Source: a virus. From it: a stretch of 64,000 bases of DNA. Both the position numbers and the translations under genes were made by a program. Location: positions 53,536 through 117,535 of IMG/VR virus record IMGVR_UViG_3300009110_000302. One strand, 5' to 3'. Each line of letters begins with the position of its first letter. The first letter of the stretch is position 1. The notes beneath the pieces were generated by a model. It searched no databases. It was not told where the DNA came from and saw nothing but the letters and a program-made list of their open reading frames with translations. Below, piece by piece: positions 1-64,000 of the stretch.

Positions 1-5
1 AAAGG

Positions 6-401
6 TTGACTACGGGATTCGAGCATCGTGAATCTTATGACTATTTTCACTGGAATGCAAAAATGGCTGTTCCGAGGCTAAAAATGTTGAGAGATAACTT
101 AAATGGCTGTCCATCAGAATTTGCGCCAGAAGGTAAGGATGTAGAAGAGGGTGCCAAAGAGTGGAAAAAAATATTAAATAAAATAATTTGGTCTTTTGAA
201 AATTTAGATAACGAGCCATCCCCCAAGAAGCCAGACGATTATGACCCTCGACACACTAGAATTGAGTATGATGATGGCTCTGTAGCCTATGAACCTTTCG
301 ATGGCAGAAAATGGGATTGGTCAGAAGCGGAAGAACACGCTAAAAAAGTACAAGAGGGATTAGATTTGTACGGTAAGTATTATTTGAATTTGTGGGATTG
401 A
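6..401 (+). CDS. Hypothetical protein, start uncertain
   Basis: This 131-residue acidic, tryptophan-rich protein is not recognised. The frame opens with TTG at the window edge, just behind AAAGG, so the true start may lie upstream of the window. It is followed after 3 nt by the next gene, consistent with a compact operon. There is no signal peptide or membrane segment. Function unknown. Confidence 0.6.
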   Translation: MTTGFEHRESYDYFHWNAKMAVPRLKMLRDNLNGCPSEFAPEGKDVEEGAKEWKKILNKIIWSFENLDNEPSPKKPDDYDPRHTRIEYDDGSVAYEPFDGRKWDWSEAEEHAKKVQEGLDLYGKYYLNLWD

Positions 402-404
402 TTT

Positions 405-698
405 ATGAAAACAGATAAAAAATACAAAGGAATACCCCTTAACGACGACACCCTTGAAGAAGTCATGACTAGTGATTTTCCGAGAGTTTATATACATGAC
501 GTGAAAGATAACCCAGACGACACCTGCTCTATGGAAATTTCTACCAATAAAGCTTTTGACGAACTCTTTAAGAAAGAAAAAAATCGTAAGCGAGTTAGCA
601 ATAAAGGAATACGGGAGTTTTTTATAGAGCTACTCGAAAAGGGCATAGCTAAAGAAGATGGGTACGATTTAAAAAAGGCAAGTGAACTTTACAAATAG
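405..698 (+). CDS. Hypothetical protein (97 aa)
   Basis: This is a soluble, charged protein with a lysine- and arginine-rich middle and a C-terminal helix-like segment. It starts at an ATG 3 nt after the preceding stop and is probably translated from the same message. No family recognised. Confidence 0.65.
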   Translation: MKTDKKYKGIPLNDDTLEEVMTSDFPRVYIHDVKDNPDDTCSMEISTNKAFDELFKKEKNRKRVSNKGIREFFIELLEKGIAKEDGYDLKKASELYK

Positions 699-713
699 AC
701 GGATAAATATAAA

Positions 714-1301
714 ATGAATATAGCATTACCAGTTTTATTATTAGTATTTGGTGGATTAAGCTTTTGGGTACTGAATGAGTCGAAGCTCAAGTGGTATTTT
801 AAAACTATTTGCATAAGTACTTTCTGCGTTTTTACCATCGTGTTTTGGTCTTCTATTCACACTTTCTTAGGTTGGCCAGCTTTAGAGAAAGACGTTCCCG
901 ATAAGGTTCTTCTGCATTGGGTGATAATCAAAGAGCCGAATAAAATTACAGAGTTTAAAGGCAGGATTTATTTTCTAGTAGAGTCTGGTAAATATTCTGC
1001 GCCAGACCCGCTTGCTAAATTTTTTGGCTACAAGAAAGAGGATGTAGAGCCTCGTTTATACGGGGTGAAATATAACAGACAACTGCATGAACGTTTAGAG
1101 AAAGGCATAATACCTAAATTAAAAAAAGGTCAGCCTGTTTTAGGAAGATTGTCTAAAGCTGAGCGAAAAGAAGGAGGGGTGGGAAAAAACGGAGAAAATA
1201 AACAAGAAAATGAAGAAGGAGATGGAAGTGAGTCTCAGGAGCAAGATTGGCAATTTCACGAGTTGAGACCTTCCGATATACAGGGAAAACCAACAGACTA
1301 A
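714..1301 (+). CDS. Membrane-anchored hypothetical protein
   Basis: The first 55 residues form two hydrophobic segments (about 3-22 and 28-52). A soluble domain follows, then a Lys/Glu/Gly-rich low-complexity tail from about residue 150. The topology suggests an inner-membrane protein with its body on one side of the membrane. It precedes a Tat-signal protein and may act with it at the envelope; that is inference from order alone. Confidence 0.65.
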   Translation: MNIALPVLLLVFGGLSFWVLNESKLKWYFKTICISTFCVFTIVFWSSIHTFLGWPALEKDVPDKVLLHWVIIKEPNKITEFKGRIYFLVESGKYSAPDPLAKFFGYKKEDVEPRLYGVKYNRQLHERLEKGIIPKLKKGQPVLGRLSKAERKEGGVGKNGENKQENEEGDGSESQEQDWQFHELRPSDIQGKPTD

Positions 1302-1303
1302 GG

Positions 1304-1311
1304 AGTGTAAA
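1304..1311 (+). promoter_or_regulatory. Late-type promoter motif AGTGTAAA
   Basis: The AGTGTAAA box ends 8 nt before the ATG at 1320. The same box, at about the same distance, precedes genes at 10444, 40352 and, on the minus strand, 42961. No -35 box is evident. Confidence 0.45.
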
Positions 1312-1319
1312 TATTAAAA

Positions 1320-1871
1320 ATGAATAGGAGAGATTTCATAAAAAAGGCGTCCGTTATGGGTGCGCTAACTACTTGGACAGTGACTTGTAAATACGAGGAA
1401 GAAGAGCACCACCCAAAGGGGGAAGAGGGCGAAGTTGGAGAGACTGGTTATAACTGGGATTATAGAGTTTATTGTTATGAGCGTCAGCAGGGTGAATGGA
1501 TATTCAGTCAAAACACCAGAGGTAGTTTTTCTTATCAGAGAGAATATATGCTTGAGGAAGATAACCCTAGTCCTTACGCTGGTTGGATGGACGGAGGTAA
1601 GTTACATTTTGTGACACTCGAAGAAGCTCAAGACTTTGTTGATTGTCATGTTAGAGCTAAAGATGATACCAATCTTATAGATTCTATTTATGATATTTAT
1701 TATATCAAGAGGAATCTAGATGTCGTTGATGGGGCAGATACAATCGAAGAGGTTTGGAGGGAAACAGAAATAAAAGTAGCTCATTATTGGTTTAACGGAG
1801 AGACGGGTAGACAAATACACTGGGTCGCAGAGAAGCCTTATACAGATTGGAGTAAAGTAGAAAGCTCTTAA
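1320..1871 (+). CDS. Tat-signal exported protein
   Basis: The N-terminus MNRRDFIKKASVMGAL is a good twin-arginine signal (RR at residues 3-4, F/I, K, then a hydrophobic stretch). It ends near a cysteine at about residue 24, which could be lipidated, although the lipobox is weak. The mature 160 residues are acidic and aromatic-rich, without a recognised fold. A Tat substrate is rare in a phage and implies export of a folded protein by the host Tat system. The late-type box lies just upstream. Confidence 0.7.
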   Translation: MNRRDFIKKASVMGALTTWTVTCKYEEEEHHPKGEEGEVGETGYNWDYRVYCYERQQGEWIFSQNTRGSFSYQREYMLEEDNPSPYAGWMDGGKLHFVTLEEAQDFVDCHVRAKDDTNLIDSIYDIYYIKRNLDVVDGADTIEEVWRETEIKVAHYWFNGETGRQIHWVAEKPYTDWSKVESS

Positions 1872-1877
1872 TTAAAA

Positions 1878-2597
1878 ATGACTAAAGGTATTTTATATAT
1901 TTGTTATGATGGAGGAGTTGAGGTAAAAGTACCTTATTTTAAAGAGGTCAAAAGAAGTATCTCTAGCTTGAGGAAGTATTGTAAATTGCCTATTACTATT
2001 TATACAAACGGTAACGTAAAAAACGAGGATTTTAACCAAGGGCTTGAGGATGTTAACGTCTTGATAAGGAACGAAATCAAATCTAGTCTTCCTTCTGAGC
2101 CCAGATTAGACCCACAACGAAGGGGGTGGACTTTTCCTAAATTACATTGTTTTAAAAATCTACCTTACGACATGACTATCTTTGTTGATACAGATACGGT
2201 ATTTTTTGATGATCCGTCTGGATTAATTTCCGAAGATTATGATTTAGCTATATGCCGAGATGTGTATTACAAGAAGCGAAGGAAGGCCGGTCAATTAACC
2301 AAACACTTTAATACCGGATTTTTTATAGCTCGAAGAGGAGAGCCTTTTAAGAAGCTCATAGACATGGCCTTAGACCTAGTTGGGAAAGAAGAGTTTTCTA
2401 AAGAAAGTAGGTATACGAGTGAAAACCATGATAATCGTGATCAGCCTCTTTTCAATTTAGCTCTAGACTTTATTCACGATATTAATATTAGAATTTTACC
2501 TCAAAAATGGAACGTTAGAGGTCATATTTCAAGTTTTATAGACGAGCCTAAGATGATTCATGATAGGAGGCTTATCAGTTTTGGAGGGCTGTCATGA
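1878..2597 (+). CDS. Nucleotide-diphospho-sugar glycosyltransferase-like protein
   Basis: The 239-residue protein carries a DxD metal-binding motif in the context TIFVDTDTVFFDD near residue 100, preceded by an aromatic, basic lead-in and followed by a segment resembling a GT-A fold. It probably moves a sugar from a nucleotide donor to an envelope or virion acceptor. It sits just upstream of GlmS, which makes the amino-sugar precursor glucosamine-6-phosphate. The acceptor cannot be told from the sequence. Confidence 0.6.
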   Translation: MTKGILYICYDGGVEVKVPYFKEVKRSISSLRKYCKLPITIYTNGNVKNEDFNQGLEDVNVLIRNEIKSSLPSEPRLDPQRRGWTFPKLHCFKNLPYDMTIFVDTDTVFFDDPSGLISEDYDLAICRDVYYKKRRKAGQLTKHFNTGFFIARRGEPFKKLIDMALDLVGKEEFSKESRYTSENHDNRDQPLFNLALDFIHDINIRILPQKWNVRGHISSFIDEPKMIHDRRLISFGGLS

Positions 2598-2773
2598 TAA
2601 AAGGGTGGAAAGAGGTGAGCGTGGATTGGAAAAAAAATATGCTTATCTTTATGAAAGTGATTGGTGAGGAGACGGGAGATTGGTGTCCTGAACATTGGGA
2701 AGAATACGGTATAAGTAGGGAAGACGCCCAGATAATTTTAGACGAATATGAAAAGACGTTTCCAGAGGATTAA
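2594..2773 (+). CDS. Small hypothetical protein (59 aa)
   Basis: The ATG overlaps the TGA of the glycosyltransferase gene (ATGA junction), and the frame runs to a TAA 2 nt before glmS. The product is rich in Trp, Glu and Asp and ends in a likely helix. Filling the gap with perfect 4-nt coupling is the main reason to call it real. Confidence 0.6.
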   Translation: MIKGWKEVSVDWKKNMLIFMKVIGEETGDWCPEHWEEYGISREDAQIILDEYEKTFPED

Positions 2774-2775
2774 AA

Positions 2776-4614
2776 ATGTGTGGAATAATTGGATACATTG
2801 GAGAGGAGAAAGCCTCAGATAAGATATATTCGGGATTAGAAAAATTAGAATATAGAGGTTACGATTCTTGCGGCGTTGCGGTATTTAATAAAAATACTAA
2901 TGAATTAGCTTGTTCCTACCACCTCTCTGCGCCTAGTGAAATCGAATCTTATAACGCTTTACCTGAATCTTTTTGCGGCATAGGTCATACAAGATGGGCG
3001 ACACACGGCGCGGTCACCTTAACTAATACTCATCCTCATAAAAGCTGTGACGACACCGTATACCTTGTCCATAATGGGGTTATAGAAAATGCTGATCAAA
3101 TAAAGAAGGGGCTAGAAAACGAGGAGTGTGAATTTTATAGCGAGACAGACACAGAAGCTCTCGTTAATTTAATTGCATTTTGTTATAACGACTCTAGCGA
3201 TAAAGAGCCCGTTTTAGCAATTAACCAAGCTTTGAAAGAGGTCGAAGGGACTTACGGTCTTGCTATTATGTTTAAAGATCACCCTAGCGTCATCTTTGCG
3301 GTTAGAAGAAGCTCTCCTTTAGTGTTGGGACTCAAAGAGGAAGAAACTTATATCTCTAGCGATACGAACGCTTTGCCTTCTGATACGGAGAAGGTTGTAT
3401 ATTTGGAAGATGGAGACGTAGCGGAGGTTAAAAAAGACAGCTTTAAGATTTATGATAGAAATAGCAAACAATACGATAGTAGGCGCACCGCTATAAAAAT
3501 AAAAATACCAAAAAGACACCATCAGCTTGGGAGTTACGAAACATTTTTAGAAAAAGAGATTTATGAGCAACCAGACTCGATAAGGGAGACAACGAGAGGT
3601 CGGTTCAATAAGGATTTTGATTCTGTGATTTTAGGGGGCATAGATACCGAAAGGGACATTAAGAGGGTTCTGTTTATAGGTTGCGGCACCGCTTACCACG
3701 CTGGCCTTTTGGGTAAATACTTTATAGAAAACATAGCTAAGGTTCCCGCTAGTGTAGAGATCGCTTCAGAGTATAAATATAAGAATAACCCCACGGAAGA
3801 CGGGACTCTTGTGGTTGTGATAAGCCAGTCTGGTGAAACCATAGATACTCTAGCGGCACTGAAGGAGGCTCAAGATAGGGGGCTTGATACAATAGCTATA
3901 ACAAATACCGTCATGAGCAGTATAGCTCGTCAGGTTGAGGAGGGAATCTACCAACGTGTCGGCCCTGAGGTTTCAGTGGCTTCAACTAAGGCTTTTACGT
4001 CTCAAATAACTCTAGCTTTGATGCTGGCTATTTTAATTGGGCGTAAGAATGGGATGAGTTTATTGGAGTCAAAAAGGATGATTGGGTATTTAAGGAGGTT
4101 ACCGAGCTTGATAGATCAAACTTTAAGTATGACCAAAGAAAAGGCGCGTAAGCTTGCGGTTGGACATTCTTTATTAAAAGAGATGACCTTTTTGGGTAGG
4201 CAGTATATGTACCCAATAGCTTTAGAAGCGGCGTTAAAAACGAGAGAGCTTGCCTATGTAAATACTATCGGTTATACGTCTGGAGAAATGAAACACGGGC
4301 CGTTAGCCTCTATAAGTAGCCATTCTTTTGTTTGGGTTTTAGCTCCCCAAGAAGGATTGAAAGAAAAAAATATAACGACGATTAAAGAACTTAGCTCTAG
4401 AGGGGTAAACCATATAACCGTGGTAAAGCAGGAGGGGCAAGATTTCCCAAAAGATTGTCATGATAATTTTATAAATATACCTAAAGCTCCAGAGTTTCTT
4501 TTACCCGTGTTGGCGACTATCCCCATCCAGTTGTTTGCTTTAGAGATGGCCAAAGTCAGAAATTTAAATGTAGACAAGCCGAGGCATTTAGCGAAATCTG
4601 TTACAGTAGAATGA
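2776..4614 (+). CDS. glmS: Glutamine--fructose-6-phosphate aminotransferase (isomerizing)
   Basis: GlmS makes glucosamine-6-phosphate and glutamate from fructose-6-phosphate and glutamine, the entry step to UDP-GlcNAc. The protein begins MCGIIGYIG, with the catalytic Cys2 of the N-terminal glutaminase domain. It has GHTRWATHG near residue 75, two SIS sugar-isomerase domains (with SQSGETIDT and STKAFTSQ signatures) and the conserved C-terminus KPRHLAKSVTVE. At 612 residues it is full length. It lies between glycosyltransferase and COQ4-like genes with 2-4 nt junctions, so it is an integral phage operon gene. It could feed host wall synthesis or phage glycan synthesis. Confidence 0.95.
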   Translation: MCGIIGYIGEEKASDKIYSGLEKLEYRGYDSCGVAVFNKNTNELACSYHLSAPSEIESYNALPESFCGIGHTRWATHGAVTLTNTHPHKSCDDTVYLVHNGVIENADQIKKGLENEECEFYSETDTEALVNLIAFCYNDSSDKEPVLAINQALKEVEGTYGLAIMFKDHPSVIFAVRRSSPLVLGLKEEETYISSDTNALPSDTEKVVYLEDGDVAEVKKDSFKIYDRNSKQYDSRRTAIKIKIPKRHHQLGSYETFLEKEIYEQPDSIRETTRGRFNKDFDSVILGGIDTERDIKRVLFIGCGTAYHAGLLGKYFIENIAKVPASVEIASEYKYKNNPTEDGTLVVVISQSGETIDTLAALKEAQDRGLDTIAITNTVMSSIARQVEEGIYQRVGPEVSVASTKAFTSQITLALMLAILIGRKNGMSLLESKRMIGYLRRLPSLIDQTLSMTKEKARKLAVGHSLLKEMTFLGRQYMYPIALEAALKTRELAYVNTIGYTSGEMKHGPLASISSHSFVWVLAPQEGLKEKNITTIKELSSRGVNHITVVKQEGQDFPKDCHDNFINIPKAPEFLLPVLATIPIQLFALEMAKVRNLNVDKPRHLAKSVTVE

Positions 4615-5195
4615 GCACTCCTAGACAATACATAGAAGAAGTTGAGCGACTTATAAATGAGTGGCACGTTCCCTTACATGAAAATAAAACAACTTTGACG
4701 GAAGCTCTGAAATCTATGGAGGGTTTTAAATTAGAGGCGGAAGATGTCCCTTTGATTATCAAATTGGTAGAAAACCCCAAGTACGACATCGGTTTATTCG
4801 CAGGTAATGTTTCTCTTCATAATCATGACTGTATTCATTTACTTCTTGGTAGAGGTCTTAGAGTGAAAGATGAGGCTTTCGTAATAGGTTATACGATGGG
4901 AAGCACAAAGAAGATGTGGAGATGGAGAAGAAATTTATATATGTTCTGTGCCAAATACTTATTTCCGAAAGGTTATAGATTCGGAGAGGAAGAAAGGTTT
5001 GTATTTAACGTAGGAGTGATGTTAGGGGAGAGTTGTGACACGGATCTTTCCGAAGTCGATTTTAAGGCTTTAGGAAAATATAGAATAGAGAAAGTTAGGA
5101 GATTACTCGGTATAGATAAAGAATTATTAAAAAGTTATTATGAAATTGAAAAAAAATGTTTCTTAAATAGCGAGGAGAGTCAAAGACTAACATAA
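4611..5195 (+). CDS. COQ4-like protein
   Basis: COQ4 family proteins take part in ubiquinone synthesis (C1 decarboxylation and hydroxylation in recent work) and carry the metal-binding signature HDxxHx(11)E. Here HDCIH begins near residue 72 and is followed by exactly eleven residues and a Glu. The surrounding helical context (LLLGRGLRVKDEAFVIGY) is also like the family. At 194 residues the length suits a compact COQ4 domain. The start overlaps the glmS stop (ATGA). A distinct function for a viral member is possible. Confidence 0.6.
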   Translation: MSTPRQYIEEVERLINEWHVPLHENKTTLTEALKSMEGFKLEAEDVPLIIKLVENPKYDIGLFAGNVSLHNHDCIHLLLGRGLRVKDEAFVIGYTMGSTKKMWRWRRNLYMFCAKYLFPKGYRFGEEERFVFNVGVMLGESCDTDLSEVDFKALGKYRIEKVRRLLGIDKELLKSYYEIEKKCFLNSEESQRLT

Positions 5196-5455
5196 TGGAA
5201 GATTACAAAGAAATTTGGGAAAAGTATCATGAAAAGATTATCGAAAGGCTTGGATGGGTTGGGGCGTTTCTTGTGGTATTGGGCTATTACCTTAATGCTC
5301 AACATTATCTATGTTGTTGGCTTGTATGGACGGTGGGTAATGCGTTTATTGCGGGGTATTCGATCCACAAAAAAGCATACCCAACGGCGTTAATGTCTTT
5401 AATTATCGCTATAATGAATATATATGGATACATAGAATGGAAGGAGGCTTTATGA
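5195..5455 (+). CDS. Small integral membrane protein, PnuC/CBU_0592-like
   Basis: After a 19-residue amphipathic start come three hydrophobic helices (about 20-35, 38-53 and 60-78), with a VGNAFIAGYSIHKKAYP turn and an IYGYIEW ending. This pattern resembles small CBU_0592-type membrane proteins and half of a PnuC-type vitamin transporter. The ATG shares its A with the preceding TAA. Transport of a small molecule is possible but not shown. Confidence 0.5.
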   Translation: MEDYKEIWEKYHEKIIERLGWVGAFLVVLGYYLNAQHYLCCWLVWTVGNAFIAGYSIHKKAYPTALMSLIIAIMNIYGYIEWKEAL

Positions 5456-5649
5456 AAAACACAAAAAAGAGAATGCACCGAACGTCAGACCCGACTTGGC
5501 ATACCTACACATATAGTGGAGAGACAAAAAGCCCATTTGACATAGAAATGATTAAATATTATAATGAATCCGAAGGCAGGGATCAAATATTGTTCCTTTA
5601 TAAAGATAAAACCGATGGGAAAATTTTTAAATATAGAATATTACAGTGA
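5452..5649 (+). CDS. Small hypothetical protein (65 aa)
   Basis: The ATG at 5452 is chosen because GGAGG stands 4 nt before it and it overlaps the preceding TGA. An in-frame ATG at 5437 lies within the upstream gene. The product is basic at the N-terminus and otherwise unremarkable. It sits directly before the decarboxylase, with which it overlaps by 4 nt. Confidence 0.6.
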   Translation: MKNTKKRMHRTSDPTWHTYTYSGETKSPFDIEMIKYYNESEGRDQILFLYKDKTDGKIFKYRILQ

Positions 5650-6749
5650 TCGATGAAGATAAAAAAATACTTAATGACTTTTTTGAGTCCTTGGTAGTAG
5701 GAAAGGAGACTTTTATAGGTTATCCCGTTAATACCCTTTTCGATTATTCTGAATTATTTAAATTTTTATCTATACCCCTGAACAACGTAGGCGACCCCTT
5801 TTGTTCTAGTTATTATGGCCTCGATTCAAGACTGATGGAAAGAGAGGTGTTGGATTGGTTTGCCAAACTCCACAACGCTCCATTAGATAATTATTGGGGT
5901 TACGTTACAAATGGAGGTACGGAAGGTAATATGTATGGTCTTTATCTCGCTAGGGAACTGTATCCCAAAGGGGTTGTTTATTATTCGCAAGACACGCATT
6001 ATAGCGTGAGTAAAAATATTCGTATGTTAAACATGGAACACGTTATGATAAAGTCTCGTCGTAGCGGAGAAATGGATTACCAAGATTTACATGAAATGAT
6101 TTCAACTTGGCGTTCGGCTCCTCCTGTTATTTTCGCTAACGTGGGGACAACAATGAGAGAGGGTTTCGATGATATAAATGAAATAAAAAAAGTTTTAAGA
6201 GCTTTAGCCATCCCAGAGTATTATATTCATGCGGATGCGGCATTAGGAGGAATGACATTACCATTTATAGAAAATTCCCCTGCTTTTGATTTTACGACAG
6301 GCGTACAAAGTATGTCTATTAGTGGTCATAAATTTATAGGCTCTCCTTTGCCGTGCGGAGTTGTTTTAGCTTTAAAAAGTAATGTAGGTAGAGTAGCGAG
6401 GGCGGTAGAGTATGTAGGGTCTTTGGATAGCACGGTTAGTGGCTCTAGAAATGGCTTTACTCCCATACTTTTATGGTACGCGATAAAGAAATTTGGATTT
6501 AATGGCTTCAAGAAAATGGTTAGAGGTTGCGTCAGAACAGCAGAATTAGCCGTTAGAAAGATGAACGACAGCAATATAAAGGCTTGGAAAAACGACTATG
6601 CTATAACGGTAGTTTTCCCTAGACCCGCTGAAAATGTGGTAAAAAAGTGGAAATTAGCGGTACAAGACGATATTGCTCATATTATTTGTATGCCTCAAGT
6701 TAATGGGGATGTAATTAATAATGTAATAAAAGACATAAGAGAAAGGTGA
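5646..6749 (+). CDS. PLP-dependent decarboxylase, histidine-decarboxylase-like
   Basis: This group II pyridoxal-phosphate decarboxylase is most like the PLP-dependent histidine decarboxylases that turn histidine into histamine. The 367-residue length fits that branch. Visible signatures are TNGGTEGN near residue 88 (phosphate binding), HADAALGG near 194 (the Asp that contacts the PLP ring nitrogen) and SGHKFIG near 226, with Lys229 as the likely Schiff-base lysine. Translation starts at a GTG that overlaps the preceding TGA. The substrate could be another amino acid. Proline dehydrogenase and an ornithine-cyclodeaminase homologue lie downstream, so this is an amino-acid metabolism block. Confidence 0.85.
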   Translation: MIDEDKKILNDFFESLVVGKETFIGYPVNTLFDYSELFKFLSIPLNNVGDPFCSSYYGLDSRLMEREVLDWFAKLHNAPLDNYWGYVTNGGTEGNMYGLYLARELYPKGVVYYSQDTHYSVSKNIRMLNMEHVMIKSRRSGEMDYQDLHEMISTWRSAPPVIFANVGTTMREGFDDINEIKKVLRALAIPEYYIHADAALGGMTLPFIENSPAFDFTTGVQSMSISGHKFIGSPLPCGVVLALKSNVGRVARAVEYVGSLDSTVSGSRNGFTPILLWYAIKKFGFNGFKKMVRGCVRTAELAVRKMNDSNIKAWKNDYAITVVFPRPAENVVKKWKLAVQDDIAHIICMPQVNGDVINNVIKDIRER

Positions 6750-6755
6750 TGTTTT

Positions 6756-6920
6756 ATGGAAGAAAAATGGGTGGCAATTGTTTATAATGGAGGAGACAAA
6801 GTAGGTTCTCGAATCTTTGAGGGCGAGGAGTCACAAACCCGACCAGAAGCGAGGCGTTGGGTCATCTCCCAATTTGGTGAGGGTACGGACTGGTCTTTTC
6901 ATCATGTAATAGAGCGTTAA
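6756..6920 (+). CDS. Small hypothetical protein (54 aa)
   Basis: An open frame from ATG 6756 to TAA 6920 fills the gap between decarboxylase and proline dehydrogenase. The product begins with a beta-like segment and has an RPEARRWVISQF helix followed by a DWSFHHV strand. A possible weak ribosome site (AAGGTGATG) lies upstream. Function unknown. Confidence 0.5.
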   Translation: MEEKWVAIVYNGGDKVGSRIFEGEESQTRPEARRWVISQFGEGTDWSFHHVIER

Positions 6921-6934
6921 TTGGAATATGAAGA

Positions 6935-7777
6935 ATGAATTTTTTATATCCATTAGCGAAAAGGTTTATTGCTGGCTATGATTTGGAATCTGCCAGAGAT
7001 AATATTCAACGCCTAATGGATGAAGGCTACGAGGTTTCAATAGATTACGTCGGTGAGAATAGTAAAAGTCAGGAGGACTGTTTGAAAGCTTTTAAGCAGT
7101 ATGTCAAAATTATAAAATTTTATAAAAATAAAAAAATAAACATCTCCATTAAGCCTTCTCAATTAGGAATAAACATCCACCCAATACTTTCTTATTCTCA
7201 CATTTCCAAATTAGCTGAACTAGCTAAAAAACATAACCATACAATCCGTTTAGATATGGAAGATTCAAAAGTTACAGAGCTTACGAGGAATCTTGCTGTT
7301 TGTTTAAATAGGAGGTTTGGAAATGTGGGAGTAGCGATACAAGCTAATTTACATAGAAGTAATAAAGACATTGATAATCTAATAAAGGAAGGGGTTTCTG
7401 TTCGTTTAGTTAAGGGGGCATATAAAGAAAATGAGAAAGTAGCTTATCAAAATTATTTTGATATAACTGGCTCTTTTTTTGATTATGCTGCTAGGTTGTA
7501 TTCAAGAAAGGCAAATAAACCAGCACTCGCCACCCATGATGAAGAGTTGTTAGGGGATGTAGAGGAACTTATACCCCATCCTGATTATTTTGAATATGAG
7601 TTTCTTTATGGAGTTCGTAGAGATTTACAAAAAAGCTTGAAAGATAAAGGGTATACGGTTAGAGTATATATACCATTTGGAAAGAATTGGCTACCTTATA
7701 CGTTGAGGAGACTTAAAGAGTGGAAGAACTTAAAGTTTGTAATAAAAAATATACTGTATGAGATATTTAAGCGATGA
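6935..7777 (+). CDS. putA-like: Proline dehydrogenase
   Basis: Proline dehydrogenase oxidises L-proline to pyrroline-5-carboxylate and passes electrons through FAD to quinone. Family signatures are clear: SIKPSQLG near residue 70, VRLVKGAYKE near 155, ALATHDEELL near 194, and YEFLYGVRRDLQ followed by VRVYIPFGKNWLPYTLRRL near 218-255. The last segment holds the arginines that bind the proline carboxylate. At 280 residues it is a stand-alone monofunctional form without the P5C dehydrogenase domain of PutA. It overlaps the next gene by 20 nt. It could feed electrons to the respiratory chain during infection. Confidence 0.9.
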   Translation: MNFLYPLAKRFIAGYDLESARDNIQRLMDEGYEVSIDYVGENSKSQEDCLKAFKQYVKIIKFYKNKKINISIKPSQLGINIHPILSYSHISKLAELAKKHNHTIRLDMEDSKVTELTRNLAVCLNRRFGNVGVAIQANLHRSNKDIDNLIKEGVSVRLVKGAYKENEKVAYQNYFDITGSFFDYAARLYSRKANKPALATHDEELLGDVEELIPHPDYFEYEFLYGVRRDLQKSLKDKGYTVRVYIPFGKNWLPYTLRRLKEWKNLKFVIKNILYEIFKR

Positions 7778-8672
7778 AGAAGTTTCCGGCTTATTGGAAA
7801 ATAAATGGAGTCAAATAATAAACTCTATCGAATCTGCTTTTCTTGACCCATCTGTAGACATGGTTCCTAAAATTTACCTTAAGGGTGAAGGTGGAGATTT
7901 TAGAGCTATGCCAGCGGCACTTGGCAAATATGCGGCTATCAAGTGGATTGGAGTGTTCCCAGACAACTATCAGATTCCAATACCCACAACGAATGGTTCG
8001 CTTATTTTGAGTGACAGGGAAACAGGAGTGCCTCTAATGGGTATGGACTGTACCACTCTTACAGCATATAGAACTGCGGCTACTTCAGCGATAGCCGCCA
8101 AGTATTGCTCTCCTGAAGCTGAGAACTTTGCGATCATAGGTTGTGGGTTACAAGCCAAATATCATATTGAGGCTTATGAAACTATCTTTAGTCACATGAA
8201 GATGGATGTTGAGCTTTACGATAAAAATGAAAAAATACAAAAGGATGTATTTAATTGGTTAGGTAGCGAAAATCTTTGTAGGGCTTGGGGCAGAAATAAA
8301 TCAGTAAAGGAAGCGGTTAAATATGCAGACGTTATTACTACTCTTACACCATCTACATCACCTTATTTGGACATCCATGATGTTAAAAGTGATTGTCATA
8401 TCAACGCTGTCGGTGCGGATGCAGTCGGGAAAAGAGAATTGATGACTAACATCATTGATGGGTCATCGTTTATTGTCTGTGACGATGAAGAACAAGCTTT
8501 GCATTCTGGAGAGCTACAATATAACACATGGCCGAACTTACAACCGCAGTCTATTAATTCTCTAATTAAGAACAAAAAAATCCCAAATAAAGGAGTATCA
8601 GTGTTTGATTCCACGGGAGTAGCTATTGAAGATGTAGCTATCGCAGCATTAATCTACAAATTATCGGAGTAA
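7758..8672 (+). CDS. Ornithine cyclodeaminase / mu-crystallin family enzyme
   Basis: Members convert ornithine to proline plus ammonia using NAD, or act as related imino-acid reductases and amino-acid dehydrogenases. This 304-residue protein has the family N-terminus (YLSDEEV), the KWIGVFPDN active-site region near residue 55-65, a Rossmann motif IGCGLQAKYH near 127, and INAVGADAVGKREL near 215. It is full length. Overlap with the proline dehydrogenase gene makes an ornithine to proline to P5C route plausible. Exact substrate is not decided by sequence. Confidence 0.85.
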   Translation: MRYLSDEEVSGLLENKWSQIINSIESAFLDPSVDMVPKIYLKGEGGDFRAMPAALGKYAAIKWIGVFPDNYQIPIPTTNGSLILSDRETGVPLMGMDCTTLTAYRTAATSAIAAKYCSPEAENFAIIGCGLQAKYHIEAYETIFSHMKMDVELYDKNEKIQKDVFNWLGSENLCRAWGRNKSVKEAVKYADVITTLTPSTSPYLDIHDVKSDCHINAVGADAVGKRELMTNIIDGSSFIVCDDEEQALHSGELQYNTWPNLQPQSINSLIKNKKIPNKGVSVFDSTGVAIEDVAIAALIYKLSE

Positions 8673-8673
8673 T

Positions 8674-8838
8674 ATGAACGAGGCAGATAGATTAAAATGG
8701 AAAATTACCAGACTCAATTCTATAATAAGAGATTTAGAATCAGAGAATAAAAAATTAAAAAAAGGGTTTGGGGTGAGAAGGTGTTGCAAACGTACATATT
8801 CGATACGCAAGCTGGACAAGACTTTTACAAAAGACTAG
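8674..8838 (+). CDS. Small coiled-coil protein (54 aa)
   Basis: ATG 8674 stands 6 nt after a GGAG ribosome site inside the end of the previous gene. The product has a heptad-rich helix (LKWKITRLNSIIRDLESENKKLKK) followed by a basic tail. Its last 57 nt overlap the next gene in another frame, which lowers confidence. Confidence 0.4.
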   Translation: MNEADRLKWKITRLNSIIRDLESENKKLKKGFGVRRCCKRTYSIRKLDKTFTKD

Positions 8839-9191
8839 ATGATCTACATGATGAATATGTATACCATTTATTATTAAGCGGTCTAGCAGAAAAAGGATTA
8901 GATTTAGAGTCTATAAAAATGACAAAGAATCCTGACGTAAGCGAAAAGTATTGCAAAAGAGTAGTAGGTGGGCTGGTAAACGTAAAACCCCAAATAATAG
9001 TAAAGCTAACCGAAGACAAGAAACCTAGACTGGAGTGTATATTTACAGTCCTTAATGATAACGAGTACGTCAGGAATGAGTTGTTTATGATACAGAACGT
9101 GATGGATTGGCCGCAATTAGGAAAATATAGTTGCCAAATATGGTATTTAGGCGAGACTGCCCTAGAAGAAGTGAGGAAGAAGTGGGAATGA
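8781..9191 (+). CDS. Hypothetical protein (136 aa)
   Basis: The chosen start is GTG 8781, preceded by GAGAAGG. The soluble 136-residue protein has alternating helices and strands and no recognised motif. It is linked to the next gene by an ATGA overlap, so the two are probably co-translated. Confidence 0.65.
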   Translation: MLQTYIFDTQAGQDFYKRLDDLHDEYVYHLLLSGLAEKGLDLESIKMTKNPDVSEKYCKRVVGGLVNVKPQIIVKLTEDKKPRLECIFTVLNDNEYVRNELFMIQNVMDWPQLGKYSCQIWYLGETALEEVRKKWE

Positions 9192-9388
9192 AAGCATCGA
9201 GAAACGGACAAAGACCTTGTTATACTCCTCCTTTTTCAAGACGTAAAGATTTTTGTAGGAAAGTCAGAGAGACAGAGAAGCAAATACAGCGATGTAAAGA
9301 TGAAGGGGCTTGGAAGAAGGCGAGTCACCTTCAATGGGTTCTAAGAAATGTTTGGTGGGGCTATAAAAGATACCAGTATGAAAATTGA
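9188..9388 (+). CDS. Small basic protein (66 aa)
   Basis: ATG 9188 overlaps the upstream TGA. The product is strongly basic, with a helical KVRETEKQIQRCKDEGAWKK stretch and a Trp/Tyr-rich C-terminus. It could bind nucleic acid, but no family is recognised. Confidence 0.6.
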   Translation: MKASRNGQRPCYTPPFSRRKDFCRKVRETEKQIQRCKDEGAWKKASHLQWVLRNVWWGYKRYQYEN

Positions 9389-9647
9389 AGAAGACTTAAA
9401 CGATTACGGTAAATATTTAGAATATGATTTTGATAACAGAATCAGTTATGATGAAGACTCAGACTCTATGTATATCTATGTAGCTCCACCTCAAGGTCAG
9501 GTTGGCGCGGTGATGGTTTACGCAGACAAGCAGCATAATATGGTGTCAATAGATACCGATGAAGTAAATACCCAAGTAGGGATAGAGATAGTCGGAGTAT
9601 CGAGGTTAATGAAAAAATTTAATTTAAATAAAATAAAAAATAATTAA
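9378..9647 (+). CDS. DUF2283-like protein
   Basis: ATG 9378 overlaps the end of the previous gene by 11 nt; an in-frame ATG at 9348 would overlap more. The core ISYDEDSDSMYIYVAPP followed by VSIDTDEVNTQVGIEIVGVSRLM matches the layout of DUF2283 small beta proteins (a D/E-rich first strand with aliphatic/Tyr residues, and a late GIEI strand). The biochemical role of that family is not known. Confidence 0.55.
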   Translation: MKIEEDLNDYGKYLEYDFDNRISYDEDSDSMYIYVAPPQGQVGAVMVYADKQHNMVSIDTDEVNTQVGIEIVGVSRLMKKFNLNKIKNN

Positions 9648-9651
9648 CATC

Positions 9652-10176
9652 ATGGAAGACCAACCTTATTTGTTCCCAGAGTTTGCTCGTAGGGCAAAGA
9701 TGCTTCAAACGATCCTGAAAGAACAGGCTATGGACATTTCTAAAATTAATATTCATTTTGATGGAGAATCAGAAATGCACATCAAATCTAATAGAAAAGT
9801 GAAACAGCTTCAATCATTGGAGGAAAAAAGGTTTTATGCTTTTAAAGGAGATGAAGAAAATCCAATGCCGTATATTAAAAATATCAAAACGGGGAAAGTT
9901 CTAAAGATTGCTTATACTAGGGATAAATACCCCTGTATTACTTTAGGGCATCGTGACACTCTGACGACAACCCCAGTTCATAGATTACTTGCTATGTGTT
10001 TTATAGAGAACCCTGACCCTAGTAAACTTATGGAGGTTGACCATTTAAATGGAAATAAGAGAGATTGGAGGTTAGAGAATTTAGAGTGGGTTAGCTCTAG
10101 TGAAAATAACAAAAGGAGGAAGATTCTTAAAAAGCAGCAAGAGGACTCCCAAACTCCACCAAATTATCATATATGA
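9652..10176 (+). CDS. HNH endonuclease
   Basis: The C-terminal half carries an HNH nuclease motif: TPVHRLLAMCFIENP near residue 103, then LMEVDHLNGNKRDWRLENLEWVSSSENN near 120-148. His/Asn spacing is typical of phage homing-type HNH enzymes, and the N-terminal part may recognise DNA. It lies free-standing between small genes, as mobile homing endonucleases often do. It overlaps the next gene by ATGA. Confidence 0.85.
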   Translation: MEDQPYLFPEFARRAKMLQTILKEQAMDISKINIHFDGESEMHIKSNRKVKQLQSLEEKRFYAFKGDEENPMPYIKNIKTGKVLKIAYTRDKYPCITLGHRDTLTTTPVHRLLAMCFIENPDPSKLMEVDHLNGNKRDWRLENLEWVSSSENNKRRKILKKQQEDSQTPPNYHI

Positions 10177-10424
10177 AAAAGTATTGGGATCATAGCACTA
10201 AACCCTCTACTTATGTAATTGTGATTGACGGGGAGGAGGCGTTTCGTGGTAATTATGCTGACGGTATGATGTATGTTAAATCTTTAGAAAATGACGGTAT
10301 GATAAGTTTCAAAGATGATTATCTTCCCGAAATGAATCGTATATCAAAGATAACTTACCGTGCGCTCCATGTCGAAAAAGAATTGAGACGAGAAATAATT
10401 AAATTAAAAAAAGAGCTTAAATAA
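10173..10424 (+). CDS. Hypothetical protein (83 aa)
   Basis: A small soluble protein with an N-terminal beta-rich part (YVIVIDGEEAFRGNYADG) and a C-terminal basic helix that could be a short coiled coil. It is coupled to the HNH gene by a 4-nt overlap. No family recognised. Confidence 0.6.
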   Translation: MKKYWDHSTKPSTYVIVIDGEEAFRGNYADGMMYVKSLENDGMISFKDDYLPEMNRISKITYRALHVEKELRREIIKLKKELK

Positions 10425-10428
10425 CGGG

Positions 10429-10436
10429 AGTGTAAA
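10429..10436 (+). promoter_or_regulatory. Late-type promoter motif AGTGTAAA
   Basis: The box lies 7 nt before ATG 10444, as at 40337 and 42969. It suggests that the metabolic block is at least partly transcribed with the late class. Confidence 0.4.
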
Positions 10437-10443
10437 AGGGCTT

Positions 10444-10677
10444 ATGGAAGACAAAATAAAAAAAATTTTAGAAAAGTATGCAGACCTTCAAATGAATATG
10501 GGTTCTGAAGCGGCTAGGGAAATTTTAGCTATTGATTTGGCTAGATTTTTTAAGCATGAGGTTGCAGAGCTTAAATCCGAAGTGGAATTAAATAAGAGAA
10601 TAATGAATAATTTCCACATGGTCGCAAATAAATACCCAGAAATAAAACAAATAATTAGTGGCGAGCTAGTTAAATGA
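10444..10677 (+). CDS. Small helical protein (77 aa)
   Basis: The sequence is almost all predicted helix with Lys/Glu alternation. It starts just behind a GTGTAA box and overlaps the following glycosyltransferase gene by ATGA. Function unknown. Confidence 0.6.
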   Translation: MEDKIKKILEKYADLQMNMGSEAAREILAIDLARFFKHEVAELKSEVELNKRIMNNFHMVANKYPEIKQIISGELVK

Positions 10678-11540
10678 AAGTGACAATCTTCAGTCTTTGG
10701 AGGGACTCTCAACCCTATATTGATAGAGCTTTATCACAGCTTGAAGCTCTTGAAATAAATAATAAAGACGTTAAGTTCGAGTATTATTTTTATGAAAATG
10801 ACTCACAAGATGATACCAAATGTATTTTAGAAAACTTTCTTGAGAATAGAGAGGGCAAGCTCGTCTCTGAAAATTTAAACGCCACCAAATTCGGCTCTAC
10901 AATCGAAGGAGAAAGAATGAGAGCTATGGCGAAATATAGAAATAACATTCTTTATGCTGCGAAGCCTATGGATTCTGATTATTGTCTACTCTGGGACAGT
11001 GATGTAGAATTTGAGTCAGATATTTTAAATAAATTTTTAAAATATAAAGATGAAGGGGGGATGTTGTGTCCCAACATAAGACAAAACGTGCCTTGCGTTA
11101 TGGGTAGTGGCGACGATACTACTTATTATGATAGTTTGTCTTTGATTGACAAGTGGGGCGTTGGTTGTATGACTTGGGCAAGTAACCCCTTCTATGATGA
11201 GGAAGATAGAGCCAAATATGAACAGGGATTACCTATCGAGGTAACGGCGGCTTTTGGGGGTTGCGTTCTTATTAAGACTGATTTATTAAATAATAAAAAA
11301 GTTGAATGGCATTCCGATGGAAAGTTAGAGCATTGGGGTTTATGTGCTAGAATTTTAAAATACACTAAAGAAAAAATTATTTTTTTACCTAATGTTGAAG
11401 TAAGGGTTCAAATATCCGAAAAAACTATAAATGAAATAAAGCATCATCGCCCTCTATACGCAGCGCATCAACAAGAAAGTATGGAAATGACCTCTTGGGA
11501 AAGACAATTAAAACAAAACGTGCCTAGAGAAGATGTGTAA
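10674..11540 (+). CDS. Glycosyltransferase, GT-A fold
   Basis: The 288-residue protein opens with a GT2/Anp1-like N-terminus (FSLWRDSQPYIDRAL, then YYFYENDSQDDT) and carries a DxD-type motif in CLLWDSDVEF near residue 105. A Gly-rich acceptor segment (AAFGGCVLIKTDLL) follows. It probably adds a sugar to a phage or host surface glycan. It is the second glycosyltransferase of the metabolic block. Confidence 0.7.
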   Translation: MKVTIFSLWRDSQPYIDRALSQLEALEINNKDVKFEYYFYENDSQDDTKCILENFLENREGKLVSENLNATKFGSTIEGERMRAMAKYRNNILYAAKPMDSDYCLLWDSDVEFESDILNKFLKYKDEGGMLCPNIRQNVPCVMGSGDDTTYYDSLSLIDKWGVGCMTWASNPFYDEEDRAKYEQGLPIEVTAAFGGCVLIKTDLLNNKKVEWHSDGKLEHWGLCARILKYTKEKIIFLPNVEVRVQISEKTINEIKHHRPLYAAHQQESMEMTSWERQLKQNVPREDV

Positions 11541-11569
11541 ATAAATGTGTGTTTGTAGTAGAAGTCATC

Positions 11570-11908
11570 ATGCCCCAAAGCCTTTCTTCTTGGCAAGAAA
11601 GAGGCTATATTGCTTCAGCAGATGAGATAGCTTGTGATAAGTGCAAATTAGGATACTCTAAAGACCACTATCAAATTCTTTTTAAAAGTAAGAAACTTGG
11701 ATACTTCCTTTACCCTCACCCAGAAGATGCCCCCGCGATAGATTTACTTTGTCACGATTGTCTTTTTAAAAATTTAAAAAAATATGCAGCGGGAGAAGTC
11801 GTAGACTTACTCATACTAGACGAAGAAAGAGAGTATAATTGTAAGTTTTATCCAGAAGATGTAGACCCCGAATGGGATGACGATAGTGACGATTTTCCAT
11901 TTAAGTAA
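11570..11908 (+). CDS. Hypothetical protein with CxxC pairs
   Basis: Cysteine pairs CDKC near residue 21 and CHDC near 60 could bind zinc. The C-terminus is very acidic (DPEWDDDSDDFPF). I prefer ATG 11570; an in-frame GTG at 11549 would add seven residues. It is the last gene before the first class A promoter. Confidence 0.6.
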   Translation: MPQSLSSWQERGYIASADEIACDKCKLGYSKDHYQILFKSKKLGYFLYPHPEDAPAIDLLCHDCLFKNLKKYAAGEVVDLLILDEEREYNCKFYPEDVDPEWDDDSDDFPFK

Positions 11909-11917
11909 AAAAAAGTC

Positions 11918-11945
11918 TTGACTGCATCCTAACCGTCTCTATAAT
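11918..11945 (+). promoter_or_regulatory. Class A promoter
   Basis: TTGACT, 16 bp, TATAAT, with AACC at spacer positions 8-11. Only 8 nt separate the -10 box from ATG 11954, so the transcript is likely leaderless. Confidence 0.8.
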
Positions 11946-11953
11946 GAGACTCC

Positions 11954-12703
11954 ATGCAGATCAAACAGTTAGATTTCATCGGTTCTCCAAAGATTGAAAG
12001 ACAGGAGGAGCAATTCAACTTATGGGACGAAAAAGGAAAGCCCAACAAAATCCGTAATGACGTTGACTTTGCGAAGATTGACAAATTATTCAACTCTTTC
12101 GACAGAGAAGAAGTAGAACGGTATAAATCTTACTGGGAAAGTATCAAGCCCCAAAATGATACAGAACTTTTTCAGCGTTGGCTTTTCGCCTTCATGTCCG
12201 TACATACCAGTTGGGAATCTAACGTGCGTGGATATGAAGCGGTGAAAGATTGGATTTCTTGGGTAAATCGTGATGATGAACTTGAACGTAGACTTGTCGA
12301 AAGCCGAGTCGGTCTGCATAAAAATCGTACAAGATTTATCTCGCAATTTGCCCAAAATTTTTGGAGTGATCCAGAATGGTACAAGCACCAAGAAGGAAAC
12401 TGGCAGACGTTTCGTGATAGACTTGTCAAAAAGATTCTTGGATTGGGCATCGCAAAAGTGTCGTTTGCTTTGGAAATGGTTTACCCTAACGAAGCTGAAG
12501 TGACCTGTATGGATACTCACTTATTCCAAGCGTATGGCCTTGACCAAACAAAGGACGCTAGACGATATACCGAAATTGAGAATTATTGGCTAGATATGTG
12601 TCGTATGTGGAATGTACCCTCGACTATCGCAAGAGCAATCTTGTGGGACAGAAAGCAAAACCAAACTGATAGCCGTTACTGGAGTTATGTATTGGAGGAT
12701 TAA
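11954..12703 (+). CDS. HhH-type DNA glycosylase-like protein
   Basis: A helix-hairpin-helix-like segment (VKKILGLGIAKVSFALEM near residue 160) is followed by an Asp-containing strand (VTCMDTHLFQAYGL near 187). This is the layout of HhH-GPD base-excision glycosylases, in which the Asp is catalytic. Cyanophage proteins annotated as 8-oxoguanine glycosylase have a similar look. It would remove damaged bases from phage or host DNA. It leads a long operon running to about 15.66 kb and is expressed from a promoter that leaves no room for a ribosome site. Confidence 0.55.
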   Translation: MQIKQLDFIGSPKIERQEEQFNLWDEKGKPNKIRNDVDFAKIDKLFNSFDREEVERYKSYWESIKPQNDTELFQRWLFAFMSVHTSWESNVRGYEAVKDWISWVNRDDELERRLVESRVGLHKNRTRFISQFAQNFWSDPEWYKHQEGNWQTFRDRLVKKILGLGIAKVSFALEMVYPNEAEVTCMDTHLFQAYGLDQTKDARRYTEIENYWLDMCRMWNVPSTIARAILWDRKQNQTDSRYWSYVLED

Positions 12704-12704
12704 A

Positions 12705-12887
12705 ATGAGAAACTACGAACTAATTAAAGCAATCTACGATAGATGTCCCGATGCAACCGACCATCCTTATACCATAGACCAATACTTTGACCGTTGCCAA
12801 GACATTATAGACATGATTGAGAGAGAAAGACCAGAGCTTAAAAGTAAGAATCATTACCCACAACAAGAAGCAGGAATTGATTATTAA
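12705..12887 (+). CDS. Small hypothetical protein (60 aa)
   Basis: The ATG is 1 nt past the glycosylase stop; an in-frame extension upstream would lie inside that gene. The product is a compact acidic protein with two Cys (DRCPD, DRCQD) in a helical context. Unknown. Confidence 0.6.
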   Translation: MRNYELIKAIYDRCPDATDHPYTIDQYFDRCQDIIDMIERERPELKSKNHYPQQEAGIDY

Positions 12888-12888
12888 A

Positions 12889-13197
12889 ATGAGATTAACA
12901 GAGAAAAATCAAAGAGTATTTTATTGGACAGTCATAGGTATTGTGCTTGCAATGTTTGGAATGTTATACACCCAATATGTAGATTTAGAGGAGACGCTTC
13001 ATCGAACGCATAGGGTTAGCAGTAGACAGGCTCAATTAACCACAAAAAGTTGGTACGATAAAGTATTGATTAAAGACAGAAAAATTGAACTGCTTGAACA
13101 GCATATTCTTTTTGCAGAGGAACATCACATAAAAGAAATTGGCGCGTGTGTAGCGTATTACACCAGCGTATTAGAAGAAGTAAAAAACAAGAGATAA
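12889..13197 (+). CDS. Membrane protein with coiled-coil (102 aa)
   Basis: One N-terminal membrane helix (about residues 10-30, FYWTVIGIVLAMFGMLY) is followed by a Glu/His/Lys-rich helical domain with heptad character. It would be a single-pass inner-membrane protein. The architecture resembles an i-spanin or a membrane anchor, but the early-gene context argues against a lysis role. Confidence 0.6.
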   Translation: MRLTEKNQRVFYWTVIGIVLAMFGMLYTQYVDLEETLHRTHRVSSRQAQLTTKSWYDKVLIKDRKIELLEQHILFAEEHHIKEIGACVAYYTSVLEEVKNKR

Positions 13198-13201
13198 AAA
13201 A

Positions 13202-14446
13202 ATGAAATTTAAGACTTTATACAAACGAACTACCGTTGGGAAAATCCAAGAGTGGACTATTGAAGTGGTCGGTGATAAGTACCGTACCATTTCGGGACAG
13301 CAAGACGGTAAGAAGATTACAAACAACTGGACTACTTGTTACCCAAAGAACGTAGGTAAGGCTAACGCTACTACTGGTGAATTACAGGCACAAAATGAAG
13401 CCTCTGCGAAGCACCAGAAAAAGGTTGAGTCAGGTTATCGCCACTCCATAAGCAACATCGACAAGAAGAAATTTTATGTGCCTATGTTGGCGAAAGATTT
13501 TAAAGACAAGAACCGACAGAAAGAAGTGATGGGTGAGATTGATGAATCGGGAGTGGGTGCGCCCGTATTCTCCCAACCCAAGCTGGATGGCATACGTTGT
13601 ATTGCTATGCGTGAGGGATTGTTCACTAGGAGTGGCAAGAAGATTACTGCTTGTCCTCACATTAGCGTTGCACTGGAAGATTTCTTTGAGAAGTATCCTA
13701 ATGCTGTTCTTGATGGCGAGTTGTATAATCATAAGTATAAAGATGATTTCAACAAAATCATTCATCTTGTGCGTAAGCAGAATCTTACTGAAGAACATTT
13801 GGCAGAGAGCAAGAGGATGATTCAATATCATATTTATGATGCTCCAGTAATAGGTAAGGACAACCCATTCCGTAAAGGTGGAGCCTACACAGAGAAGGAT
13901 TCGTTTTCGGACAGAACTTCCGTACTAGACGCACAGTTCGCTAATCTAGGACTTGATAAGTCTTGTCGTATTTTTCGTAGGAAGTTCAAAAATGGAAGGA
14001 GTCATCAAGGTTTGACGCTTGAAGATAACCCTCTTGTTATAGTAGAGACTACCGAAATCCACGGCAGAGAGCAACTAGACCGTTGCTATGAAGATTATGT
14101 AGAAGCGGGGTACGAAGGACAGATGATTAGGCTTGACGGGCCTTACGAAAACAAGCGTTCATCAAAACTGCTGAAACGTAAAGAGTTTATTGATGAAGAA
14201 TATACTATTCTTGGGTACGAAGAAGGCGAGGGTAATCGTGAGGGAACGATTAAGCATTTTAAATTTAAGAATAAGGACGGTAGAGATTTTAACTCAAACG
14301 TCAAAGGTACATTTGAATACCTAACAGGGCTGCTAGAAAAAGCAGACAGTTTAATAGGTAAAGAAGCAACAATCAAATACTTCAACCTTACTCCCGATGG
14401 AGTGCCAAGGTTTCCGTATGTGATTGCAATTAGAGACTACGAATAA
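13202..14446 (+). CDS. ATP-dependent DNA ligase with WGR-like N-terminus
   Basis: The nucleotidyltransferase motif I (PKLDGIR, catalytic Lys about residue 127) and a motif containing LDGELYNH near 177 identify an ATP-dependent DNA ligase. The downstream YEGQMIRLDG, SSKLLKRKEF and GKEATIKYFNLTPDGVPRFP segments fit the rest of the adenylation domain and an OB fold. Residues 1-85 look like a WGR domain, a nucleic-acid-binding module seen in PARPs and some phage ligases. It seals nicks during replication and repair. Confidence 0.9.
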   Translation: MKFKTLYKRTTVGKIQEWTIEVVGDKYRTISGQQDGKKITNNWTTCYPKNVGKANATTGELQAQNEASAKHQKKVESGYRHSISNIDKKKFYVPMLAKDFKDKNRQKEVMGEIDESGVGAPVFSQPKLDGIRCIAMREGLFTRSGKKITACPHISVALEDFFEKYPNAVLDGELYNHKYKDDFNKIIHLVRKQNLTEEHLAESKRMIQYHIYDAPVIGKDNPFRKGGAYTEKDSFSDRTSVLDAQFANLGLDKSCRIFRRKFKNGRSHQGLTLEDNPLVIVETTEIHGREQLDRCYEDYVEAGYEGQMIRLDGPYENKRSSKLLKRKEFIDEEYTILGYEEGEGNREGTIKHFKFKNKDGRDFNSNVKGTFEYLTGLLEKADSLIGKEATIKYFNLTPDGVPRFPYVIAIRDYE

Positions 14447-14450
14447 AATT

Positions 14451-14612
14451 ATGGGATACAAAATACTAGACGTTAAAGCAGACATCCACGAAGATATTGA
14501 AAAATACTTTGAGGAAAAATGGCCCCAACTGCGAGAGTTCGGTTGGAAGAATCAACTAGAAGGAGATGTTCTTGACATTGTAGACGAACATTTTAAAAAG
14601 ATAGAAAGATAA
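14451..14612 (+). CDS. Small hypothetical protein (53 aa)
   Basis: An acidic, Trp-containing small protein starting 4 nt after the ligase gene in the same operon. No family recognised. Confidence 0.55.
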   Translation: MGYKILDVKADIHEDIEKYFEEKWPQLREFGWKNQLEGDVLDIVDEHFKKIER

Positions 14613-14615
14613 ATT

Positions 14616-14801
14616 ATGCCAATATCAAAACATAGAAAAAAAGGACTAACGCCTCGACAATGGAGAAAGAGGCGTAACAAGAGGAAGTCTCAAGAAATGT
14701 TGGACAGGAAATCTGAAATGCGTCGAGCCATGATGAAGATGATGCAACAGCAAATGCTTGACGAGGCAGAAAAGGAGGGGGAAAAAGAAAATGAGAATTA
14801 A
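14616..14801 (+). CDS. Small very basic protein (61 aa)
   Basis: The N-terminal half is dominated by Arg and Lys (HRKKGLTPRQWRKRRNKRK) and the C-terminal half is a Met/Gln/Glu-rich helix. This is typical of nucleic-acid-binding phage proteins. It overlaps the next gene by 11 nt. Confidence 0.55.
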   Translation: MPISKHRKKGLTPRQWRKRRNKRKSQEMLDRKSEMRRAMMKMMQQQMLDEAEKEGEKENEN

Positions 14802-14982
14802 ACCAGTAGAAGAATGTCATAATATCATTAAATATGAACAGGAACGTAGGCAAATTGGAGAACAGTCTATTGAAGCGATTAAGGATAGTATGCCTTCAGA
14901 GATTCAGACTAAATACAATCAACGAGACATAGAGAAACGTAGGTTAAACACTCAATGGGATAGAGGAGGAATAAACGAATGA
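14791..14982 (+). CDS. Small hypothetical protein (63 aa)
   Basis: ATG 14791 is chosen because AAGGAGGGG lies about 11 nt before it. The product is charged and largely helical. The 3' end overlaps the next start by ATGA. Confidence 0.55.
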   Translation: MRIKPVEECHNIIKYEQERRQIGEQSIEAIKDSMPSEIQTKYNQRDIEKRRLNTQWDRGGINE

Positions 14983-15311
14983 AGGTAACAATTAAAGAAG
15001 GAATACAAAATTACCTAGAGGATAATTATCCAGATTTCGTTGATGATATTCTTTTAGCTGATGGTTTTGAAAAAGCGTTTATGGGAGTATCTGAAGTCTA
15101 TGGGCAAAAACCAGTAGCTTGTTACGATAGTTCAAAATGTATTGACATACTAATGGAAAGAGACGAAATGGATTGTGACGAGGCCATTGAGTATTTTCAT
15201 TTCAATGTGACGGGAGCATACGCTGGAGAATTTACTCCCGCTTTTATATTTCCATTTGACGAGAAGTACGATTGTATAAGCATACTAGAACACGAATTAG
15301 AAAATGAATAA
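14979..15311 (+). CDS. Hypothetical protein (110 aa)
   Basis: An acidic alpha/beta protein with YFHFNVTGAYAGEFTPAFIFP near its middle, a pattern I associate with small conserved phage proteins of unknown role. GGAGGA precedes the start. Confidence 0.65.
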   Translation: MKVTIKEGIQNYLEDNYPDFVDDILLADGFEKAFMGVSEVYGQKPVACYDSSKCIDILMERDEMDCDEAIEYFHFNVTGAYAGEFTPAFIFPFDEKYDCISILEHELENE

Positions 15312-15438
15312 ATTAGCATATTATAGAGAAGCCATAGACTGTCCCGAATGTGGACTACCTACGAATTACCTACAAGAAGTAGAAGAAGATGAGCAAAGAG
15401 TATTAAAGTGTGAGGACTGCTTCAAAGAAGAAGAATAA
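15304..15438 (+). CDS. Small zinc-ribbon protein (44 aa)
   Basis: CPECG near residue 13 and CEDC near 37 form a four-cysteine zinc ribbon in a 44-residue protein. The ATG lies 8 nt inside the preceding gene. It may mediate protein or nucleic-acid contacts. Confidence 0.6.
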   Translation: MNKLAYYREAIDCPECGLPTNYLQEVEEDEQRVLKCEDCFKEEE

Positions 15439-15461
15439 ATTATTTAAAATTTTAAATTATT

Positions 15462-15659
15462 ATGAAGTTTGAAGTAAACAGAAATAGCGCAAGGCCATCA
15501 GATATTCAACTTATCGCCCAAGCACTTGAGAAGGCGAAGCCTTGGGGGTTAGAAGCGGAGTTTATGTGGAGTTTGGCGACCCATTTTAAAACTTACCCTT
15601 CAGACCCTATGGATATGGCAGTTCAAGTTGCACTGGACGATTGGGATTTAGATGATTGA
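15462..15659 (+). CDS. Small hypothetical protein (65 aa)
   Basis: A helical acidic protein (ARPSDIQLIAQALEKAKPWG, then MAVQVALDDWDLDD). Its TGA stop is embedded in the -35 box of the next promoter. Unknown. Confidence 0.6.
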   Translation: MKFEVNRNSARPSDIQLIAQALEKAKPWGLEAEFMWSLATHFKTYPSDPMDMAVQVALDDWDLDD

Positions 15660-15683
15660 CCTTAACCTAACTATTTGTATAAT
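15656..15683 (+). promoter_or_regulatory. Class A promoter
   Basis: TTGACC, 16 bp with AACT at spacer positions 8-11, TATAAT. The -35 box contains the stop codon of the preceding gene; ATG 15696 is 12 nt past the -10. Confidence 0.75.
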
Positions 15684-15695
15684 ATAGAGACGGAC

Positions 15696-15890
15696 ATGAA
15701 AACAATTAAAAAAGGAAAGATCATTAAACGTGCGTCAGACGAGGACGCAGAACAACAGGTGAAATCGGGCTGGAAATACTGTCCCAAGTCTGAATGGCGT
15801 GAGAAAGTTCGTGACGCTAAACCAGTAGAGGAGAAGAAAGTAGAGGAGAAGAAGAAAGTAACAAAGAAGAAAGCTGTGAAAAAGAAATGA
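15696..15890 (+). CDS. Small protein with Lys-rich tail (64 aa)
   Basis: The N-terminal 45 residues contain a repeat-like segment (EDAEQQVKSGWKYCPKSEWRE). The tail is alternating Lys, Glu and Val and resembles a histone-like basic tail. First gene of a new operon. Confidence 0.6.
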   Translation: MKTIKKGKIIKRASDEDAEQQVKSGWKYCPKSEWREKVRDAKPVEEKKVEEKKKVTKKKAVKKK

Positions 15891-16063
15891 GCGGAAAAGA
15901 AAAGCAAGAGCAAAAGCAACGCCTAGATAGGATGTTGAGTAACAGTCTCCAAGAGACTCTTGAGCGTAAAGCCCAATACTATAAGAAGTATGGGATGGAG
16001 GTTCAAGCCAAGAAGGTTCGTGCCTTCAAAAAACAAGTACGAGAAATGGTAGGAAGTCTTTAA
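15887..16063 (+). CDS. Small helical basic protein (58 aa)
   Basis: ATG overlaps the preceding TGA. The product is one long Lys/Gln/Arg-rich helix. Likely nucleic-acid or protein binding; no family recognised. Confidence 0.55.
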   Translation: MSGKEKQEQKQRLDRMLSNSLQETLERKAQYYKKYGMEVQAKKVRAFKKQVREMVGSL

Positions 16064-16065
16064 AT

Positions 16066-16329
16066 ATGACTGATAAACAAATACTAGATGAAGCGTACCG
16101 TACCCTTCAAGTAGCAAAAAATTGTGGTGAAGGAAAGATGCAAAACGAATTAGTCACGGAGCTTGTGTCTGTAATCGAACAAGAATGGCAGAAGCGAGAC
16201 GAAGAAGAAATGGTTAGCCAATACAATAGAAACAGAAGTCCAAAAGATTGGATCGTTGACGTTCGTGAAATGGAGCGGCATCGTGGATTAGAAATTGGAG
16301 AAGATGGAACAGTTACAGATTTAAAATAA
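16066..16329 (+). CDS. Hypothetical protein (87 aa)
   Basis: A charged helical protein starting 2 nt after the preceding stop. No recognisable motif. Confidence 0.6.
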   Translation: MTDKQILDEAYRTLQVAKNCGEGKMQNELVTELVSVIEQEWQKRDEEEMVSQYNRNRSPKDWIVDVREMERHRGLEIGEDGTVTDLK

Positions 16330-16330
16330 C

Positions 16331-16684
16331 ATGAAAATAAAATGGGAAAAAAATAGCAGGGTGCTGGGTTTAGCATCTCAAGGCAAGATTAACCAAGAAG
16401 ATATTGTACCTCGTTCAAGGACGGATGAATTTCTTGATGAAGTTGCTACCGTGAGGATGAGCAGCGTAAGAGAGAAAGACCCTTTCTTGACAATCCATAT
16501 TAGAGGCCCGTTAAGGCATCAGAAAAAACCTTGGGGTACATATAAATATGCGAGCGTGTGTCGTATTAACCTTGGAGGCCCGTACACAAAGAGTATGTGT
16601 TCAAACGGCGACCTTTCAGAAGCATATAGCTGGCAAGACGTTCACAACGTAGTAGAAGAAGTGAAGGAGGTGATGAGTCTATGA
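16331..16684 (+). CDS. Hypothetical protein (117 aa)
   Basis: A mixed alpha/beta protein with a beta-rich centre (FLTIHIRGPLRHQKKPWG, then YASVCRINLGG). It overlaps the lipoprotein gene by ATGA. Unknown function. Confidence 0.6.
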   Translation: MKIKWEKNSRVLGLASQGKINQEDIVPRSRTDEFLDEVATVRMSSVREKDPFLTIHIRGPLRHQKKPWGTYKYASVCRINLGGPYTKSMCSNGDLSEAYSWQDVHNVVEEVKEVMSL

Positions 16685-16854
16685 AGAACTTAATCCTTAT
16701 TCTAGTGCTTCCACTTATCGGGTGTAGCTCGACGAGACAGGAGCCAAATATAGAGTTGCCAGAAGGTATCCATGACCTTCTTCATATAGGGGATACTTAC
16801 GCCTATAAGAGCATTACAATCAAAGATTATTTCCCGCCAGCAGAAGTAAATTAA
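16681..16854 (+). CDS. Small lipoprotein (57 aa)
   Basis: A hydrophobic start (MKNLILILVLPLIGC) ends in a lipobox with Cys15, giving a lipid-anchored mature peptide of about 43 residues that would sit in the envelope. Small phage lipoproteins can act in superinfection exclusion; that role here is only a possibility. Confidence 0.6.
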   Translation: MKNLILILVLPLIGCSSTRQEPNIELPEGIHDLLHIGDTYAYKSITIKDYFPPAEVN

Positions 16855-16885
16855 ATAACCTCAATCAAGAAAGGGTCAGAGTCTA

Positions 16886-17728
16886 ATGGTTATGTCAAAG
16901 AATCACCAAGCGTTAAACCCCCACTATGCAAGTTACAATTTTCTTCCTGTTATGAGTCGAGAGGAGGAGCTTGAGGTGGGTGCAAAACTATCTAGTAAAA
17001 ACGAAAGAGAGAGGAGAAAAGCTCAAGAAGAATTTGTTAACAGAAATTTAAGGCTGGTAATAAAAATTGCTTCTGGATACTCAAGGTGTGGTCTTGAGTT
17101 AGACGACATGGTTTGCGAGGGAAATATGGGATTAATGGAAGCGGCTAAAAGGTATGACCCATTAGTAGGGACGAAGTTCAGCACTTATGCCGCTTATTGG
17201 ATTCGTCAAAAAATAACCAGAGCATTATGTAATCATGGACGTTTAATTAGATTGCCTGTCCAGTTGGTTCAGTTACAACTAAAGGTTATCAAGTATGTAG
17301 ACTCTTATTCTCAAGAGAACAATAACGAGGCTACCCCCAAACAAATTGCTGAAGCGTTGGAGGAGCCTGTCCATTTAGTTGAGAAAGTATTAAATTCAAA
17401 ATACACTTTTACAAGCGTCGATTCTTTAATGTGCGCTGACGATGCTGCCTCAAGTTTTGGTAGCGTATTTGCTGATGAGAAAACTGATTCTCCATTAGAC
17501 TCTCTTGTTAAGAATAATGACAAAGAAGTAATAAATAAATTCTTGAATAAACTTAAAGACAGAGAAAAGTATATCATTGAGCATAGGTTCGGTCTTAATA
17601 ATAAAGATATAAAAACTTTAGAAAAAATAGGTGAAGAATTTAATGTCACTAGGGAGAGGATCAGACAGGTTGAGTTTGAGGCCATGAAGAAGTTACGTTT
17701 TGCAATACAGAAAGCGTATAAGGACTAA
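16886..17728 (+). CDS. RNA polymerase sigma-70 family factor
   Basis: This 280-residue group-2-like sigma factor has region 1.2 (PVMSREEELEVGAKLS), region 2 (FVNRNLRLVIKIASGYSR, EGNMGLMEAAKRYDP, TYAAYWIRQKITRAL), region 3 and a complete region 4 with a helix-turn-helix (EKIGEEFNVTRERIRQVEFEAMKKLR). It would redirect host RNA polymerase. Because the class A promoters have nearly consensus -35 and -10 boxes plus a fixed spacer motif, this factor is the natural candidate to read them. That link is inferred, not shown. tRNA-Leu lies directly downstream. Confidence 0.92.
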   Translation: MVMSKNHQALNPHYASYNFLPVMSREEELEVGAKLSSKNERERRKAQEEFVNRNLRLVIKIASGYSRCGLELDDMVCEGNMGLMEAAKRYDPLVGTKFSTYAAYWIRQKITRALCNHGRLIRLPVQLVQLQLKVIKYVDSYSQENNNEATPKQIAEALEEPVHLVEKVLNSKYTFTSVDSLMCADDAASSFGSVFADEKTDSPLDSLVKNNDKEVINKFLNKLKDREKYIIEHRFGLNNKDIKTLEKIGEEFNVTRERIRQVEFEAMKKLRFAIQKAYKD

Positions 17729-17737
17729 TTCCTTCTT

Positions 17738-17825
17738 GGGGAAGTGGTGGAATTGGCAGACACAACAGACTTAAAATCTGTCGAACATTGAGTTCGTGCG
17801 GGTTCAAGTCCCGCCTTCCCTACCA
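17738..17825 (+). tRNA. tRNA-Leu (UAA)
   Basis: An 88-nt type II tRNA with a 7-bp acceptor stem (first pair G-U), a D arm, anticodon stem ACAGA/TCTGT around loop CTTAAAA (anticodon TAA), a long variable arm CGAAC/GTTCG, a T arm and an encoded CCA. It reads UUA/UUG codons, which are common in this AT-rich genome. It lies between the sigma factor and an HNH-type gene. Confidence 0.95.
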
Positions 17826-17844
17826 ATCTTTTTTTAATATAAAA

Positions 17845-18459
17845 ATGTTTGATGAATTTAAAACAATTTTTTCCAAACTCAAAGGTAGAGTTAATGAAAA
17901 GAGAAAGAAACTTGATAAGATTAAATTTAATAAGGTCGGAACTGGTGGAGCTAAAGAATATGGGATAAATGATGAAGAAGTTCAGAACTTAAAAGAGGTA
18001 CGAAAGTTAAGACGTAAACCGCGACTGTACGGTAGACGTAAAAATTTCCGTCAGATTGCTGACGAGATGAACAAACAAGGACGTAAGAATCGTCAGGGTA
18101 ATCCTTGGACAGAGCAAGCTATTAGAGTTATGTTTATTGATCGAACCGATAGAACTAAAGCTAATAAAAGACGTAAAAATCAGATTAAAAGTCTTGAAGC
18201 GGAGGTGGAATTTGATTTAACCCTTGAATACCTAGCTGAACTTTGGGAACAACAAAAGGGTTTGTGTGCTATCACTGGATTAAAAATGATTAAACCGGAT
18301 CAGCCTAGATCACCTTTAAATGGTTCACCAGATAGAGTAGATTCCAGTAAAGGCTACGTTAAAGGTAACGTCCAGTGGTTATGCACGTTTGTTAATTATG
18401 CTAAAAATGATTTCAATAATAGGGAAATTAAGGAGATATTTCAAGCTATTAAGATTTGA
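17845..18459 (+). CDS. HNH-family endonuclease with recombinase-type DNA-binding region
   Basis: ATG 17845 is chosen because earlier in-frame starts lie inside the tRNA. The 204-residue protein has a basic segment like the recombinase helix-turn-helix (FRQIADEMNKQGRKNRQGNPW near residue 72). The C-terminal part, CAITGLKM then SPDRVDSSKGYVKGNVQWLC, matches phage HNH-like nucleases in which the first catalytic His is replaced in the xPDRxD form. Its position right after a tRNA gene is typical of mobile elements. Confidence 0.7.
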   Translation: MFDEFKTIFSKLKGRVNEKRKKLDKIKFNKVGTGGAKEYGINDEEVQNLKEVRKLRRKPRLYGRRKNFRQIADEMNKQGRKNRQGNPWTEQAIRVMFIDRTDRTKANKRRKNQIKSLEAEVEFDLTLEYLAELWEQQKGLCAITGLKMIKPDQPRSPLNGSPDRVDSSKGYVKGNVQWLCTFVNYAKNDFNNREIKEIFQAIKI

Positions 18460-18483
18460 ATTATTTTAAAATTTTAAAAAAAG

Positions 18484-18516
18484 TACCGAAACGGTAGCTT
18501 GATTTATTTTTTTCAA
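18484..18516 (+). terminator. Weak terminator-like hairpin
   Basis: TACCG and CGGTA form a 5-bp stem with a 3-nt loop, followed by a T-rich tract. It separates the HNH gene from the rIIA promoter. Confidence 0.35.
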
Positions 18517-18523
18517 AAAAGAT

Positions 18524-18551
18524 TTGACTCAACTCTAACCATCGCTATAAT
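18524..18551 (+). promoter_or_regulatory. Class A promoter of rIIA
   Basis: TTGACT, 16 bp with AACC at 8-11, TATAAT; ATG 18560 lies 8 nt after the -10, leaving no ribosome-binding leader. Confidence 0.82.
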
Positions 18552-18559
18552 TAGCATCA

Positions 18560-20797
18560 ATGAAACCATTAGAGAAAAGACAAACCCTTAAAACCAGCGG
18601 CATCCAAAAGTCTGTTAGCTTTGGAATCAAGCAGTCTGGCATCCACCACGTTCTAGGCATCTTGCGTGACCAACTTTATTCAGACAAGGTTCTTGCAATT
18701 ATTCGTGAGTATTCTACCAATGCGGTTGACGCTCATATTGAAGCGGGAAATGCGGATCGTCCTATCGAAGTAACTTTCCCAACTAAATTAAAGCCAGTAT
18801 TCAAGGTTCGTGACTTTGGTGATGGTCTTACAGAGCAAGAGATTCAAGACGTTTACGCTTTTTACGGTGAATCCACCAAACGTAATAGTAACGACTGTAC
18901 GGGTATGCTAGGTATCGGCTCAAAGTCTGCTTTCTCATACGGAGACAATTTCGTTATTAATTCTTTCGTAAAAGGTAAGAAGATTACTTACAACGCCTTT
19001 ATTGATCCGTCTCAAGTCGGCCAGATTTCCAAGCTGTCTGAAGAAGATACTGATGAAGAAGATGGTATTGAAATTTCTGTACCTGTTCGTGAGGATGATT
19101 GTCAGGAGTTCCTAGACAAAGGCAAGACTCTGTTTGAGTGGTTCTCCGTCCGTCCTAATGTGAAAGGTTGTAATCCTTTCGAGTATAAGGACTCAAAAGT
19201 TTTATTTTCTGGTGATAATTGGGAGTGGAGAGATGTAGTGAGTGACAGGTATCACAGTTATCGTAGTCGTCATGGCGAGTTGACTGTTGTTATGGGCAAC
19301 ATTGGATACCCTGTTGATTCCTCCGACTTGAATTTATCTTATGATGATAAAATTTCTCATCTTGTGTCGGAGAATTTGGTTTTGCGTGTGCCTATTGGAG
19401 ATGTAGAGATTTCTGCTTCACGGGAAAAGTTACAGTTTACTGATTATACTCGTAAAAAGTTGAAGATGCACCTTCAAACGGTTCGTGAAGAACTTTCTAG
19501 TACGATTAGCAAGCAGTTCAAAGTGTGTAACACCTTGTTTGAAGCGAAATGTTTATATGGCAGTACGTTCCGTACAGATTCGCCTTTGTATGCTTTAAGG
19601 GATGTTATTAAAGATCATCTTGTATGGAATGGTAAAACGGTAGATGGAGACTCCTACAACACTTACGGTACAGGTGGAGCAACTACGGTAAGGTTTAAGA
19701 AAAGTTATCGTGGTGAGCGTTACAAAAGTGACGAATGTGGCTCGTTCTCTTGCGATAAGAATTTGGTTCTTATCGAAAATGATATAGGGCATCGTCGTGG
19801 AATGATGGGTAGGATTTTACCTATCATCCACAATCAGAAGAAAACTCCTGTCATGCTTGAGTTCCAATCTTTTTCTGACGGTGATAAAATCATCAAAGCT
19901 GATAAGGTTCGTGCTAATTGGATTAAAAAGGAAAAATTCGATGGCACTCTTGTGAAGTTGTCGGAGTTGCCAAAGCATAAGATGAGTGAGTTCGTTGGTT
20001 ATCAACGGAGTGCTTCCACTACCTCTGGAGGGGTTAAGAATGGTAAACATTCTGCAAAGTTATTTGAGCTTGATATAGTTACCGAAAGAAGGGGTTGGCA
20101 TAGTCCAAAATCTGACTTTTGGAACATTGCGGAAGTAGACATGGATAACGGTGGAGTATTTGTAATTATTGACAAATTCAATGCTTTGAGAGGGTTGTCC
20201 GATGAGTGTGCTAGTCAACTTATCAATAAAGTTAAAGACTTAAAAGCTATTGGAGTTAAGGTTCCTAAAGTCTACGCAGTTAAGATTAAACAACGTAGTC
20301 AGTTAGAGGGTAAAAAAGGTTGGCAGAATTTTTATGATTTTGCCAAGGAAAAAACCCTAGAGAAGTTAAACGAAGGTTCTTTAACTCAATCTTACGTCGA
20401 TTACAAGTCTGCTACGGACTTTACTGGAAATCGTGAAGATGCTTGGGGTTCATATAAATCTGAAGCGTTGGAAATGTTACTGAAAGGATTGCCTCAACTA
20501 GCAGACAAAGAAGGAACGATAGCCACTTTCTTAACTAATTACCAGTTGATGAAATCGGCCAATGGTAAAGCCAAACAGTTGCAGAAATTGGTGGAGGTAG
20601 CGAACGAATATACTGACATTAAAAAGTTAAAGATTAAACCTACTTACGATCTAAAACAAGAGTTTAAGACCGTGATTGAAAAGTATTCGATGCTGAAGCA
20701 CCTTGATTCTCATGGTTGGAGATGGAATAATACCAAGGAAATTCAAAGCGATGTCATTAATTACATTAACGTCATTGACCTTTGCAACAAGAGTTAG
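18560..20797 (+). CDS. rIIA: rIIA-like GHKL-type ATPase
   Basis: The 745-residue protein has the GHKL ATP-binding boxes: IIREYSTNAVDAH near residue 47 (N box), VRDFGDGLTEQE near 82 (G1 box) and GMLGIGSKSAFSY near 115 (G2 box). This matches the T4 rIIA family of membrane-associated proteins involved in lysis inhibition and in resisting exclusion systems. The rIIB homologue lies 770 bp downstream. The gene stands alone under a leaderless class A promoter, so it is likely expressed early. Confidence 0.88.
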   Translation: MKPLEKRQTLKTSGIQKSVSFGIKQSGIHHVLGILRDQLYSDKVLAIIREYSTNAVDAHIEAGNADRPIEVTFPTKLKPVFKVRDFGDGLTEQEIQDVYAFYGESTKRNSNDCTGMLGIGSKSAFSYGDNFVINSFVKGKKITYNAFIDPSQVGQISKLSEEDTDEEDGIEISVPVREDDCQEFLDKGKTLFEWFSVRPNVKGCNPFEYKDSKVLFSGDNWEWRDVVSDRYHSYRSRHGELTVVMGNIGYPVDSSDLNLSYDDKISHLVSENLVLRVPIGDVEISASREKLQFTDYTRKKLKMHLQTVREELSSTISKQFKVCNTLFEAKCLYGSTFRTDSPLYALRDVIKDHLVWNGKTVDGDSYNTYGTGGATTVRFKKSYRGERYKSDECGSFSCDKNLVLIENDIGHRRGMMGRILPIIHNQKKTPVMLEFQSFSDGDKIIKADKVRANWIKKEKFDGTLVKLSELPKHKMSEFVGYQRSASTTSGGVKNGKHSAKLFELDIVTERRGWHSPKSDFWNIAEVDMDNGGVFVIIDKFNALRGLSDECASQLINKVKDLKAIGVKVPKVYAVKIKQRSQLEGKKGWQNFYDFAKEKTLEKLNEGSLTQSYVDYKSATDFTGNREDAWGSYKSEALEMLLKGLPQLADKEGTIATFLTNYQLMKSANGKAKQLQKLVEVANEYTDIKKLKIKPTYDLKQEFKTVIEKYSMLKHLDSHGWRWNNTKEIQSDVINYINVIDLCNKS

Positions 20798-20872
20798 ATT
20801 CGGTAGGTATTTGAGTGGTTTCGACTACTGAATCATTTAGAGGCGGCTTTTCTTTCGGGAGGAGTCGCCTCT
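20797..20872 (+). other. Two tandem stem-loops after rIIA
   Basis: First dyad: GATTC-G-GTAG pairs with CTAC-T-GAATC (20797-20834). Second: AGAGGCG pairs with CGCCTCT (20839-20872). Neither is followed by a clear T run, so they may protect or process RNA rather than end transcription. The first arm begins at the last base of the rIIA stop. Confidence 0.5.
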
Positions 20873-20919
20873 CTACTGTAAATTAATTTAAAATTTTTTA
20901 AAAATTAGAGAAGATTATT

Positions 20920-21087
20920 ATGAGTAAACAAGAAAACATAGACGGGGTACAGCTTGAGAAACTTCTTGCAAAGTACGAAAAAGAGTACGAGAGTATTATA
21001 GTGATGGATGATTATGATGGAGGCCGAAAAGAAGCCTTGAGAGTAGTCATAGAAGATTTGCATAAAAAAATGTGGTGGACAATTTAG
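20920..21087 (+). CDS. Small acidic protein (55 aa)
   Basis: An open frame in the rIIA-rIIB interval with TTAGAGAAG upstream. The product is helical (LEKLLAKYEKEYESIIVMDDY, GGRKEALRVVIEDLHKK). Unknown function. Confidence 0.5.
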   Translation: MSKQENIDGVQLEKLLAKYEKEYESIIVMDDYDGGRKEALRVVIEDLHKKMWWTI

Positions 21088-21157
21088 AAAATTTATTATT
21101 CCTTCTCTTGCGAGAAGAAAACTATTAAATTAATAATTATTAGGATTTGAAAAAATT

Positions 21158-21508
21158 ATGGAAAAACCAAAATTATCTTACTCAAGGCTGGAAGAAAAGC
21201 CATTACTATTTAATCAAGCAGCAATCGAAGCGGCAGTAGAGCATCTGAATAAACATGATGCTTATTACTATCAAGGTCTGCCAGAATTTGAAGCTGATGA
21301 TAAATTTAAAGATTATTATATTCAAGAACACAATAGAGAACCAGAACAAGAAGATATTCAAAAGTATGTGGTAGATTTAATTATGGAGTGCGTAGAAGAA
21401 AACAAGAAAGAGCAGGAGAGAGTAGAGAAAAGTAAAGAGTCTTGTTCAAGGGTTAATATCTCACAAGGCCAAGAATATAATTCTAAAAAAAGAAAGAAAA
21501 AGGGTTGA
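21158..21508 (+). CDS. Hypothetical protein (116 aa)
   Basis: An acidic N-terminus rich in Tyr and a Lys-rich C-terminus (NSKKRKKKG). Its stop codon lies in the -35 box of the rIIB promoter. No family recognised. Confidence 0.6.
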   Translation: MEKPKLSYSRLEEKPLLFNQAAIEAAVEHLNKHDAYYYQGLPEFEADDKFKDYYIQEHNREPEQEDIQKYVVDLIMECVEENKKEQERVEKSKESCSRVNISQGQEYNSKKRKKKG

Positions 21509-21532
21509 CCCCGCTTTAACCATCTGTATAAT
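21505..21532 (+). promoter_or_regulatory. Class A promoter of rIIB
   Basis: TTGACC, 16 bp with AACC at 8-11, TATAAT. The preceding gene ends inside the -35 box. Unlike most others, a 35-nt leader with AAGAAGGA precedes ATG 21568. Confidence 0.8.
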
Positions 21533-21567
21533 AGAGAGAGTAAGCAGTTAAAGAAGGAAAAAATTAT

Positions 21568-22389
21568 ATGATACCATATATCTTAACCGAAAAGAGTCTA
21601 ACGGTTGTAATCGAAGGCAAGGCTCATACTATGAACAACGATCACCCATCGTTTGAACGTGCTAAAGAAGCGTTAAAGGACGAGGAGTGGGAGCGTTTAG
21701 AAAACCTATTTGATGTATCGAAGGCAGTCGAAGACTATCTTGATTCAGATGCAGAAATCGAGGTAAAGGATGGAGCAGTATTCTACCAAGGTGAATCAGT
21801 TCACAACTTGGTCGTGGATAAGATTTTGAACTTCATGCGTAACAATGAGCCATATCAACCCTTGATTAAATTCCTTGGGAATATGATGGATAACCCATCT
21901 CATCGTGCTATTGATGAGCTATACTCTTTCTTGGAGCATAAGGCGATGCCTATTACTCCTGACGGCAATTTCCTTGCCTACAAGGGTGTAACCGATGATT
22001 TCAAGGACTTCCATACTCGTACCTTCTCCAATAAGGTTGGAGATGTGCTTGAAATGCGTAGGAATGGTGTGTGTGACGATGCTAACCTTGGTTGTTCGTC
22101 AGGATTCCATGCTGGTAGCTATGACTACGCTAAAGGGTATGCGAGTAACGGAGGCAATCTTATGATTGTTGAAATTAATCCAGCAGACGTTGTAAGCGTC
22201 CCTTATGATTGCAGTTGTCAGAAGTTGCGTACATCCAAGTATAAGGTTGTGGGTCATTACGAAACAGTTGATGCCCCGCCCTTAAATGAAGGTCTGAATA
22301 CCGATTTTGGTGATTGGGATGAAGATTATAGTAGTGATTGGAATGAGGGTTACGAACAGGCCAAGAAGGACTTTGGGCTTGACGATTAG
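21568..22389 (+). CDS. rIIB: rIIB-like protein
   Basis: The 273-residue protein matches the rIIB family pattern. It has an N-terminal region with VKDGAVFYQGE and LVVDKILNFMRNNEPYQPLIKFLGNMMDNPS, then the strongly conserved PITPDGNFLAYKGVTDDFKDFHT, NLGCSSGFHAGSYDYAKGYA and MIVEINPADVVSVPYDCSCQKLR. rIIB works with rIIA in T4 lysis timing. The C-terminal 40 residues are acidic. It is followed by a strong terminator. Confidence 0.9.
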   Translation: MIPYILTEKSLTVVIEGKAHTMNNDHPSFERAKEALKDEEWERLENLFDVSKAVEDYLDSDAEIEVKDGAVFYQGESVHNLVVDKILNFMRNNEPYQPLIKFLGNMMDNPSHRAIDELYSFLEHKAMPITPDGNFLAYKGVTDDFKDFHTRTFSNKVGDVLEMRRNGVCDDANLGCSSGFHAGSYDYAKGYASNGGNLMIVEINPADVVSVPYDCSCQKLRTSKYKVVGHYETVDAPPLNEGLNTDFGDWDEDYSSDWNEGYEQAKKDFGLDD

Positions 22390-22430
22390 GAGAAAGTAAT
22401 CTGCGTGTTGCTATACACGGGGGGAACAAA

Positions 22431-22477
22431 AACGAGGTCGTTGAGCTTGCCTTCAGCTTGATGGCCTCGTTTTATTT
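22431..22477 (+). terminator. Rho-independent terminator after rIIB
   Basis: AACGAGG and CCTCGTT enclose a 26-nt loop, followed by TTATTTT. Confidence 0.7.
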
Positions 22478-22512
22478 TAAAATTATTTTAAATTTAATAT
22501 AATTCGAGAAAG

Positions 22513-22809
22513 ATGTTTAAAGCAAAACCATACGTTAAAGTAGGAACAGGGGAGTGGATTGCAATTATCCCCCGTCCTCCAAAATATGCCACACACGCCG
22601 TTCTAACGATGCACAACGATTTGAAGGAGAATGGTAAGCCCAAGACGGCAACTCTCCCCATACAGGATTTTGGGTGCTTTAAAGGGGTATCTGGGAGCTT
22701 TCACTATATCCGTATGGACAACAGGCGTAAGGTGCATGAGGAGTATAAAGAAAGTTGGAAATGGAACGGTAGAGAGGTCGAAGGCATAGAGCAACTATTA
22801 GAACAATAG
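22513..22809 (+). CDS. Hypothetical protein (98 aa)
   Basis: A basic beta-rich protein with many Trp/Tyr residues. It is flanked by terminators on both sides, so it is a separate transcription unit, although I see no good promoter. No family recognised. Confidence 0.6.
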   Translation: MFKAKPYVKVGTGEWIAIIPRPPKYATHAVLTMHNDLKENGKPKTATLPIQDFGCFKGVSGSFHYIRMDNRRKVHEEYKESWKWNGREVEGIEQLLEQ

Positions 22810-22835
22810 AATTATTTAAAATTTTAATTAATTTG

Positions 22836-22864
22836 AACGGGGCATTTGCTCCGTTATTTTTTTC
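22836..22864 (+). terminator. Rho-independent terminator
   Basis: AACGGGGC pairs with GCTCCGTT (one G-U) around ATTT, followed by ATTTTTTTTC. Confidence 0.8.
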
Positions 22865-22973
22865 ATTTATTCCTTGCTTATACCCATGCTTAAACTATGT
22901 TGAAAGGTAGTTTGAGTGTCTTATTACATATACAAGAGACTCTTTTTAATATATGAATTAATAGGTATAAAAA

Positions 22974-23117
22974 ATGGATGTAATTATTGTTATTGGGGGA
23001 GCGTTACTGTTAATGTATATGTCTACCCCAAAGAGAGAAAGCGGAGAGGGAGGGACTAATGTGTCCATAAACGACTCAAAAGGTGATGATAATAGCCTAT
23101 TTAGTTGGTTCTTCTAG
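22974..23117 (+). CDS. Small membrane peptide (47 aa)
   Basis: One hydrophobic helix (VIIVIGGALLLMYM) with a polar Gly/Ser-rich tail. The only support is an open frame in an otherwise empty stretch with a short A-rich lead. Treat as tentative. Confidence 0.4.
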   Translation: MDVIIVIGGALLLMYMSTPKRESGEGGTNVSINDSKGDDNSLFSWFF

Positions 23118-23260
23118 GTTGTCTGATATAGGAGGAAATATAGAGTAGAATAATAGGAGTAATCACTTATTATTATTATTGTGTGTATAAACATGGGTAT
23201 GTGTAAAATTTATATTTAATTTAATATAATTATTTAAAACTTATTTATTTATTTTTAATT

Positions 23261-23467
23261 ATGAAGATAGAAGCTAACAAGAAAAAAGATTTATTTAAAA
23301 TTTATGTCAATGCTGCTTTAAGCAATGTACGGGCATGGAATAAGAAAGTAAAGGGAACAAAATATGCTATCAATAAAAAAGATAGTTATTCAGATAAATT
23401 ATTAAAAATTTATAGATATGCTAATGAGCATGAAGAATCTGACTATAACAGCGGCCCCCAATTATAA
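23261..23467 (+). CDS. Small basic protein (68 aa)
   Basis: A Lys-rich helical product in a very AT-rich stretch (23.1-23.6 kb). The codons look consistent with neighbouring genes, but there is no strong ribosome site. The surrounding 23118-23260 and 23468-23538 hold only AT-rich sequence plus the TAGGTTGT repeats. Confidence 0.4.
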   Translation: MKIEANKKKDLFKIYVNAALSNVRAWNKKVKGTKYAINKKDSYSDKLLKIYRYANEHEESDYNSGPQL

Positions 23468-23538
23468 ATAATATATTATAATTTAATTTAATTATATTTA
23501 ATTTTTGTAGGTTGTCTGATTTTCTCGAAATAAAGCAC

Positions 23539-23567
23539 TTGACCCTCCTATAACTATATGTTATAAT
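23539..23567 (+). promoter_or_regulatory. Class A-like promoter (17-bp spacer)
   Basis: TTGACC, 17 bp with AACT at spacer positions 8-11, TATAAT. It is followed by about 120 nt of leader containing a stem-loop. Confidence 0.6.
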
Positions 23568-23622
23568 ATATATGTTGATGGGGTAGGTCTCATAGCATAG
23601 TGTGTGTTGTTCATAAGCGAAG

Positions 23623-23652
23623 TCCTCTGTCCTGCGAGTGTAGGATGGAGGA
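23623..23652 (+). other. Leader stem-loop
   Basis: TCCTC-tg-TCCT pairs with AGGA-tg-GAGGA around an 8-nt loop, lying between promoter and the Cys-rich gene at 23686. Could regulate the downstream gene or stabilise a small RNA. Confidence 0.4.
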
Positions 23653-23685
23653 TTTTCGTGTAAATATAGGTGATGAAACAACACT

Positions 23686-23919
23686 ATGTATTTCTACGCT
23701 TGTCCATACTGCGCTCCGTGCGCCCAAGCTCATCTCTTTCTGTCGAAAGAGAAAGCGGTACAGTGTGGTTGTAAGCAGGGGTTCTTCAACAAAGATAAAG
23801 AATGTAAGAAACAAAAATATAAATGTAAAGAGGTTTGGAAATGCAGAAAATGTAAAGAGGTTTGGGTTGAGTCAGAAGAATTTTTAAAAGAGCAAAAAAG
23901 AAAAATAAAAGATGGATAA
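23686..23919 (+). CDS. Cys-rich zinc-binding-like protein (77 aa)
   Basis: Cysteine motifs CPYCAPC near residue 6, CGCKQG near 28 and CRKCKEVW near 53 suggest one or two zinc sites, embedded in a Lys-rich sequence. AGGTGA lies before the ATG. The repeated KCKEVW segment hints at internal duplication. Function unknown. Confidence 0.5.
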   Translation: MYFYACPYCAPCAQAHLFLSKEKAVQCGCKQGFFNKDKECKKQKYKCKEVWKCRKCKEVWVESEEFLKEQKRKIKDG

Positions 23920-23992
23920 TATAATAATAATTATTACATTGATAGTAGCTCCTTATTTATTTTGGAAAATATGGAATCGCTCCAAATGGTAG
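23912..23992 (+). CDS. Tiny membrane peptide (26 aa)
   Basis: ATG overlaps the end of the Cys-rich gene. Residues 3-22 are almost wholly hydrophobic, ending in WNRSKW. Its stop lies inside a TAGGTTGT repeat. Speculative. Confidence 0.25.
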   Translation: MDNIIIIITLIVAPYLFWKIWNRSKW

Positions 23993-24137
23993 GTTGTAGG
24001 ATTCGCTCGAAATAACCGTAGGTTGTAGGATTTTTGACTAAATAAATACAGGGGGTAGATTCTAGGTGATTTTAGGTGATTATTTACAATTAGATTGTTA
24101 TAGGCAAAATTTTAAATAATTTTAAATAATTTTAGGC

Positions 24138-24165
24138 TTGTTTCAAATCTAACTATATATACTAT
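24138..24165 (+). promoter_or_regulatory. Class A-like promoter
   Basis: TTGTTT, 16 bp with AACT at 8-11, TACTAT. The -10 is weak, but spacing and the AACT element match the class. ATG 24177 is 11 nt further. Confidence 0.55.
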
Positions 24166-24176
24166 AAAAGGACAAT

Positions 24177-24461
24177 ATGACTACTTCAAAATCTCAAAGA
24201 TCAAAAAAGAAAATAAATAAACGACCTAATGACAATAATCTTGTATTAAGATATGAAGATGCTTGGAATTATATCGTTAGCCATATGCCTTTATGGAAGC
24301 AGGACATTGTAATAAACATGACTCCAGAAGAAGCTAAAGAAAAAGAAGTGCATGAACGTGCGAGTCAGATATTTGATGAGATGGCTAAAGAAGTGAGGAA
24401 GTTAGCTGAGTCAAATAGGAAGATTCCACCGCCTAAAGAGAACTGGTCAAAGCCCGAATGA
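24177..24461 (+). CDS. Hypothetical protein (94 aa)
   Basis: Basic N-terminus, then a helical acidic body (PEEAKEKEVHERASQIFDEM). It is followed by a strong terminator and so forms a single-gene unit. Unknown function. Confidence 0.6.
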   Translation: MTTSKSQRSKKKINKRPNDNNLVLRYEDAWNYIVSHMPLWKQDIVINMTPEEAKEKEVHERASQIFDEMAKEVRKLAESNRKIPPPKENWSKPE

Positions 24462-24475
24462 TTGTTACAATTAAA

Positions 24476-24502
24476 CCCGCCGCTCTGGCGGGTATTTTTT
24501 TT
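24476..24502 (+). terminator. Rho-independent terminator
   Basis: CCCGCC and GGCGGG around GCTCT, followed by TATTTTTTTT. Confidence 0.88.
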
Positions 24503-24547
24503 AAAAAATTATCTTGTTTTATTTTTAACTTTAATTAAAATGGATGT

Positions 24548-24877
24548 ATGCCAGTTAAGAAGAAAACGAAAAACAAAGACGGCTCCATACGAAAGAAAGG
24601 TTCGGGTCGTACAAAAGGTTCGGTTAGTTTTGTAGAGGTTAGTCTAGGAGACTTAAAACAATCTCTTGAGCCTTTGGGAGACAACGCCACTATCCTTGTA
24701 GGACGTAAGTGGGTGGAAGGTCTTGAAATGGTGGGCATACGTTTATCTGCAAAGAAGTTAGACTCTTGCCAAGCTACCAGTAAAGGCAACATCGAAGCAG
24801 CAACTACTTCAGTAGACATGAAGGTAGAGGACTTTGATAGTGATGATGAAGTAGGGATAGATGAAGTAGAATTTTAA
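24548..24877 (+). CDS. Hypothetical protein with basic N-terminus (109 aa)
   Basis: Residues 1-27 are Lys/Arg/Gly/Ser-rich (KKKTKNKDGS, KKGSGRTKGS). They precede a folded-looking domain (FVEVSLGDLKQSLEPLG, ATILVGRKWVEGLEM) and an acidic tail. DNA binding is possible. No family recognised. Confidence 0.6.
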   Translation: MPVKKKTKNKDGSIRKKGSGRTKGSVSFVEVSLGDLKQSLEPLGDNATILVGRKWVEGLEMVGIRLSAKKLDSCQATSKGNIEAATTSVDMKVEDFDSDDEVGIDEVEF

Positions 24878-24894
24878 ATAATTTTATTTTATTC

Positions 24895-24922
24895 TTGTGT
24901 CTGTTTTAACTATGTGCATAAT
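24895..24922 (+). promoter_or_regulatory. Class A promoter of the RuvB-like gene
   Basis: TTGTGT, 16 bp with AACT at 8-11, CATAAT; ATG 24931 lies 8 nt past the -10. Confidence 0.7.
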
Positions 24923-24930
24923 TGATAAAG

Positions 24931-25878
24931 ATGAGCGACAAAACCACTAAACTATTTCCTGACATTGTTGGTCAGGACAAAGCAAAGAAGAAACTTATGT
25001 TCTTCCATCGAGGCTATAAAGCCTCTGGGATCATTCCACACCTTATGTTTATCGCACCCAAGGGATGCGGTAAGACCACTCTTGCCAAAGCTATTGGTAA
25101 GAACCTTGAGGGTGAGAAGGGCAAGCCAAAGCGTTTCCTTGAGATCAACTGTTCTACTATCAAGAACGTGAAGCAGTTCTTCAATCAAGTAATCGTACCT
25201 CACGTTGCGAATAAAGAATGTACCGTTCTTTTTGACGAAGCCAGCGAGCTTCCCAAGGATGTGACAATGATGTTACTGACCTGTCTGAACCCGAACGAGA
25301 ACAATCGTAACGAGTTTGCGTATGAAGATTATGTTGTTGATTTCGATTTTCGTATCCACTCGTTTCTGTTCGCCACTACCGAAGCTCATAAGATTTTCCA
25401 TGCGTTGATGGATCGTTGCGAGCGTATTGATCTGGAGGAATACTCCTATAATCAGTTAGGCACGATCATCTCTCGTCAGATGAAAGGTATTAAGTTTGAG
25501 AAGGGCGTTCTTGAGGATGTCGCCACTATCCTGCGAGGCAACGCCCGTGCTGCTCAAAAGATGGCAAACAACATGAAATCCTACTTAAAGGTTAAGGGTT
25601 CTGATAAGTTTATGAACAAAGATTGGGAGATCATGCGTGACGAATTGGGCATCCTACCTTTAGGCGTGAATCGTATTGAGCTTATCGTGTTGAAGGCACT
25701 GAAGGAGAAAAAAGAATGTTCACTGACTCACCTTGCTGCCAAGACGGGGTTGACTCCTCAATGTCTGCGTCAAGATTTTGAGATGTACCTTCAGAAGATG
25801 AATCTGATGGAGATTACAACCAGTGGTCGTGCGCTTACCAAAACAGGGCATGAATACTTGGAGCGGGAGGATGTTTAA
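24931..25878 (+). CDS. ruvB-like: RuvB-like Holliday-junction AAA+ ATPase
   Basis: Walker A (IAPKGCGKTTLAKA) lies near residue 41, Walker B (CTVLFDEASEL) near 97, sensor 1 (HSFLFATTEAHKI) near 145, and the ALMDRCERIDL arginine region near 160. A C-terminal winged helix (LAAKTGLTPQCLRQDFEMYLQKMNLMEI) completes the RuvB plan. At 315 residues it is the usual length. It would drive branch migration in recombination. No RuvA or resolvase is seen here. ATG 24931 is chosen over the in-frame TTG 24922, which falls in the -10 box. Confidence 0.85.
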   Translation: MSDKTTKLFPDIVGQDKAKKKLMFFHRGYKASGIIPHLMFIAPKGCGKTTLAKAIGKNLEGEKGKPKRFLEINCSTIKNVKQFFNQVIVPHVANKECTVLFDEASELPKDVTMMLLTCLNPNENNRNEFAYEDYVVDFDFRIHSFLFATTEAHKIFHALMDRCERIDLEEYSYNQLGTIISRQMKGIKFEKGVLEDVATILRGNARAAQKMANNMKSYLKVKGSDKFMNKDWEIMRDELGILPLGVNRIELIVLKALKEKKECSLTHLAAKTGLTPQCLRQDFEMYLQKMNLMEITTSGRALTKTGHEYLEREDV

Positions 25879-25879
25879 A

Positions 25880-26191
25880 GTGATAGATCAAACCTCATAT
25901 AGTATTTATAAAGATATGGAGTTAGATACTGTAACCCGTTGGAGTGAAAATAATTGGAAATGTATAACTACAAATGGATTCTATTTAAATATAAAAATTA
26001 AAGGCGGCACACTATATGCTGATTTAGCTGAAACAGAAAATGAGTTAGGATATAATGCAATGCCATTAATTAAATATGATAATAAAACTTTAAAGGAATG
26101 GGTTCTAAATAATAAAAAGGAAACATCATTTGAACAAATAAAAGAATTTATGAATTGGACTTGCGCTTCTGACAAAATATGGGATATTTAA
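25880..26191 (+). CDS. Hypothetical protein (about 103 aa)
   Basis: GTG 25880 has GGGAGG 9 nt upstream, better placed than the in-frame ATG 25871, which directly abuts it. The protein has a beta-rich start (YLNIKIKGGTLYADL) and a helical end. Unknown. Confidence 0.55.
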   Translation: MIDQTSYSIYKDMELDTVTRWSENNWKCITTNGFYLNIKIKGGTLYADLAETENELGYNAMPLIKYDNKTLKEWVLNNKKETSFEQIKEFMNWTCASDKIWDI

Positions 26192-26195
26192 CACG

Positions 26196-26360
26196 ATGAA
26201 AAATAAGAATAAAACATACTTGATTCAAGTAACTACCAAAGGAAATAAAGCTGAAGTCACTCAAGCAATGGAGGTGACAAGTAACGGATACGTTCCGACT
26301 GACAAACGTCAGGTTACTCGACAAGTGCTAAATAAGGCTTCTACATTCGTTACCAAGTAG
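26196..26360 (+). CDS. Small hypothetical protein (54 aa)
   Basis: A basic, Thr/Val-rich protein (YLIQVTTKGNKAEVTQAMEV) 4 nt after the previous gene. It is followed by a strong terminator. Unknown. Confidence 0.55.
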   Translation: MKNKNKTYLIQVTTKGNKAEVTQAMEVTSNGYVPTDKRQVTRQVLNKASTFVTK

Positions 26361-26379
26361 CGAAATAAAGTAGAACAGG

Positions 26380-26424
26380 CCGCCTACCCTTTCTGTCGTT
26401 CATCTGGGGGTGGGCGGTTTTTTG
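26380..26424 (+). terminator. Rho-independent terminator
   Basis: CCGCCTACCC and GGGTGGGCGG form a 10-bp arm pair, followed by a run of T. Confidence 0.82.
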
Positions 26425-26443
26425 TTAAATAGTCAAATAAAGG

Positions 26444-26504
26444 AGTGTAAATAAAGACAGTAAGATAATTTGCGGCAAGGCTAGGACGCTTGTTCCGAAA
26501 TTAT
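26444..26504 (+). ncRNA. Candidate small RNA: GTGTAA box plus stem-loop
   Basis: An AGTGTAAA late-type box at 26444 is followed by a stem-loop at 26465-26504: ATAATTT pairs with AAATTAT, with inner GG/CC and CAAG/CTTG pairs. No gene starts between it and the promoter at 26557, so the transcript, if made, is noncoding. Confidence 0.35.
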
Positions 26505-26556
26505 ATTTTAGGCTGGATAAAGAATCTTATTATTATTAATTAGGTCATATTATAGC

Positions 26557-26584
26557 TTGCTTTCCATTCAACTATCTCTATAAT
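26557..26584 (+). promoter_or_regulatory. Class A promoter
   Basis: TTGCTT, 16 bp with AACT at 8-11, TATAAT, followed directly by AGGAGG; this one has a short leader with a clear ribosome site. Confidence 0.75.
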
Positions 26585-26594
26585 AGGAGGACAT

Positions 26595-26894
26595 ATGAAA
26601 CAATTCAACACACCAACTATATTATTTATTATTGTATTTAGTATTTATTTTTTATGTGGATGTTCTTCTCCTAATACAGTGGAGTATCTTTCTCCGTCTA
26701 TGAGAGGAGCTTTCGGCCCACCAGCTAAAAAGGTTGAAGATAAGTCGCCTTGGGGTGACTTGAATAAACAGTATATCAGACAGATGTGGGGTAGATTCCC
26801 GAACGGAAGGCCTTGGAAGGGATCTTATGCTAGGCCAAATCCGTGGAAACACTCATACAGAGACGATGTTTATTGGAGTTGGAATTTCAAATAA
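26595..26894 (+). CDS. Lipoprotein (99 aa)
   Basis: The signal (FNTPTILFIIVFSIYFLCGC) ends in a lipobox with Cys near residue 23. The mature part is Pro/Trp/Arg-rich (WGRFPNGRPWKGSYARPNPWK). AGGAGG stands before the ATG. An envelope role, perhaps exclusion, is possible. Confidence 0.65.
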   Translation: MKQFNTPTILFIIVFSIYFLCGCSSPNTVEYLSPSMRGAFGPPAKKVEDKSPWGDLNKQYIRQMWGRFPNGRPWKGSYARPNPWKHSYRDDVYWSWNFK

Positions 26895-26899
26895 AAAAC

Positions 26900-26927
26900 T
26901 TGCGTTTAGATTAACTACCCGTATAAT
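26900..26927 (+). promoter_or_regulatory. Class A promoter of the 27-kb leader
   Basis: TTGCGT, 16 bp with AACT at 8-11, TATAAT. About 200 nt follow before any likely start codon. Confidence 0.75.
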
Positions 26928-26933
26928 GGGTAT

Positions 26934-27125
26934 AGTTCTTTGAGAGATTGACAATTTAAGTTGCGGAAACGCGACAACAATTTAAGCTGACGACGGTTGG
27001 CTTAAGGGAATGGCTGAACAACCCTCCATCATAAGGGGTAAGGCATAGGGATACGTGTTAGAGTATAATCGTATGAGACACGTGTTTCTAGTAGACTGGT
27101 AAACTTGAACTGTATTGTGCACTGG
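26934..27125 (+). ncRNA. Structured leader or noncoding RNA
   Basis: Downstream of the class A promoter, GTTCTTTGAGAGATTGACAA resembles the boxA region of rRNA leaders. It is followed by GTTGCG-GAAA-CGCGAC (a GNRA tetraloop hairpin), TTAAGC/GCTTAA, CCCT/AGGGG and GATACG/CGTATG stems. I do not recognise tmRNA, RNase P or a known riboswitch. It may be a leader for the small basic gene or an RNA in its own right. Confidence 0.45.
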
Positions 27126-27130
27126 TCTTG

Positions 27131-27355
27131 ATGGTAATGCAGCAATCCATCTTCCCATTAATTTTGTGCGTGGTGCTGGGTTACAGGCCACGTAACAGGA
27201 AGAAACACAGGTTACCTCAACCGGAAGCGCGTAAGTATTCCTCGCGTCTGCAAAGGGAGAAGCAGCGGGTAACCAACGTGAGATCCCAAAATTTCCGTAG
27301 TCCAAAATCAAAGGGCTACGGTTTCAACAAGGTCGGGAAAAACAAACGCAGTTGA
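27131..27355 (+). CDS. Small basic protein (74 aa)
   Basis: A hydrophobic start (FPLILCVVLGY) is followed by an Arg/Lys-rich body (RPRNRKKHRLPQ, SPKSKGYGFNKVGKNKRS). ATG 27131 or 27137 may be used. It lies at the end of the structured transcript. Coding is plausible but unproved. Confidence 0.4.
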   Translation: MVMQQSIFPLILCVVLGYRPRNRKKHRLPQPEARKYSSRLQREKQRVTNVRSQNFRSPKSKGYGFNKVGKNKRS

Positions 27356-27412
27356 TGCGCCCGTTAAAGATGAGTTCACACCGAACGTGACCATCGCCTT
27401 GTTATTTTTTTT
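27326..27412 (+). terminator. Terminator with long-range stem
   Basis: CCTTGTT just before ATTTTTTTT can pair with AACAAGG at 27326-27332 in the end of the small basic gene. A smaller TCAC/GTGA hairpin lies between. T run at 27405-27412. Confidence 0.5.
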
Positions 27413-27422
27413 GCCCTAATAG

Positions 27423-27461
27423 CACTTGGCACGAATCGTGCTGCCCGATTTCAACCAAGTG
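27423..27461 (+). repeat. 39-bp dyad element R1
   Basis: Starts CACTTGGCACGAATCG and ends CCAAGTG. First of eight 39-bp copies. It is followed at 27474 by TTATTCACA, a DnaA-box-like 9-mer. Confidence 0.85.
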
Positions 27462-27528
27462 TCAAGCGTAAAGTTATTCACACCTCAAAAAATTTCTTAA
27501 AATCAACGAATTTCACACCGGAGAAAGT

Positions 27529-27599
27529 GGGGGTAAACAAGAAATTTTCAGGCATGATACCTCACAAAAGCAGGGCTTTCTTTCAAAACAATTACCCCC
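27529..27599. other. Inverted repeat closing a 71-bp noncoding segment
   Basis: GGGGGTAA (27529-27536) is the complement of TTACCCCC (27592-27599). The stretch 27462-27692 has no gene; it also holds two direct CGCTCATT copies (27605 and 27644). Confidence 0.4.
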
Positions 27600-27692
27600 T
27601 TTGTCGCTCATTAATTGCCATAATTGATTGACAAACTATTTTGCCGCTCATTTGTGATCGACAAAAAAATGCATCTAATGTGCATTTAATGC

Positions 27693-27720
27693 TTGTCACA
27701 GGCTTAACTATGCTTATAAT
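27693..27720 (+). promoter_or_regulatory. Class A promoter of the DUF932 gene
   Basis: TTGTCA, 16 bp with AACT at 8-11, TATAAT. A 51-nt leader with AAAAAAGGAAC precedes ATG 27772. Confidence 0.78.
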
Positions 27721-27771
27721 GGTTATAACAGTTTGAGACATTAACACTAGAAAAAAGGAACTATATATATT

Positions 27772-28674
27772 ATGCCTATAGAAGCAAAACAACAGATTGA
27801 TGAGGGCTACGACTTCACCGCCAAACAGGTTGAAGTACCCCATCCAATCACCGGAAAAAAATCCGGTTATTACATGAACATCCGTGAAGACACGGGCGAC
27901 ATCATGGGGTGGACTACTGACCGTTACGGTCTGGTTAATCACCGTGACATAGTAGGGTTTGCAGACAATGCGTTTGCTGACCGTGGTATCGAGGTTAATC
28001 GTAAAGTTTACGTGACCGAAAACGGTGCGAAGTGCCGTGCGGTTTATGACCTTATCGGTTCGGAATATCAAGCGGAAGTTCCCCAAGTCGGTGACATTAT
28101 GGGCTATCGTTTGACTGCTCAAAACTCGCTTGACCGTAGTCTTCGGATGGCTTATTCGTTAGGCTTAAAGCGTCTGGCTTGTTTGAATGGCATGACCACA
28201 ACCGAGTCGGAAGTGGAAATGACAAAGAAACATTCTTTGAATGTTAACTTGAACGAGGTGCTTTCTCCAAAAGCCTTGGATACTGCTCTTGCCAAGATGA
28301 AGCAGAGCCTGACTGTTTACGGTCGGTTGTCGCAGTCGGAAGTTTCTCAAGAGCAAGGAATCATTATCCTTCAGAACCTAGCAAATGCCAAGGTGTTTTC
28401 TGAAAAGGTGCGTGAGTCTATCGCTCAAGTTTGGAACGGCCAACCAGAGGGACTTGGCAGAGGTGGAGATGCCGATAAGAGTCGGAACCTTTACAACCTT
28501 AACAATGCCGTCACGGAGCATTTGACCTATGAGGTTGCGGATACTCGTTTCGAGTATGCAAATCGTGTGACCTCTCAAGTCTTAAAGAGGTTCGACAAGG
28601 CGACTCGGAACCAAAAAGTTTTGGAGAAACTTTGGACTCCCGCCAAAAATGATCAAATAGTGATTACTGAGTAG
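27772..28674 (+). CDS. DUF932-family phage protein
   Basis: The 300-residue protein fits the DUF932 phage/plasmid family: GWTTDRYGLVNHRDIVGFADNAF near residue 50, a YRLTAQNSLDRSLRMAYSLGLKRLACLNGM core near 111-140, and helical C-terminal regions. The family is widespread on phages and plasmids and has no settled biochemical role. It has its own promoter and terminator. Confidence 0.8.
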   Translation: MPIEAKQQIDEGYDFTAKQVEVPHPITGKKSGYYMNIREDTGDIMGWTTDRYGLVNHRDIVGFADNAFADRGIEVNRKVYVTENGAKCRAVYDLIGSEYQAEVPQVGDIMGYRLTAQNSLDRSLRMAYSLGLKRLACLNGMTTTESEVEMTKKHSLNVNLNEVLSPKALDTALAKMKQSLTVYGRLSQSEVSQEQGIIILQNLANAKVFSEKVRESIAQVWNGQPEGLGRGGDADKSRNLYNLNNAVTEHLTYEVADTRFEYANRVTSQVLKRFDKATRNQKVLEKLWTPAKNDQIVITE

Positions 28675-28686
28675 GCTACCCAACCG

Positions 28687-28726
28687 ATCCCCTCGCTGCG
28701 TTAATCGTGGCGGGGGGATTTTTTTT
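28687..28726 (+). terminator. Rho-independent terminator
   Basis: ATCCCC and GGGGAT with inner CGC/GCG pairing, followed by eight T. Confidence 0.85.
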
Positions 28727-28796
28727 GCCCGTTTAAATAATAACTATTAAATAACGATTATTAAATAGACCCGAAAAAATAATAACACCAAATAAG

Positions 28797-28835
28797 CACT
28801 TGGCACGGATCTTGCAGCCTGATTTTTAACTAGTG
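28797..28835 (+). repeat. 39-bp dyad element R2
   Basis: Starts CACTTGGCACGGATC and ends AACTAGTG; the most diverged copy, but of the same length. It lies 29 bp upstream of a class A promoter. Confidence 0.78.
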
Positions 28836-28864
28836 GTCAAGCGAAAAAAAAAGAAAAAAAATGC

Positions 28865-28892
28865 TTGCATGAGTCTTAACCATCCCTATAAT
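28865..28892 (+). promoter_or_regulatory. Class A promoter, leaderless
   Basis: TTGCAT, 16 bp with AACC at 8-11, TATAAT; ATG 28900 is 7 nt past the -10. Confidence 0.8.
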
Positions 28893-28899
28893 TAAGAAC

Positions 28900-29079
28900 A
28901 TGAGCAAAACATACGGAACCTATCAAGCAAGAAACGCTGTCAAAGCAGCACAAGTCACCAACCATATCAAAGCACAGAAAAAGATTGGCGTAACTCACGA
29001 GGAAGCTAAGGCTGAAGCCTATCGGATCTTCAACATCAAGGCAGCATTACCAATCTTAACCCGTCACTTCTTACTTTAG
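28900..29079 (+). CDS. Small helical protein (59 aa)
   Basis: An Ala/Lys-rich helical product (ARNAVKAAQVTNHIKAQKKIG, then HEEAKAEAYRIFNIKAAL). Support comes from the promoter placed exactly for a leaderless message. Unknown. Confidence 0.6.
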   Translation: MSKTYGTYQARNAVKAAQVTNHIKAQKKIGVTHEEAKAEAYRIFNIKAALPILTRHFLL

Positions 29080-29082
29080 GGG

Positions 29083-29110
29083 TTGACACGAGGCTAACTT
29101 TCGCTATAAT
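29083..29110 (+). promoter_or_regulatory. Class A promoter, leaderless
   Basis: TTGACA, 16 bp with AACT at 8-11, TATAAT; ATG 29119 is 8 nt past the -10. Confidence 0.82.
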
Positions 29111-29118
29111 TAAGGAAG

Positions 29119-29310
29119 ATGAAAATTAAAGGAATCAGAAACGGTTCGTTATATTATAACGAAGGAACCCAACGAGTAGAACGTGTTCGTAGTAAAGCGA
29201 ATAGTCAATCAGTTTTCACCACTGTCCATAACAAAGCGTTGGCTGTGGTTCCGGCTAAATCTTTGAATTTGGCTAGTGGAGAACAGATTGCAAGCTACTT
29301 GCAATCATAA
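29119..29310 (+). CDS. Small basic protein (63 aa)
   Basis: A beta-rich start (KIKGIRNGSLYYNEGTQRVERV) and a SxHNKALAVVPAKSLNL segment. It has its own promoter and a strong terminator. No family recognised. Confidence 0.62.
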   Translation: MKIKGIRNGSLYYNEGTQRVERVRSKANSQSVFTTVHNKALAVVPAKSLNLASGEQIASYLQS

Positions 29311-29314
29311 ACAT

Positions 29315-29357
29315 AACCCTCTCGCCCTTTCTTTACTTTTGGGTGAGAGGGTTTTTA
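29315..29357 (+). terminator. Rho-independent terminator
   Basis: AACCCTCTC pairs with GAGAGGGTT, followed by TTTTA; it directly precedes the next promoter. Confidence 0.85.
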
Positions 29358-29358
29358 C

Positions 29359-29386
29359 TTGTTAAGAATATAACTATCATTATAAT
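29359..29386 (+). promoter_or_regulatory. Class A promoter, leaderless
   Basis: TTGTTA, 16 bp with AACT at 8-11, TATAAT; ATG 29394 is 7 nt past the -10. Confidence 0.78.
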
Positions 29387-29393
29387 TGGAACT

Positions 29394-29966
29394 ATGAAAG
29401 AAACACTTAAAGATTTAGGGAATACCGCTTTGGATATTCTGTTAACCCTTATTTTAACTTTGCTTGCCTTGCATATGCTTTTGTTTGCTGCTGTGTCAGT
29501 AGCATCAGCGCAAGAGCTAACGCCCGACCAAACAGTTGTCGCAAAGACTATTCTTGGCGAAGCGCGTGGAGAAGGTAAGGCGGGTATGTATGCCGTTGCT
29601 TGTGTCATAGCGCAACGAGCAATTCTGCGGAACAAAACTCCAAAAGAAGTTTGCAAACAGCCTTCGCAATTTTCTTTTTGGGTTAAAGATAAAAAAACTA
29701 CCCTTGACGACAGGAATAGAGCAACGGTTGAGCGGCTTATGAAGCACGATATCGAATCAGTGCGTTACGCTAAAGCTTTGGCTATTCATGTAATGAAAGT
29801 AGATCGTTCTTATACTGACCACGCAGACCACTATTGCGCGACAAGAGTTAGTCCTTACTGGGTAAGAGGGAGGACACCTGTAAGAATCATAGGCAATCAT
29901 AAATTCTTTAGAATTAACTCCAGAGTTTTTGGAATAACAAAATCTTCTGTCTTGACTCAACCTTAA
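29394..29966 (+). CDS. Cell-wall hydrolase, SleB-like (Hydrolase_2)
   Basis: After an N-terminal membrane or signal segment (about residues 14-38, ending ASAQE) comes the SleB/Hydrolase_2 domain. It has TILGEARGEGKAGMYAVACVIAQRA with the catalytic-type Glu, CKQPSQFSFW, and a C-terminal ADHYCATRVSPYW and GNHKFFR. Such enzymes cut peptidoglycan glycan strands. The hydrophobic start suggests export or a signal-anchor-release endolysin. Its promoter class is early-type, which is odd for a lysis enzyme; it may act in wall remodelling. Confidence 0.82.
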   Translation: MKETLKDLGNTALDILLTLILTLLALHMLLFAAVSVASAQELTPDQTVVAKTILGEARGEGKAGMYAVACVIAQRAILRNKTPKEVCKQPSQFSFWVKDKKTTLDDRNRATVERLMKHDIESVRYAKALAIHVMKVDRSYTDHADHYCATRVSPYWVRGRTPVRIIGNHKFFRINSRVFGITKSSVLTQP

Positions 29967-29979
29967 CCATCATTATAAT
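29952..29979 (+). promoter_or_regulatory. Class A promoter, leaderless
   Basis: TTGACT, 16 bp with AACC at 8-11, TATAAT. It starts inside the last codons of the hydrolase gene; ATG 29989 is 9 nt past the -10. Confidence 0.8.
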
Positions 29980-29988
29980 TAAGAAACA

Positions 29989-30318
29989 ATGAAGGCAATC
30001 ATAGAAATCGAATTAGGCAACTCATCATTTGGCAACAACGATGCTGAAAGACTATTTGAGATGCGAAACGTCATTGAAAGACTAATGGACAACGCTGACC
30101 GTATTATGGCAGCAGACGTTGGAGACTTCACAACCGCGCAAGACGCTAACGGTAACACGGTCGCTAGAATGGACATCGTAGAAGGTGGCAGGACACCAAA
30201 GATGTACGGTCTGGAAAATCAAGCACCTGATCAGCAACTGAACGTAGACCCCGCAGACAAGTATCAAGAGATGCGGAATGAAAACTGGGCAGACTCAAAC
30301 GTCAGCGACCCATACTAA
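29989..30318 (+). CDS. Acidic hypothetical protein (109 aa)
   Basis: An acidic protein with an N-terminal strand-helix unit (KAIIEIELGNSSFG, RLFEMRNVIERLMDNADRIM) and a Pro/Asp-rich tail. It is expressed from its own leaderless promoter. Unknown. Confidence 0.65.
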   Translation: MKAIIEIELGNSSFGNNDAERLFEMRNVIERLMDNADRIMAADVGDFTTAQDANGNTVARMDIVEGGRTPKMYGLENQAPDQQLNVDPADKYQEMRNENWADSNVSDPY

Positions 30319-30322
30319 AATT

Positions 30323-30535
30323 ATGAGCGACTATTGGACCGGACTTGTTAACTATAAACCAAAAAAGAAAATGACTGATAAAGAATCAAAGCAATTAGAT
30401 ATCTGTCTTGCGTTGTTGGCAATGGCATCCGCAAAGGGAGCGCACCCCACGGATATGCTTAACGCATTCACCTTTGATATGAATCTAATAAGGAACGGGG
30501 AAGATCCTACTGAAACTCAAAAACTAATTGAGTAA
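30323..30535 (+). CDS. Hypothetical protein (70 aa)
   Basis: ATG 30323 follows the previous stop by 4 nt. A Lys-rich start precedes a hydrophobic helix (QLDICLALLAMASAKG) that is too short and polar for a sure membrane span. Unknown. Confidence 0.55.
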   Translation: MSDYWTGLVNYKPKKKMTDKESKQLDICLALLAMASAKGAHPTDMLNAFTFDMNLIRNGEDPTETQKLIE

Positions 30536-30554
30536 TTTCTGATATAAAAACTTG

Positions 30555-30593
30555 CACTTTATGTAAATCGGGCCGCACGATTCGTGCCAAGTG
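30555..30593 (-). repeat. 39-bp dyad element R3 (inverted)
   Basis: In + orientation it ends GCACGATTCGTGCCAAGTG. It stands 36 bp upstream of a class B promoter, with TTATTCACA at 30616. Confidence 0.85.
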
Positions 30594-30629
30594 CAAGTAA
30601 AGTTTTCGAAAAAAGTTATTCACAATGCC

Positions 30630-30658
30630 TTGACAGGAGGGCGTTTCTGTGTTATATT
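30630..30658 (+). promoter_or_regulatory. Class B promoter, leaderless
   Basis: TTGACA, 17 bp containing GGCGTTT and ending TGTGT, TATATT; ATG 30666 is 7 nt past the -10. Confidence 0.8.
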
Positions 30659-30665
30659 TATTTCA

Positions 30666-30812
30666 ATGAAAGTGAGAAGGAAAAGAAAACGCAGAGCAAG
30701 AGCGAGAGTGAACCGCGAAGGCTTTATGAATAGCGCAACCCGTGAACATCGCGTGAAGAAGGGTAAAGGCTCTTTTAGGCGTAGAAAAAAACATCAAAAA
30801 AAATTCGATTAG
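30666..30812 (+). CDS. Small Arg/Lys-rich protein (48 aa)
   Basis: Nearly half the residues are Arg or Lys (KVRRKRKRRARARVNREG, FRRRKKHQKKFD). A nucleic-acid-binding role is likely. The gene forms a single-gene cassette with R3 and a class B promoter. Confidence 0.62.
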   Translation: MKVRRKRKRRARARVNREGFMNSATREHRVKKGKGSFRRRKKHQKKFD

Positions 30813-30815
30813 GGC

Positions 30816-30844
30816 TTGCATTGTCCTGCTCGACCTGTCATAAT
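30816..30844 (+). promoter_or_regulatory. Sigma-70-like promoter
   Basis: TTGCAT, 17 bp, CATAAT. It lacks the AACY element. A 23-nt leader precedes ATG 30868. Confidence 0.55.
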
Positions 30845-30867
30845 CCTATCCAGAAAGTAAATCAATT

Positions 30868-31308
30868 ATGTATAACAACCACACAAACACAAAACTAGAG
30901 TATCAAGACTTCAGCACTAAAATCATCGTTGCCATCACTGGCGCACCTGAAGATGTGGAAGCTGATTTCTGGGGATTCTTCAACACCAACGCCACCGATG
31001 CGGGATTGCATCATTTTGGCGAGGCGCGTATTCATTGGCTAACACCTACCACCGCGCAATTTTACACAACCCGTGAGCGTTTGCTTGCTGGTATGGAATT
31101 GCGAGCTTTGAACAAACTTCTAAACGAGTCTGCCGATGGTTACAAAGGCACAAAAGGCGGTGCGTTGGCAGATGCTAAACAAATGGCGCAAGAGTGGTTT
31201 GACTCGATGGAACGTGTCACGGACATCATCAAAAAGAATGTGCGAGAGACTACTTACGGCATGGGAACCATCTCGGCCGAAAAGCCTGACAGCGATTATA
31301 GTGCTTGA
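30868..31308 (+). CDS. Hypothetical protein (146 aa)
   Basis: A mixed alpha/beta protein (TKIIVAITGAPEDVEADFWGFF at the start, a long helical C-terminus). Its TGA lies in the -35 box of the next promoter. No family recognised. Confidence 0.65.
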   Translation: MYNNHTNTKLEYQDFSTKIIVAITGAPEDVEADFWGFFNTNATDAGLHHFGEARIHWLTPTTAQFYTTRERLLAGMELRALNKLLNESADGYKGTKGGALADAKQMAQEWFDSMERVTDIIKKNVRETTYGMGTISAEKPDSDYSA

Positions 31309-31332
31309 ATCAATCTTAACTATCTGTATAAT
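31305..31332 (+). promoter_or_regulatory. Class A promoter, leaderless
   Basis: TTGAAT, 16 bp with AACT at 8-11, TATAAT. The -35 contains the previous stop; ATG 31341 is 8 nt past the -10. Confidence 0.78.
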
Positions 31333-31340
31333 TAACAAAG

Positions 31341-32084
31341 ATGAACGACCTATTAAAATTTGGAGATCCGAACTCCAAGCTAAAGAAAATGATTCGGAAG
31401 CTTGGGCTTAAACTAAAAACCTTCACGCTTCCCGCTGGACACACTTGCCCCGGAGCAAAAGACTGTTTATCAAAAGCAGATCCTGAAACCGGAAAGATTC
31501 AAGACGGGCCAGATACGGAGTGGCGATGCTTTGCCGCTAGTGCAGAGGCAACGTATCCGTCATTGCGTAAAATGGTTTGGCATAACTTCGACTTGCTAAA
31601 GCAAGCTTTGAAATTAGACCAAGAGGCAGGATTTGAGAACTGCCCACACACTACCGATTTAATCAATCGGAGCTTGCCCAAAAAGTTTGACATCATGCGT
31701 GTCCACGTTGGCGGGGATTTCTTTTCAAAGCGTTACTTGCAAGCGTGGGTTGACGTTGCAAGGCAAAACCCTGACAAGGTTTTTTATGCCTACTCGAAAA
31801 GTCTTAATTTCTTTTTGGAATGGGCGTTGCCTTCTAACCTTGTCTTGACTGCCTCGCGTGGTGGCAAGCATGATGAATTGATTGACGTTGCCGGTTGGAA
31901 AGAAGCTGTTGTTGTTTACAGTGAGCAAGAAGCAATCGACAAAGGTTTAGAAATCGACCACGACGACACACACGCAGCGTTTGGAAAAGAAAACTTTGCG
32001 TTGTTAATTCACGGGACACAGCCAGCAGGGAGTATGGCAAGTAAGGCGTTGCAACTTCTTAAACGGGGAAAGGTTGCCGCGTGA
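31341..32084 (+). CDS. GP88-family phage protein
   Basis: The 247-residue protein has the GP88-type signature FTLPAGHTCPGAKDCLSKAD near residue 29, WRCFAASAEATYPSLRKMVWHNFDLL near 61-86, and VHVGGDFFSKRYLQAWVDVARQNPDKVFYAYSKS near 121. The Cys set may bind a metal or cluster. The family occurs across unrelated phages and its activity is not known. Confidence 0.8.
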   Translation: MNDLLKFGDPNSKLKKMIRKLGLKLKTFTLPAGHTCPGAKDCLSKADPETGKIQDGPDTEWRCFAASAEATYPSLRKMVWHNFDLLKQALKLDQEAGFENCPHTTDLINRSLPKKFDIMRVHVGGDFFSKRYLQAWVDVARQNPDKVFYAYSKSLNFFLEWALPSNLVLTASRGGKHDELIDVAGWKEAVVVYSEQEAIDKGLEIDHDDTHAAFGKENFALLIHGTQPAGSMASKALQLLKRGKVAA

Positions 32085-32199
32085 GCTTAGAAGTAATATT
32101 TATAATTGCCTTTTTAATATTTCTTTTCCAGCTACAAAAATGAAAATCCGAATAACAAACAAAGGCCCGCCCTAAAATTTTTCTTAAAAAAAGCTTGAC

Positions 32200-32238
32200 C
32201 ACTCGCCAAAAATCGGGCAGCACGATTCGTGCCAAGTG
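32200..32238 (-). repeat. 39-bp dyad element R4 (inverted)
   Basis: In + orientation it starts CACTCGCC and ends GATTCGTGCCAAGTG. The stretch 32085-32348 has no credible gene; this element is its main content. Confidence 0.82.
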
Positions 32239-32348
32239 CTCAAAGCTAGGTGGGACATTGGCTGTCCACCCACTTAAATTATTTTTCAGACCGCTATTTG
32301 AGCCCACAAAAACAGGGTTATTCTGCACCATTTTTTTTTGCGTATCAC

Positions 32349-32377
32349 TTGCATTATTCGTAAAAGTGGAGTATATT
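32349..32377 (+). promoter_or_regulatory. Class B-like promoter, leaderless
   Basis: TTGCAT, 17 bp, TATATT; ATG 32383 is only 5 nt past the -10. Confidence 0.65.
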
Positions 32378-32382
32378 AAGGT

Positions 32383-32661
32383 ATGTTAAACAAAGAACTA
32401 ACAGTAGAACAAGAAGCTCAACTCCTACTCAACCAAGAGATTGAGGTAACAAGCTCACGCATCATGCAGCTTTGGGGTAAGCGTGGAATCGTTGAGGCTG
32501 TCATGGCAGATGGTCGTACGTTAGACATTAAGCTAGCTGATGGCAAGAGCGTTTTCCTAGATGTCACCTTTGTGGGTGAAGTGCGGGAAGGCATAGCGTT
32601 TGCCAAGCAAGAACAGTCTCTTGGCCCAATCGCTAACAGCGTAGTGAAAAGCACTCTTTAG
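32383..32661 (+). CDS. Hypothetical protein (92 aa)
   Basis: A helix (LTVEQEAQLLLNQEIEV) is followed by a small beta-barrel-like region (GIVEAVMADGRTLDIKLADGKSVFLDVTFVGEV) reminiscent of SH3-type folds. Unknown function; own promoter. Confidence 0.62.
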   Translation: MLNKELTVEQEAQLLLNQEIEVTSSRIMQLWGKRGIVEAVMADGRTLDIKLADGKSVFLDVTFVGEVREGIAFAKQEQSLGPIANSVVKSTL

Positions 32662-32663
32662 GC

Positions 32664-32691
32664 TTTACAGGCATTTAACTATCCCTATAAT
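32664..32691 (+). promoter_or_regulatory. Class A promoter, leaderless
   Basis: TTTACA, 16 bp with AACT at 8-11, TATAAT; ATG 32699 is 7 nt past the -10. Confidence 0.75.
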
Positions 32692-32698
32692 TATAACA

Positions 32699-32959
32699 AT
32701 GATGAACGAACTAGACCAATTCAAAGAAGATACCGCGATGCGCCTGTTTGGGCGTAGTCGTCGCCTTGCCATCGCTGGCAACCAATGCGTTAAGTGTGGC
32801 GCACACGATCTTGAGTTCCGTGACGAACTCAGCAGCAAGGAGCATGGCATCTCCGGTTTCTGCCAGTCCTGTCAGGACGACATCTTTGGCCCCAGCGATG
32901 AGGAGAAAGAGGAGGTTCTTGGAATCACTCACCAAATGTTTGGAGGTGAAGAATGTTAG
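32699..32959 (+). CDS. Zinc-ribbon protein (86 aa)
   Basis: CVKCGAHDLEFRDELSSKEHG and CQSCQDDIF provide a CxxC...CxxC zinc ribbon with the FRDELS context common in small phage and plasmid proteins. It overlaps the next gene by 7 nt. A regulatory or adaptor role is possible. Confidence 0.68.
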   Translation: MMNELDQFKEDTAMRLFGRSRRLAIAGNQCVKCGAHDLEFRDELSSKEHGISGFCQSCQDDIFGPSDEEKEEVLGITHQMFGGEEC

Positions 32960-33510
32960 ACATCACTGACAAAAAAGCTGTAAGAAAAACTTTCCGCCGT
33001 GATGTTTACCGCAATCTTCATTTCAGAGATGAGGTTGTCTATTCTGTGCGTAAAGATGGTCTGGTTGAGGGTCACGCCCTTTGTTATGTAATGGATGGCG
33101 TTACCTTTCACGTTGGGCCTAAAGGCAACCAGCGTGTGCGTGATGAGGAGCGTAAAAACGTTCACGCTGTTATTCGCGGGCACGTTATCAATGCCGTTTG
33201 GTATGATGAGGATGAGATGGAATGGGCCAAGAGTGCTGCCCAACAATTGGCTGAGATAGAAATGTGTGGTGTGCCTGTGAGTCGTAACACGAATGTAAGT
33301 GACTTGGATGATCCGCGCGCGTGGGAGCCTATGTATAAATGGGTAGAGGTTAAGTATAACCCTTATAAGTTCAAGAGCTTTGTCAGCCCTGTTTATTTGC
33401 CATTTGGTTCCGAGGAGCCAGAATTCAGACCCATCTTTGAGGCTCGTAAGGTTGTTATTTACAGCGAGGACAACAAGAGCAAAGTCATGGCAATGGTTCC
33501 AATTATTTAA
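32953..33510 (+). CDS. Hypothetical protein (185 aa)
   Basis: A charged alpha/beta protein (FRRDVYRNLHFRDEVVYSV, HAVIRGHVINAVWYDEDEMEW). GGAGGTGAAGA precedes the ATG inside the upstream gene, suggesting coupled translation. No family recognised. Confidence 0.65.
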   Translation: MLDITDKKAVRKTFRRDVYRNLHFRDEVVYSVRKDGLVEGHALCYVMDGVTFHVGPKGNQRVRDEERKNVHAVIRGHVINAVWYDEDEMEWAKSAAQQLAEIEMCGVPVSRNTNVSDLDDPRAWEPMYKWVEVKYNPYKFKSFVSPVYLPFGSEEPEFRPIFEARKVVIYSEDNKSKVMAMVPII

Positions 33511-33551
33511 CTTGCCCTTCTTAACTAATTCAACGAAACCTTATTCTGTAT

Positions 33552-33800
33552 ATGAAAAATTCAAAGAAAACTGATAAAATCCTGAACGAACTCCGTCGTC
33601 AGGGATGCACGATTAAAGAGAAGAAAAACAATGTGATGATTATTCCTCCTGATTCGAATGTGGAAGCTTACACTGTCCATAGAAGTGACAGACACGTTGG
33701 AGCATTGATTGACCATTGCTTGAAAAGATATAGCCACCTTTTGAATTTCAAGAAGCTGGCAAAGTATCACAAGAGATTTCAAAACGGAGCGAAGGACTAA
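33552..33800 (+). CDS. Small HicA-like or dsRBD-fold protein (82 aa)
   Basis: The layout LRRQGCTIKEKKNNVMIIPP, then YTVHRSDRHVGALIDHCLKR, resembles HicA-type small proteins (helix, strands, a late VHR segment, helix), but the conserved G-S-H core is missing. No HicB partner is adjacent. Toxin function is therefore not claimed. Confidence 0.5.
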   Translation: MKNSKKTDKILNELRRQGCTIKEKKNNVMIIPPDSNVEAYTVHRSDRHVGALIDHCLKRYSHLLNFKKLAKYHKRFQNGAKD

Positions 33801-33805
33801 ACACG

Positions 33806-33831
33806 AGCGGCGCGAGCCGCTTTTTATTTTT
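33806..33831 (+). terminator. Rho-independent terminator
   Basis: AGCGGC and GCCGCT around GCGA, followed by TTTTATTTTTT. Confidence 0.88.
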
Positions 33832-33837
33832 TACTTG

Positions 33838-33876
33838 CACTTGGCACGAATCCGGCAGCACGATTCATGCCAAGTG
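33838..33876 (+). repeat. 39-bp dyad element R5
   Basis: The most symmetrical copy: CACTTGGCA / TGCCAAGTG outer arms and GAATC / GATTC inner arms around a 9-nt centre. TGTGAATAA, the reverse of a DnaA-box-like 9-mer, follows at 33881. Confidence 0.9.
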
Positions 33877-33916
33877 CTATTGTGAATAACTTTCTGAAAA
33901 AAATGCCTTCCAGCCC

Positions 33917-33945
33917 TTGACAAACGGTCGTTTGTGTGTTATATT
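33917..33945 (+). promoter_or_regulatory. Class B promoter, leaderless
   Basis: TTGACA, 17 bp with TCGTTTGTGTGT, TATATT; ATG 33954 is 8 nt past the -10. Confidence 0.82.
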
Positions 33946-33953
33946 TATACAAG

Positions 33954-34394
33954 ATGAACGAAGAAAGACTAAAACCACTTTTTGATTTAGACGGAACCCT
34001 AATCCGTGAGGATCGTGACAGCGATCGCCTTTTTGATTTCTTTCGCCCTCACGCTATCCTCGCACTAACAGAAGATGATTTAACTCCTCTCGGCGTACTC
34101 GTTAGAGACTCTGGAAAAGAATTTGATATCCTTACAGCGAGAGGCCATAAAAACGCAGAATTTGTTCGCATCGCTCTTACTGCTCTCGGATTCAATGTAA
34201 ACAAGATCGTCACCGTTGGAGTAGACATTAACTCTCCAGAAGACATGGATAACGTCAGCAGCAAAAGAGTAGCGGAAAGGAAAATCAGAATCGCCAAATT
34301 TGTTCAAAGAAAATTAGTTGACAATGACGAACGGAATCTGGTAGGATTGGGCGAGTTAGGAGAATTAGTAAGCCAAGATCAAAAGGAATTTTAA
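33954..34394 (+). CDS. HAD-superfamily hydrolase
   Basis: The 146-residue protein starts with a HAD motif I (FDLDGTLIRED, nucleophile Asp about residue 11), has EFDILTARGHK as motif II near 57-67, a Lys-rich SKRVAERKIR segment and VDNDERN as motif IV near 121. The small cap suggests a phosphatase or polynucleotide-phosphatase-like enzyme. Substrate unknown. It is expressed from an R5/class B cassette. Confidence 0.75.
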   Translation: MNEERLKPLFDLDGTLIREDRDSDRLFDFFRPHAILALTEDDLTPLGVLVRDSGKEFDILTARGHKNAEFVRIALTALGFNVNKIVTVGVDINSPEDMDNVSSKRVAERKIRIAKFVQRKLVDNDERNLVGLGELGELVSQDQKEF

Positions 34395-34396
34395 TT

Positions 34397-34630
34397 ATGA
34401 TAAAGAACGGAAAAGAACAAAACGTAGTACCCACCACACGCAAACAAAACCTTGCTGCTGCCAAGGCTTGTGACGACCACTATGAGGCTTGCAGCTTGTT
34501 TCGGGCGTTGCAGTACGCCAACAACATGGGAACAGGTGAGGATGACTTTGACGAATTGGCAGAGCATTTCATCAACAAGCAAGGGCTTACGGACTACTGC
34601 GAAAACGGATTTAAGAAAGTTAATCGGTAG
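34397..34630 (+). CDS. Hypothetical protein (77 aa)
   Basis: A helical protein with AAAKACDDHYEACSLFRALQYANNMG and an acidic middle. It starts 2 nt after the HAD gene and ends inside the operator palindrome of the next promoter. Unknown. Confidence 0.6.
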   Translation: MIKNGKEQNVVPTTRKQNLAAAKACDDHYEACSLFRALQYANNMGTGEDDFDELAEHFINKQGLTDYCENGFKKVNR

Positions 34631-34662
34631 GACTACGGATGTCCTACCCCCTGTGGTATACT
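34626..34662 (+). promoter_or_regulatory. Class C promoter with operator palindrome C1
   Basis: GGTAGGAC (34626) and GTCCTACC (to 34648) form a perfect 8-bp dyad around TACGGAT. Eight bp later comes TATACT preceded by TG-N; ATG 34669 is 6 nt past it. Confidence 0.8.
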
Positions 34663-34668
34663 ATACGT

Positions 34669-34839
34669 ATGAAAATGATTATGAAAGACATAGAACTAAA
34701 CGAAAACGGAAACGCCGTGGTAGACGGCACAGAGTATGAAGTGCGTGGATTTGACCACGAAGGACAAGAGGCGATCGTGATTCACGAATTGGATTTGATT
34801 TCTTACGACGAAGGCGATAACTGGGAGGAAATGGAATAG
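34669..34839 (+). CDS. Small acidic protein (56 aa)
   Basis: An acidic beta-rich product (IELNENGNAVVDGTEYEVRGF). Its start KMIMK is shared with the class C gene at 37313, and its DIELNENG with the minus-strand class C gene at 36656 (NIELNKEE). Unknown function. Confidence 0.65.
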   Translation: MKMIMKDIELNENGNAVVDGTEYEVRGFDHEGQEAIVIHELDLISYDEGDNWEEME

Positions 34840-34842
34840 ATT

Positions 34843-35106
34843 ATGACATTTAACGATTTGAAATTTAGCGACATATCTGAAACGCATGGAGAAGATGCAA
34901 TTCAGGCGTATGTGGAATTGCCGAATGGTTATGATGTTTCCGTGGTGAAGCATCGGTTTTCATACGGTGGCGAAAAAGGTATGTATGAGATTGGTTGCTT
35001 CTTTAACAATCACATGGTTGATCCTGCTGACTGGGGTGATACCGTCAAGGGTTGGTTGAATGAAAGTGATGTAGAAGATTGGATAAATGTGATTAAAAAA
35101 TTATGA
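34843..35106 (+). CDS. Hypothetical protein (87 aa)
   Basis: A mixed protein with YVELPNGYDVSVVKHRFSYGGEKGMYEIG, a beta-sheet pattern. It starts 3 nt after the class C gene and probably shares its message. Unknown. Confidence 0.6.
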   Translation: MTFNDLKFSDISETHGEDAIQAYVELPNGYDVSVVKHRFSYGGEKGMYEIGCFFNNHMVDPADWGDTVKGWLNESDVEDWINVIKKL

Positions 35107-35219
35107 GAGAATTAGATTCCATTATGTTTATTGTTTTCTTTTTAATGCTTTGCGCTATTGGCGTTTTTGTTATAGGCGTAGCGCATGACGCTTACATTGT
35201 TTGGTATATAAACAATTAA
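35103..35219 (+). CDS. Small membrane peptide (38 aa)
   Basis: ATGA overlap with the preceding gene. Residues 8-28 form a hydrophobic helix (MFIVFFLMLCAIGVFVIGV). A small membrane protein of unknown role. Confidence 0.5.
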   Translation: MRELDSIMFIVFFLMLCAIGVFVIGVAHDAYIVWYINN

Positions 35220-35220
35220 A

Positions 35221-35346
35221 ATGAATATTTCAACAAACAAAAAAACAGGCACGACTACAATCGTAATTTCTTCTAAATTAAAAGAGAAATTTTATAGTAT
35301 TCTTATAGCTTTTGCTTTGGGGTTAATTATCGGTTGGATATTTTAG
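35221..35346 (+). CDS. Small membrane peptide (41 aa)
   Basis: A polar, Thr/Lys-rich N-terminus and a C-terminal membrane helix (FYSILIAFALGLIIGWIF), i.e. tail-anchored. It follows the previous peptide by 1 nt and ends just before dyad element R6. Confidence 0.5.
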   Translation: MNISTNKKTGTTTIVISSKLKEKFYSILIAFALGLIIGWIF

Positions 35347-35351
35347 GCTTG

Positions 35352-35390
35352 CACTTGGCACGAATCCGGCTGCCCGATTTATGCCAAGTG
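35352..35390 (+). repeat. 39-bp dyad element R6
   Basis: CACTTGGCACGAATC ... ATGCCAAGTG, near-perfect dyad. A degenerate GAGAATAACTTT follows before the class B promoter. Confidence 0.88.
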
Positions 35391-35438
35391 GTCAAGAACT
35401 TCTTAACAGGGAGAGAATAACTTTCTTTATTTAAAGGG

Positions 35439-35467
35439 TTGACAAATGGGCGTTTGCGTGTTATATT
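35439..35467 (+). promoter_or_regulatory. Class B promoter, leaderless
   Basis: TTGACA, 17 bp with GGGCGTTTGCGTGT, TATATT; ATG 35474 is 6 nt past the -10. Confidence 0.83.
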
Positions 35468-35473
35468 TATACC

Positions 35474-35785
35474 ATGAAGATGATACTGAAAGCTGCCCGC
35501 AACGCAAGCCGCCGCACTCGTAACCGTGTCCGTGAGCACGGGCCCGTGTTCGAGGACGTTACCCGTCAACATACTGGGCGTAACTTGGGCAGGGGAGTGG
35601 TGGATGGTATGGACTGTGTATTGGTGCGTGCTGGTAGCTGGTTTGGCTGGCTACCCATAGATGAGATTGAGCGCACCACTGAGGGTGGGGTTAAGTTCTG
35701 CTGGCCATTAGATGAGGATGGTGACTTAGGTAGCGCAGGGTGGCTATGCTTAAACCATCAGGCATGGCTTAAAGAGCGTGAATAA
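35474..35785 (+). CDS. Hypothetical basic protein (103 aa)
   Basis: An Arg-rich N-terminus (AARNASRRTRNRVREHG) precedes a Trp/Gly-rich beta domain (VLVRAGSWFGWLPIDEIERT). GC content is higher than in flanking genes, hinting at separate origin. Unknown. Confidence 0.62.
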   Translation: MKMILKAARNASRRTRNRVREHGPVFEDVTRQHTGRNLGRGVVDGMDCVLVRAGSWFGWLPIDEIERTTEGGVKFCWPLDEDGDLGSAGWLCLNHQAWLKERE

Positions 35786-35793
35786 CTTACCCC

Positions 35794-35822
35794 TTGACAA
35801 GCACCCCTATGTGTGTTATATT
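35794..35822 (+). promoter_or_regulatory. Class B promoter, leaderless
   Basis: TTGACA, 17 bp ending GTGTGT, TATATT; ATG 35829 is 6 nt past the -10. No 39-bp element precedes this copy. Confidence 0.78.
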
Positions 35823-35828
35823 CTTACC

Positions 35829-36071
35829 ATGATGAATGACATGAGCAACACCACCAACCACGACGCGCGTATCTCCTGCGAGGAGGCCTTCACTGAGGAC
35901 ATGGGCCCTGCCCATTGGGCTAATGAACCTGAGCAGCCCACCCACAAGGAGGTAGCTGGTGTGTGTGAGGATGCCCCTTGCTGTGGGTGCTGTGGTGACA
36001 GCATGGACGATGGCTATGGCACGTATGCTGATGATGCGTGGCATGATGCCAACGAGTACCCTGACTGGTAG
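35829..36071 (+). CDS. Acidic Cys-rich protein (80 aa)
   Basis: A very acidic product with a dense Cys cluster (CEDAPCCGCCGDSMDDG near residue 46) that may bind metal. It is GC-richer than its neighbours. Unknown function. Confidence 0.6.
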   Translation: MMNDMSNTTNHDARISCEEAFTEDMGPAHWANEPEQPTHKEVAGVCEDAPCCGCCGDSMDDGYGTYADDAWHDANEYPDW

Positions 36072-36076
36072 GGTAG

Positions 36077-36115
36077 CACTTGGCACGAATCGTGCAGCCA
36101 GATCGGGGCCAAGTG
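36077..36115 (+). repeat. 39-bp dyad element R7
   Basis: CACTTGGCACGAATC ... GGGGCCAAGTG. It lies between the last + strand gene and the minus-strand island. Confidence 0.86.
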
Positions 36116-36130
36116 GTCAAGAACTTTCTT

Positions 36131-36406
36131 TTATTCTTTCTCGTCTTCCCAGTAGTAGCCTTCCGGTGGCATGATCTCGTTAAGGGTTGTACCTGTTGCC
36201 TTGCTCACTATGTATGGCTTAAGCTCTGCCATGTCTACCATACCCCATTCTTTAGCGAAGCCCATTACATAGCCGAAGCTCAAGCCGTAGCTGTCTTCTT
36301 CTTCTAGGTAATACTCCCAACCATTACGCAGGATGATGTGTTGAGCCACAGCGAAAGGCTCTTTCGTGTCTTCATTGTTCGAGTTGATGATATTTCTTGT
36401 TTTCAT
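36131..36406 (-). CDS. Hypothetical protein, minus strand (91 aa)
   Basis: One of three minus-strand genes in a rightward region. It is acidic and Tyr/Trp-rich (WEYYLEEEDSYGLSFGYVMGF). It reads from the minus strand 7 nt after the class C gene at 36656 and is probably in its operon. Unknown. Confidence 0.6.
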   Translation of the reverse strand: MKTRNIINSNNEDTKEPFAVAQHIILRNGWEYYLEEEDSYGLSFGYVMGFAKEWGMVDMAELKPYIVSKATGTTLNEIMPPEGYYWEDEKE

Positions 36407-36413
36407 AATTCAA

Positions 36414-36656
36414 TTACCTTTCAACACCAAGCTCTTTGTGGAGCTTGTTAATCTTATTAGTAGTGTGATTCCAAATCACTTTCATATCATTGGTGCGGTA
36501 AATCGCAGCACTACCAACACCGCCAAAGTGTTTACCATGAATTCTGACTTCAACGTCATTAACTTCAATTTGTGTCACAACGTCAAAGCGCGTGATGTTC
36601 TCAGCAATAAATTCTTGCTCTTCTTTATTTAGTTCTATGTTTTTCATATTCTTCAT
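36414..36656 (-). CDS. Hypothetical protein under class C control, minus strand (80 aa)
   Basis: The start at 36656 is set by the class C promoter 6 nt upstream. The product begins with a MKNMKNIELN segment like the C1 gene, followed by an alpha/beta domain (VTQIEVNDVEVRIHGKHFGG). Unknown. Confidence 0.62.
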   Translation of the reverse strand: MKNMKNIELNKEEQEFIAENITRFDVVTQIEVNDVEVRIHGKHFGGVGSAAIYRTNDMKVIWNHTTNKINKLHKELGVER

Positions 36657-36662
36657 GCGTCT

Positions 36663-36699
36663 AGTATACCATACAGGGTGGGACATCCGTAGTCCTACC
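36663..36699 (-). promoter_or_regulatory. Class C promoter with operator palindrome C2
   Basis: On the minus strand: GGTAGGAC-loop-GTCCCACC dyad, 8 bp, TGGTATACT, 6 bp, start codon. Same spacing as C1. Confidence 0.8.
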
Positions 36700-36895
36700 A
36701 GTTAATTTCTTTCACTCGAATGCTGCCGAGTCGGGCAACATCAGGAAACATCTTTGCGGCTACTCTGTGAGCGTGTGCCATATCAAATGCTTGAATAGTT
36801 TCTGTTTGCTCGCAAGCGGGACGGCTAGGGTCAACTTGCGTTACTAGGGTTAGTTGGAATAGTTTGTCTTTTATCATGTCTGTTTCAATCATCAT
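36695..36895 (-). CDS. Hypothetical protein under class C control, minus strand (66 aa)
   Basis: Start at 36895, 6 nt from the class C -10. The segment IQAFDMAHAHRVAAKMFPD resembles IKAMDEAHARRIIANNG of the + strand gene at 37098, so the two are paralogues. Its 3' end overlaps operator C2. Confidence 0.62.
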   Translation of the reverse strand: MMIETDMIKDKLFQLTLVTQVDPSRPACEQTETIQAFDMAHAHRVAAKMFPDVARLGSIRVKEINW

Positions 36896-36901
36896 GCGTA
36901 T

Positions 36902-36938
36902 AGTATAGCACATGAGGTGGGACATCCGTAGTCCTACC
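36902..36938 (-). promoter_or_regulatory. Class C promoter with operator palindrome C3
   Basis: Minus strand: GGTAGGAC-loop-GTCCCACC, 8 bp, TGCTATACT, 6 bp, start codon. Confidence 0.8.
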
Positions 36939-36968
36939 AAAAAGAAAGTTAGATTTTTTTTACTTGAG

Positions 36969-37007
36969 CACTTGGCACGAATCGTGCCGCACGATCTATG
37001 CCAAGTG
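36969..37007 (+). repeat. 39-bp dyad element R8
   Basis: CACTTGGCACGAATCG ... TATGCCAAGTG. TGTGAATAA follows at 37012, then a class B promoter. Confidence 0.88.
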
Positions 37008-37038
37008 CAATTGTGAATAACTTTATGCAGAAACACCC

Positions 37039-37067
37039 TTGACAAAGGGCGATTTATGTGGTATACT
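37039..37067 (+). promoter_or_regulatory. Class B promoter
   Basis: TTGACA, 17 bp, TG-G-TATACT. Here the first suitable ATG (37098) is 30 nt downstream, so this message has a leader. Confidence 0.72.
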
Positions 37068-37097
37068 ATATGTATTGAGAGTGAGAGATTAAAGATT

Positions 37098-37268
37098 ATG
37101 AAAACAGAAAGTATATTCACAGTAACCTTCACCGATGGTGGAGAGGTATTCATTAAAGCAATGGACGAGGCTCACGCCCGCCGTATCATAGCGAACAACG
37201 GCCTTTGGCGTAGGAATACAGAGGATGAGCCATTCGAGCGTACCATAAAAAAAGTTGAGAAAAATTAA
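37098..37268 (+). CDS. Hypothetical protein (56 aa), paralogue of the 36695-36895 gene
   Basis: A strand-helix protein (SIFTVTFTDGGEVFIKAMDEAHARRIIANNG). The AHARR helix is shared with the minus-strand gene. Its stop lies just before operator C4. Confidence 0.6.
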   Translation: MKTESIFTVTFTDGGEVFIKAMDEAHARRIIANNGLWRRNTEDEPFERTIKKVEKN

Positions 37269-37269
37269 T

Positions 37270-37306
37270 GGTGGGACAGCGGATGTCTCACCCCCTGTGC
37301 TATACT
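37270..37306 (+). promoter_or_regulatory. Class C promoter with operator palindrome C4
   Basis: GGTGGGAC-loop-GTCTCACC, 8 bp, TGCTATACT, 6 bp, ATG 37313. Confidence 0.8.
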
Positions 37307-37312
37307 ATACGT

Positions 37313-37657
37313 ATGAAAATGATTATGAAAGAACAAACAAACAAAGCAAACAACCTCATCCTCGGTGCGGTTTACATCAACGCAAACACGGGCGCACCTT
37401 GCCGCCTCGTTAACATCGTATCCTGCCAAGGTGTTTGGCTAGAGACTTATGATGGTCAAGGCTATGGTGATCTAGTTAAGTTTAAGGATTGCCATTATGC
37501 TGACATCGATGAGGTGAATGATTATCTTGAAGATCACCGTGTTTACAACGCGAGCAAGAAAGCTCCTACTCATAAGCCTGTTAACTATGACACGTATTGG
37601 AACGTGCAAGGTTATTACGAAGATAGCTATGGCAACGACATTCGTTGCAGAGACTAA
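37313..37657 (+). CDS. Hypothetical protein under class C control (114 aa)
   Basis: Starts KMIMK like the C1 gene. The body has a beta-rich domain (AVYINANTGAPCRLVNIVSCQGVWLETYDGQGYG) and an acidic Tyr-rich C-terminus. Unknown. Confidence 0.65.
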   Translation: MKMIMKEQTNKANNLILGAVYINANTGAPCRLVNIVSCQGVWLETYDGQGYGDLVKFKDCHYADIDEVNDYLEDHRVYNASKKAPTHKPVNYDTYWNVQGYYEDSYGNDIRCRD

Positions 37658-37688
37658 CCTTATTACATTAACTAAACCTTTTTATATT

Positions 37689-37874
37689 ATGAAGAAAAAC
37701 AAACTACCCTACATCGGAAAAATCCAAGACCTCAACGATGAATTCAACAACGCATTCCGTGATGAAGTGTTTATGCCTATGGTCACATTCGCGGGAACGC
37801 TTATCCTGTTTACCATACTACTTGACTATTCGTTCCAACTCGTGGAAGCACTCGACATCATCCTAGCCAATTAA
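37689..37874 (+). CDS. Small membrane protein (61 aa)
   Basis: A polar, basic N-terminus and a membrane helix near residues 32-56 (MVTFAGTLILFTILLDYSF). It follows the class C gene by 31 nt. Unknown. Confidence 0.55.
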   Translation: MKKNKLPYIGKIQDLNDEFNNAFRDEVFMPMVTFAGTLILFTILLDYSFQLVEALDIILAN

Positions 37875-37878
37875 GATT

Positions 37879-38190
37879 ATGAGAATTATAGAATTAGAAG
37901 AAGCAAGAGAGATTGCAAAGAGTAGTGAAGCAACTCATGTTCGGTTCACTTACGCGAACCATTCTTATCACGAGTACCCCATCGAAAAGCTAGGGGAAGC
38001 AATCGAGTCACACAAGTGGAGTCGTTTGGGTTTGCATTACGGAGTGAAGTTAAACGACGAGTGCGAGATTAAAAACGAGGGTATGGCTACTGGTTGGCGT
38101 ATCGATGACTTCATTCAAATTGGTGAGGTTGACTATTCTTGGAACAACGAGCAAACGGGTTCACCCGCGTGGGAATACCACAGACGTTAA
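37879..38190 (+). CDS. Hypothetical protein (103 aa)
   Basis: A soluble acidic protein (ELEEAREIAKSSEATHVRFTYANHSYHEYP). It is the last gene of the small-gene region. The 38191-38363 stretch that follows holds no gene; near its end a TATAAT lies 5 nt before the next ATG. Confidence 0.6.
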   Translation: MRIIELEEAREIAKSSEATHVRFTYANHSYHEYPIEKLGEAIESHKWSRLGLHYGVKLNDECEIKNEGMATGWRIDDFIQIGEVDYSWNNEQTGSPAWEYHRR

Positions 38191-38363
38191 AGTTGTTATT
38201 GAATTAATGAAAAATTATAGCACTCGCGGCCTGAGATATGGTCGGCGGGGGGTAATTTCAATCTTTCCGGCCGTTTCAAATCTTTGCATATATAGGAAGG
38301 TCAAAAAATCCCGAACAGCTATATTAATTTAGGTCTTTCTCTATATAGAAACTATAATTATCG

Positions 38364-39086
38364 ATGCTTGTGCGAGAAAAAGATATAGATAAGGTTTTAT
38401 TAGTTAATTTAGATAGCTCTACAAAAAGATATGCAGAATTTTCAGGTATAGAAGGCATAGAAAGGTTTCCCGCTATAGACTCTAGGGAAAATTGGTTTGT
38501 ATATAAGGACTACGATTTAAAACTAAAGCCTTTTTGGAATTGGGAAACATATTTCGCCCAAGGCAAGGGCGCGGTTGGTTGTTATTTGAGTCATTATTTA
38601 ATTTGGCAAAAAATAATAAAAGAAGACATAGATTTATGCTTGGTGCTTGAAGACGATGCTAATGCTGAAGATGTAAAAAACTTTTTAACTACAACTCAAA
38701 AAAAATACTACGCCCACTCTAATAGCATAATCAATTTAAATAAGCGTAAACAGTTCAGAAATTACATGGTGGGGACAGAGTCATACCTTCTTGATAAAAA
38801 AGGCGCACAGAGCCTTGTGGAGGCAGTAAACGGTATAATTGAAGAACCTGTAGATAGATTTATGGGAAGGGCACATTATAGAAAAAGAATAATAAAATTA
38901 ATTTATGATCCATGTATAAATTTAAATTATGAAGTAGGAGGGTCTTGGGAGAGTAGTGAGGTCATGACAGACTACGCACCTTGGTCATTAAAAGACGAAC
39001 AAGGGTGGACGCTGTCTTTAAAAGAGCAACATAAAATAATTAAAACCGAACATGGAGAAAAATGGTGGTGGGAAAAAGATGATTGA
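38364..39086 (+). CDS. Glycosyltransferase family 25-like protein
   Basis: GT25 signatures are present: VLLVNLDSSTKRYAEF near residue 11, GAVGCYLSHYLIWQKI near 68, LCLVLEDDANAED near 88, and a later SYLLDKKGAQSLVEAV near 138. Such enzymes add a hexose to LPS or to hydroxylated residues. It opens a three-gene block with two sulfotransferases, suggesting that the sugar it adds is later sulfated. Confidence 0.82.
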   Translation: MLVREKDIDKVLLVNLDSSTKRYAEFSGIEGIERFPAIDSRENWFVYKDYDLKLKPFWNWETYFAQGKGAVGCYLSHYLIWQKIIKEDIDLCLVLEDDANAEDVKNFLTTTQKKYYAHSNSIINLNKRKQFRNYMVGTESYLLDKKGAQSLVEAVNGIIEEPVDRFMGRAHYRKRIIKLIYDPCINLNYEVGGSWESSEVMTDYAPWSLKDEQGWTLSLKEQHKIIKTEHGEKWWWEKDD

Positions 39087-39720
39087 TCATAAAAACAGAT
39101 ATATATACGTAAGGACACCGAAAGCTGCCTCTACAAGCATTCTCGGAGCGTTATTCCAACAACAAACGACCCATTTCTTCACTAACGTCAATAAAGAGTT
39201 CCGAAGAAGGCTAATAAATGTCGAAACCTATTGGGAGGGTGATCGAAACCATTATCCTTTAAGCGTCATGAAGAAAATAGTCCATCCTCAAATTATAAAA
39301 AATTATTTTAAATTTTCATTCGTTCGTAACCCGTGGGCTAGAGTTTTTTCTGCTTATAATTATGAAAAAGCGTGGCATGATGCGAATGGTCACGAATTAG
39401 TTCATCACATAAAGGGTGATTTCAATGAATATGTTGAAAATTACGATAATTGGTACAAAACACATAAAACTACCTATTTTGAGTACACTGAAGGTTGTGA
39501 CTTCATTGGCAAAATGGAAAATTTACAAAATGATTTTGATGAAATGTGCTCTTTAGGTAATTTGAAGACAAAAACGCTGAAACATCTTAATGTCACAGAT
39601 AAAAAGATAGAAGCTAAAGGTAATTTTTTTAAATATAGAGATCACTATACCTCTAAGACTAAAGATATAATTTATAAAAAATTTAAAAAAGATATAGAAT
39701 TCTTCGAATATGAATATTAG
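39079..39720 (+). CDS. Carbohydrate sulfotransferase (Sulfotransfer_2-like)
   Basis: The PAPS-binding loop YVRTPKAASTSILGAL near residue 10 (5' phosphosulfate site) and FSFVRNPWARVFSAYNYEK near 82 (3' phosphate site) match the carbohydrate sulfotransferase family. It overlaps the GT25 gene by 8 nt. It would transfer sulfate from PAPS to a sugar hydroxyl, probably on a surface or virion glycan. Confidence 0.82.
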   Translation: MIDHKNRYIYVRTPKAASTSILGALFQQQTTHFFTNVNKEFRRRLINVETYWEGDRNHYPLSVMKKIVHPQIIKNYFKFSFVRNPWARVFSAYNYEKAWHDANGHELVHHIKGDFNEYVENYDNWYKTHKTTYFEYTEGCDFIGKMENLQNDFDEMCSLGNLKTKTLKHLNVTDKKIEAKGNFFKYRDHYTSKTKDIIYKKFKKDIEFFEYEY

Positions 39721-40288
39721 TAAGATCTTTGAGATTGGCGTGATGAAAACGGGCACGACAAGCCTTGGGGCAGCTTTTAGACAGTTAGGCTACAAGGACA
39801 TGAAGTGGCATCCTGTAGCTTATAATAAATTTATTGAATCGCGGCATACTGATTATAAATCTCTATTTGATATTATTGATCAATACGAAGCATTTCAAGA
39901 TGGGCCGTGGCATGATTGTGATTTTAGAAAACTAGATGAGCATTACCCTAATAGTAAGTTCATTATATTAGAAAGAGATGATGAAAGTTGGATTCGCAGT
40001 ATGGAGTTACATAACTCACCAATCTATAATATAAATAAAATTCCTGATGAATATCTTCATGATGAATGGGTGCATGACAGATCTAATACTATTGATAGAA
40101 AATTGAAATGGAAAAAAGAAAAATACAATAGAATAAAAAACTATTTTAAAGATAGGCCTAATGATCTATTAATTATGAATATTTGTGGCGGCGAAGGTTG
40201 GGAAAAGATTTGTCCCTTTTTGAATAAAGAAAAGCCTTCGTGGCCTTTCCCGATAAGGAACGTTTCTCCTACTCAAGAAAAAAATTAG
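39710..40288 (+). CDS. Sulfotransferase-family protein
   Basis: The protein opens with FEIGVMKTGTTSLGAAFRQLGYK, a PAPS-loop variant of the Sulfotransfer_4 type, followed by FQDGPWHDCDFRKLDEHYPNSKFIILERDDESWIRS near residue 63-100, where the 3' phosphate loop is expected. It overlaps the previous sulfotransferase by 11 nt. It may sulfate a second position of the same glycan. Confidence 0.78.
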   Translation: MNISKIFEIGVMKTGTTSLGAAFRQLGYKDMKWHPVAYNKFIESRHTDYKSLFDIIDQYEAFQDGPWHDCDFRKLDEHYPNSKFIILERDDESWIRSMELHNSPIYNINKIPDEYLHDEWVHDRSNTIDRKLKWKKEKYNRIKNYFKDRPNDLLIMNICGGEGWEKICPFLNKEKPSWPFPIRNVSPTQEKN

Positions 40289-40336
40289 ATATTCTATTTC
40301 AATATGAATGGGGCTTTCTGATAGATTGTCAAAAAT

Positions 40337-40344
40337 AGTGTAAC
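40337..40344 (+). promoter_or_regulatory. Late-type promoter motif AGTGTAAC
   Basis: The box ends 7 nt before ATG 40352 and lacks a -35. Confidence 0.5.
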
Positions 40345-40351
40345 TATTATT

Positions 40352-41143
40352 ATGCCAGAAAAGAAAACTTCTTCTTCAGGGCCGAACAAACTTAAAATTC
40401 GTGGAGCAACGGAACTTGCAGAACAACTTACTGAAACAAATGAAAATCATGTGAAACAACATCAAGCAGCGAACCCGATAAAAACAAACATCAAGTTAAG
40501 ACAATTCCCTTGGACAGAAAAACAAAAAGAATTTTTTAAAATTGCCCTGCACCCTTCTACTAATATAATCATCGTTAAAGGACCGGCAGGTACTTCTAAA
40601 ACATTATTAGCTACTTATTGTGCTCTTCAGTTATTAAACATGAAGGTAATAGATAATATCATGTACCTAAGGTCTGCTGTCGAGTCGTCTGACAAAAGTT
40701 TAGGTTTTCTGCCGGGTACGGCTGAAGAAAAATTAAGATTTTTTAATTTACCTTTTTTAGATAAATTAGATGAACTTTTAGCTTCTATTAAAGCGGAAAA
40801 ATTGGAAACCGAGAATCGCGTTTCCATGTTTCCTGTTGCATTTGCTAGAGGAATGAATTGGACAGACAAATGCGTTATCCTAGATGAAGCACAGAATTCG
40901 ACAATAAAAGAAATAACTACGGTTTTGACCCGATTAGGGAAAAACAGTAGATGCTTCATTTTAGCAGATCCAGCCCAAACGGACCTTCATGAGAATAAAC
41001 AAGGAGGGATAGAGAAAATTAACGAAAAATTTTCTGACGAAGAAAGCCTACAAATGGGAATTTATACGTTTGAATTTACCGAAGAAGATATAATGAGGTC
41101 AGAATTAGTAAAATTTATTGTGTCAAAACTTAATCAACTGTAA
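40352..41143 (+). CDS. phoH: PhoH-like ATPase
   Basis: The P-loop KGPAGTSKTLLA lies near residue 75, Walker B (KCVILDEAQNST) near 173, and LTRLGKNSRCFILADPAQTDL near 190. This is the PhoH core, found in many marine phages. The N-terminal 45 residues are a polar extension. Role in infection unsettled; RNA or nucleotide metabolism is often suggested for the family. Confidence 0.9.
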   Translation: MPEKKTSSSGPNKLKIRGATELAEQLTETNENHVKQHQAANPIKTNIKLRQFPWTEKQKEFFKIALHPSTNIIIVKGPAGTSKTLLATYCALQLLNMKVIDNIMYLRSAVESSDKSLGFLPGTAEEKLRFFNLPFLDKLDELLASIKAEKLETENRVSMFPVAFARGMNWTDKCVILDEAQNSTIKEITTVLTRLGKNSRCFILADPAQTDLHENKQGGIEKINEKFSDEESLQMGIYTFEFTEEDIMRSELVKFIVSKLNQL

Positions 41144-41164
41144 TATAATATAGGAGTAAATCAT

Positions 41165-41986
41165 ATGCCTAAGAAAAAAACAAAAAACGATGCCGAAGAA
41201 GTATCTAACAAAGAAGAACCAATCCCTGTCGAGCTCGTAGAAGAGAGCGAAACAGACAAGCAAGTAAAACTTCAAAGCATCATCCAGTCTCAAGCGGAAG
41301 TTAAAAAAGTTGAAGCAGAGACGAGAAGGTCAGAAGCTGAAGCCTTAAAGGCTGAGGTGGAAGCTAAAAAAGTTTTTTACGCTTACGAAAAAGAACTACA
41401 GTCTGACGAAGAAAACTGCCTTTATCGCTTTTCGAGAGATGTCAACGAAAGCTCTGTATCTGGGTGTATGAAGAAGCTTACACAGTGGCACCGTAAAGCC
41501 CCAGAATGCCCCATAGAGGTCGTTTTCTCTTCTCCGGGGGGTAGTATCATAGATGGATTCGAATTATTCGATTTCCTGCAAGATTTGAGGAATAAGGGGC
41601 ACCACATTACGACAGGCTCATTAGGGATGGCTGCTTCGATGGCTGGCATTCTTTTACAAGCTGGAGACAAGAGGTGGATTGGTCACCAATCATGGATGAT
41701 GATTCATAGGGCCGCTTTTGGAGCGATTGGCAAAACTTACGAAATCGAAGACGAAGTTATGCTTGTAAAAAGGATAGAAGACAGAATCCTAGACATATTT
41801 ACTTCTAGGTCTAAATTATCTCAAGCTCAATTGAGAAAAAATTGGGATAGAAAAGACTGGTGGATTGACGCAGACGAATGTAAGAAATTAGGGCTAGTTG
41901 ATGAAATTAGAGCAATGATGCCTGAGCACCTTAATGCTCCTAAAAGGAAGAGGAAGCCTAGGAAAAAGAGCATTAGAAAGAAATAA
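41165..41986 (+). CDS. ClpP-like serine protease with coiled-coil N-terminus
   Basis: Residues 40-75 are a Glu/Lys/Ala coiled coil. The ClpP fold follows: VFSSPGGSIIDGFELFDFL near residue 120, TGSLGMAASMAGILLQAG near 149 (catalytic Ser in AASMA) and SWMMIHRAAFG near 177 (catalytic His). Phage ClpP homologues often act as head-maturation proteases. Here it stands 14 kb from the capsid gene, and a separate protease-scaffold gene is present, so it may have another role. Confidence 0.82.
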   Translation: MPKKKTKNDAEEVSNKEEPIPVELVEESETDKQVKLQSIIQSQAEVKKVEAETRRSEAEALKAEVEAKKVFYAYEKELQSDEENCLYRFSRDVNESSVSGCMKKLTQWHRKAPECPIEVVFSSPGGSIIDGFELFDFLQDLRNKGHHITTGSLGMAASMAGILLQAGDKRWIGHQSWMMIHRAAFGAIGKTYEIEDEVMLVKRIEDRILDIFTSRSKLSQAQLRKNWDRKDWWIDADECKKLGLVDEIRAMMPEHLNAPKRKRKPRKKSIRKK

Positions 41987-41998
41987 GGGTCTTAATAG

Positions 41999-42006
41999 AG
42001 TGTAAA
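41999..42006 (+). promoter_or_regulatory. Late-type promoter motif AGTGTAAA
   Basis: Lies 12 nt before ATG 42019. Confidence 0.4.
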
Positions 42007-42018
42007 GAGAAAATAGCT

Positions 42019-42171
42019 ATGAAAAAATTAATTGTATTTTGTGCGGCACTTTTTGTAATCGGCTGCAACTGGGGAAATTCCGGATGTCCGGACTGTTCCT
42101 GCGAAGCGGGCTGTTGTTCATCCGACAGTTGCTCAGTTGCCGATTGCAATTGTGCGTGCGAGAAAGAGTAA
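42019..42171 (+). CDS. Cys-rich small lipoprotein (50 aa)
   Basis: The signal (KKLIVFCAALFVIGC) ends in a lipobox with Cys16. The mature 35 residues hold about a dozen Cys in CxC, CC and CxxC patterns (CPDCSCEAGCCSSDSC). It may form a disulfide knot or bind metal on the outer membrane. Confidence 0.6.
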   Translation: MKKLIVFCAALFVIGCNWGNSGCPDCSCEAGCCSSDSCSVADCNCACEKE

Positions 42172-42177
42172 AAGTTT

Positions 42178-42393
42178 ATGGGAACTTGGAGTTCACGCAT
42201 AGGCAAATTCAAAAAGAAAGACCCTAACCACGGATGGCTTTGGAAAAAAATTCAAGGTCAATTCCGTAAGGTTCGACACTGGTGCTGTAAGGCCGCTTTA
42301 TGTAACTTCGACACATGTAAATGTGACTGCCACGAAAGAGATATACCTAACGACTGTAAGAATCCAAAATGCGGTTGTAAGAAAAAGCGATAA
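42178..42393 (+). CDS. Basic protein with Cys-rich C-terminus (71 aa)
   Basis: A Lys/Trp-rich N-terminus is followed by CCKAALCNFDTCKCDCHERD and CKNPKCGCKKK, suggesting zinc or disulfide structure. It may work with the preceding Cys-rich lipoprotein; only proximity supports this. Confidence 0.58.
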   Translation: MGTWSSRIGKFKKKDPNHGWLWKKIQGQFRKVRHWCCKAALCNFDTCKCDCHERDIPNDCKNPKCGCKKKR

Positions 42394-42404
42394 AAAAGCG
42401 TTGG

Positions 42405-42596
42405 TTAAAGCTTAGGTAGGTGGGCTAAATCTTTGTGTATTTCTTGACCTAGCTTGTTAATGGCTACTGCTCTTTCCCAGAGATCATCCTTCGAGAACTT
42501 CTCTTGGTCTTTTATTATGATTAAAGATAGCTCTCCTATTTCTTCAAGCTTTTCTTGTATATGCTCAATCTTACTTTTTGGTAACAAATAATCCAT
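42405..42596 (-). CDS. Small helical protein, minus strand (63 aa)
   Basis: A helical coiled-coil-like product (KIEHIQEKLEEIGELSLIIIKDQEKF). It lies 17 nt after the zincin gene on the same strand, consistent with a two-gene minus-strand operon. Confidence 0.55.
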   Translation of the reverse strand: MDYLLPKSKIEHIQEKLEEIGELSLIIIKDQEKFSKDDLWERAVAINKLGQEIHKDLAHLPKL

Positions 42597-42613
42597 ATTC
42601 TGGATTACACCTC

Positions 42614-42961
42614 TTACTTACCTCTATATTGAGCTTTACGGCTTCTTTCAGTTTTCCTCCACCCACATTCATGATATAAAAATCTACTTATAGTATTAGC
42701 AAATTTATATATTTCTTTTTCTGGCTTGTCCCAAAAGAAAGCATGAGCAAATTCATGGATGCACGTATTAAGTTCTGTTTGCTTGGTATTGTAAGGATTT
42801 ATACAGATTTTAGGATGTTTCTCGGTAGGATCTTCGCAAATCCCATCACATTTTTCCCCATAAAGCCTTTTATCTGGTTTTCTAAAAACAACCTCGTATT
42901 CCACCCCTTTACAGTTCCTAAACACGAAATTGCCATTTCTCGCCTTAGTCCGTCTGCGCAT
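42614..42961 (-). CDS. HExxH zinc-metalloprotease-like protein, minus strand
   Basis: LNTCIHEFAHAFFWDKPEKEIYKFA carries an HExxH zincin motif near residue 69. The basic N-terminus, ICEDPTEKHPKICINPYN and the short length suit a minimal SprT- or Wss1-like protease fold. The late-type box at 42969 on the same strand supports expression. Substrate unknown. Confidence 0.68.
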   Translation of the reverse strand: MRRRTKARNGNFVFRNCKGVEYEVVFRKPDKRLYGEKCDGICEDPTEKHPKICINPYNTKQTELNTCIHEFAHAFFWDKPEKEIYKFANTISRFLYHECGWRKTERSRKAQYRGK

Positions 42962-42968
42962 ATCTAAA

Positions 42969-42976
42969 TTTACACT
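42969..42976 (-). promoter_or_regulatory. Late-type promoter motif on the minus strand
   Basis: Minus strand reads AGTGTAAA, 7 nt before the zincin start codon. The motif following its gene to the other strand is good evidence that it is functional. Confidence 0.55.
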
Positions 42977-43037
42977 CTATAAGAATACCGTCTAATTTAT
43001 ATTAGATTTTAAATTTTTTTTTAATATTATAAGATAA

Positions 43038-43421
43038 ATGAAGACTTATTGTACAAATTGTGGTTGTAAGGTAGAGCACCTAGCTCAACAAAAACCCAAC
43101 TTTTGCCCAAAGTGTGGATACTCTTTTACTGGGGTATCATCCTCTCAACAAAATGCTCAAATTAATGAAGAAAATGAAGAGGATGAAGAGGCTTTAGGTT
43201 TAAATGTCGATAGCGATTTCGAGCTAGAATTCGAATTAGACGAAAAACCAAAACGCTCTAATAAACTGTCCGATCTAATGGGAACATCTGGAGGAGCCCC
43301 CAACGATAGCGAGCAAAAGAAAAGGGGAAGAGGCAGGCCTAAAAAAATAAATAAGGAAAAAGTCTGGGAAGACTTCAAAAAGGAAGCAGGTGGAAATCCT
43401 CATAAAGAAGCGAACGAATAA
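43038..43421 (+). CDS. Zinc-ribbon protein with acidic and AT-hook-like regions
   Basis: CTNCGCKVEHLAQ and FCPKCGYSFTG form an N-terminal zinc ribbon. An acidic stretch (NEENEEDEEALG) follows, then KKRGRGRPKKINKEK, an AT-hook-like GRP motif. It may bind DNA or RNA polymerase. The next gene encodes a sigma-like factor, so a regulatory partnership is possible. Confidence 0.65.
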   Translation: MKTYCTNCGCKVEHLAQQKPNFCPKCGYSFTGVSSSQQNAQINEENEEDEEALGLNVDSDFELEFELDEKPKRSNKLSDLMGTSGGAPNDSEQKKRGRGRPKKINKEKVWEDFKKEAGGNPHKEANE

Positions 43422-43423
43422 AT

Positions 43424-44206
43424 ATGCCTCGCAAGAATGCAAAAGTTCAAAAAAATCCACCAAAAAAAAGAGCAGCTAATAAAAAGATAGCGAAAAAAAA
43501 ACGCGTGTCTACTCCAAAAAAGCGCGTAAAGAAGTTGAAGTTCGAAGACTGCATCCAAGAAATCGATGTAGAGATTTGCAAGAGAAAAAATAAATGGAAT
43601 TTAACCGCCTTAGCTTGGATGGATTTTGATGACGTATCCCAAATTTTAAGAATCCATATATTTAAAAAATGGCACCTGTTTGACCAAACAAAAAAACTAG
43701 TCCCTTGGATTAATAGAATAATATCCAACCAAATAAAAAACTTAATAAGAAATCATTATGGTAACTACGTAAGGCCTTGCGTCAAATGCGCTGCGGCAGA
43801 AGGAGAAGATTTATGCGTCATATATGGTAAACAGTGCGCTGATTGTCCCTTGTTTAAAAATTGGTATAAAAACAAAAAAAGCGCATATGATACTAAACTA
43901 CCCATAGCTTTAGAAAACCACTCTCAAGAAGTGTTTTCTGTACAGAACCAAGACTCTTTAGATATGGACGTAGCGTCTCAAAAGCTACATGACAGAATGC
44001 AAAAAATGTTGAAAGTTAATGAATGGTTAGTTTATAAATATTTATATATAGACCACATGTCAGAAGAACAAGCAGCCAAAAAAATGGGATATAAAACTAC
44101 GGAAAAAAATAGAAGCCCCGGCTACAAACAAATAAAAAATTTAAAAAAATCTATAATAGCTAAAGTTAAAAAATGCTTATTGAATGACGAAATAGATATA
44201 TTTTAA
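43424..44206 (+). CDS. Divergent sigma factor (likely late)
   Basis: After a Lys-rich start the segment DFDDVSQILRIHIFKKWHLFDQTKKLVPWINRIISNQIKNLIRNHYG (near residue 63-110) is a sigma region 2 pattern. EEQAAKKMGYKT with a following basic helix resembles region 4. Between them are six Cys (CVKCAAAEGEDLCVIYGKQC, then CADC) that could bind zinc. Its place at the head of the packaging genes and the GTGTAA promoter family make it a candidate late sigma factor. Confidence 0.65.
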   Translation: MPRKNAKVQKNPPKKRAANKKIAKKKRVSTPKKRVKKLKFEDCIQEIDVEICKRKNKWNLTALAWMDFDDVSQILRIHIFKKWHLFDQTKKLVPWINRIISNQIKNLIRNHYGNYVRPCVKCAAAEGEDLCVIYGKQCADCPLFKNWYKNKKSAYDTKLPIALENHSQEVFSVQNQDSLDMDVASQKLHDRMQKMLKVNEWLVYKYLYIDHMSEEQAAKKMGYKTTEKNRSPGYKQIKNLKKSIIAKVKKCLLNDEIDIF

Positions 44207-44208
44207 TT

Positions 44209-45294
44209 ATGGAAGAAATTTTCTTATCAGAAGAACAAAAAGAAAAGGTTTTGAGCGAATGGAACTCAAAGCCTAACGACCCCCCATCACTTTTAGAGCT
44301 TATCAAGGCAGCGGGGTTTGAAGATAAAGATGGCCGAAGTAAAGAAGGTCGAGCGGTAAAACAATTTTTAGCTTCAAGGCAAATTAAAGCCCAAGGAGCC
44401 CAAAACTATCAACCTAAAAAAAGGGTCAATCTAACGGATGAAGACGTAGAGTTTATTATTAATAACATGGGGATGATGAAATCGATGGAGATGGCTCGGG
44501 TGATATTTAAAGATGAGACTTTGACCAATCTAAACCAAGAAACTCGAGCGGTCCTTGAGGTCGTACGTTCTCACGAAGAACAAGTGCAGCCTTATGAAAA
44601 TACTGATGAAGCCTCTATAGACCAATACAAGCCCCCAAAAACTTTTGATCAGTCCTTGGCAAGAATTAATAAATATATGCATAATGGCATTAATAAAACG
44701 AAACTTAACATCAAGCAAAAGAAAGACATCCAAGCCCTAATAGGTTTCCTGCATACTTATAGATTTACGCATCAAATTAACAGTTATAATACTACAACAG
44801 AAAGAGATTTATTTGAAAGTAGTTTTGTCAGATATGCATTTGATAAAAACGATCTGACAGAAGAAGAAGTAGATCAATACATAGTGTTATCTACAGAGGT
44901 AGTTATAGCTTCAAACATCCAACACCGAGTAGAACACTTGCAGATGCTAATGGATGGGGTGGCAAACGACACAGAAGGCCGAAGAATTTCCATGTCTTTA
45001 GTGGAAGCTATTAGTACGGCTCAAACAGAGTATAACCAATGTGTTAACAGACAGCATAAACTTTTAGAGAGTCTAAAAGAAAAAAGAAGTGACAAACTCA
45101 AGAAACAACTACATGAAAATGCTAGCATACTAAATCTAGTGGAGATGTGGAAAGAGGAAGAGAGCAGGAAGCAACTTATTGAGCTGACTGAGCTTCGCAA
45201 GAAGACCTTAAAGAGTGAAATAGATAAGCTTTCCGGGATGGACGAGGTAAGGGCTAGAATCATGGGCATAACAGATGACGAAGCCTTAAATTAG
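44209..45294 (+). CDS. Hypothetical protein, possible small terminase
   Basis: The 361-residue protein is mostly helical, with an N-terminal region like a DNA-binding domain (PPSLLELIKAAGFEDKDGRSKEGRAVKQFL) and a long C-terminal coiled coil. It lies two genes before the large terminase. Position and helical plan would fit a small terminase subunit, but no sequence signature proves it. Confidence 0.45.
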   Translation: MEEIFLSEEQKEKVLSEWNSKPNDPPSLLELIKAAGFEDKDGRSKEGRAVKQFLASRQIKAQGAQNYQPKKRVNLTDEDVEFIINNMGMMKSMEMARVIFKDETLTNLNQETRAVLEVVRSHEEQVQPYENTDEASIDQYKPPKTFDQSLARINKYMHNGINKTKLNIKQKKDIQALIGFLHTYRFTHQINSYNTTTERDLFESSFVRYAFDKNDLTEEEVDQYIVLSTEVVIASNIQHRVEHLQMLMDGVANDTEGRRISMSLVEAISTAQTEYNQCVNRQHKLLESLKEKRSDKLKKQLHENASILNLVEMWKEEESRKQLIELTELRKKTLKSEIDKLSGMDEVRARIMGITDDEALN

Positions 45295-45299
45295 TTATA

Positions 45300-46232
45300 A
45301 TGATCTGTAAAGTCTGTAATAAAGAATTCGAAACAGAACGCCAACTTCATGCTCACTTAAAAGCTCATAAGTTGACGATGATAGAATATTATCAACAATA
45401 CTACCCCCGTTACGATCTATACGATAAAAAAATAATAAAATTTAAAAATAAAACTCAATACTTAAATACTGATTTTAACTCTAGGACTAATCTACGCATG
45501 TGGATGAAAGATAAGCCAGAAAATGAAGCTAAAGAATATTGCGCTTCTCTAATGAAAAAAAGAATAGAAAAAAAGGGCATAGAGTACGCTCCAACTCAAG
45601 TAGAGCTAAGAACTATTTTAAGTCCCCCTATTCAGTATCATGATAAGCTATTCGGATCTTACAACCAGTTCTGTGAGGGTTTAGGCCTAAAGACTAAATT
45701 TGTATCTCCGGGAGAAATAGTCGAAGGCTCAAAATGGAAAGACGCTAAATACAAAATCTACGTAGATACGAGAGAGCAAAGACCTTTAAAATTTAAAAAT
45801 CGTCAAATAGAAATCAAAACTCTAAAGTTTGGAGATTACGCTTTTAGTAACAAGGAGGCGACCTGTAACTGTTATATAGAAAGAAAAAACTTGTCGGATT
45901 TCATAGGCACGATAAGTGGCGGCTACGAACGTTTTATAAATGAAATAGAAAGAGCCAAGGAAGCGGACGCTTATTTAGTTGTCCTAGTAGAAGACACCTT
46001 AACGAACTCGTTAAGCTTCCCATTCTTAAGGCATATATCTAAAAAAATTAAAGCTACTCCTGAATTTATTTTTAATAGAGTCAGAAGTCTTACTCAGACT
46101 TATCCGCATATCCAATTTTTATTTGTTAAAGGCCGGGTAGAGTCCTCGAGGGTTATAGAAAAAATATTTACTAGCGGGTGCGTTCATGAAAAGATCGATC
46201 TCCAACTAGCATACGATACTAAGAAGTTATAA
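45300..46232 (+). CDS. C2H2 zinc finger - ERCC4-type nuclease
   Basis: The N-terminus CKVCNKEFETERQLHAHLKAH is a clear C2H2 zinc finger. An XPF/ERCC4-type nuclease domain occupies about residues 150-270: YVDTREQRPL, LKFGDYAFS, CYIERKNLSDFIGTISGGYERF, AYLVVLVEDT. The GDx(n)ERKxxxD catalytic set is present. It should cut branched or junction DNA. It overlaps the large terminase start by 1 nt, so a role in preparing DNA for packaging is inferred. Confidence 0.85.
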   Translation: MICKVCNKEFETERQLHAHLKAHKLTMIEYYQQYYPRYDLYDKKIIKFKNKTQYLNTDFNSRTNLRMWMKDKPENEAKEYCASLMKKRIEKKGIEYAPTQVELRTILSPPIQYHDKLFGSYNQFCEGLGLKTKFVSPGEIVEGSKWKDAKYKIYVDTREQRPLKFKNRQIEIKTLKFGDYAFSNKEATCNCYIERKNLSDFIGTISGGYERFINEIERAKEADAYLVVLVEDTLTNSLSFPFLRHISKKIKATPEFIFNRVRSLTQTYPHIQFLFVKGRVESSRVIEKIFTSGCVHEKIDLQLAYDTKKL

Positions 46233-48061
46233 TGTGGTACGCTCCAGAAAAATACAAAAAAGATATACTTGATGTAAATCAAGAGCTTCTTAAGTTGAAA
46301 GGTGATCTAGGAGAAAAAGAGGCCAAGATTACTCTTGTAAAGTTTCTAAAAGCTAACATAGGTTTTACCACGGAGCTTTTATCAGGAATTAAATTAGCGC
46401 CCTATCAAGAGGTTACTCTTAAAGGATTATTTAATAGGAACTTTAGCATGTGTGTCTGGGGCCGTGGTTGTGGCAAATCTTTTATAGCTGCTGTTTACTG
46501 TTTTTTGCAATGTATTTTTGAGCCGGGAACGAAAATAATGATCGCTGGACCAACCTTTAGGACAGCTAGGAACATATTTACCAATTTAGAAAAGATGGTA
46601 GATTCGAAAGGCGCTGAATTGTTACGGCAAGCGTTTCATATACAACCCTCTAAAAGAAACGACCAATATGAATGGCAAATTAATGGAGGAACGATAACAG
46701 CAATTCCGTTAAGCGGAGAAAAAATTCGTGGTTTTCGTGCAAACGTTTTGCTTTTAGACGAGTTCTTACTTCTTAGTGAAGACATAGTCAAAACTGTTCT
46801 TATGCCATTCTTGGTAGCTCCACAGAACATGAAGGAAAGAATTGAAATCAGAGAAATAGAAGACAGACTAATTAAAGAAGGAGCGATGAAAGAAGAAGAC
46901 CGAATGGTGTTCGAGAACGATTCTAAAATGATAGCTCTGTCTTCCGCTAGTTACACCTTCGAAAATTTATATAAAACCTACAAAGAGTGGGTGGAAAAAA
47001 TTTACTCTAAAGAAGAGTTGGATGCGAGCTATTTTATATCTCAAATGGGATACGAAGCTTTACCGGAAGAGATGATAGACACAACCATTATCGAAGAAGC
47101 TCAAAACGGAGGACAAAGTCATTCAAGTTTTCAACGAGAATATTGTGCTCAGTTCACAGATGGCAGCGATTCTTACTTTAGTGCTAAAAAAATGTTTGAG
47201 TGCACGGTCCCTGACGGAGATAAGCCAACCACTTTACTTAAAGGTAAACGAGATAAAAAATATATATTAGGAATTGATCCATCTTTTTCTAATAGTCCCA
47301 GTTCTGATTATTTTGCGATGTCTATTCTAGAACTTGATGATGAAAGAAAAGACGGAACCTTGGTACACAGTTATGCCGTAGCTGGTGGAGACTTAAAAGA
47401 TCATATAAGATATCTTTATTATGTTATTAAAAACTTCGATATAGAAATGATTTGTATTGATAATGCCGGTTATCAATTTATCGACTCCGCTAACGAATCT
47501 GAGTTATTTTTAAAAGACAACATAGACCTTAAATTCTTCGACTTTAATAGTGAAAAAGATGGCGATAATTATGCTATGGAATTAAAAAGAGCTAGAAGGG
47601 CTTACAATAAACAAAATGGAGCCATATGCTTTAAACAGGTATTCACTTCTGAGTTTATTCGAAAAGCCAACGAACACTTACAAGCGTGTATAGACCATAA
47701 AAAAATATGGTTCGCTTCCAAAACCTCTGCTCATGGCGACGTCTTTACAGGAGCGACAAAACAAAAGGTGGACGTTAGGCTAGTTTCGGAAGAGAACGTG
47801 GGCACATTTATAGAAACTCAAGACGACTTAATCTATCAGACAAAAAGGCAATGTGCTCTCGTAGAGGTTAAAACTACCGCAAGAGGTACGCAAACTTTCG
47901 ATTTACCTCATCATCTGAAGCGTAGCACTTCTGCCTCAAGAGCTAGAAAAGATAATTATACCACATTAATGCTTGCAAATTGGGCTTTAAAGTCTTATTA
48001 TGATATGATGGAAATAAATTTAGAAGACCAAGACGCTACTTTCGTCCCGAGGATGATATAA
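46232..48061 (+). CDS. terL: Terminase large subunit
   Basis: Walker A (VWGRGCGKSFIAA) near residue 76, Walker B (VLLLDEFLLL) near 172, and the C-terminal nuclease start ILGIDPSFSNSPSSDYFAMSIL near 344 with later acidic residues (MICIDNAGYQ near 408) define a 609-residue TerL. It cuts concatemers and pumps DNA into the prohead. It is followed by a late-type promoter and portal. Confidence 0.93.
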   Translation: MWYAPEKYKKDILDVNQELLKLKGDLGEKEAKITLVKFLKANIGFTTELLSGIKLAPYQEVTLKGLFNRNFSMCVWGRGCGKSFIAAVYCFLQCIFEPGTKIMIAGPTFRTARNIFTNLEKMVDSKGAELLRQAFHIQPSKRNDQYEWQINGGTITAIPLSGEKIRGFRANVLLLDEFLLLSEDIVKTVLMPFLVAPQNMKERIEIREIEDRLIKEGAMKEEDRMVFENDSKMIALSSASYTFENLYKTYKEWVEKIYSKEELDASYFISQMGYEALPEEMIDTTIIEEAQNGGQSHSSFQREYCAQFTDGSDSYFSAKKMFECTVPDGDKPTTLLKGKRDKKYILGIDPSFSNSPSSDYFAMSILELDDERKDGTLVHSYAVAGGDLKDHIRYLYYVIKNFDIEMICIDNAGYQFIDSANESELFLKDNIDLKFFDFNSEKDGDNYAMELKRARRAYNKQNGAICFKQVFTSEFIRKANEHLQACIDHKKIWFASKTSAHGDVFTGATKQKVDVRLVSEENVGTFIETQDDLIYQTKRQCALVEVKTTARGTQTFDLPHHLKRSTSASRARKDNYTTLMLANWALKSYYDMMEINLEDQDATFVPRMI

Positions 48062-48120
48062 ATTCTCATTTAAGGTTATTTTAGCTCATTTTTTTAAATT
48101 TTAGTTTTTTTTTATTCGTC

Positions 48121-48128
48121 AGTGTAAT
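48121..48128 (+). promoter_or_regulatory. Late-type promoter motif AGTGTAAT
   Basis: Lies 12 nt before the portal ATG, in the only intergenic gap of the packaging block. Confidence 0.5.
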
Positions 48129-48140
48129 ATTATCTAAGTT

Positions 48141-50084
48141 ATGCCAGCTAAAAAGACCCAAACTACGAACGCGAAACAAGGGAAACCTTCTATAGAAAAA
48201 AAGGCTTCTAGGAGGAAAAAGACCTCAAACGAAAGTACCCCCTTGATGACATCCTCTGCTTCTGCTAGGCAAGACACTGGGGTAAGAAGAAACAAATCTG
48301 GCTCTATAGTCCGAACGGACCGGTTTAGGAACATTGACGAAGGAATGGTTCCCTTTAACTATTCTCTGGGCCCGTATGGAAAATCAGCAACAAATTTAGA
48401 CGTAAGAGATACAGTCATCTTATGCCAAAAAGCTTATTATAATTTTGCTGTATTTAGAAACACTATCGATCTTATGACAGAGCTTTCTGTAAGCGAAGTT
48501 TATCTTACGGGTGGAAGTAAGAAGTCTAGGGAATTTTTTAACGCTTTTTTCAAGAAAGTTAATTTGAAAAGTCTACTTGATCGATTTTTCAGAGAGTATT
48601 ATAGGTCAGGGAACGTTTTTTTATATAAGTTCGAAAAAGATATTACTAAAGCGGATGCGAAAAGACTGACTCAGACTTACGCTAACACTCTAGGCAAAAT
48701 TTCAATTCCTGTTAGGTATACCTTGTTGAATCCCGCAGATATACAAGTAAGCGGTAATATCTCTTTCGCTACTGGAAAATTTTATAAAGTATTAAACTCT
48801 TATGAAATGATGAGGTTAAAGAACCCTCAGACAGAAGAAGACTACGAGGTTTTAGAAAGTCTTCCTAAAGAAACTAAAGAGCAATTAAATAATCAGTCCA
48901 AGCAATCCAACTCTATTCTAACCTTACCTTTGGACCCGAATAAAGTTTCAGCAGTTTTTTATAAGAAGCAAGATTATGAGCCTTTCGGAGTTCCGATGGG
49001 TTACCCAGTTTTAGAAGACATAAACTGGAAAGCTGAATTAAAAAAAATGGACATGGCTCTGACTCGGACTATGCAACAAATGATTTTACTTGTCACCATG
49101 GGTACCGAGCCCGACAAAGGAGGAGTGAACCAAAAGAATTTAGCGGCCATGCAGAGCCTTTTCGAAAATGAATCAATAGGCCGGGTTCTGATTGCAGATT
49201 ATACGACAAAAGCAGAATTCGTTATCCCTAAGATTGCAGACTTACTAGACCCTAAAAAATATGAAGTGGTAGATAGAGATATACAAATGGGTTTAAATAA
49301 TGTTTTAGTAGGGGGAGAAAAATTCGCTAACCAAAGCGCAAGAATCGATGTGTTTATAGCTAGACTAACCCAAGCGAGAGAAACTTTTATTAACGACTTC
49401 TTAATGCCTGAAATTAAATCTATAGCTAAAAAATTAGGCTTAAGAAATTATCCTACTCCAATTTTTGAAGACATTAAATTGAAAGACCCTTATAACAACA
49501 ATAGAATCTATAGTCGTTTAATTGAGTTAGGTATTTTAACACCAGAAGAAGGTTTAGAGGCTTTGCAGAGCGGTAGATTACCGACTAAAGAAGAATCTCT
49601 TGAGTCTCAAAAAGAATATGTAGACTACAAAGAGGAAGGCTTGTTCGCGCCTATAGCACCAAATCAAGACGCTGAAGAAGGCTCTAGTCAAACAGGCAGT
49701 GGTAGACCCAACGGGACGACCAGCCCTCAAAACACAAAAACTATCAAACCGATAGGTGAAGGAGTGGGAAAGGAAATTTTTTCTCTTGAGAAGGTTAAAG
49801 ATAACATGATTTTAGCCCAAAAATTAAATAATAAAATTGAGACAGAGCTTAAGAAAAAACACGAGCTTAAAGAATTGTCTCGAGAGCAATTAAATATAGC
49901 TTCTCAAATAGCAGACATAATCATAGTGAACGAAGAGCCTAAGTCTTGGATAAGAAAAGCTAAGAGCTATTTAAATAAGCCCGTAGATAAAAATTTAGAT
50001 AAGGTCAAAGAGGTTCAAAAGCTTGCTGCTGACCATCAGGTTGATGAATATTTAGCGGGTATATTATATGTTAGTAAAAAGTAA
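48141..50084 (+). CDS. Portal protein
   Basis: The 647-residue protein directly after TerL has the portal-like layout: a basic N-terminus, IDLMTELSVSEVYLTGGSKKSREFFNAFF near residue 112, VRYTLLNPADIQVSG near 193, a helical stem with DMALTRTMQQMILLVTMG near 310, and YEVVDRDIQMGLNNVLVGGEKFANQSARIDVF near 373. It forms the dodecameric DNA port. The C-terminal 150 residues are Lys/Glu-rich helices. Confidence 0.85.
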   Translation: MPAKKTQTTNAKQGKPSIEKKASRRKKTSNESTPLMTSSASARQDTGVRRNKSGSIVRTDRFRNIDEGMVPFNYSLGPYGKSATNLDVRDTVILCQKAYYNFAVFRNTIDLMTELSVSEVYLTGGSKKSREFFNAFFKKVNLKSLLDRFFREYYRSGNVFLYKFEKDITKADAKRLTQTYANTLGKISIPVRYTLLNPADIQVSGNISFATGKFYKVLNSYEMMRLKNPQTEEDYEVLESLPKETKEQLNNQSKQSNSILTLPLDPNKVSAVFYKKQDYEPFGVPMGYPVLEDINWKAELKKMDMALTRTMQQMILLVTMGTEPDKGGVNQKNLAAMQSLFENESIGRVLIADYTTKAEFVIPKIADLLDPKKYEVVDRDIQMGLNNVLVGGEKFANQSARIDVFIARLTQARETFINDFLMPEIKSIAKKLGLRNYPTPIFEDIKLKDPYNNNRIYSRLIELGILTPEEGLEALQSGRLPTKEESLESQKEYVDYKEEGLFAPIAPNQDAEEGSSQTGSGRPNGTTSPQNTKTIKPIGEGVGKEIFSLEKVKDNMILAQKLNNKIETELKKKHELKELSREQLNIASQIADIIIVNEEPKSWIRKAKSYLNKPVDKNLDKVKEVQKLAADHQVDEYLAGILYVSKK

Positions 50085-50086
50085 TT

Positions 50087-51184
50087 ATGTTGCGAAACCG
50101 AATCATTCACCAGAATGAGCTTCTGTATGTTGGACACGCTTTAGAATCCGGTCAAACATATTCTGCCCCTATCGTTACTAATCTAGATAAAGTCCAGTCT
50201 ATCTCTTACGAATTCGCTTATGGTAGGTCTGAAGTTTCTGTAGTTGGAGAATCTAGCCCCGTTGATAGGCCCGTTAATTCTAGCCCTATAACAAATTTAA
50301 ATATCGATTATTTAATTGGCTCTTTCCATAATGAAAAACACTTAGGAATGAAAATTACGCCTCAAGGTTTTAGTTCTAGTTTTGCTTTATTAAGCGGTTT
50401 AGCAGACGAAACAGATAGAAGTAACGATAGGAGAAATCTATATTTAGTTACAAGCGAACAGGGCGTAGATGTGATGGAGGGGCAAACCGGGAACATAAGC
50501 GGGGTGCTATGTTTTCACGATTGTCAAATAAATAGTTACAATGCTAGTTTTACAGTAGGCGACTTACCTAGGGCTTCAATATCTTTGCAAGGGGTAAACG
50601 CAAGTTACTTTAGTTCGGGCTCAGGTTTAGATGTAAAAGTCTTGGATAGAAAAACTGCGGACACGGCAGATACTATAGATGTTTCCATACCCATGTCAGG
50701 GAACCAGATTTCTTTTTCAGAGACTTTTATTCCCGGAGAGATTAATGTAGAATTCTATAACTCTGACGGTAGCCCTATAGCGACCACTGGATTTACTCCG
50801 ATCACAAACCAAAAAGTCCAATCTTTTGATTTAAGTTTTTCCATTAATAGAAATGAAATTAATTTAGTTGATCATAAGATTAATTATGACAGATTGTTGT
50901 CTACCCCAATTATAGGAACAAGCTCTATGTCAATTATAGATCACGGAACTCAATCTGGAGACTTATCCGACGTTCTTAATAACTCTGAAGAGTATAAGAT
51001 AATAACTAAAATAATGCATAACTCTGCTCATAAAATGAGCTTTACTCTCAATAAAGTAAAAATAGATAAAATAAGTTACTCTCACTCTATAGGCGACAAG
51101 AAAATGATTAACCTTGCCCTCTCTTTCCCTATTGACCCGTTCAATGAAAACAAAAGCCTTAATTTCAGTGGTGCTTATTATTAG
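50087..51184 (+). CDS. Structural protein, tail-tube-like
   Basis: A beta-rich 365-residue protein with Ser/Asn/Gly-rich loops, no signal and no membrane segment. ISYEFAYGRSEVSV and NLNIDYLIGSFHNEKHLGMKI resemble a pattern found in marine phage tail proteins. Being next to the portal, a tail-tube or connector role is likely. Confidence 0.55.
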   Translation: MLRNRIIHQNELLYVGHALESGQTYSAPIVTNLDKVQSISYEFAYGRSEVSVVGESSPVDRPVNSSPITNLNIDYLIGSFHNEKHLGMKITPQGFSSSFALLSGLADETDRSNDRRNLYLVTSEQGVDVMEGQTGNISGVLCFHDCQINSYNASFTVGDLPRASISLQGVNASYFSSGSGLDVKVLDRKTADTADTIDVSIPMSGNQISFSETFIPGEINVEFYNSDGSPIATTGFTPITNQKVQSFDLSFSINRNEINLVDHKINYDRLLSTPIIGTSSMSIIDHGTQSGDLSDVLNNSEEYKIITKIMHNSAHKMSFTLNKVKIDKISYSHSIGDKKMINLALSFPIDPFNENKSLNFSGAYY

Positions 51185-51190
51185 TGTAAA
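51183..51190 (+). promoter_or_regulatory. Late-type promoter motif AGTGTAAA
   Basis: The box overlaps the preceding stop and lies 5 nt before ATG 51196 (17 nt before ATG 51208). Confidence 0.4.
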
Positions 51191-51195
51191 GACTA

Positions 51196-52359
51196 ATGGT
51201 AATCACCATGAATGAAGAAAGCCAAAATAAAACAACACCTTTAAACGAATATCAATACGGCTCCCCGGACTTAATTGTGCCTGATATTCCTATGCCTGCT
51301 CCTCCGGAACCTAAGAAAGAAGTCGTAGATAAAGTCGATGGAGCTTTTCGGTTTGCTTTTGTCGGAGCGGGACAAGGCGGCTCTAGGATTGCAGAGATTT
51401 TTCACAAACTAGGCTATCGAAAAATAGCCGTCATGAATACCGCTCAGCAAGATTTAAATTTAATAAAAGTAGAACATAAACTATGCATAGGTGACGGTGG
51501 TGCGGGCAAAGAGCCTTCTGTAGCAAGAAAAAAGTTTGATGAAAGAAAAGAAGACGTTTTTGATTTTCTGAGAGATTCTTTAGGAGAAGGCGTTGATAGA
51601 TATTTTATTTGTGCGGGCGCTGGAGGGGGAACGGGCGCGGGGACGGTGATGCCTTTAATTGAAACTGCTTCAGAATTGCAAAAATCTCAAGGGTCTTCAA
51701 CCGATAAAGTAGGAGTAATTTTAGCTTTACCAAAAGTCTCAGAAGGGACAAAAGTTAATGCTAATGCTTATCAGGTTTTAGAAGAAGTATACAGCGCTGT
51801 AGAAAGCGGCTTAGTCTCTCCTTTGGTTGTTGTCGACAACGAAAAAATAAATAAACTTTACCCCGGTCTTGGCGTGGCTCCGTTTTGGCAAACAGCTAAT
51901 ATGAGTATAGCTGGACTATTCCATTTGTTCAATAATACTGCTACTAAAGACAGTTCTTTTTCTACTTTTGACACAAACGACTACAAACAGGTTCTCGATT
52001 CAGGCATGATAGTTTTCGGAGCTACCCAAATAATGCAATGGGAAAATCCAAGCGATATAGCTCAAGCAGTTAGAGACAACTTAAAAACTAATGTCCTTTC
52101 GGGAGGTGTAGACTTATCTACTGGCACTAGCGCAGGAGTAATCATGATAGGGGGGAACGAGGTCTTAAATAACGTTCCTCAGGATCACCTAGATAAAGCA
52201 TTTGAACAATTTACTAGAATACTAGCAAATGGTAGCGTGGTGCATAGAGGTATCTATAGCGGTAACAAAGATAATCTAACAGCTTATACCATGATTGGGG
52301 GCTTAGGTAAACCTCATGAGAAGCTGGAAGAACTTAAAAAACATGGAGGGCTTTTATAA
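51196..52359 (+). CDS. FtsZ/tubulin-like GTPase
   Basis: The protein has FAFVGAGQGGSRIAEIF near residue 54 (first nucleotide loop), MNTAQQDL near 80, the tubulin/FtsZ signature CAGAGGGTGAGT near 138-149 (G-box) and VVVDNEKINKLYPG near 212 in place of the usual ribose-binding segment. A Pro-rich 45-residue N-terminal extension comes first. At 387 residues it is tubulin-superfamily length. Phage tubulins such as PhuZ centre or move DNA or virions; this one lies within the virion gene block. The start may be 51196 or 51208. Confidence 0.85.
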   Translation: MVITMNEESQNKTTPLNEYQYGSPDLIVPDIPMPAPPEPKKEVVDKVDGAFRFAFVGAGQGGSRIAEIFHKLGYRKIAVMNTAQQDLNLIKVEHKLCIGDGGAGKEPSVARKKFDERKEDVFDFLRDSLGEGVDRYFICAGAGGGTGAGTVMPLIETASELQKSQGSSTDKVGVILALPKVSEGTKVNANAYQVLEEVYSAVESGLVSPLVVVDNEKINKLYPGLGVAPFWQTANMSIAGLFHLFNNTATKDSSFSTFDTNDYKQVLDSGMIVFGATQIMQWENPSDIAQAVRDNLKTNVLSGGVDLSTGTSAGVIMIGGNEVLNNVPQDHLDKAFEQFTRILANGSVVHRGIYSGNKDNLTAYTMIGGLGKPHEKLEELKKHGGLL

Positions 52360-52360
52360 T

Positions 52361-52792
52361 ATGTCAATCGAATTGATAACAATGGCTGCTGGAGGAATAA
52401 CCGGCTTTATCTTCAGATACTTAGCTGAACGAGCAAAAGAGAGAGCAGAGATTTATAAAATGGCCTTAGGCATTAAAAAAGCCCAAGACGATTCTGCTGA
52501 TAGAGCGGCTAAGAGGGTTCCAATAGATGCTGGTAAGTGGGTTAGAAGAGCTATAGTTTGCGCTATACTATTTGCAGTTGTTTTAGCTCCATTCATTTTA
52601 TCTTTATTAGGTCATTCTACAATCGTGCAGATAGAGACAGAAGCTCCAACTTGGTTCTTCGGTCTATTTGGGGGAGGCACGGAAGTTTTATTTGTAGAGA
52701 TGAAAGGTTACTTAATGGTCCCAGAAGTGAGGCAAGCTTTGACAGCGATCATAGGATTTTATTTTGGGAACGCAGCAGCTAAAACGAGGTGA
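52361..52792 (+). CDS. Holin-like membrane protein (143 aa)
   Basis: Hydrophobic segments lie at about 4-18, 62-84 and 95-107/125-137. The ending VRQALTAIIGFYFGNAAAKTR is like three-helix phage holins. It directly precedes a u-spanin-like gene, which supports a lysis role. GGAGGG stands upstream of the ATG. Confidence 0.6.
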   Translation: MSIELITMAAGGITGFIFRYLAERAKERAEIYKMALGIKKAQDDSADRAAKRVPIDAGKWVRRAIVCAILFAVVLAPFILSLLGHSTIVQIETEAPTWFFGLFGGGTEVLFVEMKGYLMVPEVRQALTAIIGFYFGNAAAKTR

Positions 52793-52820
52793 AATTAAAC
52801 TGTTATTCGGGCTTTCTATT

Positions 52821-53516
52821 ATGAAGCTATTTATTCTATCTTTACTTGTGCTCATCGGTTGTTTGTCGGGTTGTAAAACAGGAGGATCTTGGGTTAAGTC
52901 CGCCTCTCCAAATATTAAGGTTATCTCGCCAAGCGATTTAATAAAGAACCCGAACGGAACTTTCCGTTTGAAAGATGGCAATACCCTTCCCGAAAAAGAA
53001 AAAGTTACTTCGAAAGAAATACCTCCGCCTAAAAAAGTCAACAAGCCTCAGGTAATTAACGAGCCTCAAAAAACAGAAAATAAAATTGTTAGCGAAAAAG
53101 TTAAGCTTCAGGGCGCGAAATCTAAACCTACCGCTCCAGCTAACTCTAGCGTAAAACCCCAACCTTTTCCTTCTGACCAAGTCAAAGCCTCCGGAAGCGA
53201 GACTGCTTTTGAGCCAACCGTAACTGACATAAGGATGAATATTGTGCCTAAAAATACAGAGCCTAAAGGAAAAGTTGACAAATCAATCGATACCGTTATT
53301 ATAGAGGAAGAAAAAATGAAAATAGATTGGGCAGGATTATTTATGTTTTATTTCATGGCAATTATGATATTGATCATGAGTTGGATGGTTTACGACTTAA
53401 TAAAAGACTTTTTGTACAATAAGAAAAGGAATAAAGAAATAAACCCTTTTAAAAAAGAAGAAGCTAAAAAGCCCCTCTATGGCGCAAAAGGTCGCAAAAG
53501 ACGTCGAAAAGAATAA
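52821..53516 (+). CDS. Lipoprotein with C-terminal membrane helix (u-spanin-like)
   Basis: The N-terminal signal (KLFILSLLVLIGCLSGC) has a lipobox near residue 18. The middle 130 residues are Lys/Pro-rich and periplasmic. A C-terminal membrane helix (GLFMFYFMAIMILIMSWMVYDLI near 173-195) is followed by a basic tail. Outer-membrane lipid anchor plus inner-membrane helix is the architecture of unimolecular spanins, which fuse the two membranes at lysis. The call rests on topology and on the holin-like neighbour. Confidence 0.6.
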   Translation: MKLFILSLLVLIGCLSGCKTGGSWVKSASPNIKVISPSDLIKNPNGTFRLKDGNTLPEKEKVTSKEIPPPKKVNKPQVINEPQKTENKIVSEKVKLQGAKSKPTAPANSSVKPQPFPSDQVKASGSETAFEPTVTDIRMNIVPKNTEPKGKVDKSIDTVIIEEEKMKIDWAGLFMFYFMAIMILIMSWMVYDLIKDFLYNKKRNKEINPFKKEEAKKPLYGAKGRKRRRKE

Positions 53517-53538
53517 AAATCATTTCTTATCGTTTCCG

Positions 53539-53572
53539 AGAGTCGTAGTTTTATTTTACGGCTCTTTTTTTT
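53539..53572 (+). terminator. Rho-independent terminator
   Basis: AGAGTCGTA pairs with TACGGCTCT (one G-U), then eight T. Confidence 0.82.
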
Positions 53573-53574
53573 AT

Positions 53575-53582
53575 GGTGTAAT
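53575..53582 (+). promoter_or_regulatory. Late-type promoter motif GGTGTAAT
   Basis: Directly after the terminator and 21 nt before ATG 53604, with AGGA between. Confidence 0.5.
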
Positions 53583-53603
53583 AAAAAAATAGGATTATTT
53601 GTT

Positions 53604-53987
53604 ATGAAATATTTAAAAGAAGCGCCAAGCCACATCTGGACGTTCATACATAAACATACTAACGTAGTTGTCACCGTTTTAATTTGTTTGTGTTTTTTCT
53701 TCTTCTATAAAATATCTAACGACACGAAGCATTACGAAAAATTACATAATCTTCAAATGGAAAACGTAATGCTGTCCAATGAGTTAGGACAAGCGATTGA
53801 CATGATCACTGAACAAGGAAGACATGTAAATAAAATAGAAGAGAGTCTAGAGCTGAGAACGCAGCAATTAAATGAAGCTGCAGCGTTTGTAAATTTTCTA
53901 ATCGAGAAGTTAAAGAGTTTAGGAGAATGGCCCCCTAAAGAGGACCCATCCCCAAAACCCGGTAATCCTACCAGAAGCGAAGCTTAA
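53604..53987 (+). CDS. Membrane-anchored coiled-coil protein (i-spanin-like)
   Basis: One N-terminal membrane helix (VVVTVLICLCFFFFYKI, about residues 23-39) is followed by a coiled-coil periplasmic part (EKLHNLQMENVMLSNELG, HVNKIEESLELRTQQLNEAAAFV) and a Pro-rich tail. This is the architecture of an i-spanin. With a u-spanin-like gene upstream it is either a second spanin or a structural membrane protein. Confidence 0.5.
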   Translation: MKYLKEAPSHIWTFIHKHTNVVVTVLICLCFFFFYKISNDTKHYEKLHNLQMENVMLSNELGQAIDMITEQGRHVNKIEESLELRTQQLNEAAAFVNFLIEKLKSLGEWPPKEDPSPKPGNPTRSEA

Positions 53988-53999
53988 GGAAGGATAACC

Positions 54000-54269
54000 A
54001 TGAAAGAAAATGTACGCTTGTATACCAAGCAAAATAGGCATTGGTGGTCTCATGAGAAAAATACCAAATGGGCCATACAAGATAAAGAAGGGTATTGGTG
54101 GCTTGTCGGTGGTTCTGAATTTCCAGAAAAGAAAATAGAAGAAAAAGAAATGAAATGCGGACTTCCTCCAACCTTCGATTTAAAGACTCTTGTTTGGAGA
54201 ATATTTCTAGGGGCGCTTATCGGAACTTTCATCGGTATAGTCATAGGTTTAATTATCCTTTCATTATGA
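54000..54269 (+). CDS. Small tail-anchored membrane protein (89 aa)
   Basis: A Trp-rich soluble part (YTKQNRHWWSHEKNTKWAIQDK, then GYWWLVGG) and a C-terminal Gly-rich helix (IFLGALIGTFIGIVIGLIILSL). AAGGA lies 6 nt before the ATG. It overlaps the next gene by ATGA. Unknown; part of the membrane/lysis cluster. Confidence 0.6.
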   Translation: MKENVRLYTKQNRHWWSHEKNTKWAIQDKEGYWWLVGGSEFPEKKIEEKEMKCGLPPTFDLKTLVWRIFLGALIGTFIGIVIGLIILSL

Positions 54270-54787
54270 GTAAATACATAATATACTTCATAATAATTTC
54301 TTATTTATCTTTATTTAATATAGGATGTTCTCTTTTTCGTCCAGACTCTTTAAGTAGAGAAGATGGCTACTACACTCAACATCTCCAATCTTGTGGCCCT
54401 AGGGCTGCTCAAAAAGCTATTCAGAATTTAAAGAAGCACGGAGTTTGGGATGAGAGATATATAACCGTTTTAGAGGTAGGCAAAAAAATACAAAATAATG
54501 GAGGTAACGCTTCTAGGCTCTTTTTATCTTTGTTCAACCATAGAACCATGCAAATAACCTTTCCTTACGAGATGGAAAGATTTTTTGAGAAGGAAGGGTT
54601 TAAAGTGTCTCGGGTTAAGTCTTTAAAAGGGTTAGACCCAGAAACAGATACAGCCTTAGTCCTAGTAAGGGGTTCTGTCCTCTCAAAATATTGGCATTGG
54701 GTGTGTTTCCCTACGGATCATTTTATTGAGGACTATTTCGGGAAAGAGACTAAAATCCATATAATTCTGCTGGTTGAAAAAAAGTAA
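54266..54787 (+). CDS. Lipoprotein with papain-like Cys/His motifs
   Basis: ATG 54266 gives a signal with a lipobox at FNIGC (Cys near residue 21). The mature part has HLQSCGPRAAQKAIQNL near residue 38, a CGxxA motif like C39 or papain-like peptidases, and KYWHWVCFPTDHFIEDYFG near 139, where the His would lie. It may be a periplasmic peptidase or amidase that helps lysis, or a degenerate relative. Activity is not certain. Confidence 0.5.
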   Translation: MSKYIIYFIIISYLSLFNIGCSLFRPDSLSREDGYYTQHLQSCGPRAAQKAIQNLKKHGVWDERYITVLEVGKKIQNNGGNASRLFLSLFNHRTMQITFPYEMERFFEKEGFKVSRVKSLKGLDPETDTALVLVRGSVLSKYWHWVCFPTDHFIEDYFGKETKIHIILLVEKK

Positions 54788-54795
54788 AATTTTTC

Positions 54796-54823
54796 TTGTC
54801 ATTTTTTCATTGGGAGCTATAAT
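54796..54823 (+). promoter_or_regulatory. Sigma-70-like promoter
   Basis: TTGTCA, 16 bp, TATAAT without the AACY element; ATG 54834 is 10 nt past the -10. Confidence 0.55.
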
Positions 54824-54833
54824 GTTCCTGAAT

Positions 54834-55046
54834 ATGAAAAGAATATATATATTAATTGCTGTGTTGTCTATCTTTACGCTAGGCACGGGCTGTAGTACAA
54901 CTTGCAAGCTTCCTTCTGTAACTTTAGGAGGAGCAGCAAACCAAAAAGCGCTTATTGGCGCTTCTGCGGGAAAAAAGGGCTTAAATTTAACTGCACCGTT
55001 AGTTAATGTTGACGTCCCTTTCCCTTCTGCTTCTGTTGACAAATAA
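54834..55046 (+). CDS. Small lipoprotein (70 aa)
   Basis: MKRIYILIAVLSIFTLGTGC is a lipoprotein signal with Cys20. The mature part is Gly/Ala/Pro-rich. ATG 54822 is an alternative start but lies in the -10. It is followed by a strong terminator. Confidence 0.6.
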   Translation: MKRIYILIAVLSIFTLGTGCSTTCKLPSVTLGGAANQKALIGASAGKKGLNLTAPLVNVDVPFPSASVDK

Positions 55047-55074
55047 TCCAAAAGACTAGAAGCTCTATTATATA

Positions 55075-55110
55075 ACCTCGCACCTGAGACATGGTGTGAG
55101 GTTTTTTTTA
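55075..55110 (+). terminator. Rho-independent terminator
   Basis: ACCTCGCACC pairs with GGTGTGAGGT, then TTTTTTT. It ends the lysis-type cluster. Confidence 0.88.
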
Positions 55111-55161
55111 TTTTTTTTATAATTTTAAATATCTTACCGTATAATTGTCGTGTATTTATAG

Positions 55162-55707
55162 GTGGGGGAAACCCTAGTCTTTATGGATTGCTTAATATTT
55201 GAAAACTCAGGTTTAAATGATAATCATGAGTCTCCCGAGGCAGACGGCCGAGCTCGTCAGCAGGAGGCTATTGATTTTTCTAATTTATTGATTGGCCTTT
55301 TTGAGGACGTTTGCGAGGACGTCGAAGAGGTCTCTATAGAAGATTTAAAAAAGGTCTATGTCAAAGCTGCTCATAACTGCGAGACTGACAAATGCTCGAA
55401 CATTAACCTTTGGGCTTTAGCTAGAATCAATATGTTTATTAGAATGAAATCTCAGAAAGAAATCAAGCAAACTTCTGAGTCTTCTTTGAAGCAACCTATA
55501 TCTAAGATTACCGAGATTCAATTAGAGTCTCCTTTTTTTTATGAAGATTTACAGTCTATCGATATCACAGCAAAATGGGAGCCTTCTCCTGAAGACTTTT
55601 CTTTAGCAGAGCAGTTCATAAATAAGTATGATTTAAAGTTTACCTTCTCAAGTGTTGATGATCTGTATATCGAAGAATACAAACCTTTGGAGCTAGAGCT
55701 CGAGTAA
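55162..55707 (+). CDS. Hypothetical protein (about 181 aa)
   Basis: Start may be GTG 55162 or ATG 55183; neither has a well-placed ribosome site. The protein is acidic and helical with four Cys (FMDCL, DVCEDV, HNCETDKC) and an acidic C-terminus. It comes just before the protease-scaffold gene, so it may be a head-assembly protein. Confidence 0.6.
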   Translation: MGETLVFMDCLIFENSGLNDNHESPEADGRARQQEAIDFSNLLIGLFEDVCEDVEEVSIEDLKKVYVKAAHNCETDKCSNINLWALARINMFIRMKSQKEIKQTSESSLKQPISKITEIQLESPFFYEDLQSIDITAKWEPSPEDFSLAEQFINKYDLKFTFSSVDDLYIEEYKPLELELE

Positions 55708-55711
55708 AAGC

Positions 55712-55719
55712 GGTGTAAT
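55712..55719 (+). promoter_or_regulatory. Late-type promoter motif GGTGTAAT
   Basis: 12 nt before ATG 55732, start of the capsid block. Confidence 0.5.
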
Positions 55720-55731
55720 TATTATTACGTT

Positions 55732-57249
55732 ATGAAAGATTTTAAATTTAAGACAATTTTTAGTTCTGAGGTCAAGCCTTTGGTCTCTGAGGAGAAAGAT
55801 GCTTATTTGGCTTTAGCTGCATTGTCTAACATCGGAGACTTAGTCCCAGACGTAGACACTAATAAAAATATAGATTTACTACCCGTAGCATTTAACGCTT
55901 TTGTAGCTAACAGAGTTAATAAAAATCATGACGTTATCAACACTGAGGCTGCTTTATCCATAGCTCATCATTTCGTAAATAAACCTATTAATATTGAACA
56001 CAGTAGAGAGAAGGTTATTGGTACTATCCTAACAGCAGGTTATAGTGAGTTCGGAACAGACAAGCCTCTTACCGAAGAAGAGGTCAAAGATATGAAGGGC
56101 CCCTTCAACGTAACCTTGGGTGGGGTTATTTGGAAAACTGTTAATGAGGAGGTTGCGGCTTTGATTGAAGATTCTAGTGATCCTACTAGCGAAAATTATC
56201 TTAAGGTGTCGGCTAGTTGGGAGCTAGGTTTTTCTGATTACCAATTAGTAATGATGAGCTCCGAAGATAAGAATATAGAGAATGGCGAATTTATAACGAA
56301 TCCAAATATTATCGAAGAGTTGGAAAAAAATTTAAAGAGTTTTGGTGGCGACGGTCTGACCGAAGATGGGAAATTCATATATAGACATGTAATTGGCGAG
56401 ATTGTTCCGCTAGGTATTGGTCTAACTGAAAGCCCAGCTGCTGAAGTAAAGGGCATTGTCACCAAAAGGGCAGAAGCCAAAAATGTTGTGGAAGAGGAAA
56501 AGTCTCCCGTGGAGATCGGATCCGAAAGTATTTCACATGAAAAAGAAAAAAATGTAAAAAATAAATACATATCGAGAGATAAAATCATGAAAATTAATAG
56601 CATTAATGACATCACGGAAGATTCCATGAAAGAAATGTCTGCTTCTGCTATATCGGATTTCATCCGAAAAGAGCTCGAGGACGCCTCCGAGAAATTTTCT
56701 GCTGAGAAGCAGGGAGTGGAAACTGCTCTTAAGGACGCCGAGGAGAAGCACGAGACTCTTTCAAAGGATCACGAAGAACTAAAAAATAATATGAAAACTA
56801 TCCAAGACGAACTAGAAGTTCTTAAAGCTGAAAAGCTTGAGAAAGAACGTCAGGAAGCTTTCAATACCCGCATGGCCTCTTTAGACGAAGAGTACGAACT
56901 TAGCGATGAAGATCGTGAAGTGATCGCTTCGGACATTAAGGACATGAATGAAGAGACTTTTGAGGCTTATTCTAACAAGATGGCCGTTTTACTTTCTGCA
57001 AAGAATCGTAAGGCTATTGCTGAAGAAGCTTCTCAGAAAGCTGAAGAAGAAGCGAAAGCTTCCGAAGCAGAAGAAAAAAATCTAGCTGAGGCTGAAACCG
57101 CTACCGAAGAGGTAGTCGAAGAAGTTTTAGAAGAAACTGAGCTTAAAACTGAGGTGCCCGTTAGCACTGCTGCCAACGAGCCGACCGTATACGAAAAGTA
57201 TAAGGCCGCGTTCGATATGGACGGTTTTGAGTTTAAATCACATCGTTAA
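55732..57249 (+). CDS. Prohead protease - scaffold fusion
   Basis: Residues 1-230 look like a prohead protease: VAFNAFVANRVNKNHDVINTEAALSIA, a His in NKPINIEHSREKVIGTIL near residue 85, and a Ser in LKVSASWELGFSDYQ near 161. Residues 280-440 are a charged coiled coil rich in Glu/Lys, as in scaffold proteins. An acidic tail ends in VYEKYKAAFDMDGFEF. Decoration-like and capsid genes follow, as usual for this module. The exact catalytic pair is inferred. Confidence 0.7.
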   Translation: MKDFKFKTIFSSEVKPLVSEEKDAYLALAALSNIGDLVPDVDTNKNIDLLPVAFNAFVANRVNKNHDVINTEAALSIAHHFVNKPINIEHSREKVIGTILTAGYSEFGTDKPLTEEEVKDMKGPFNVTLGGVIWKTVNEEVAALIEDSSDPTSENYLKVSASWELGFSDYQLVMMSSEDKNIENGEFITNPNIIEELEKNLKSFGGDGLTEDGKFIYRHVIGEIVPLGIGLTESPAAEVKGIVTKRAEAKNVVEEEKSPVEIGSESISHEKEKNVKNKYISRDKIMKINSINDITEDSMKEMSASAISDFIRKELEDASEKFSAEKQGVETALKDAEEKHETLSKDHEELKNNMKTIQDELEVLKAEKLEKERQEAFNTRMASLDEEYELSDEDREVIASDIKDMNEETFEAYSNKMAVLLSAKNRKAIAEEASQKAEEEAKASEAEEKNLAEAETATEEVVEEVLEETELKTEVPVSTAANEPTVYEKYKAAFDMDGFEFKSHR

Positions 57250-57291
57250 AATTTTATGTTTAACTAAAATTATTAAAGGAAAAAAAATATT

Positions 57292-57855
57292 ATGGCACAA
57301 TTATTACCATTTAGAGACTACGACGAGCACGACGTTATCAACCTTTTTGCGTTCGATTACGCCGGGACAACTGTCACTAAGGGCGCTCTTGTGAAGATTA
57401 AATCTAGTGCTGGGTGGAATGTCGCTCAGGAACTTGATCAGTCTAATAGCATGGTTGGCTTTAGCTTAAACAATGTAGTGAGCGATCGCTATGCTGTGCA
57501 AGCTAGAGTGGATCTTGCTGGTTCAGGCGATAATCCTCTCGGGATGATGCTCTATGATGTAGCAGAAACTGATGAAAATGGCGAAAAGCTTATTTATAAC
57601 CCACGTAAAGCTGCCGAGATGCAGACTACCGTTAGCGGTCAAGCAGTACCAATTCTTACCAAGGGCATCGTCCTTGTTAATGGAGTTGACGGAACTGTTG
57701 CCGAAGGCGGATTAGCCTACTGCGGAACCGGTTCAGCAGACGGTGGAATCACTGCCACCGCTGGTGGAACTAAAAAGAAGATCGGTCGGTTCTTAGGAAC
57801 TACCGGAGCGAATGGTGAGGTTCTGCTTCACTTAGACGTCAATATCGATCTCTAA
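57292..57855 (+). CDS. Capsid decoration-like protein
   Basis: A 187-residue beta-rich protein with LPFRDYDEHDVINLFAFDYAGTTVTKGALVKI at its start and several turns rich in Gly and Val (VPILTKGIVLVNGVDGTVAEGG). It sits between the protease-scaffold and major capsid genes, where head-decoration proteins occur. AAAGGA lies upstream. Confidence 0.6.
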   Translation: MAQLLPFRDYDEHDVINLFAFDYAGTTVTKGALVKIKSSAGWNVAQELDQSNSMVGFSLNNVVSDRYAVQARVDLAGSGDNPLGMMLYDVAETDENGEKLIYNPRKAAEMQTTVSGQAVPILTKGIVLVNGVDGTVAEGGLAYCGTGSADGGITATAGGTKKKIGRFLGTTGANGEVLLHLDVNIDL

Positions 57856-57882
57856 TATCATTATTATAAAGGAATTAATCTA

Positions 57883-59016
57883 ATGAAATTAAAATTAAAA
57901 AACACACCTGAACAGGTTGAATTAGTTAAGGCTCTTGGTTCTAAGGATGCGGCTGTGGCAAGGGAAGCTCAAGAAGCTTTCGCTGCCTTTATCGGTCCTG
58001 TTATCCAAAAGGTTATCAAGCAGTCTGCTACCGCTGGTTTAGTCTACACAGATGTCTCTTATGATGAAGACGATAGTCCAAGCTACCCGTTAGACTTGTA
58101 CTATGATCAATCCGCTGGTCATGTGACTGTATGGTCACAAAGCATGGCTGGAGGTTTACCGACCTCGCTGACTGAGGGCGTTAAAGAGCTTAAAATCTCT
58201 ACTTACAGACTTGACGCAGCTATTTCTTGGCTTAAGAAGTATGCTCGCAGAGCTCGTTTGGACGTAGTTAGTAAAGCTCTTGAGCGTATGTCTCAGGAAG
58301 TTTTGTTGAAGCAAGAGCGTAACGCTTGGGCTGTCATTTTGAAAGCTCTAGGCAACTCTAGTTCAACTAACTCTGTTGCAGCTAACAATGGTCACATTCT
58401 AGCTACCAATCAAGAAAGCAAGTTCTCTGTTGCTGACATCAGTCGCCTGATGACTCACATGAAGAGAATTAGCGCTTCTTTTGCTAATGGTACTGCTGAT
58501 CCTTCTGACTCTTTTGGTCTTACTGACCTATATGTGAGTCCTGAGGTTCTTGAGCAGATCCGTGGCTTCGCTTACAATCCGCTGAACACTGAAGGTTCTT
58601 CCGTTGGTGTTATGGGTCTTCCCGATGGCGTACGTGAAGGAGTATGGCGTGGTGCAGGAATGAGCGAGATCTATGGCGTGGCTATTCATGATCTAGTGGA
58701 GCTTGGCTCGAGCAAGAAGTATAATACCTTGTTCAGCACCTTCGCTCAGAACGGAATCGCCCACACGTCTGGTACCGCAATTGGTGCTCAAAGCACTAAC
58801 TTTGCTGACGCCGCTGACGAGATCTTGATCGGTATCGACGCATCTAAGGAAGCCTTCATTCGCCCTGTGGCAATGAATGCCGACAATGGTGCAACCTTTA
58901 CCGCACTTCCCGACGACCAATTCGCCCAAAGAGCCGACAAGGTTGGCTTCTATGGCGCTATGGAAGAGGGTCGTGTTTGCATCGATGCGAGAGCTTGTGC
59001 AGGCTTGGTCATGTAA
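57883..59016 (+). CDS. Major capsid protein
   Basis: A 377-residue protein after the scaffold and decoration-like genes, with an N-terminal helical region (TPEQVELVKALGSKDAAVAREAQEAFAAF), a central spine-helix-like segment (RARLDVVSKALERMSQEVLLKQERNAWAVILKAL) and a Gly-rich C-terminus. A strong terminator follows. An HK97-type fold is expected but not proven by reading. Confidence 0.78.
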   Translation: MKLKLKNTPEQVELVKALGSKDAAVAREAQEAFAAFIGPVIQKVIKQSATAGLVYTDVSYDEDDSPSYPLDLYYDQSAGHVTVWSQSMAGGLPTSLTEGVKELKISTYRLDAAISWLKKYARRARLDVVSKALERMSQEVLLKQERNAWAVILKALGNSSSTNSVAANNGHILATNQESKFSVADISRLMTHMKRISASFANGTADPSDSFGLTDLYVSPEVLEQIRGFAYNPLNTEGSSVGVMGLPDGVREGVWRGAGMSEIYGVAIHDLVELGSSKKYNTLFSTFAQNGIAHTSGTAIGAQSTNFADAADEILIGIDASKEAFIRPVAMNADNGATFTALPDDQFAQRADKVGFYGAMEEGRVCIDARACAGLVM

Positions 59017-59037
59017 GTTGACAACATTCTCAAACAC

Positions 59038-59068
59038 ACTCGGGGCTTCGGCCCCGAGTTTTTTTTTA
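59038..59068 (+). terminator. Rho-independent terminator after the capsid gene
   Basis: ACTCGGGGC-TTCG-GCCCCGAGT, a perfect 9-bp stem with a UUCG tetraloop, then a run of T. Confidence 0.93.
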
Positions 59069-59092
59069 TTTTAGGGCTTGGCCCTGTATTAT

Positions 59093-59099
59093 GTGTAAA
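59093..59099 (+). promoter_or_regulatory. Late-type promoter motif GTGTAAA
   Basis: Between the capsid terminator and ATG 59126, which is 26 nt further. Confidence 0.4.
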
Positions 59100-59125
59100 A
59101 TATTGAGTAAGGTATAAGGTTTTTA

Positions 59126-60568
59126 ATGATGAAATATAGCGTTCCCAGTCATGACGAAGAATATCCAAAACGGCAAGAATCTAGGCAAATAGGTGTCCCC
59201 GGACAAGAGAAAGTAGAGGTTCTTGCTGATGGAACGATAAAGGCTAAAGCTTTTGTAGATAAAGACCATCAAGATCTAGACTATAATTTTGACGAAGAAA
59301 AACAAGCTCCCTTTTTTCAAAAAAATATAAACGACTCCTTAAAAATCAAATTTGTTCCAAAATCATTTAACGTCTATTATAAGGCTACATGTAAAAAGAT
59401 TTTTTCTATAATTAATAGTTTCGGAAAATTCATTAACAGGGTTAAAGAAATTCCTCTCGCTGGGATGGGGCGATACAAACACGCTCATCGTCTAATACGT
59501 AGGGGCATTAAAAAACTTCTTAAAGACAATAAAAGATATATTTTTACAAAAAACGATGTGGGGCGTGGCCCAACAGCAATCCCTTACGTAGAAAGTAAAA
59601 CTTTTGGACCTTACAATTATCCAGTTAAATTAAAAGCTAGCTCTGATATAGATTTTATAAGAGACATCATATTAATTAAGACTGGAGGTTTTACCGATAG
59701 CTCTTCTCCCAACTATGACTCCACGCAAACAGAGGTCGTTTACGTTAGCCCTCATATAGAAAAAAGTTTTTCCGGAGTTTTCCATACCAGTACTGGTATC
59801 AATTTAAATGGAGACAATAGCATCCAAACTGGACTCGGTTTGGATGATGGCATATCTAGTGGAGTGAGCATTAATCTTTTGTCTTCCGAAGATTTTTCAA
59901 TCCCTAGCGGCTCTTATTTAAGCGGTAGTGGAGCTTACAATCATTATATTTCTAGCGATGCAAATTCTGCTCCTTCTCTACATGTAGAAACAAACGCTCC
60001 ATCAAACACCTTATTTAAAGAGTATAACCTAAGTAAGAGAAATTTAAGATTTTCTTCTGATCATTGGGATGGAGTAATTCCAAGCGGAGCTTGGTTCTCT
60101 ATAGAGTCTTGGTGTTATAACGATAAATACGTAGGGTTTGATGGTCAAATCGATATAGAACCCGTAGATCAATCCTTAGGGGTTACAATGAACGAAACCG
60201 TGATAGGTAAAGCAGAAGATTCTCGAGGTTACGCAGAAGCTTATTCAACAGCTGAAAAAAAAGCAGAAAAAGTTTTCTATAAAAAGTTAAATAAAAAACT
60301 TATGGATAACGGTTTAAAAAACAAAAAGTCAAGATACAAAAAATACGAATACATGATTTACAAAAGCGCTCAAGGTTACTTCGATAAAGAGGACCATCAA
60401 CAGACAAAAGATTACGATTTAAAAAAATCAGCAAACCCGACAGGAGAGAGCTTTGTTTACGTAACGCAAGATCAAAAAACCTCCAGTCACACGAATACGA
60501 ACCGACCAGCTGGCGGTAGCTCTAGTGGTAGCTCCAGTAGTAACTCTGGCGGCAACTCAGGTTATTAA
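59126..60568 (+). CDS. Structural protein with Ser/Gly-rich tail
   Basis: The 480-residue protein has a basic helical domain (residues about 85-150), a beta-rich Ser/Gly middle and a low-complexity GGSSSGSSSSNSGG tail. It sits right after the capsid gene and before a YHYH-domain protein. It is likely a head-tail, neck or fibre component. ATG 59126 or 59129. Confidence 0.6.
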   Translation: MMKYSVPSHDEEYPKRQESRQIGVPGQEKVEVLADGTIKAKAFVDKDHQDLDYNFDEEKQAPFFQKNINDSLKIKFVPKSFNVYYKATCKKIFSIINSFGKFINRVKEIPLAGMGRYKHAHRLIRRGIKKLLKDNKRYIFTKNDVGRGPTAIPYVESKTFGPYNYPVKLKASSDIDFIRDIILIKTGGFTDSSSPNYDSTQTEVVYVSPHIEKSFSGVFHTSTGINLNGDNSIQTGLGLDDGISSGVSINLLSSEDFSIPSGSYLSGSGAYNHYISSDANSAPSLHVETNAPSNTLFKEYNLSKRNLRFSSDHWDGVIPSGAWFSIESWCYNDKYVGFDGQIDIEPVDQSLGVTMNETVIGKAEDSRGYAEAYSTAEKKAEKVFYKKLNKKLMDNGLKNKKSRYKKYEYMIYKSAQGYFDKEDHQQTKDYDLKKSANPTGESFVYVTQDQKTSSHTNTNRPAGGSSSGSSSSNSGGNSGY

Positions 60569-60579
60569 GAGGACTTTAG

Positions 60580-62211
60580 ATGAAGTATTATAATAAAATC
60601 AATAGAAATTTAAAAGTGAGAGCTAGACTCTATTTTAATCAATTGTCTCACAATAGAGTTTTAGATACTACCCCAAGATATTTCGTAAAGATAGACTCTT
60701 TAAAATCTTTAGAAAGAATCGGGTTCACTCAAAAATCTGAGAATAATCAATACGTTAGGTACGCTTCGAATTTTTATGGAGCTAAGAAAGAAGAATATTT
60801 AAGCCAAAAACAGGTTGAGAACATTTTATTAGATTTAAACTCGAAAGCTCCTTACGGTTATAATACTGGAATATCTGGAAGCTTACAAGCCTATAATGAT
60901 GAAGTAAAATTTAATTCATCTTACCAATCATTTTATAATAATTTTTGGAACGATAATTTAAGTAGGGTTACAGCAGACGCTTCTGAGCAATATCCATATA
61001 TGGAAGTAGAATTAAACGAAGTGATTAAAAGTAAATTTTTAGTAAAAGAGCCCGCTTCCTATGCTGATTATTCACCGCCAGTATCAGAAGATGACGCTTC
61101 GTATTATAATCCTAACCTTTCAATAGGGACATATTCTTGTGACGAAAATACCAATATAGTAGTTACGACAGGGGTAAGCCCTTTCAGTTTTTATGGTTTT
61201 GTCGTAGACGGAATACACAGAACTTCTTTAAATTTAGGAAGAAATAAACAATATACATTTACTAATACTAATTTATTTCATCAAGAATCATGTCAAACTG
61301 GAGTTTTGCCTTTTAGGATCTCAGAGGGGTCTTCTGACGGGGTTTTAAACGGCGGGAGTACTTATACCTCTGGAGTAAACGTTAGTGGCGCGGGTACCTT
61401 AACAGGGGCAGAAGTGCTGGTCCTTACTACTGATGAAAATACTCCAAATTCATTAGGTTATCATTCTCCTTTATATCCTGATATGGGAGCAAATATAGCT
61501 ATCTTAGATGGTTGTAGTGGGGTTGCAGGAAGCGTTACTCATCCTTCTTTCACTCCTTACGCAATTTGGAATAGCGGGACGGTGCCCTCAACGGATTCTT
61601 CTAAAAGGACTGTAGCTTCAACCGGTAATCCAAATCATTGTACGCACAATAGTTCTAGAGGGTGGACTGGTTATCCAAACATGGATTCTACTCATGGGAT
61701 ATCAGGACAATCCTATGAATGGGAAATACCTTTAAACCCAGTCCTTCCAGCGAGCGGTCAAAATTCAAGAGTTCCGCTAGGCGCTATAGGAGTTGCGCTC
61801 AACGGCTTACCGTTACATAACGCTTACGATCTTTCTGGGAACGATTTAGTTAATTCAGAATTTAAGGATAATTGTAATGGTTTTGTTAGTTTCGGTAAGT
61901 ATATGTATCGTCAAGATCCCATATGTACATATGTTGATGTTTCCGGAGAGCATTCTCCTATAGTTGGTTATGCTTTTGATGGTTATCCTATTTACGGATC
62001 GAGAGACGAAAGCGGAATACATATCGATGAAGACGATTTAGACATGTTCCATGGTCATAATCAAGAAGGTAGGGGTTACCATTATCATGTAACAACGGGA
62101 GCTCCTTATGTTTTAGGCGCATATTATAAAGGGGTTCCAACTTCTGGTAATTTTGAGGATACGAATTCTCCTGCTATTACTGGATATCCTATTAAATATA
62201 GAAGCCTTTAA
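60580..62211 (+). CDS. YHYH-domain virion protein
   Basis: The C-terminal 250 residues show a YHYH domain: IGVALNGLPLHNAYDLSG, IVGYAFDGYPIYGSRDESG, then MFHGHNQEGRGYHYHVTTGAPYV near residue 494-520. The N-terminal part (1-180) is a separate basic domain. YHYH proteins occur in bacteria and in phage structural genes; metal binding by the His-rich loops is likely. RBS AGAGGA precedes the ATG. A tail or fibre component is likely. Confidence 0.78.
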   Translation: MKYYNKINRNLKVRARLYFNQLSHNRVLDTTPRYFVKIDSLKSLERIGFTQKSENNQYVRYASNFYGAKKEEYLSQKQVENILLDLNSKAPYGYNTGISGSLQAYNDEVKFNSSYQSFYNNFWNDNLSRVTADASEQYPYMEVELNEVIKSKFLVKEPASYADYSPPVSEDDASYYNPNLSIGTYSCDENTNIVVTTGVSPFSFYGFVVDGIHRTSLNLGRNKQYTFTNTNLFHQESCQTGVLPFRISEGSSDGVLNGGSTYTSGVNVSGAGTLTGAEVLVLTTDENTPNSLGYHSPLYPDMGANIAILDGCSGVAGSVTHPSFTPYAIWNSGTVPSTDSSKRTVASTGNPNHCTHNSSRGWTGYPNMDSTHGISGQSYEWEIPLNPVLPASGQNSRVPLGAIGVALNGLPLHNAYDLSGNDLVNSEFKDNCNGFVSFGKYMYRQDPICTYVDVSGEHSPIVGYAFDGYPIYGSRDESGIHIDEDDLDMFHGHNQEGRGYHYHVTTGAPYVLGAYYKGVPTSGNFEDTNSPAITGYPIKYRSL

Positions 62212-62216
62212 CATAA

Positions 62217-64000
62217 ATGATTAGTAATGTAAACATTCAAAGTGAATCGATTACAGACATTCTTAGCGCTCCTCTGGGTGTTCATTATGTTATATACTGT
62301 GTTTATTTTTGCAATAAATCAGACACCAAAGAAGAAACGGTTACGATCCATTTAGCTGACGGATCGACAAGCTCTTTTAATTCAGAGACAACTATACTTA
62401 AGGAAGTAATTATCCCCCCGGGGGAGACTTTCGTTTTAGGATCTTCTAAGAAGCTTTCTAACGTTGTTCATTACATGAAAAAAAGAGGAATTGAAGAAAA
62501 CAAAATATATTTAAACCCGGGTGAGACTTTGGCCGCCTCCTCTTCTGGCCTTAACGTTGTAGCTTCTCCTATTTATTATAAGTTTGGTGAGGAAGAAAGG
62601 GATAATCCGATAGAAAGCCCTACTCCCACGCCTTCTGTGACCCCTAGCTCTGGAGTAATAAGCGAGTTTTGTCCTTGTAATCGTAATCCAAATGATCAAT
62701 ATCAATATTCTGATTATGCTCATGTGAATACAGGAAATAATTTTTTCCTAGTCCCTTATAATGATACTATTTCTCCTCATGCAACCTCAGGTAAAACTAT
62801 ATTTAAAGCAGGGGATTGTATTTGGTATAAAACCCGTCCTTTTGGAACAATTGAACATCAAACACCTACATGGATCAATAAAGTTGGAAGAGTTGAAGGC
62901 CCTGTGTATCATGGAAACGATCCTTATTATAAAATAATTTTATATGAAAGACTTCCAGAGAGATTAGTAGTCGGAACTCAAATTTATAGATGTGACTCTT
63001 CGGTTCACGGGCTTACCCCAACCCCGACAAGCTCTATTACTCCCACGCCTTCTGTAACGCCCTCAAAAGTAACCCCGAGTGCAACCCCTACAAATAGTAC
63101 GACCCCGAGCGCGACTCCGAGCGTGACTCCAAGCAATACTCCTACTAATAGTAGAACCCCAACTACAACACCAACTCCTACAGCATCTGAACCGGTTCTC
63201 GGATGCGAAATTGAAGTAAGCGGTGCTCCTATCTCAATTATTAATGGGCTATACGAGCCAGCTGGTACACATAACGTATGGGGGTCAACTAGAACCTATT
63301 ATCGCCAAGTTTGGCCCGAGAACACCCCCTCCAAGGCTGGAGCGCACGAATCTCGTTACTTTAAAATGTGGCACGATTCCGTTCGGTGGATTGTCGGTCG
63401 ATTTCTGGGTACACCGGGGTTGGGAAACGAATGGATCCAATCCCAAGATACGCAAGCTGTACATCCTTGGAGCGCGCCTTGGGGGCATTCATACCCTCTG
63501 CCTTCTTGGGGCACCTCTGTATCGCAAGTTATCTGTCCAACCCCGAGCGTGACCCCAAGCGTGACCCCGACCAATACCCCTACGAATAGCGTTACTCCGA
63601 GTAATACTCCGAGCGTTAGCCTAAGCAGTAGCCCGGGTAGTTCCCCAAGTAATACCCCGAGTAATACTCCAAGTAATACTCCAAGTAATACTCCAAGTAA
63701 TACTCCAAGCAATACCCCGAGTAATACTCCAAGTAGTACCCCGAGTATAACGCCTACGTCTTCTATGACTCTTTGTTCTTGCACTCCTGCTGCATGGCAC
63801 CCTGACTCGTCTATAGCAGATCCAGCACCTCATGATTTGTACGAAGCCGCCTCTGGAAATTCCGGCTCCCATACGATCGAAATGCCGTGGGGCACGGTAG
63901 CAGCACCGGGGCACGTCCATCCAGTTTTAAAAGAAGGGGATTGTGTTTATTTCCGTCAGCCAAGCGGGCCGAACCCTAATGGTAGGTTTGGTAACGGTCC
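62217..64000 (+). CDS. Fibre-like protein with Ser/Thr/Pro repeats, partial
   Basis: An open frame of 594 codons from ATG 62217 runs off the window. Order: an N-terminal domain (1-130), a short Pro/Ser/Thr linker, a Cys module (FCPCNRNPNDQYQY ... KAGDCIWYKT), a long PSxTPSxTP linker, a domain with INGLYEPAGTHNVW and WHDSVRWIVG, a second linker with eight 4-residue PSNT-type repeats, and a second Cys module (LCSCTPAAWHP ... KEGDCVYFRQ). The modular plan suits an adhesin or decoration fibre. The true C-terminus lies beyond the window. Confidence 0.75.
   Translation, partial: MISNVNIQSESITDILSAPLGVHYVIYCVYFCNKSDTKEETVTIHLADGSTSSFNSETTILKEVIIPPGETFVLGSSKKLSNVVHYMKKRGIEENKIYLNPGETLAASSSGLNVVASPIYYKFGEEERDNPIESPTPTPSVTPSSGVISEFCPCNRNPNDQYQYSDYAHVNTGNNFFLVPYNDTISPHATSGKTIFKAGDCIWYKTRPFGTIEHQTPTWINKVGRVEGPVYHGNDPYYKIILYERLPERLVVGTQIYRCDSSVHGLTPTPTSSITPTPSVTPSKVTPSATPTNSTTPSATPSVTPSNTPTNSRTPTTTPTPTASEPVLGCEIEVSGAPISIINGLYEPAGTHNVWGSTRTYYRQVWPENTPSKAGAHESRYFKMWHDSVRWIVGRFLGTPGLGNEWIQSQDTQAVHPWSAPWGHSYPLPSWGTSVSQVICPTPSVTPSVTPTNTPTNSVTPSNTPSVSLSSSPGSSPSNTPSNTPSNTPSNTPSNTPSNTPSNTPSSTPSITPTSSMTLCSCTPAAWHPDSSIADPAPHDLYEAASGNSGSHTIEMPWGTVAAPGHVHPVLKEGDCVYFRQPSGPNPNGRFGNG
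63645..63740 (+). repeat. Eight tandem 12-bp coding repeats
   Basis: Units of the form CCAAGTAATACT encode Pro-Ser-Asn-Thr. Near-identity at the DNA level suggests recent expansion and possible length variation. Confidence 0.85.

Follow-up and report, generated by a model that had tools for sequence, protein, structure and literature searches.

Dispersed 33-bp palindromes, predicted operators at the upstream borders of reordered promoter-gene cassettes in marine phages

Eight copies of a dyad element lie between the genes of a 64-kb stretch of viral DNA (the window), and the same palindromic core recurs in related phages at the upstream borders of promoter-gene cassettes. We consider it probable that these dyads are dispersed operators of one dimeric regulator of host-type early promoters, a prediction that draws on the fixed geometry of the dyads, their intergenic placement, the promoter found on one side of them, the reordering of the cassettes, and, in a close relative, a dyad of another kind before a number of the same genes.

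The copies, each 39 bp long and numbered here from left to right, lie on the plus strand at 27423..27461 (copy 1; 33-bp core 27426-27458), 28797..28835 (copy 2), 33838..33876 (copy 5), 35352..35390 (copy 6), 36077..36115 (copy 7) and 36969..37007 (copy 8), and at 30555..30593 (copy 3) and 32200..32238 (copy 4) with the strong arm on the minus strand. An earlier sequence-only reading had listed these eight 39-bp copies, and a sequence check confirmed all of them. Scanning the whole window with a weight matrix (score >8) returned the same eight places and no others, and the 22-base half CACTTGGCACGRATCNKGCNGC occurs eight times in the 117.5-kb record, with no occurrence of a reversed-pattern control. 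The arms described in that reading stood only in part: outer arms CACTTGGCA/TGCCAAGTG are complete in the copies at 33838, 35352 and 36969 but incomplete in the other five, and the inner arm GAATC is present in seven of the eight copies but faces GATTC in just one. Read from the strong arm, bases 1-27 are near-invariant and bases 28-35 variable; palindromic matches range from 11 of 19 (copy 2) to 16 of 19 (copies 5 and 6). Each window copy is palindromic, and in most of them one arm is degraded, so that the description of copies 3 and 4 as inverted, although their strong arm is indeed reversed, merely marks which arm is weaker.

Comparison of the sequences across phages indicates that the conserved unit is the inner 33 bp, TTGGCACG-N6-GCNGC-N6-CGTGCCAA, and that this phage extends it locally by the outer CAC/GTG. 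Among 143 copies, chosen at no more than two mismatches and including near-identical contigs, the fixed columns keep their base in 128-143, and the centre base and the flanking N6 differ from copy to copy. When the gap between TTGGCA and TGCCAA was left free, 77 of 83 pairs (10 phages) spanned exactly 33 bp, and one block shuffle yielded no such pairs. The variable positions pair in 272 of 582 cases, which is rarer than the 302.9 expected by chance (sd 7.3). Because the variable bases are under-paired, we regard the element as a protein-type site of fixed geometry and not as a stem-loop; together with the fixed 33-bp spacing, this agrees with the earlier prediction of a protein-binding type of site that did not arise by chance.

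A search of related phages, which the sequence-only reading had proposed, located the core palindrome in 18 further viral contigs, representing about nine distinct phages once near-identical contigs were merged by matching element spacing (not by alignment); the stretches of two relatives (G028 and G018) contain no repeat family whatever. The exact motif was absent from 1185 sampled bacterial genomes of three phyla (398, 395 and 392), as was the 33-bp motif from a further set of 16, and a bacterial version was rejected after a pattern of 17 specified bases gave 26 single matches in 257 billion bases, against about 30 expected by chance in a hand-worked estimate. When a 33-base query was run against GenBank phages, 21 of 50,697 records matched, the ten listed all having E values of at least 1 and partial cover, and the 10.5-kb region had no near match; the terminase shares 22.6-26.4% identity with those of named phages in the 20 of 65 matches listed. 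Rfam at gathering thresholds reported nothing in the window but a manA RNA and a tRNA, and none of the papers listed in searches of one open-licence library describes the motif as far as the listings show, which is not proof of its absence.

Placement was examined with an element list that allows up to four mismatches and includes one doubtful copy (G050 16244). None of 96 copies overlaps a codon-modelled gene, a result that supersedes that of a cruder, over-calling ORF caller by which 63 of 101 copies overlapped some ORF, and tandem genes flank 87 of the 96. Under a strict definition (TTGACH-N16..18-YANNNT, at most 140 nt downstream of tandem copies), a sigma70 promoter follows 57 of 85 copies, compared with 0-2 in ten dinucleotide shuffles, although these 57 promoters are not independent, many being copies of one another. 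The same pattern was found upstream in 1 of 61 cases and downstream in antisense in 1 of 85. A looser promoter score with a low bar and no control had given 86 of 87 and is superseded by the strict test.

Only three of the six tandem copies in the window pass this test. The promoters assigned to the window copies are all on the plus strand: TTGACA-N17-TATATT at 30630..30658, 33917..33945 and 35439..35467 (after copies 3, 5 and 6), TTGACA-N17-TATACT at 37039..37067 (after copy 8), and the sigma70-like TTGCAT-N17-TATATT at 32349..32377 (after copy 4). Copies 1 and 2 are followed by sigma70-like sequences that are consensus matches only, TTGTCA-N16-TATAAT at 27693..27720, 234 bp past the core end, and TTGCAT-N16-TATAAT at 28865..28892, respectively; the latter is outscored by a second promoter, TTGACA..TATAAT, 250 bp past the core. 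Other promoter-like repeats of the region, at 29077, 29949, 31302 and 32661, sit away from the dyads. Across phages, core-promoter distances cluster at 29-33, 38-43, 50-51, 59, 69-70 and 90-91, which suggests helical phasing; after related promoters are merged into 25 clusters the signal is weak: period 10 gives R=0.42 and p=0.012, period 10.5 gives p=0.10, and a search over periods 9.5-11.5 gives p=0.048.

The same placement could also serve a roadblock or insulator, in which the bound protein would block read-through from the upstream cassette, in the manner of the repressor at mycobacteriophage stoperators, and not act on the downstream promoter. We judge this unlikely. The predominance of tandem neighbors fits it, as does a separate hairpin-plus-T-run that precedes 16 of 87 tandem copies (0-2 in five shuffles), but two thirds of the tandem copies tested have a strict promoter downstream, the element shares homology with the downstream side and stands at distances from the promoter that look phased, and the window copy at 36969 lies between divergent genes, where read-through is not expected.

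The half-site TTGGCACG-N6-GCW raises a further reading, that it is a sigma54 (-24/-12) promoter and that the dyad consists of two facing copies capturing sigma54 RNA polymerase. The sigma54 consensus is TGGCAC-N5-TTGC, with transcription starting about 12 nt downstream; against this consensus, the half-site has the same spacing and the promoters of G008/G009 match closely, 27 distinct ones reading TTGGCAYR-N4-YTGCT, with GG and GC 10 nt apart, and 8 of the 27 having their called start codon at a distance of 27-29 nt from the first T, as expected for a sigma54 start. The full dyad, however, is palindromic and mostly lacks the TT before GC, the base that precedes GC being T in 52 of 143 copies; it is followed on one side by TTGACH promoters of the sigma70 type; and a pair of promoters that face each other is not an arrangement one would expect for transcription. 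The sigma54-activator family had no match in five of six records, and the single match over the cut-off (G051, E 2e-4) is to a protein that we read as RuvB-like. We consider capture of sigma54 polymerase improbable.

Promoter-gene cassettes, whose order changes from one phage to another, have the dyad as their upstream border. As the sequence-only reading had held, the copies alternate with cassettes of small genes, and gene order differs between relatives: adjacency was kept in 32 of 86 comparisons that span an element, as against 132 of 182 that span none, and in 28 of 48 across element-free gaps of 80 bp or more (permutation p 0.036 versus elements). Among 166 homology blocks of group B, 34 start at a dyad, where points drawn at random between genes give 7.8 and in 2000 draws never more than 24, and 5 end at one, compared with 7.4 expected. 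The comparison of synteny also revealed an inversion. Copies 7 and 8, which lie between convergent and divergent genes, respectively, form the left and right borders of a minus-strand block of three small genes (36131..36913), and the homologue in G034 of the gene at 36131-36406 is on the plus strand directly after a dyad.

Dispersed copies beside promoters, in a hypervariable region and at cassette borders, recall the promoter early stem-loops (PeSLs) of T4-like phages, the subject of Arbiol 2010 and Comeau 2014. PeSLs are reportedly promoter-terminator composites and are said to occur as many similar copies beside early promoters in a hypervariable region, with the genes between them shuffled. 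If the dyads were elements of this type, each would act as a terminator coupled to an early promoter and would promote recombination. The earlier proposal of a PeSL parallel survives for the layout but not for the stem-loop terminator: five of the eight window copies fold better than their shuffles (z < -2.5), but three show no unusual folding (28797, z +0.61; 30555, z -0.24; 32200, z -1.30), a T-rich stretch follows only 18 of 87 dyads, and the variable positions avoid pairing. On these grounds we rejected a hairpin or terminator as the main function, and we hold a PeSL-type stem-loop to be very improbable.

That the dyad is the core site of a cassette-moving, site-specific recombinase, as the sequence-only reading had suggested, has the lowest probability of the readings considered, since, for all the reordering of cassettes, the inversion between copies 7 and 8 and the adjacency more often broken at elements, the copies differ in their centre and inner bases so that a crossover centre would not be identical, blocks start but do not end at elements, and six records, which may be incomplete and of which three span 142-162 kb, gave no match to Phage_integrase (PF00589) or Resolvase (PF00239) (positive controls, 14/14 and 10/14 genomes, respectively), a search that leaves room for another recombinase type.

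In the close relative G013, the TTGGCACG dyad is replaced by one with CGGGACCGGTCCCG, and for five of its eight copies the best-hit homologue of the first downstream gene itself stands first behind a TTGGCACG dyad in G047, G051 or G034. From these sequences, it is as if the site and its putative binding protein change together between close relatives, and such a swap before the same genes might limit the genes that phages exchange or make one phage immune to another. Dyads of TTGGCACG, CGGGACCGGTCCCG and GGCGCGAGACAATC types occur. A more speculative extension, to which we assign a low probability, is a marine phage family with a switchable control code, in which one trans-acting specificity factor and its whole set of some 5-15 dispersed sites change together between close relatives. 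If true, shuffled cassettes would be readable only in phages of the same specificity, and the code would form both a gene-pool barrier and an immunity system, possibly with an undescribed cassette-moving enzyme at the sites.

Returning to the dyads as operators of one shared regulator, we propose that the protein would contact the symmetric, fixed-spacing TTGGCACG and GC bases in both halves and, bound upstream of sigma70 early promoters, would set their activity jointly, probably either by contacting RNA polymerase in helical phase or by looping the DNA from one site to another. We infer the dimeric state of this protein, its phage origin, the earliness of the promoters and the route of shuffling; activation seems slightly preferable to repression, and the protein, though probably phage-encoded, may instead come from the host. 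Together with its promoter and a small gene, or several of them, the site would constitute a transferable cassette, and because the site is the cassette's upstream border, ordinary homologous recombination could shuffle cassettes with their control kept.

Family searches for the putative regulator returned no HTH_3 match over the cut-off in six records, and scans covering about 64 of the 172 called proteins of G047 yielded no clear repressor. Two HTH_3 matches were rejected as candidates: the protein of G053 reads as HNH-endonuclease-like, and that of G034 is a sigma factor homologous to the window's own. The sharp 33-bp motif would itself be a bait for a DNA-binding protein of uncultured marine phages, and the system would exemplify how phages can hold small genes of a hypervariable, reshuffled region under one control, with a promoter and a copy of the control site in every cassette.

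Among known systems, class I activator sites (those of CRP, for example) are palindromes that lie upstream of sigma70 promoters at distances stepping by about one helical turn; the dyads likewise are palindromes ahead of such promoters and may share the phasing, but they differ in length, sequence and phage setting. With the T4 PeSLs they share repeated copies by promoters, which here are of a strict sigma70 type with presumed early activity, a hypervariable region and shuffled cassettes, but the conserved part is a palindrome of a protein type whose variable bases avoid pairing, and terminators, where found, are separate. The stoperators of cluster A mycobacteriophages (L5, Bxb1) are described in PMC6550527 as asymmetric sites of 13 bp, mainly in one orientation, to which a repressor binds as a monomer, and are also the subject of PMC9283540. 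Stoperators and dyads alike have many dispersed cognate sites per genome, with a site sequence that differs between phage groups, but the dyads are 33-bp, symmetric and promoter-tied, and the six records searched contain no HTH_3 match over the cut-off. The dyads resemble T4 PeSLs in layout and mycobacteriophage stoperators in logic, with a defining feature of each missing.

All eight 39-bp palindromic elements described in the sequence-only reading are present in the window, which forms the final 64 kb of a 117.5-kb record from an uncultured virus, and a weight-matrix scan of the window yields no ninth. The virus carries genes for RIIA, RIIB, large terminase, PhoH, ClpP, DNA ligase, ribonucleotide reductase and a RecA-family protein, with only a weak match to a portal, and encodes three sigma70-family proteins (window 16886-17728 and 43424-44206; 13229-13837 in sequence stretch L133). 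Of 13 other contigs compared, 11 have a homologue of the factor at 43424. A manA RNA (RF01745, 71.9 bits; 26983-27161) lies immediately ahead of the first dyad, and the cassette region holds Pfam matches to GP88 and Phage_L5_gp82 (mycobacteriophage L5 gene 82) at 31341-32084 and 32953-33510. The 142-kb contig G047 (IMGVR_UViG_3300009104_002192) is 100% identical to the window across 8,502 and 14,543 bases of the element region and is therefore the same virus, not an independent relative; its eight elements are confined to 9.6 kb of the 142 kb.

We chose related contigs by their terminase and took their early regions (13 stretches from 11 records). Dispersed symmetric elements were found in G013, G021/G029, G023, G027 and G034/G035, and repeated promoters in G008/G009; no repeat family was seen in the G028 and G018 stretches. 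By-eye comparison of three repeat families gave the consensus TTGGCACG-N6-GCNGC-N6-CGTGCCAA, and this consensus, scanned against 2.9 million viral contigs, matched 18, each with 2-15 copies (up to 3 mismatches allowed). Merging contigs with identical element spacing left about ten phages, window included, in two groups with few genes in common: group A (window, G048/G062, G057, G027/G051, G034/G035) and group B (G049, G050, G052, G053, G060). The pattern did not by itself create the 33-bp spacing, since a search leaving the gap free (20-60 bp in total) still found exactly 33 bp in 77/83 TTGGCA..TGCCAA pairs across the ten phages, and one block-shuffled control gave no pairs. Copies in the window belong to this family in degraded form: seven of the eight fit the pattern on the + strand with 1-5 mismatches, and the eighth, at 30555, has one damaged arm. 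Identity at variable positions was 0.74 within phages versus 0.53 between them (label shuffles up to 0.583), implying either spread of copies from one another within a genome or their homogenisation.

When genes were called by codon usage, none of 96 copies in ten phages overlapped a called gene by a single base; this intergenic placement depends on the coding model, because a cruder caller gave overlaps with ORFs for 63/101 copies. Most copies (87) lie between tandem genes, with 4 convergent, 3 divergent and 2 lacking a gene on one side. A strict promoter, TTGACH-N16..18-YANNNT, follows within 140 nt downstream in 57/85 usable tandem copies (0-2 in ten dinucleotide shuffles; 3/6 in the window), compared with 1/61 upstream, 1/85 downstream antisense and 0/61 upstream antisense. 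Its distances from the dyad end (29-33, 38-43, 50-51, 59, 63, 69-70, 90-91 and 105, with one at 11) are suggestive of steps of one helical turn. Many of these promoters are copies of each other, so phasing was tested on 25 sequence clusters with a looser promoter matrix (Rayleigh p = 0.012 at period 10, 0.10 at 10.5, and 0.048 with the period searched).

Other repeats were noted as well. A 23-bp dyad, GGTRGGAC-N7-GTCCYACC, occupies the place expected of a -35 box, a few bases upstream of an extended -10 (for example TGTGGTATACTA); the window holds copies at 34626-34648 (+), 36677-36699 (-) and 36916-36938 (-) and degenerate ones at 32249-32271 and 37270-37292. Group A phages and G013 together have 21 sites (17 without near-identical contigs), and a search of group B and G008/G009 contigs gave none. 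The DnaA-box-like TTATTCACA, on either strand, lies 4-22 bp past four dyads (27474-27482, 30616-30624, 33881-33889 and 37012-37020). AGTTATTCAC also recurs in L084, L118, L119, L122 and L125, and the early region of L118 and L125 (from G021 and G029) carries a further dispersed family, TTCAGGGTCRAA.

Gene neighbours were kept in another phage in 32/86 comparisons across an element versus 132/182 without one, and in 28/48 across element-free gaps of at least 80 bp (within-phage label permutation p = 0.036); these comparisons are reciprocal and hence not independent, and group A alone (0/9 versus 1/5) is too small. In group B, DNA homology blocks (at least 250 bp at 70% identity or more) were scored by whether an edge lay no more than 25 bp from a dyad centre: 34/166 start at a dyad, where random intergenic points gave 7.8 on average and 24 at most, but only 5/166 end at one (7.4 expected). 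This argues for a unit of dyad, promoter and genes with the dyad as upstream border, although faster divergence of upstream DNA could account for part of the pattern, and breakpoints were found inside cassettes too. Between the window copies at 36077 and 36969, all three genes read along the - strand; one of them has a G034 homologue encoded on the + strand, immediately downstream of a dyad.

The dyad itself differs between relatives. G013, whose terminase is 75% identical to that of the window, has eight early-region copies of a different palindrome, CGGGACCGGTCCCG. When the next gene was compared with first genes after TTGGCACG dyads in G047, G051 or G034, its best-hit homologue led such a cassette at five copies (before genes 6, 7, 16, 20 and 23); two copies had no homologue there and one differed. 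A third dyad type has seven copies in G023, and 27 distinct G008/G009 promoters carry the half-site TTGGCAYR-N4-YTGCT. The positions stay constant but the sequence is replaced wholesale, as would be expected of a site that follows its binding protein. The 27 promoters (L126, L127, L044, L045) have sigma54-like -24/-12 geometry, and in 8 of them 27-29 nt separate the called start codon from the first T, which suggests leaderless mRNAs.

As RNA, 5/8 window copies fold well (z -2.67 to -5.57; the other three +0.61, -0.24 and -1.30). We dropped the stem-loop reading because the six variable positions per arm, which a functional hairpin should keep paired, match the opposite arm less than when arms are swapped among same-phage copies (272/582 versus mean 302.9, sd 7.3); smaller arm-matching tests gave p = 0.89 (L123) and 0.80 (window). 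A T-rich stretch follows only 18/87 tandem dyads, and a separate hairpin-plus-T-run precedes 16/87 (0-2 in five shuffles). Putative contacts that are symmetric and invariant, separated by free bases, are the imprint expected of a dimeric DNA-binding protein. For the recombinase core site proposed earlier as one model, no integrase or resolvase family turned up in the six records searched.

The exact motif was absent from sampled genomes of three bacterial phyla (398, 395 and 392 of them), which favours a phage protein, although the host may lie outside those samples. No clear repressor appeared among about 64 scanned of 172 called G047 proteins; across six records, HTH_3 matches were all sub-threshold. 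A 96-aa protein at window 42614-42904 (-) matches Peptidase_M78 (IrrE N-terminal-like) at 21.9 bits, against a cut-off of 22. IrrE/ImmA-type peptidases can act on phage repressors, and this near-cut-off match thus keeps a repressor a possible candidate.

The element is best read as the dispersed operator of a putative regulator, marking the upstream edge of shuffled early cassettes. It departs from the PeSL (promoter early stem-loop) cassettes of T4-like phages in a defining test of that family, and from the stoperators, the repressor sites of cluster A mycobacteriophages, in a defining test of theirs; it works like a mixture of both.
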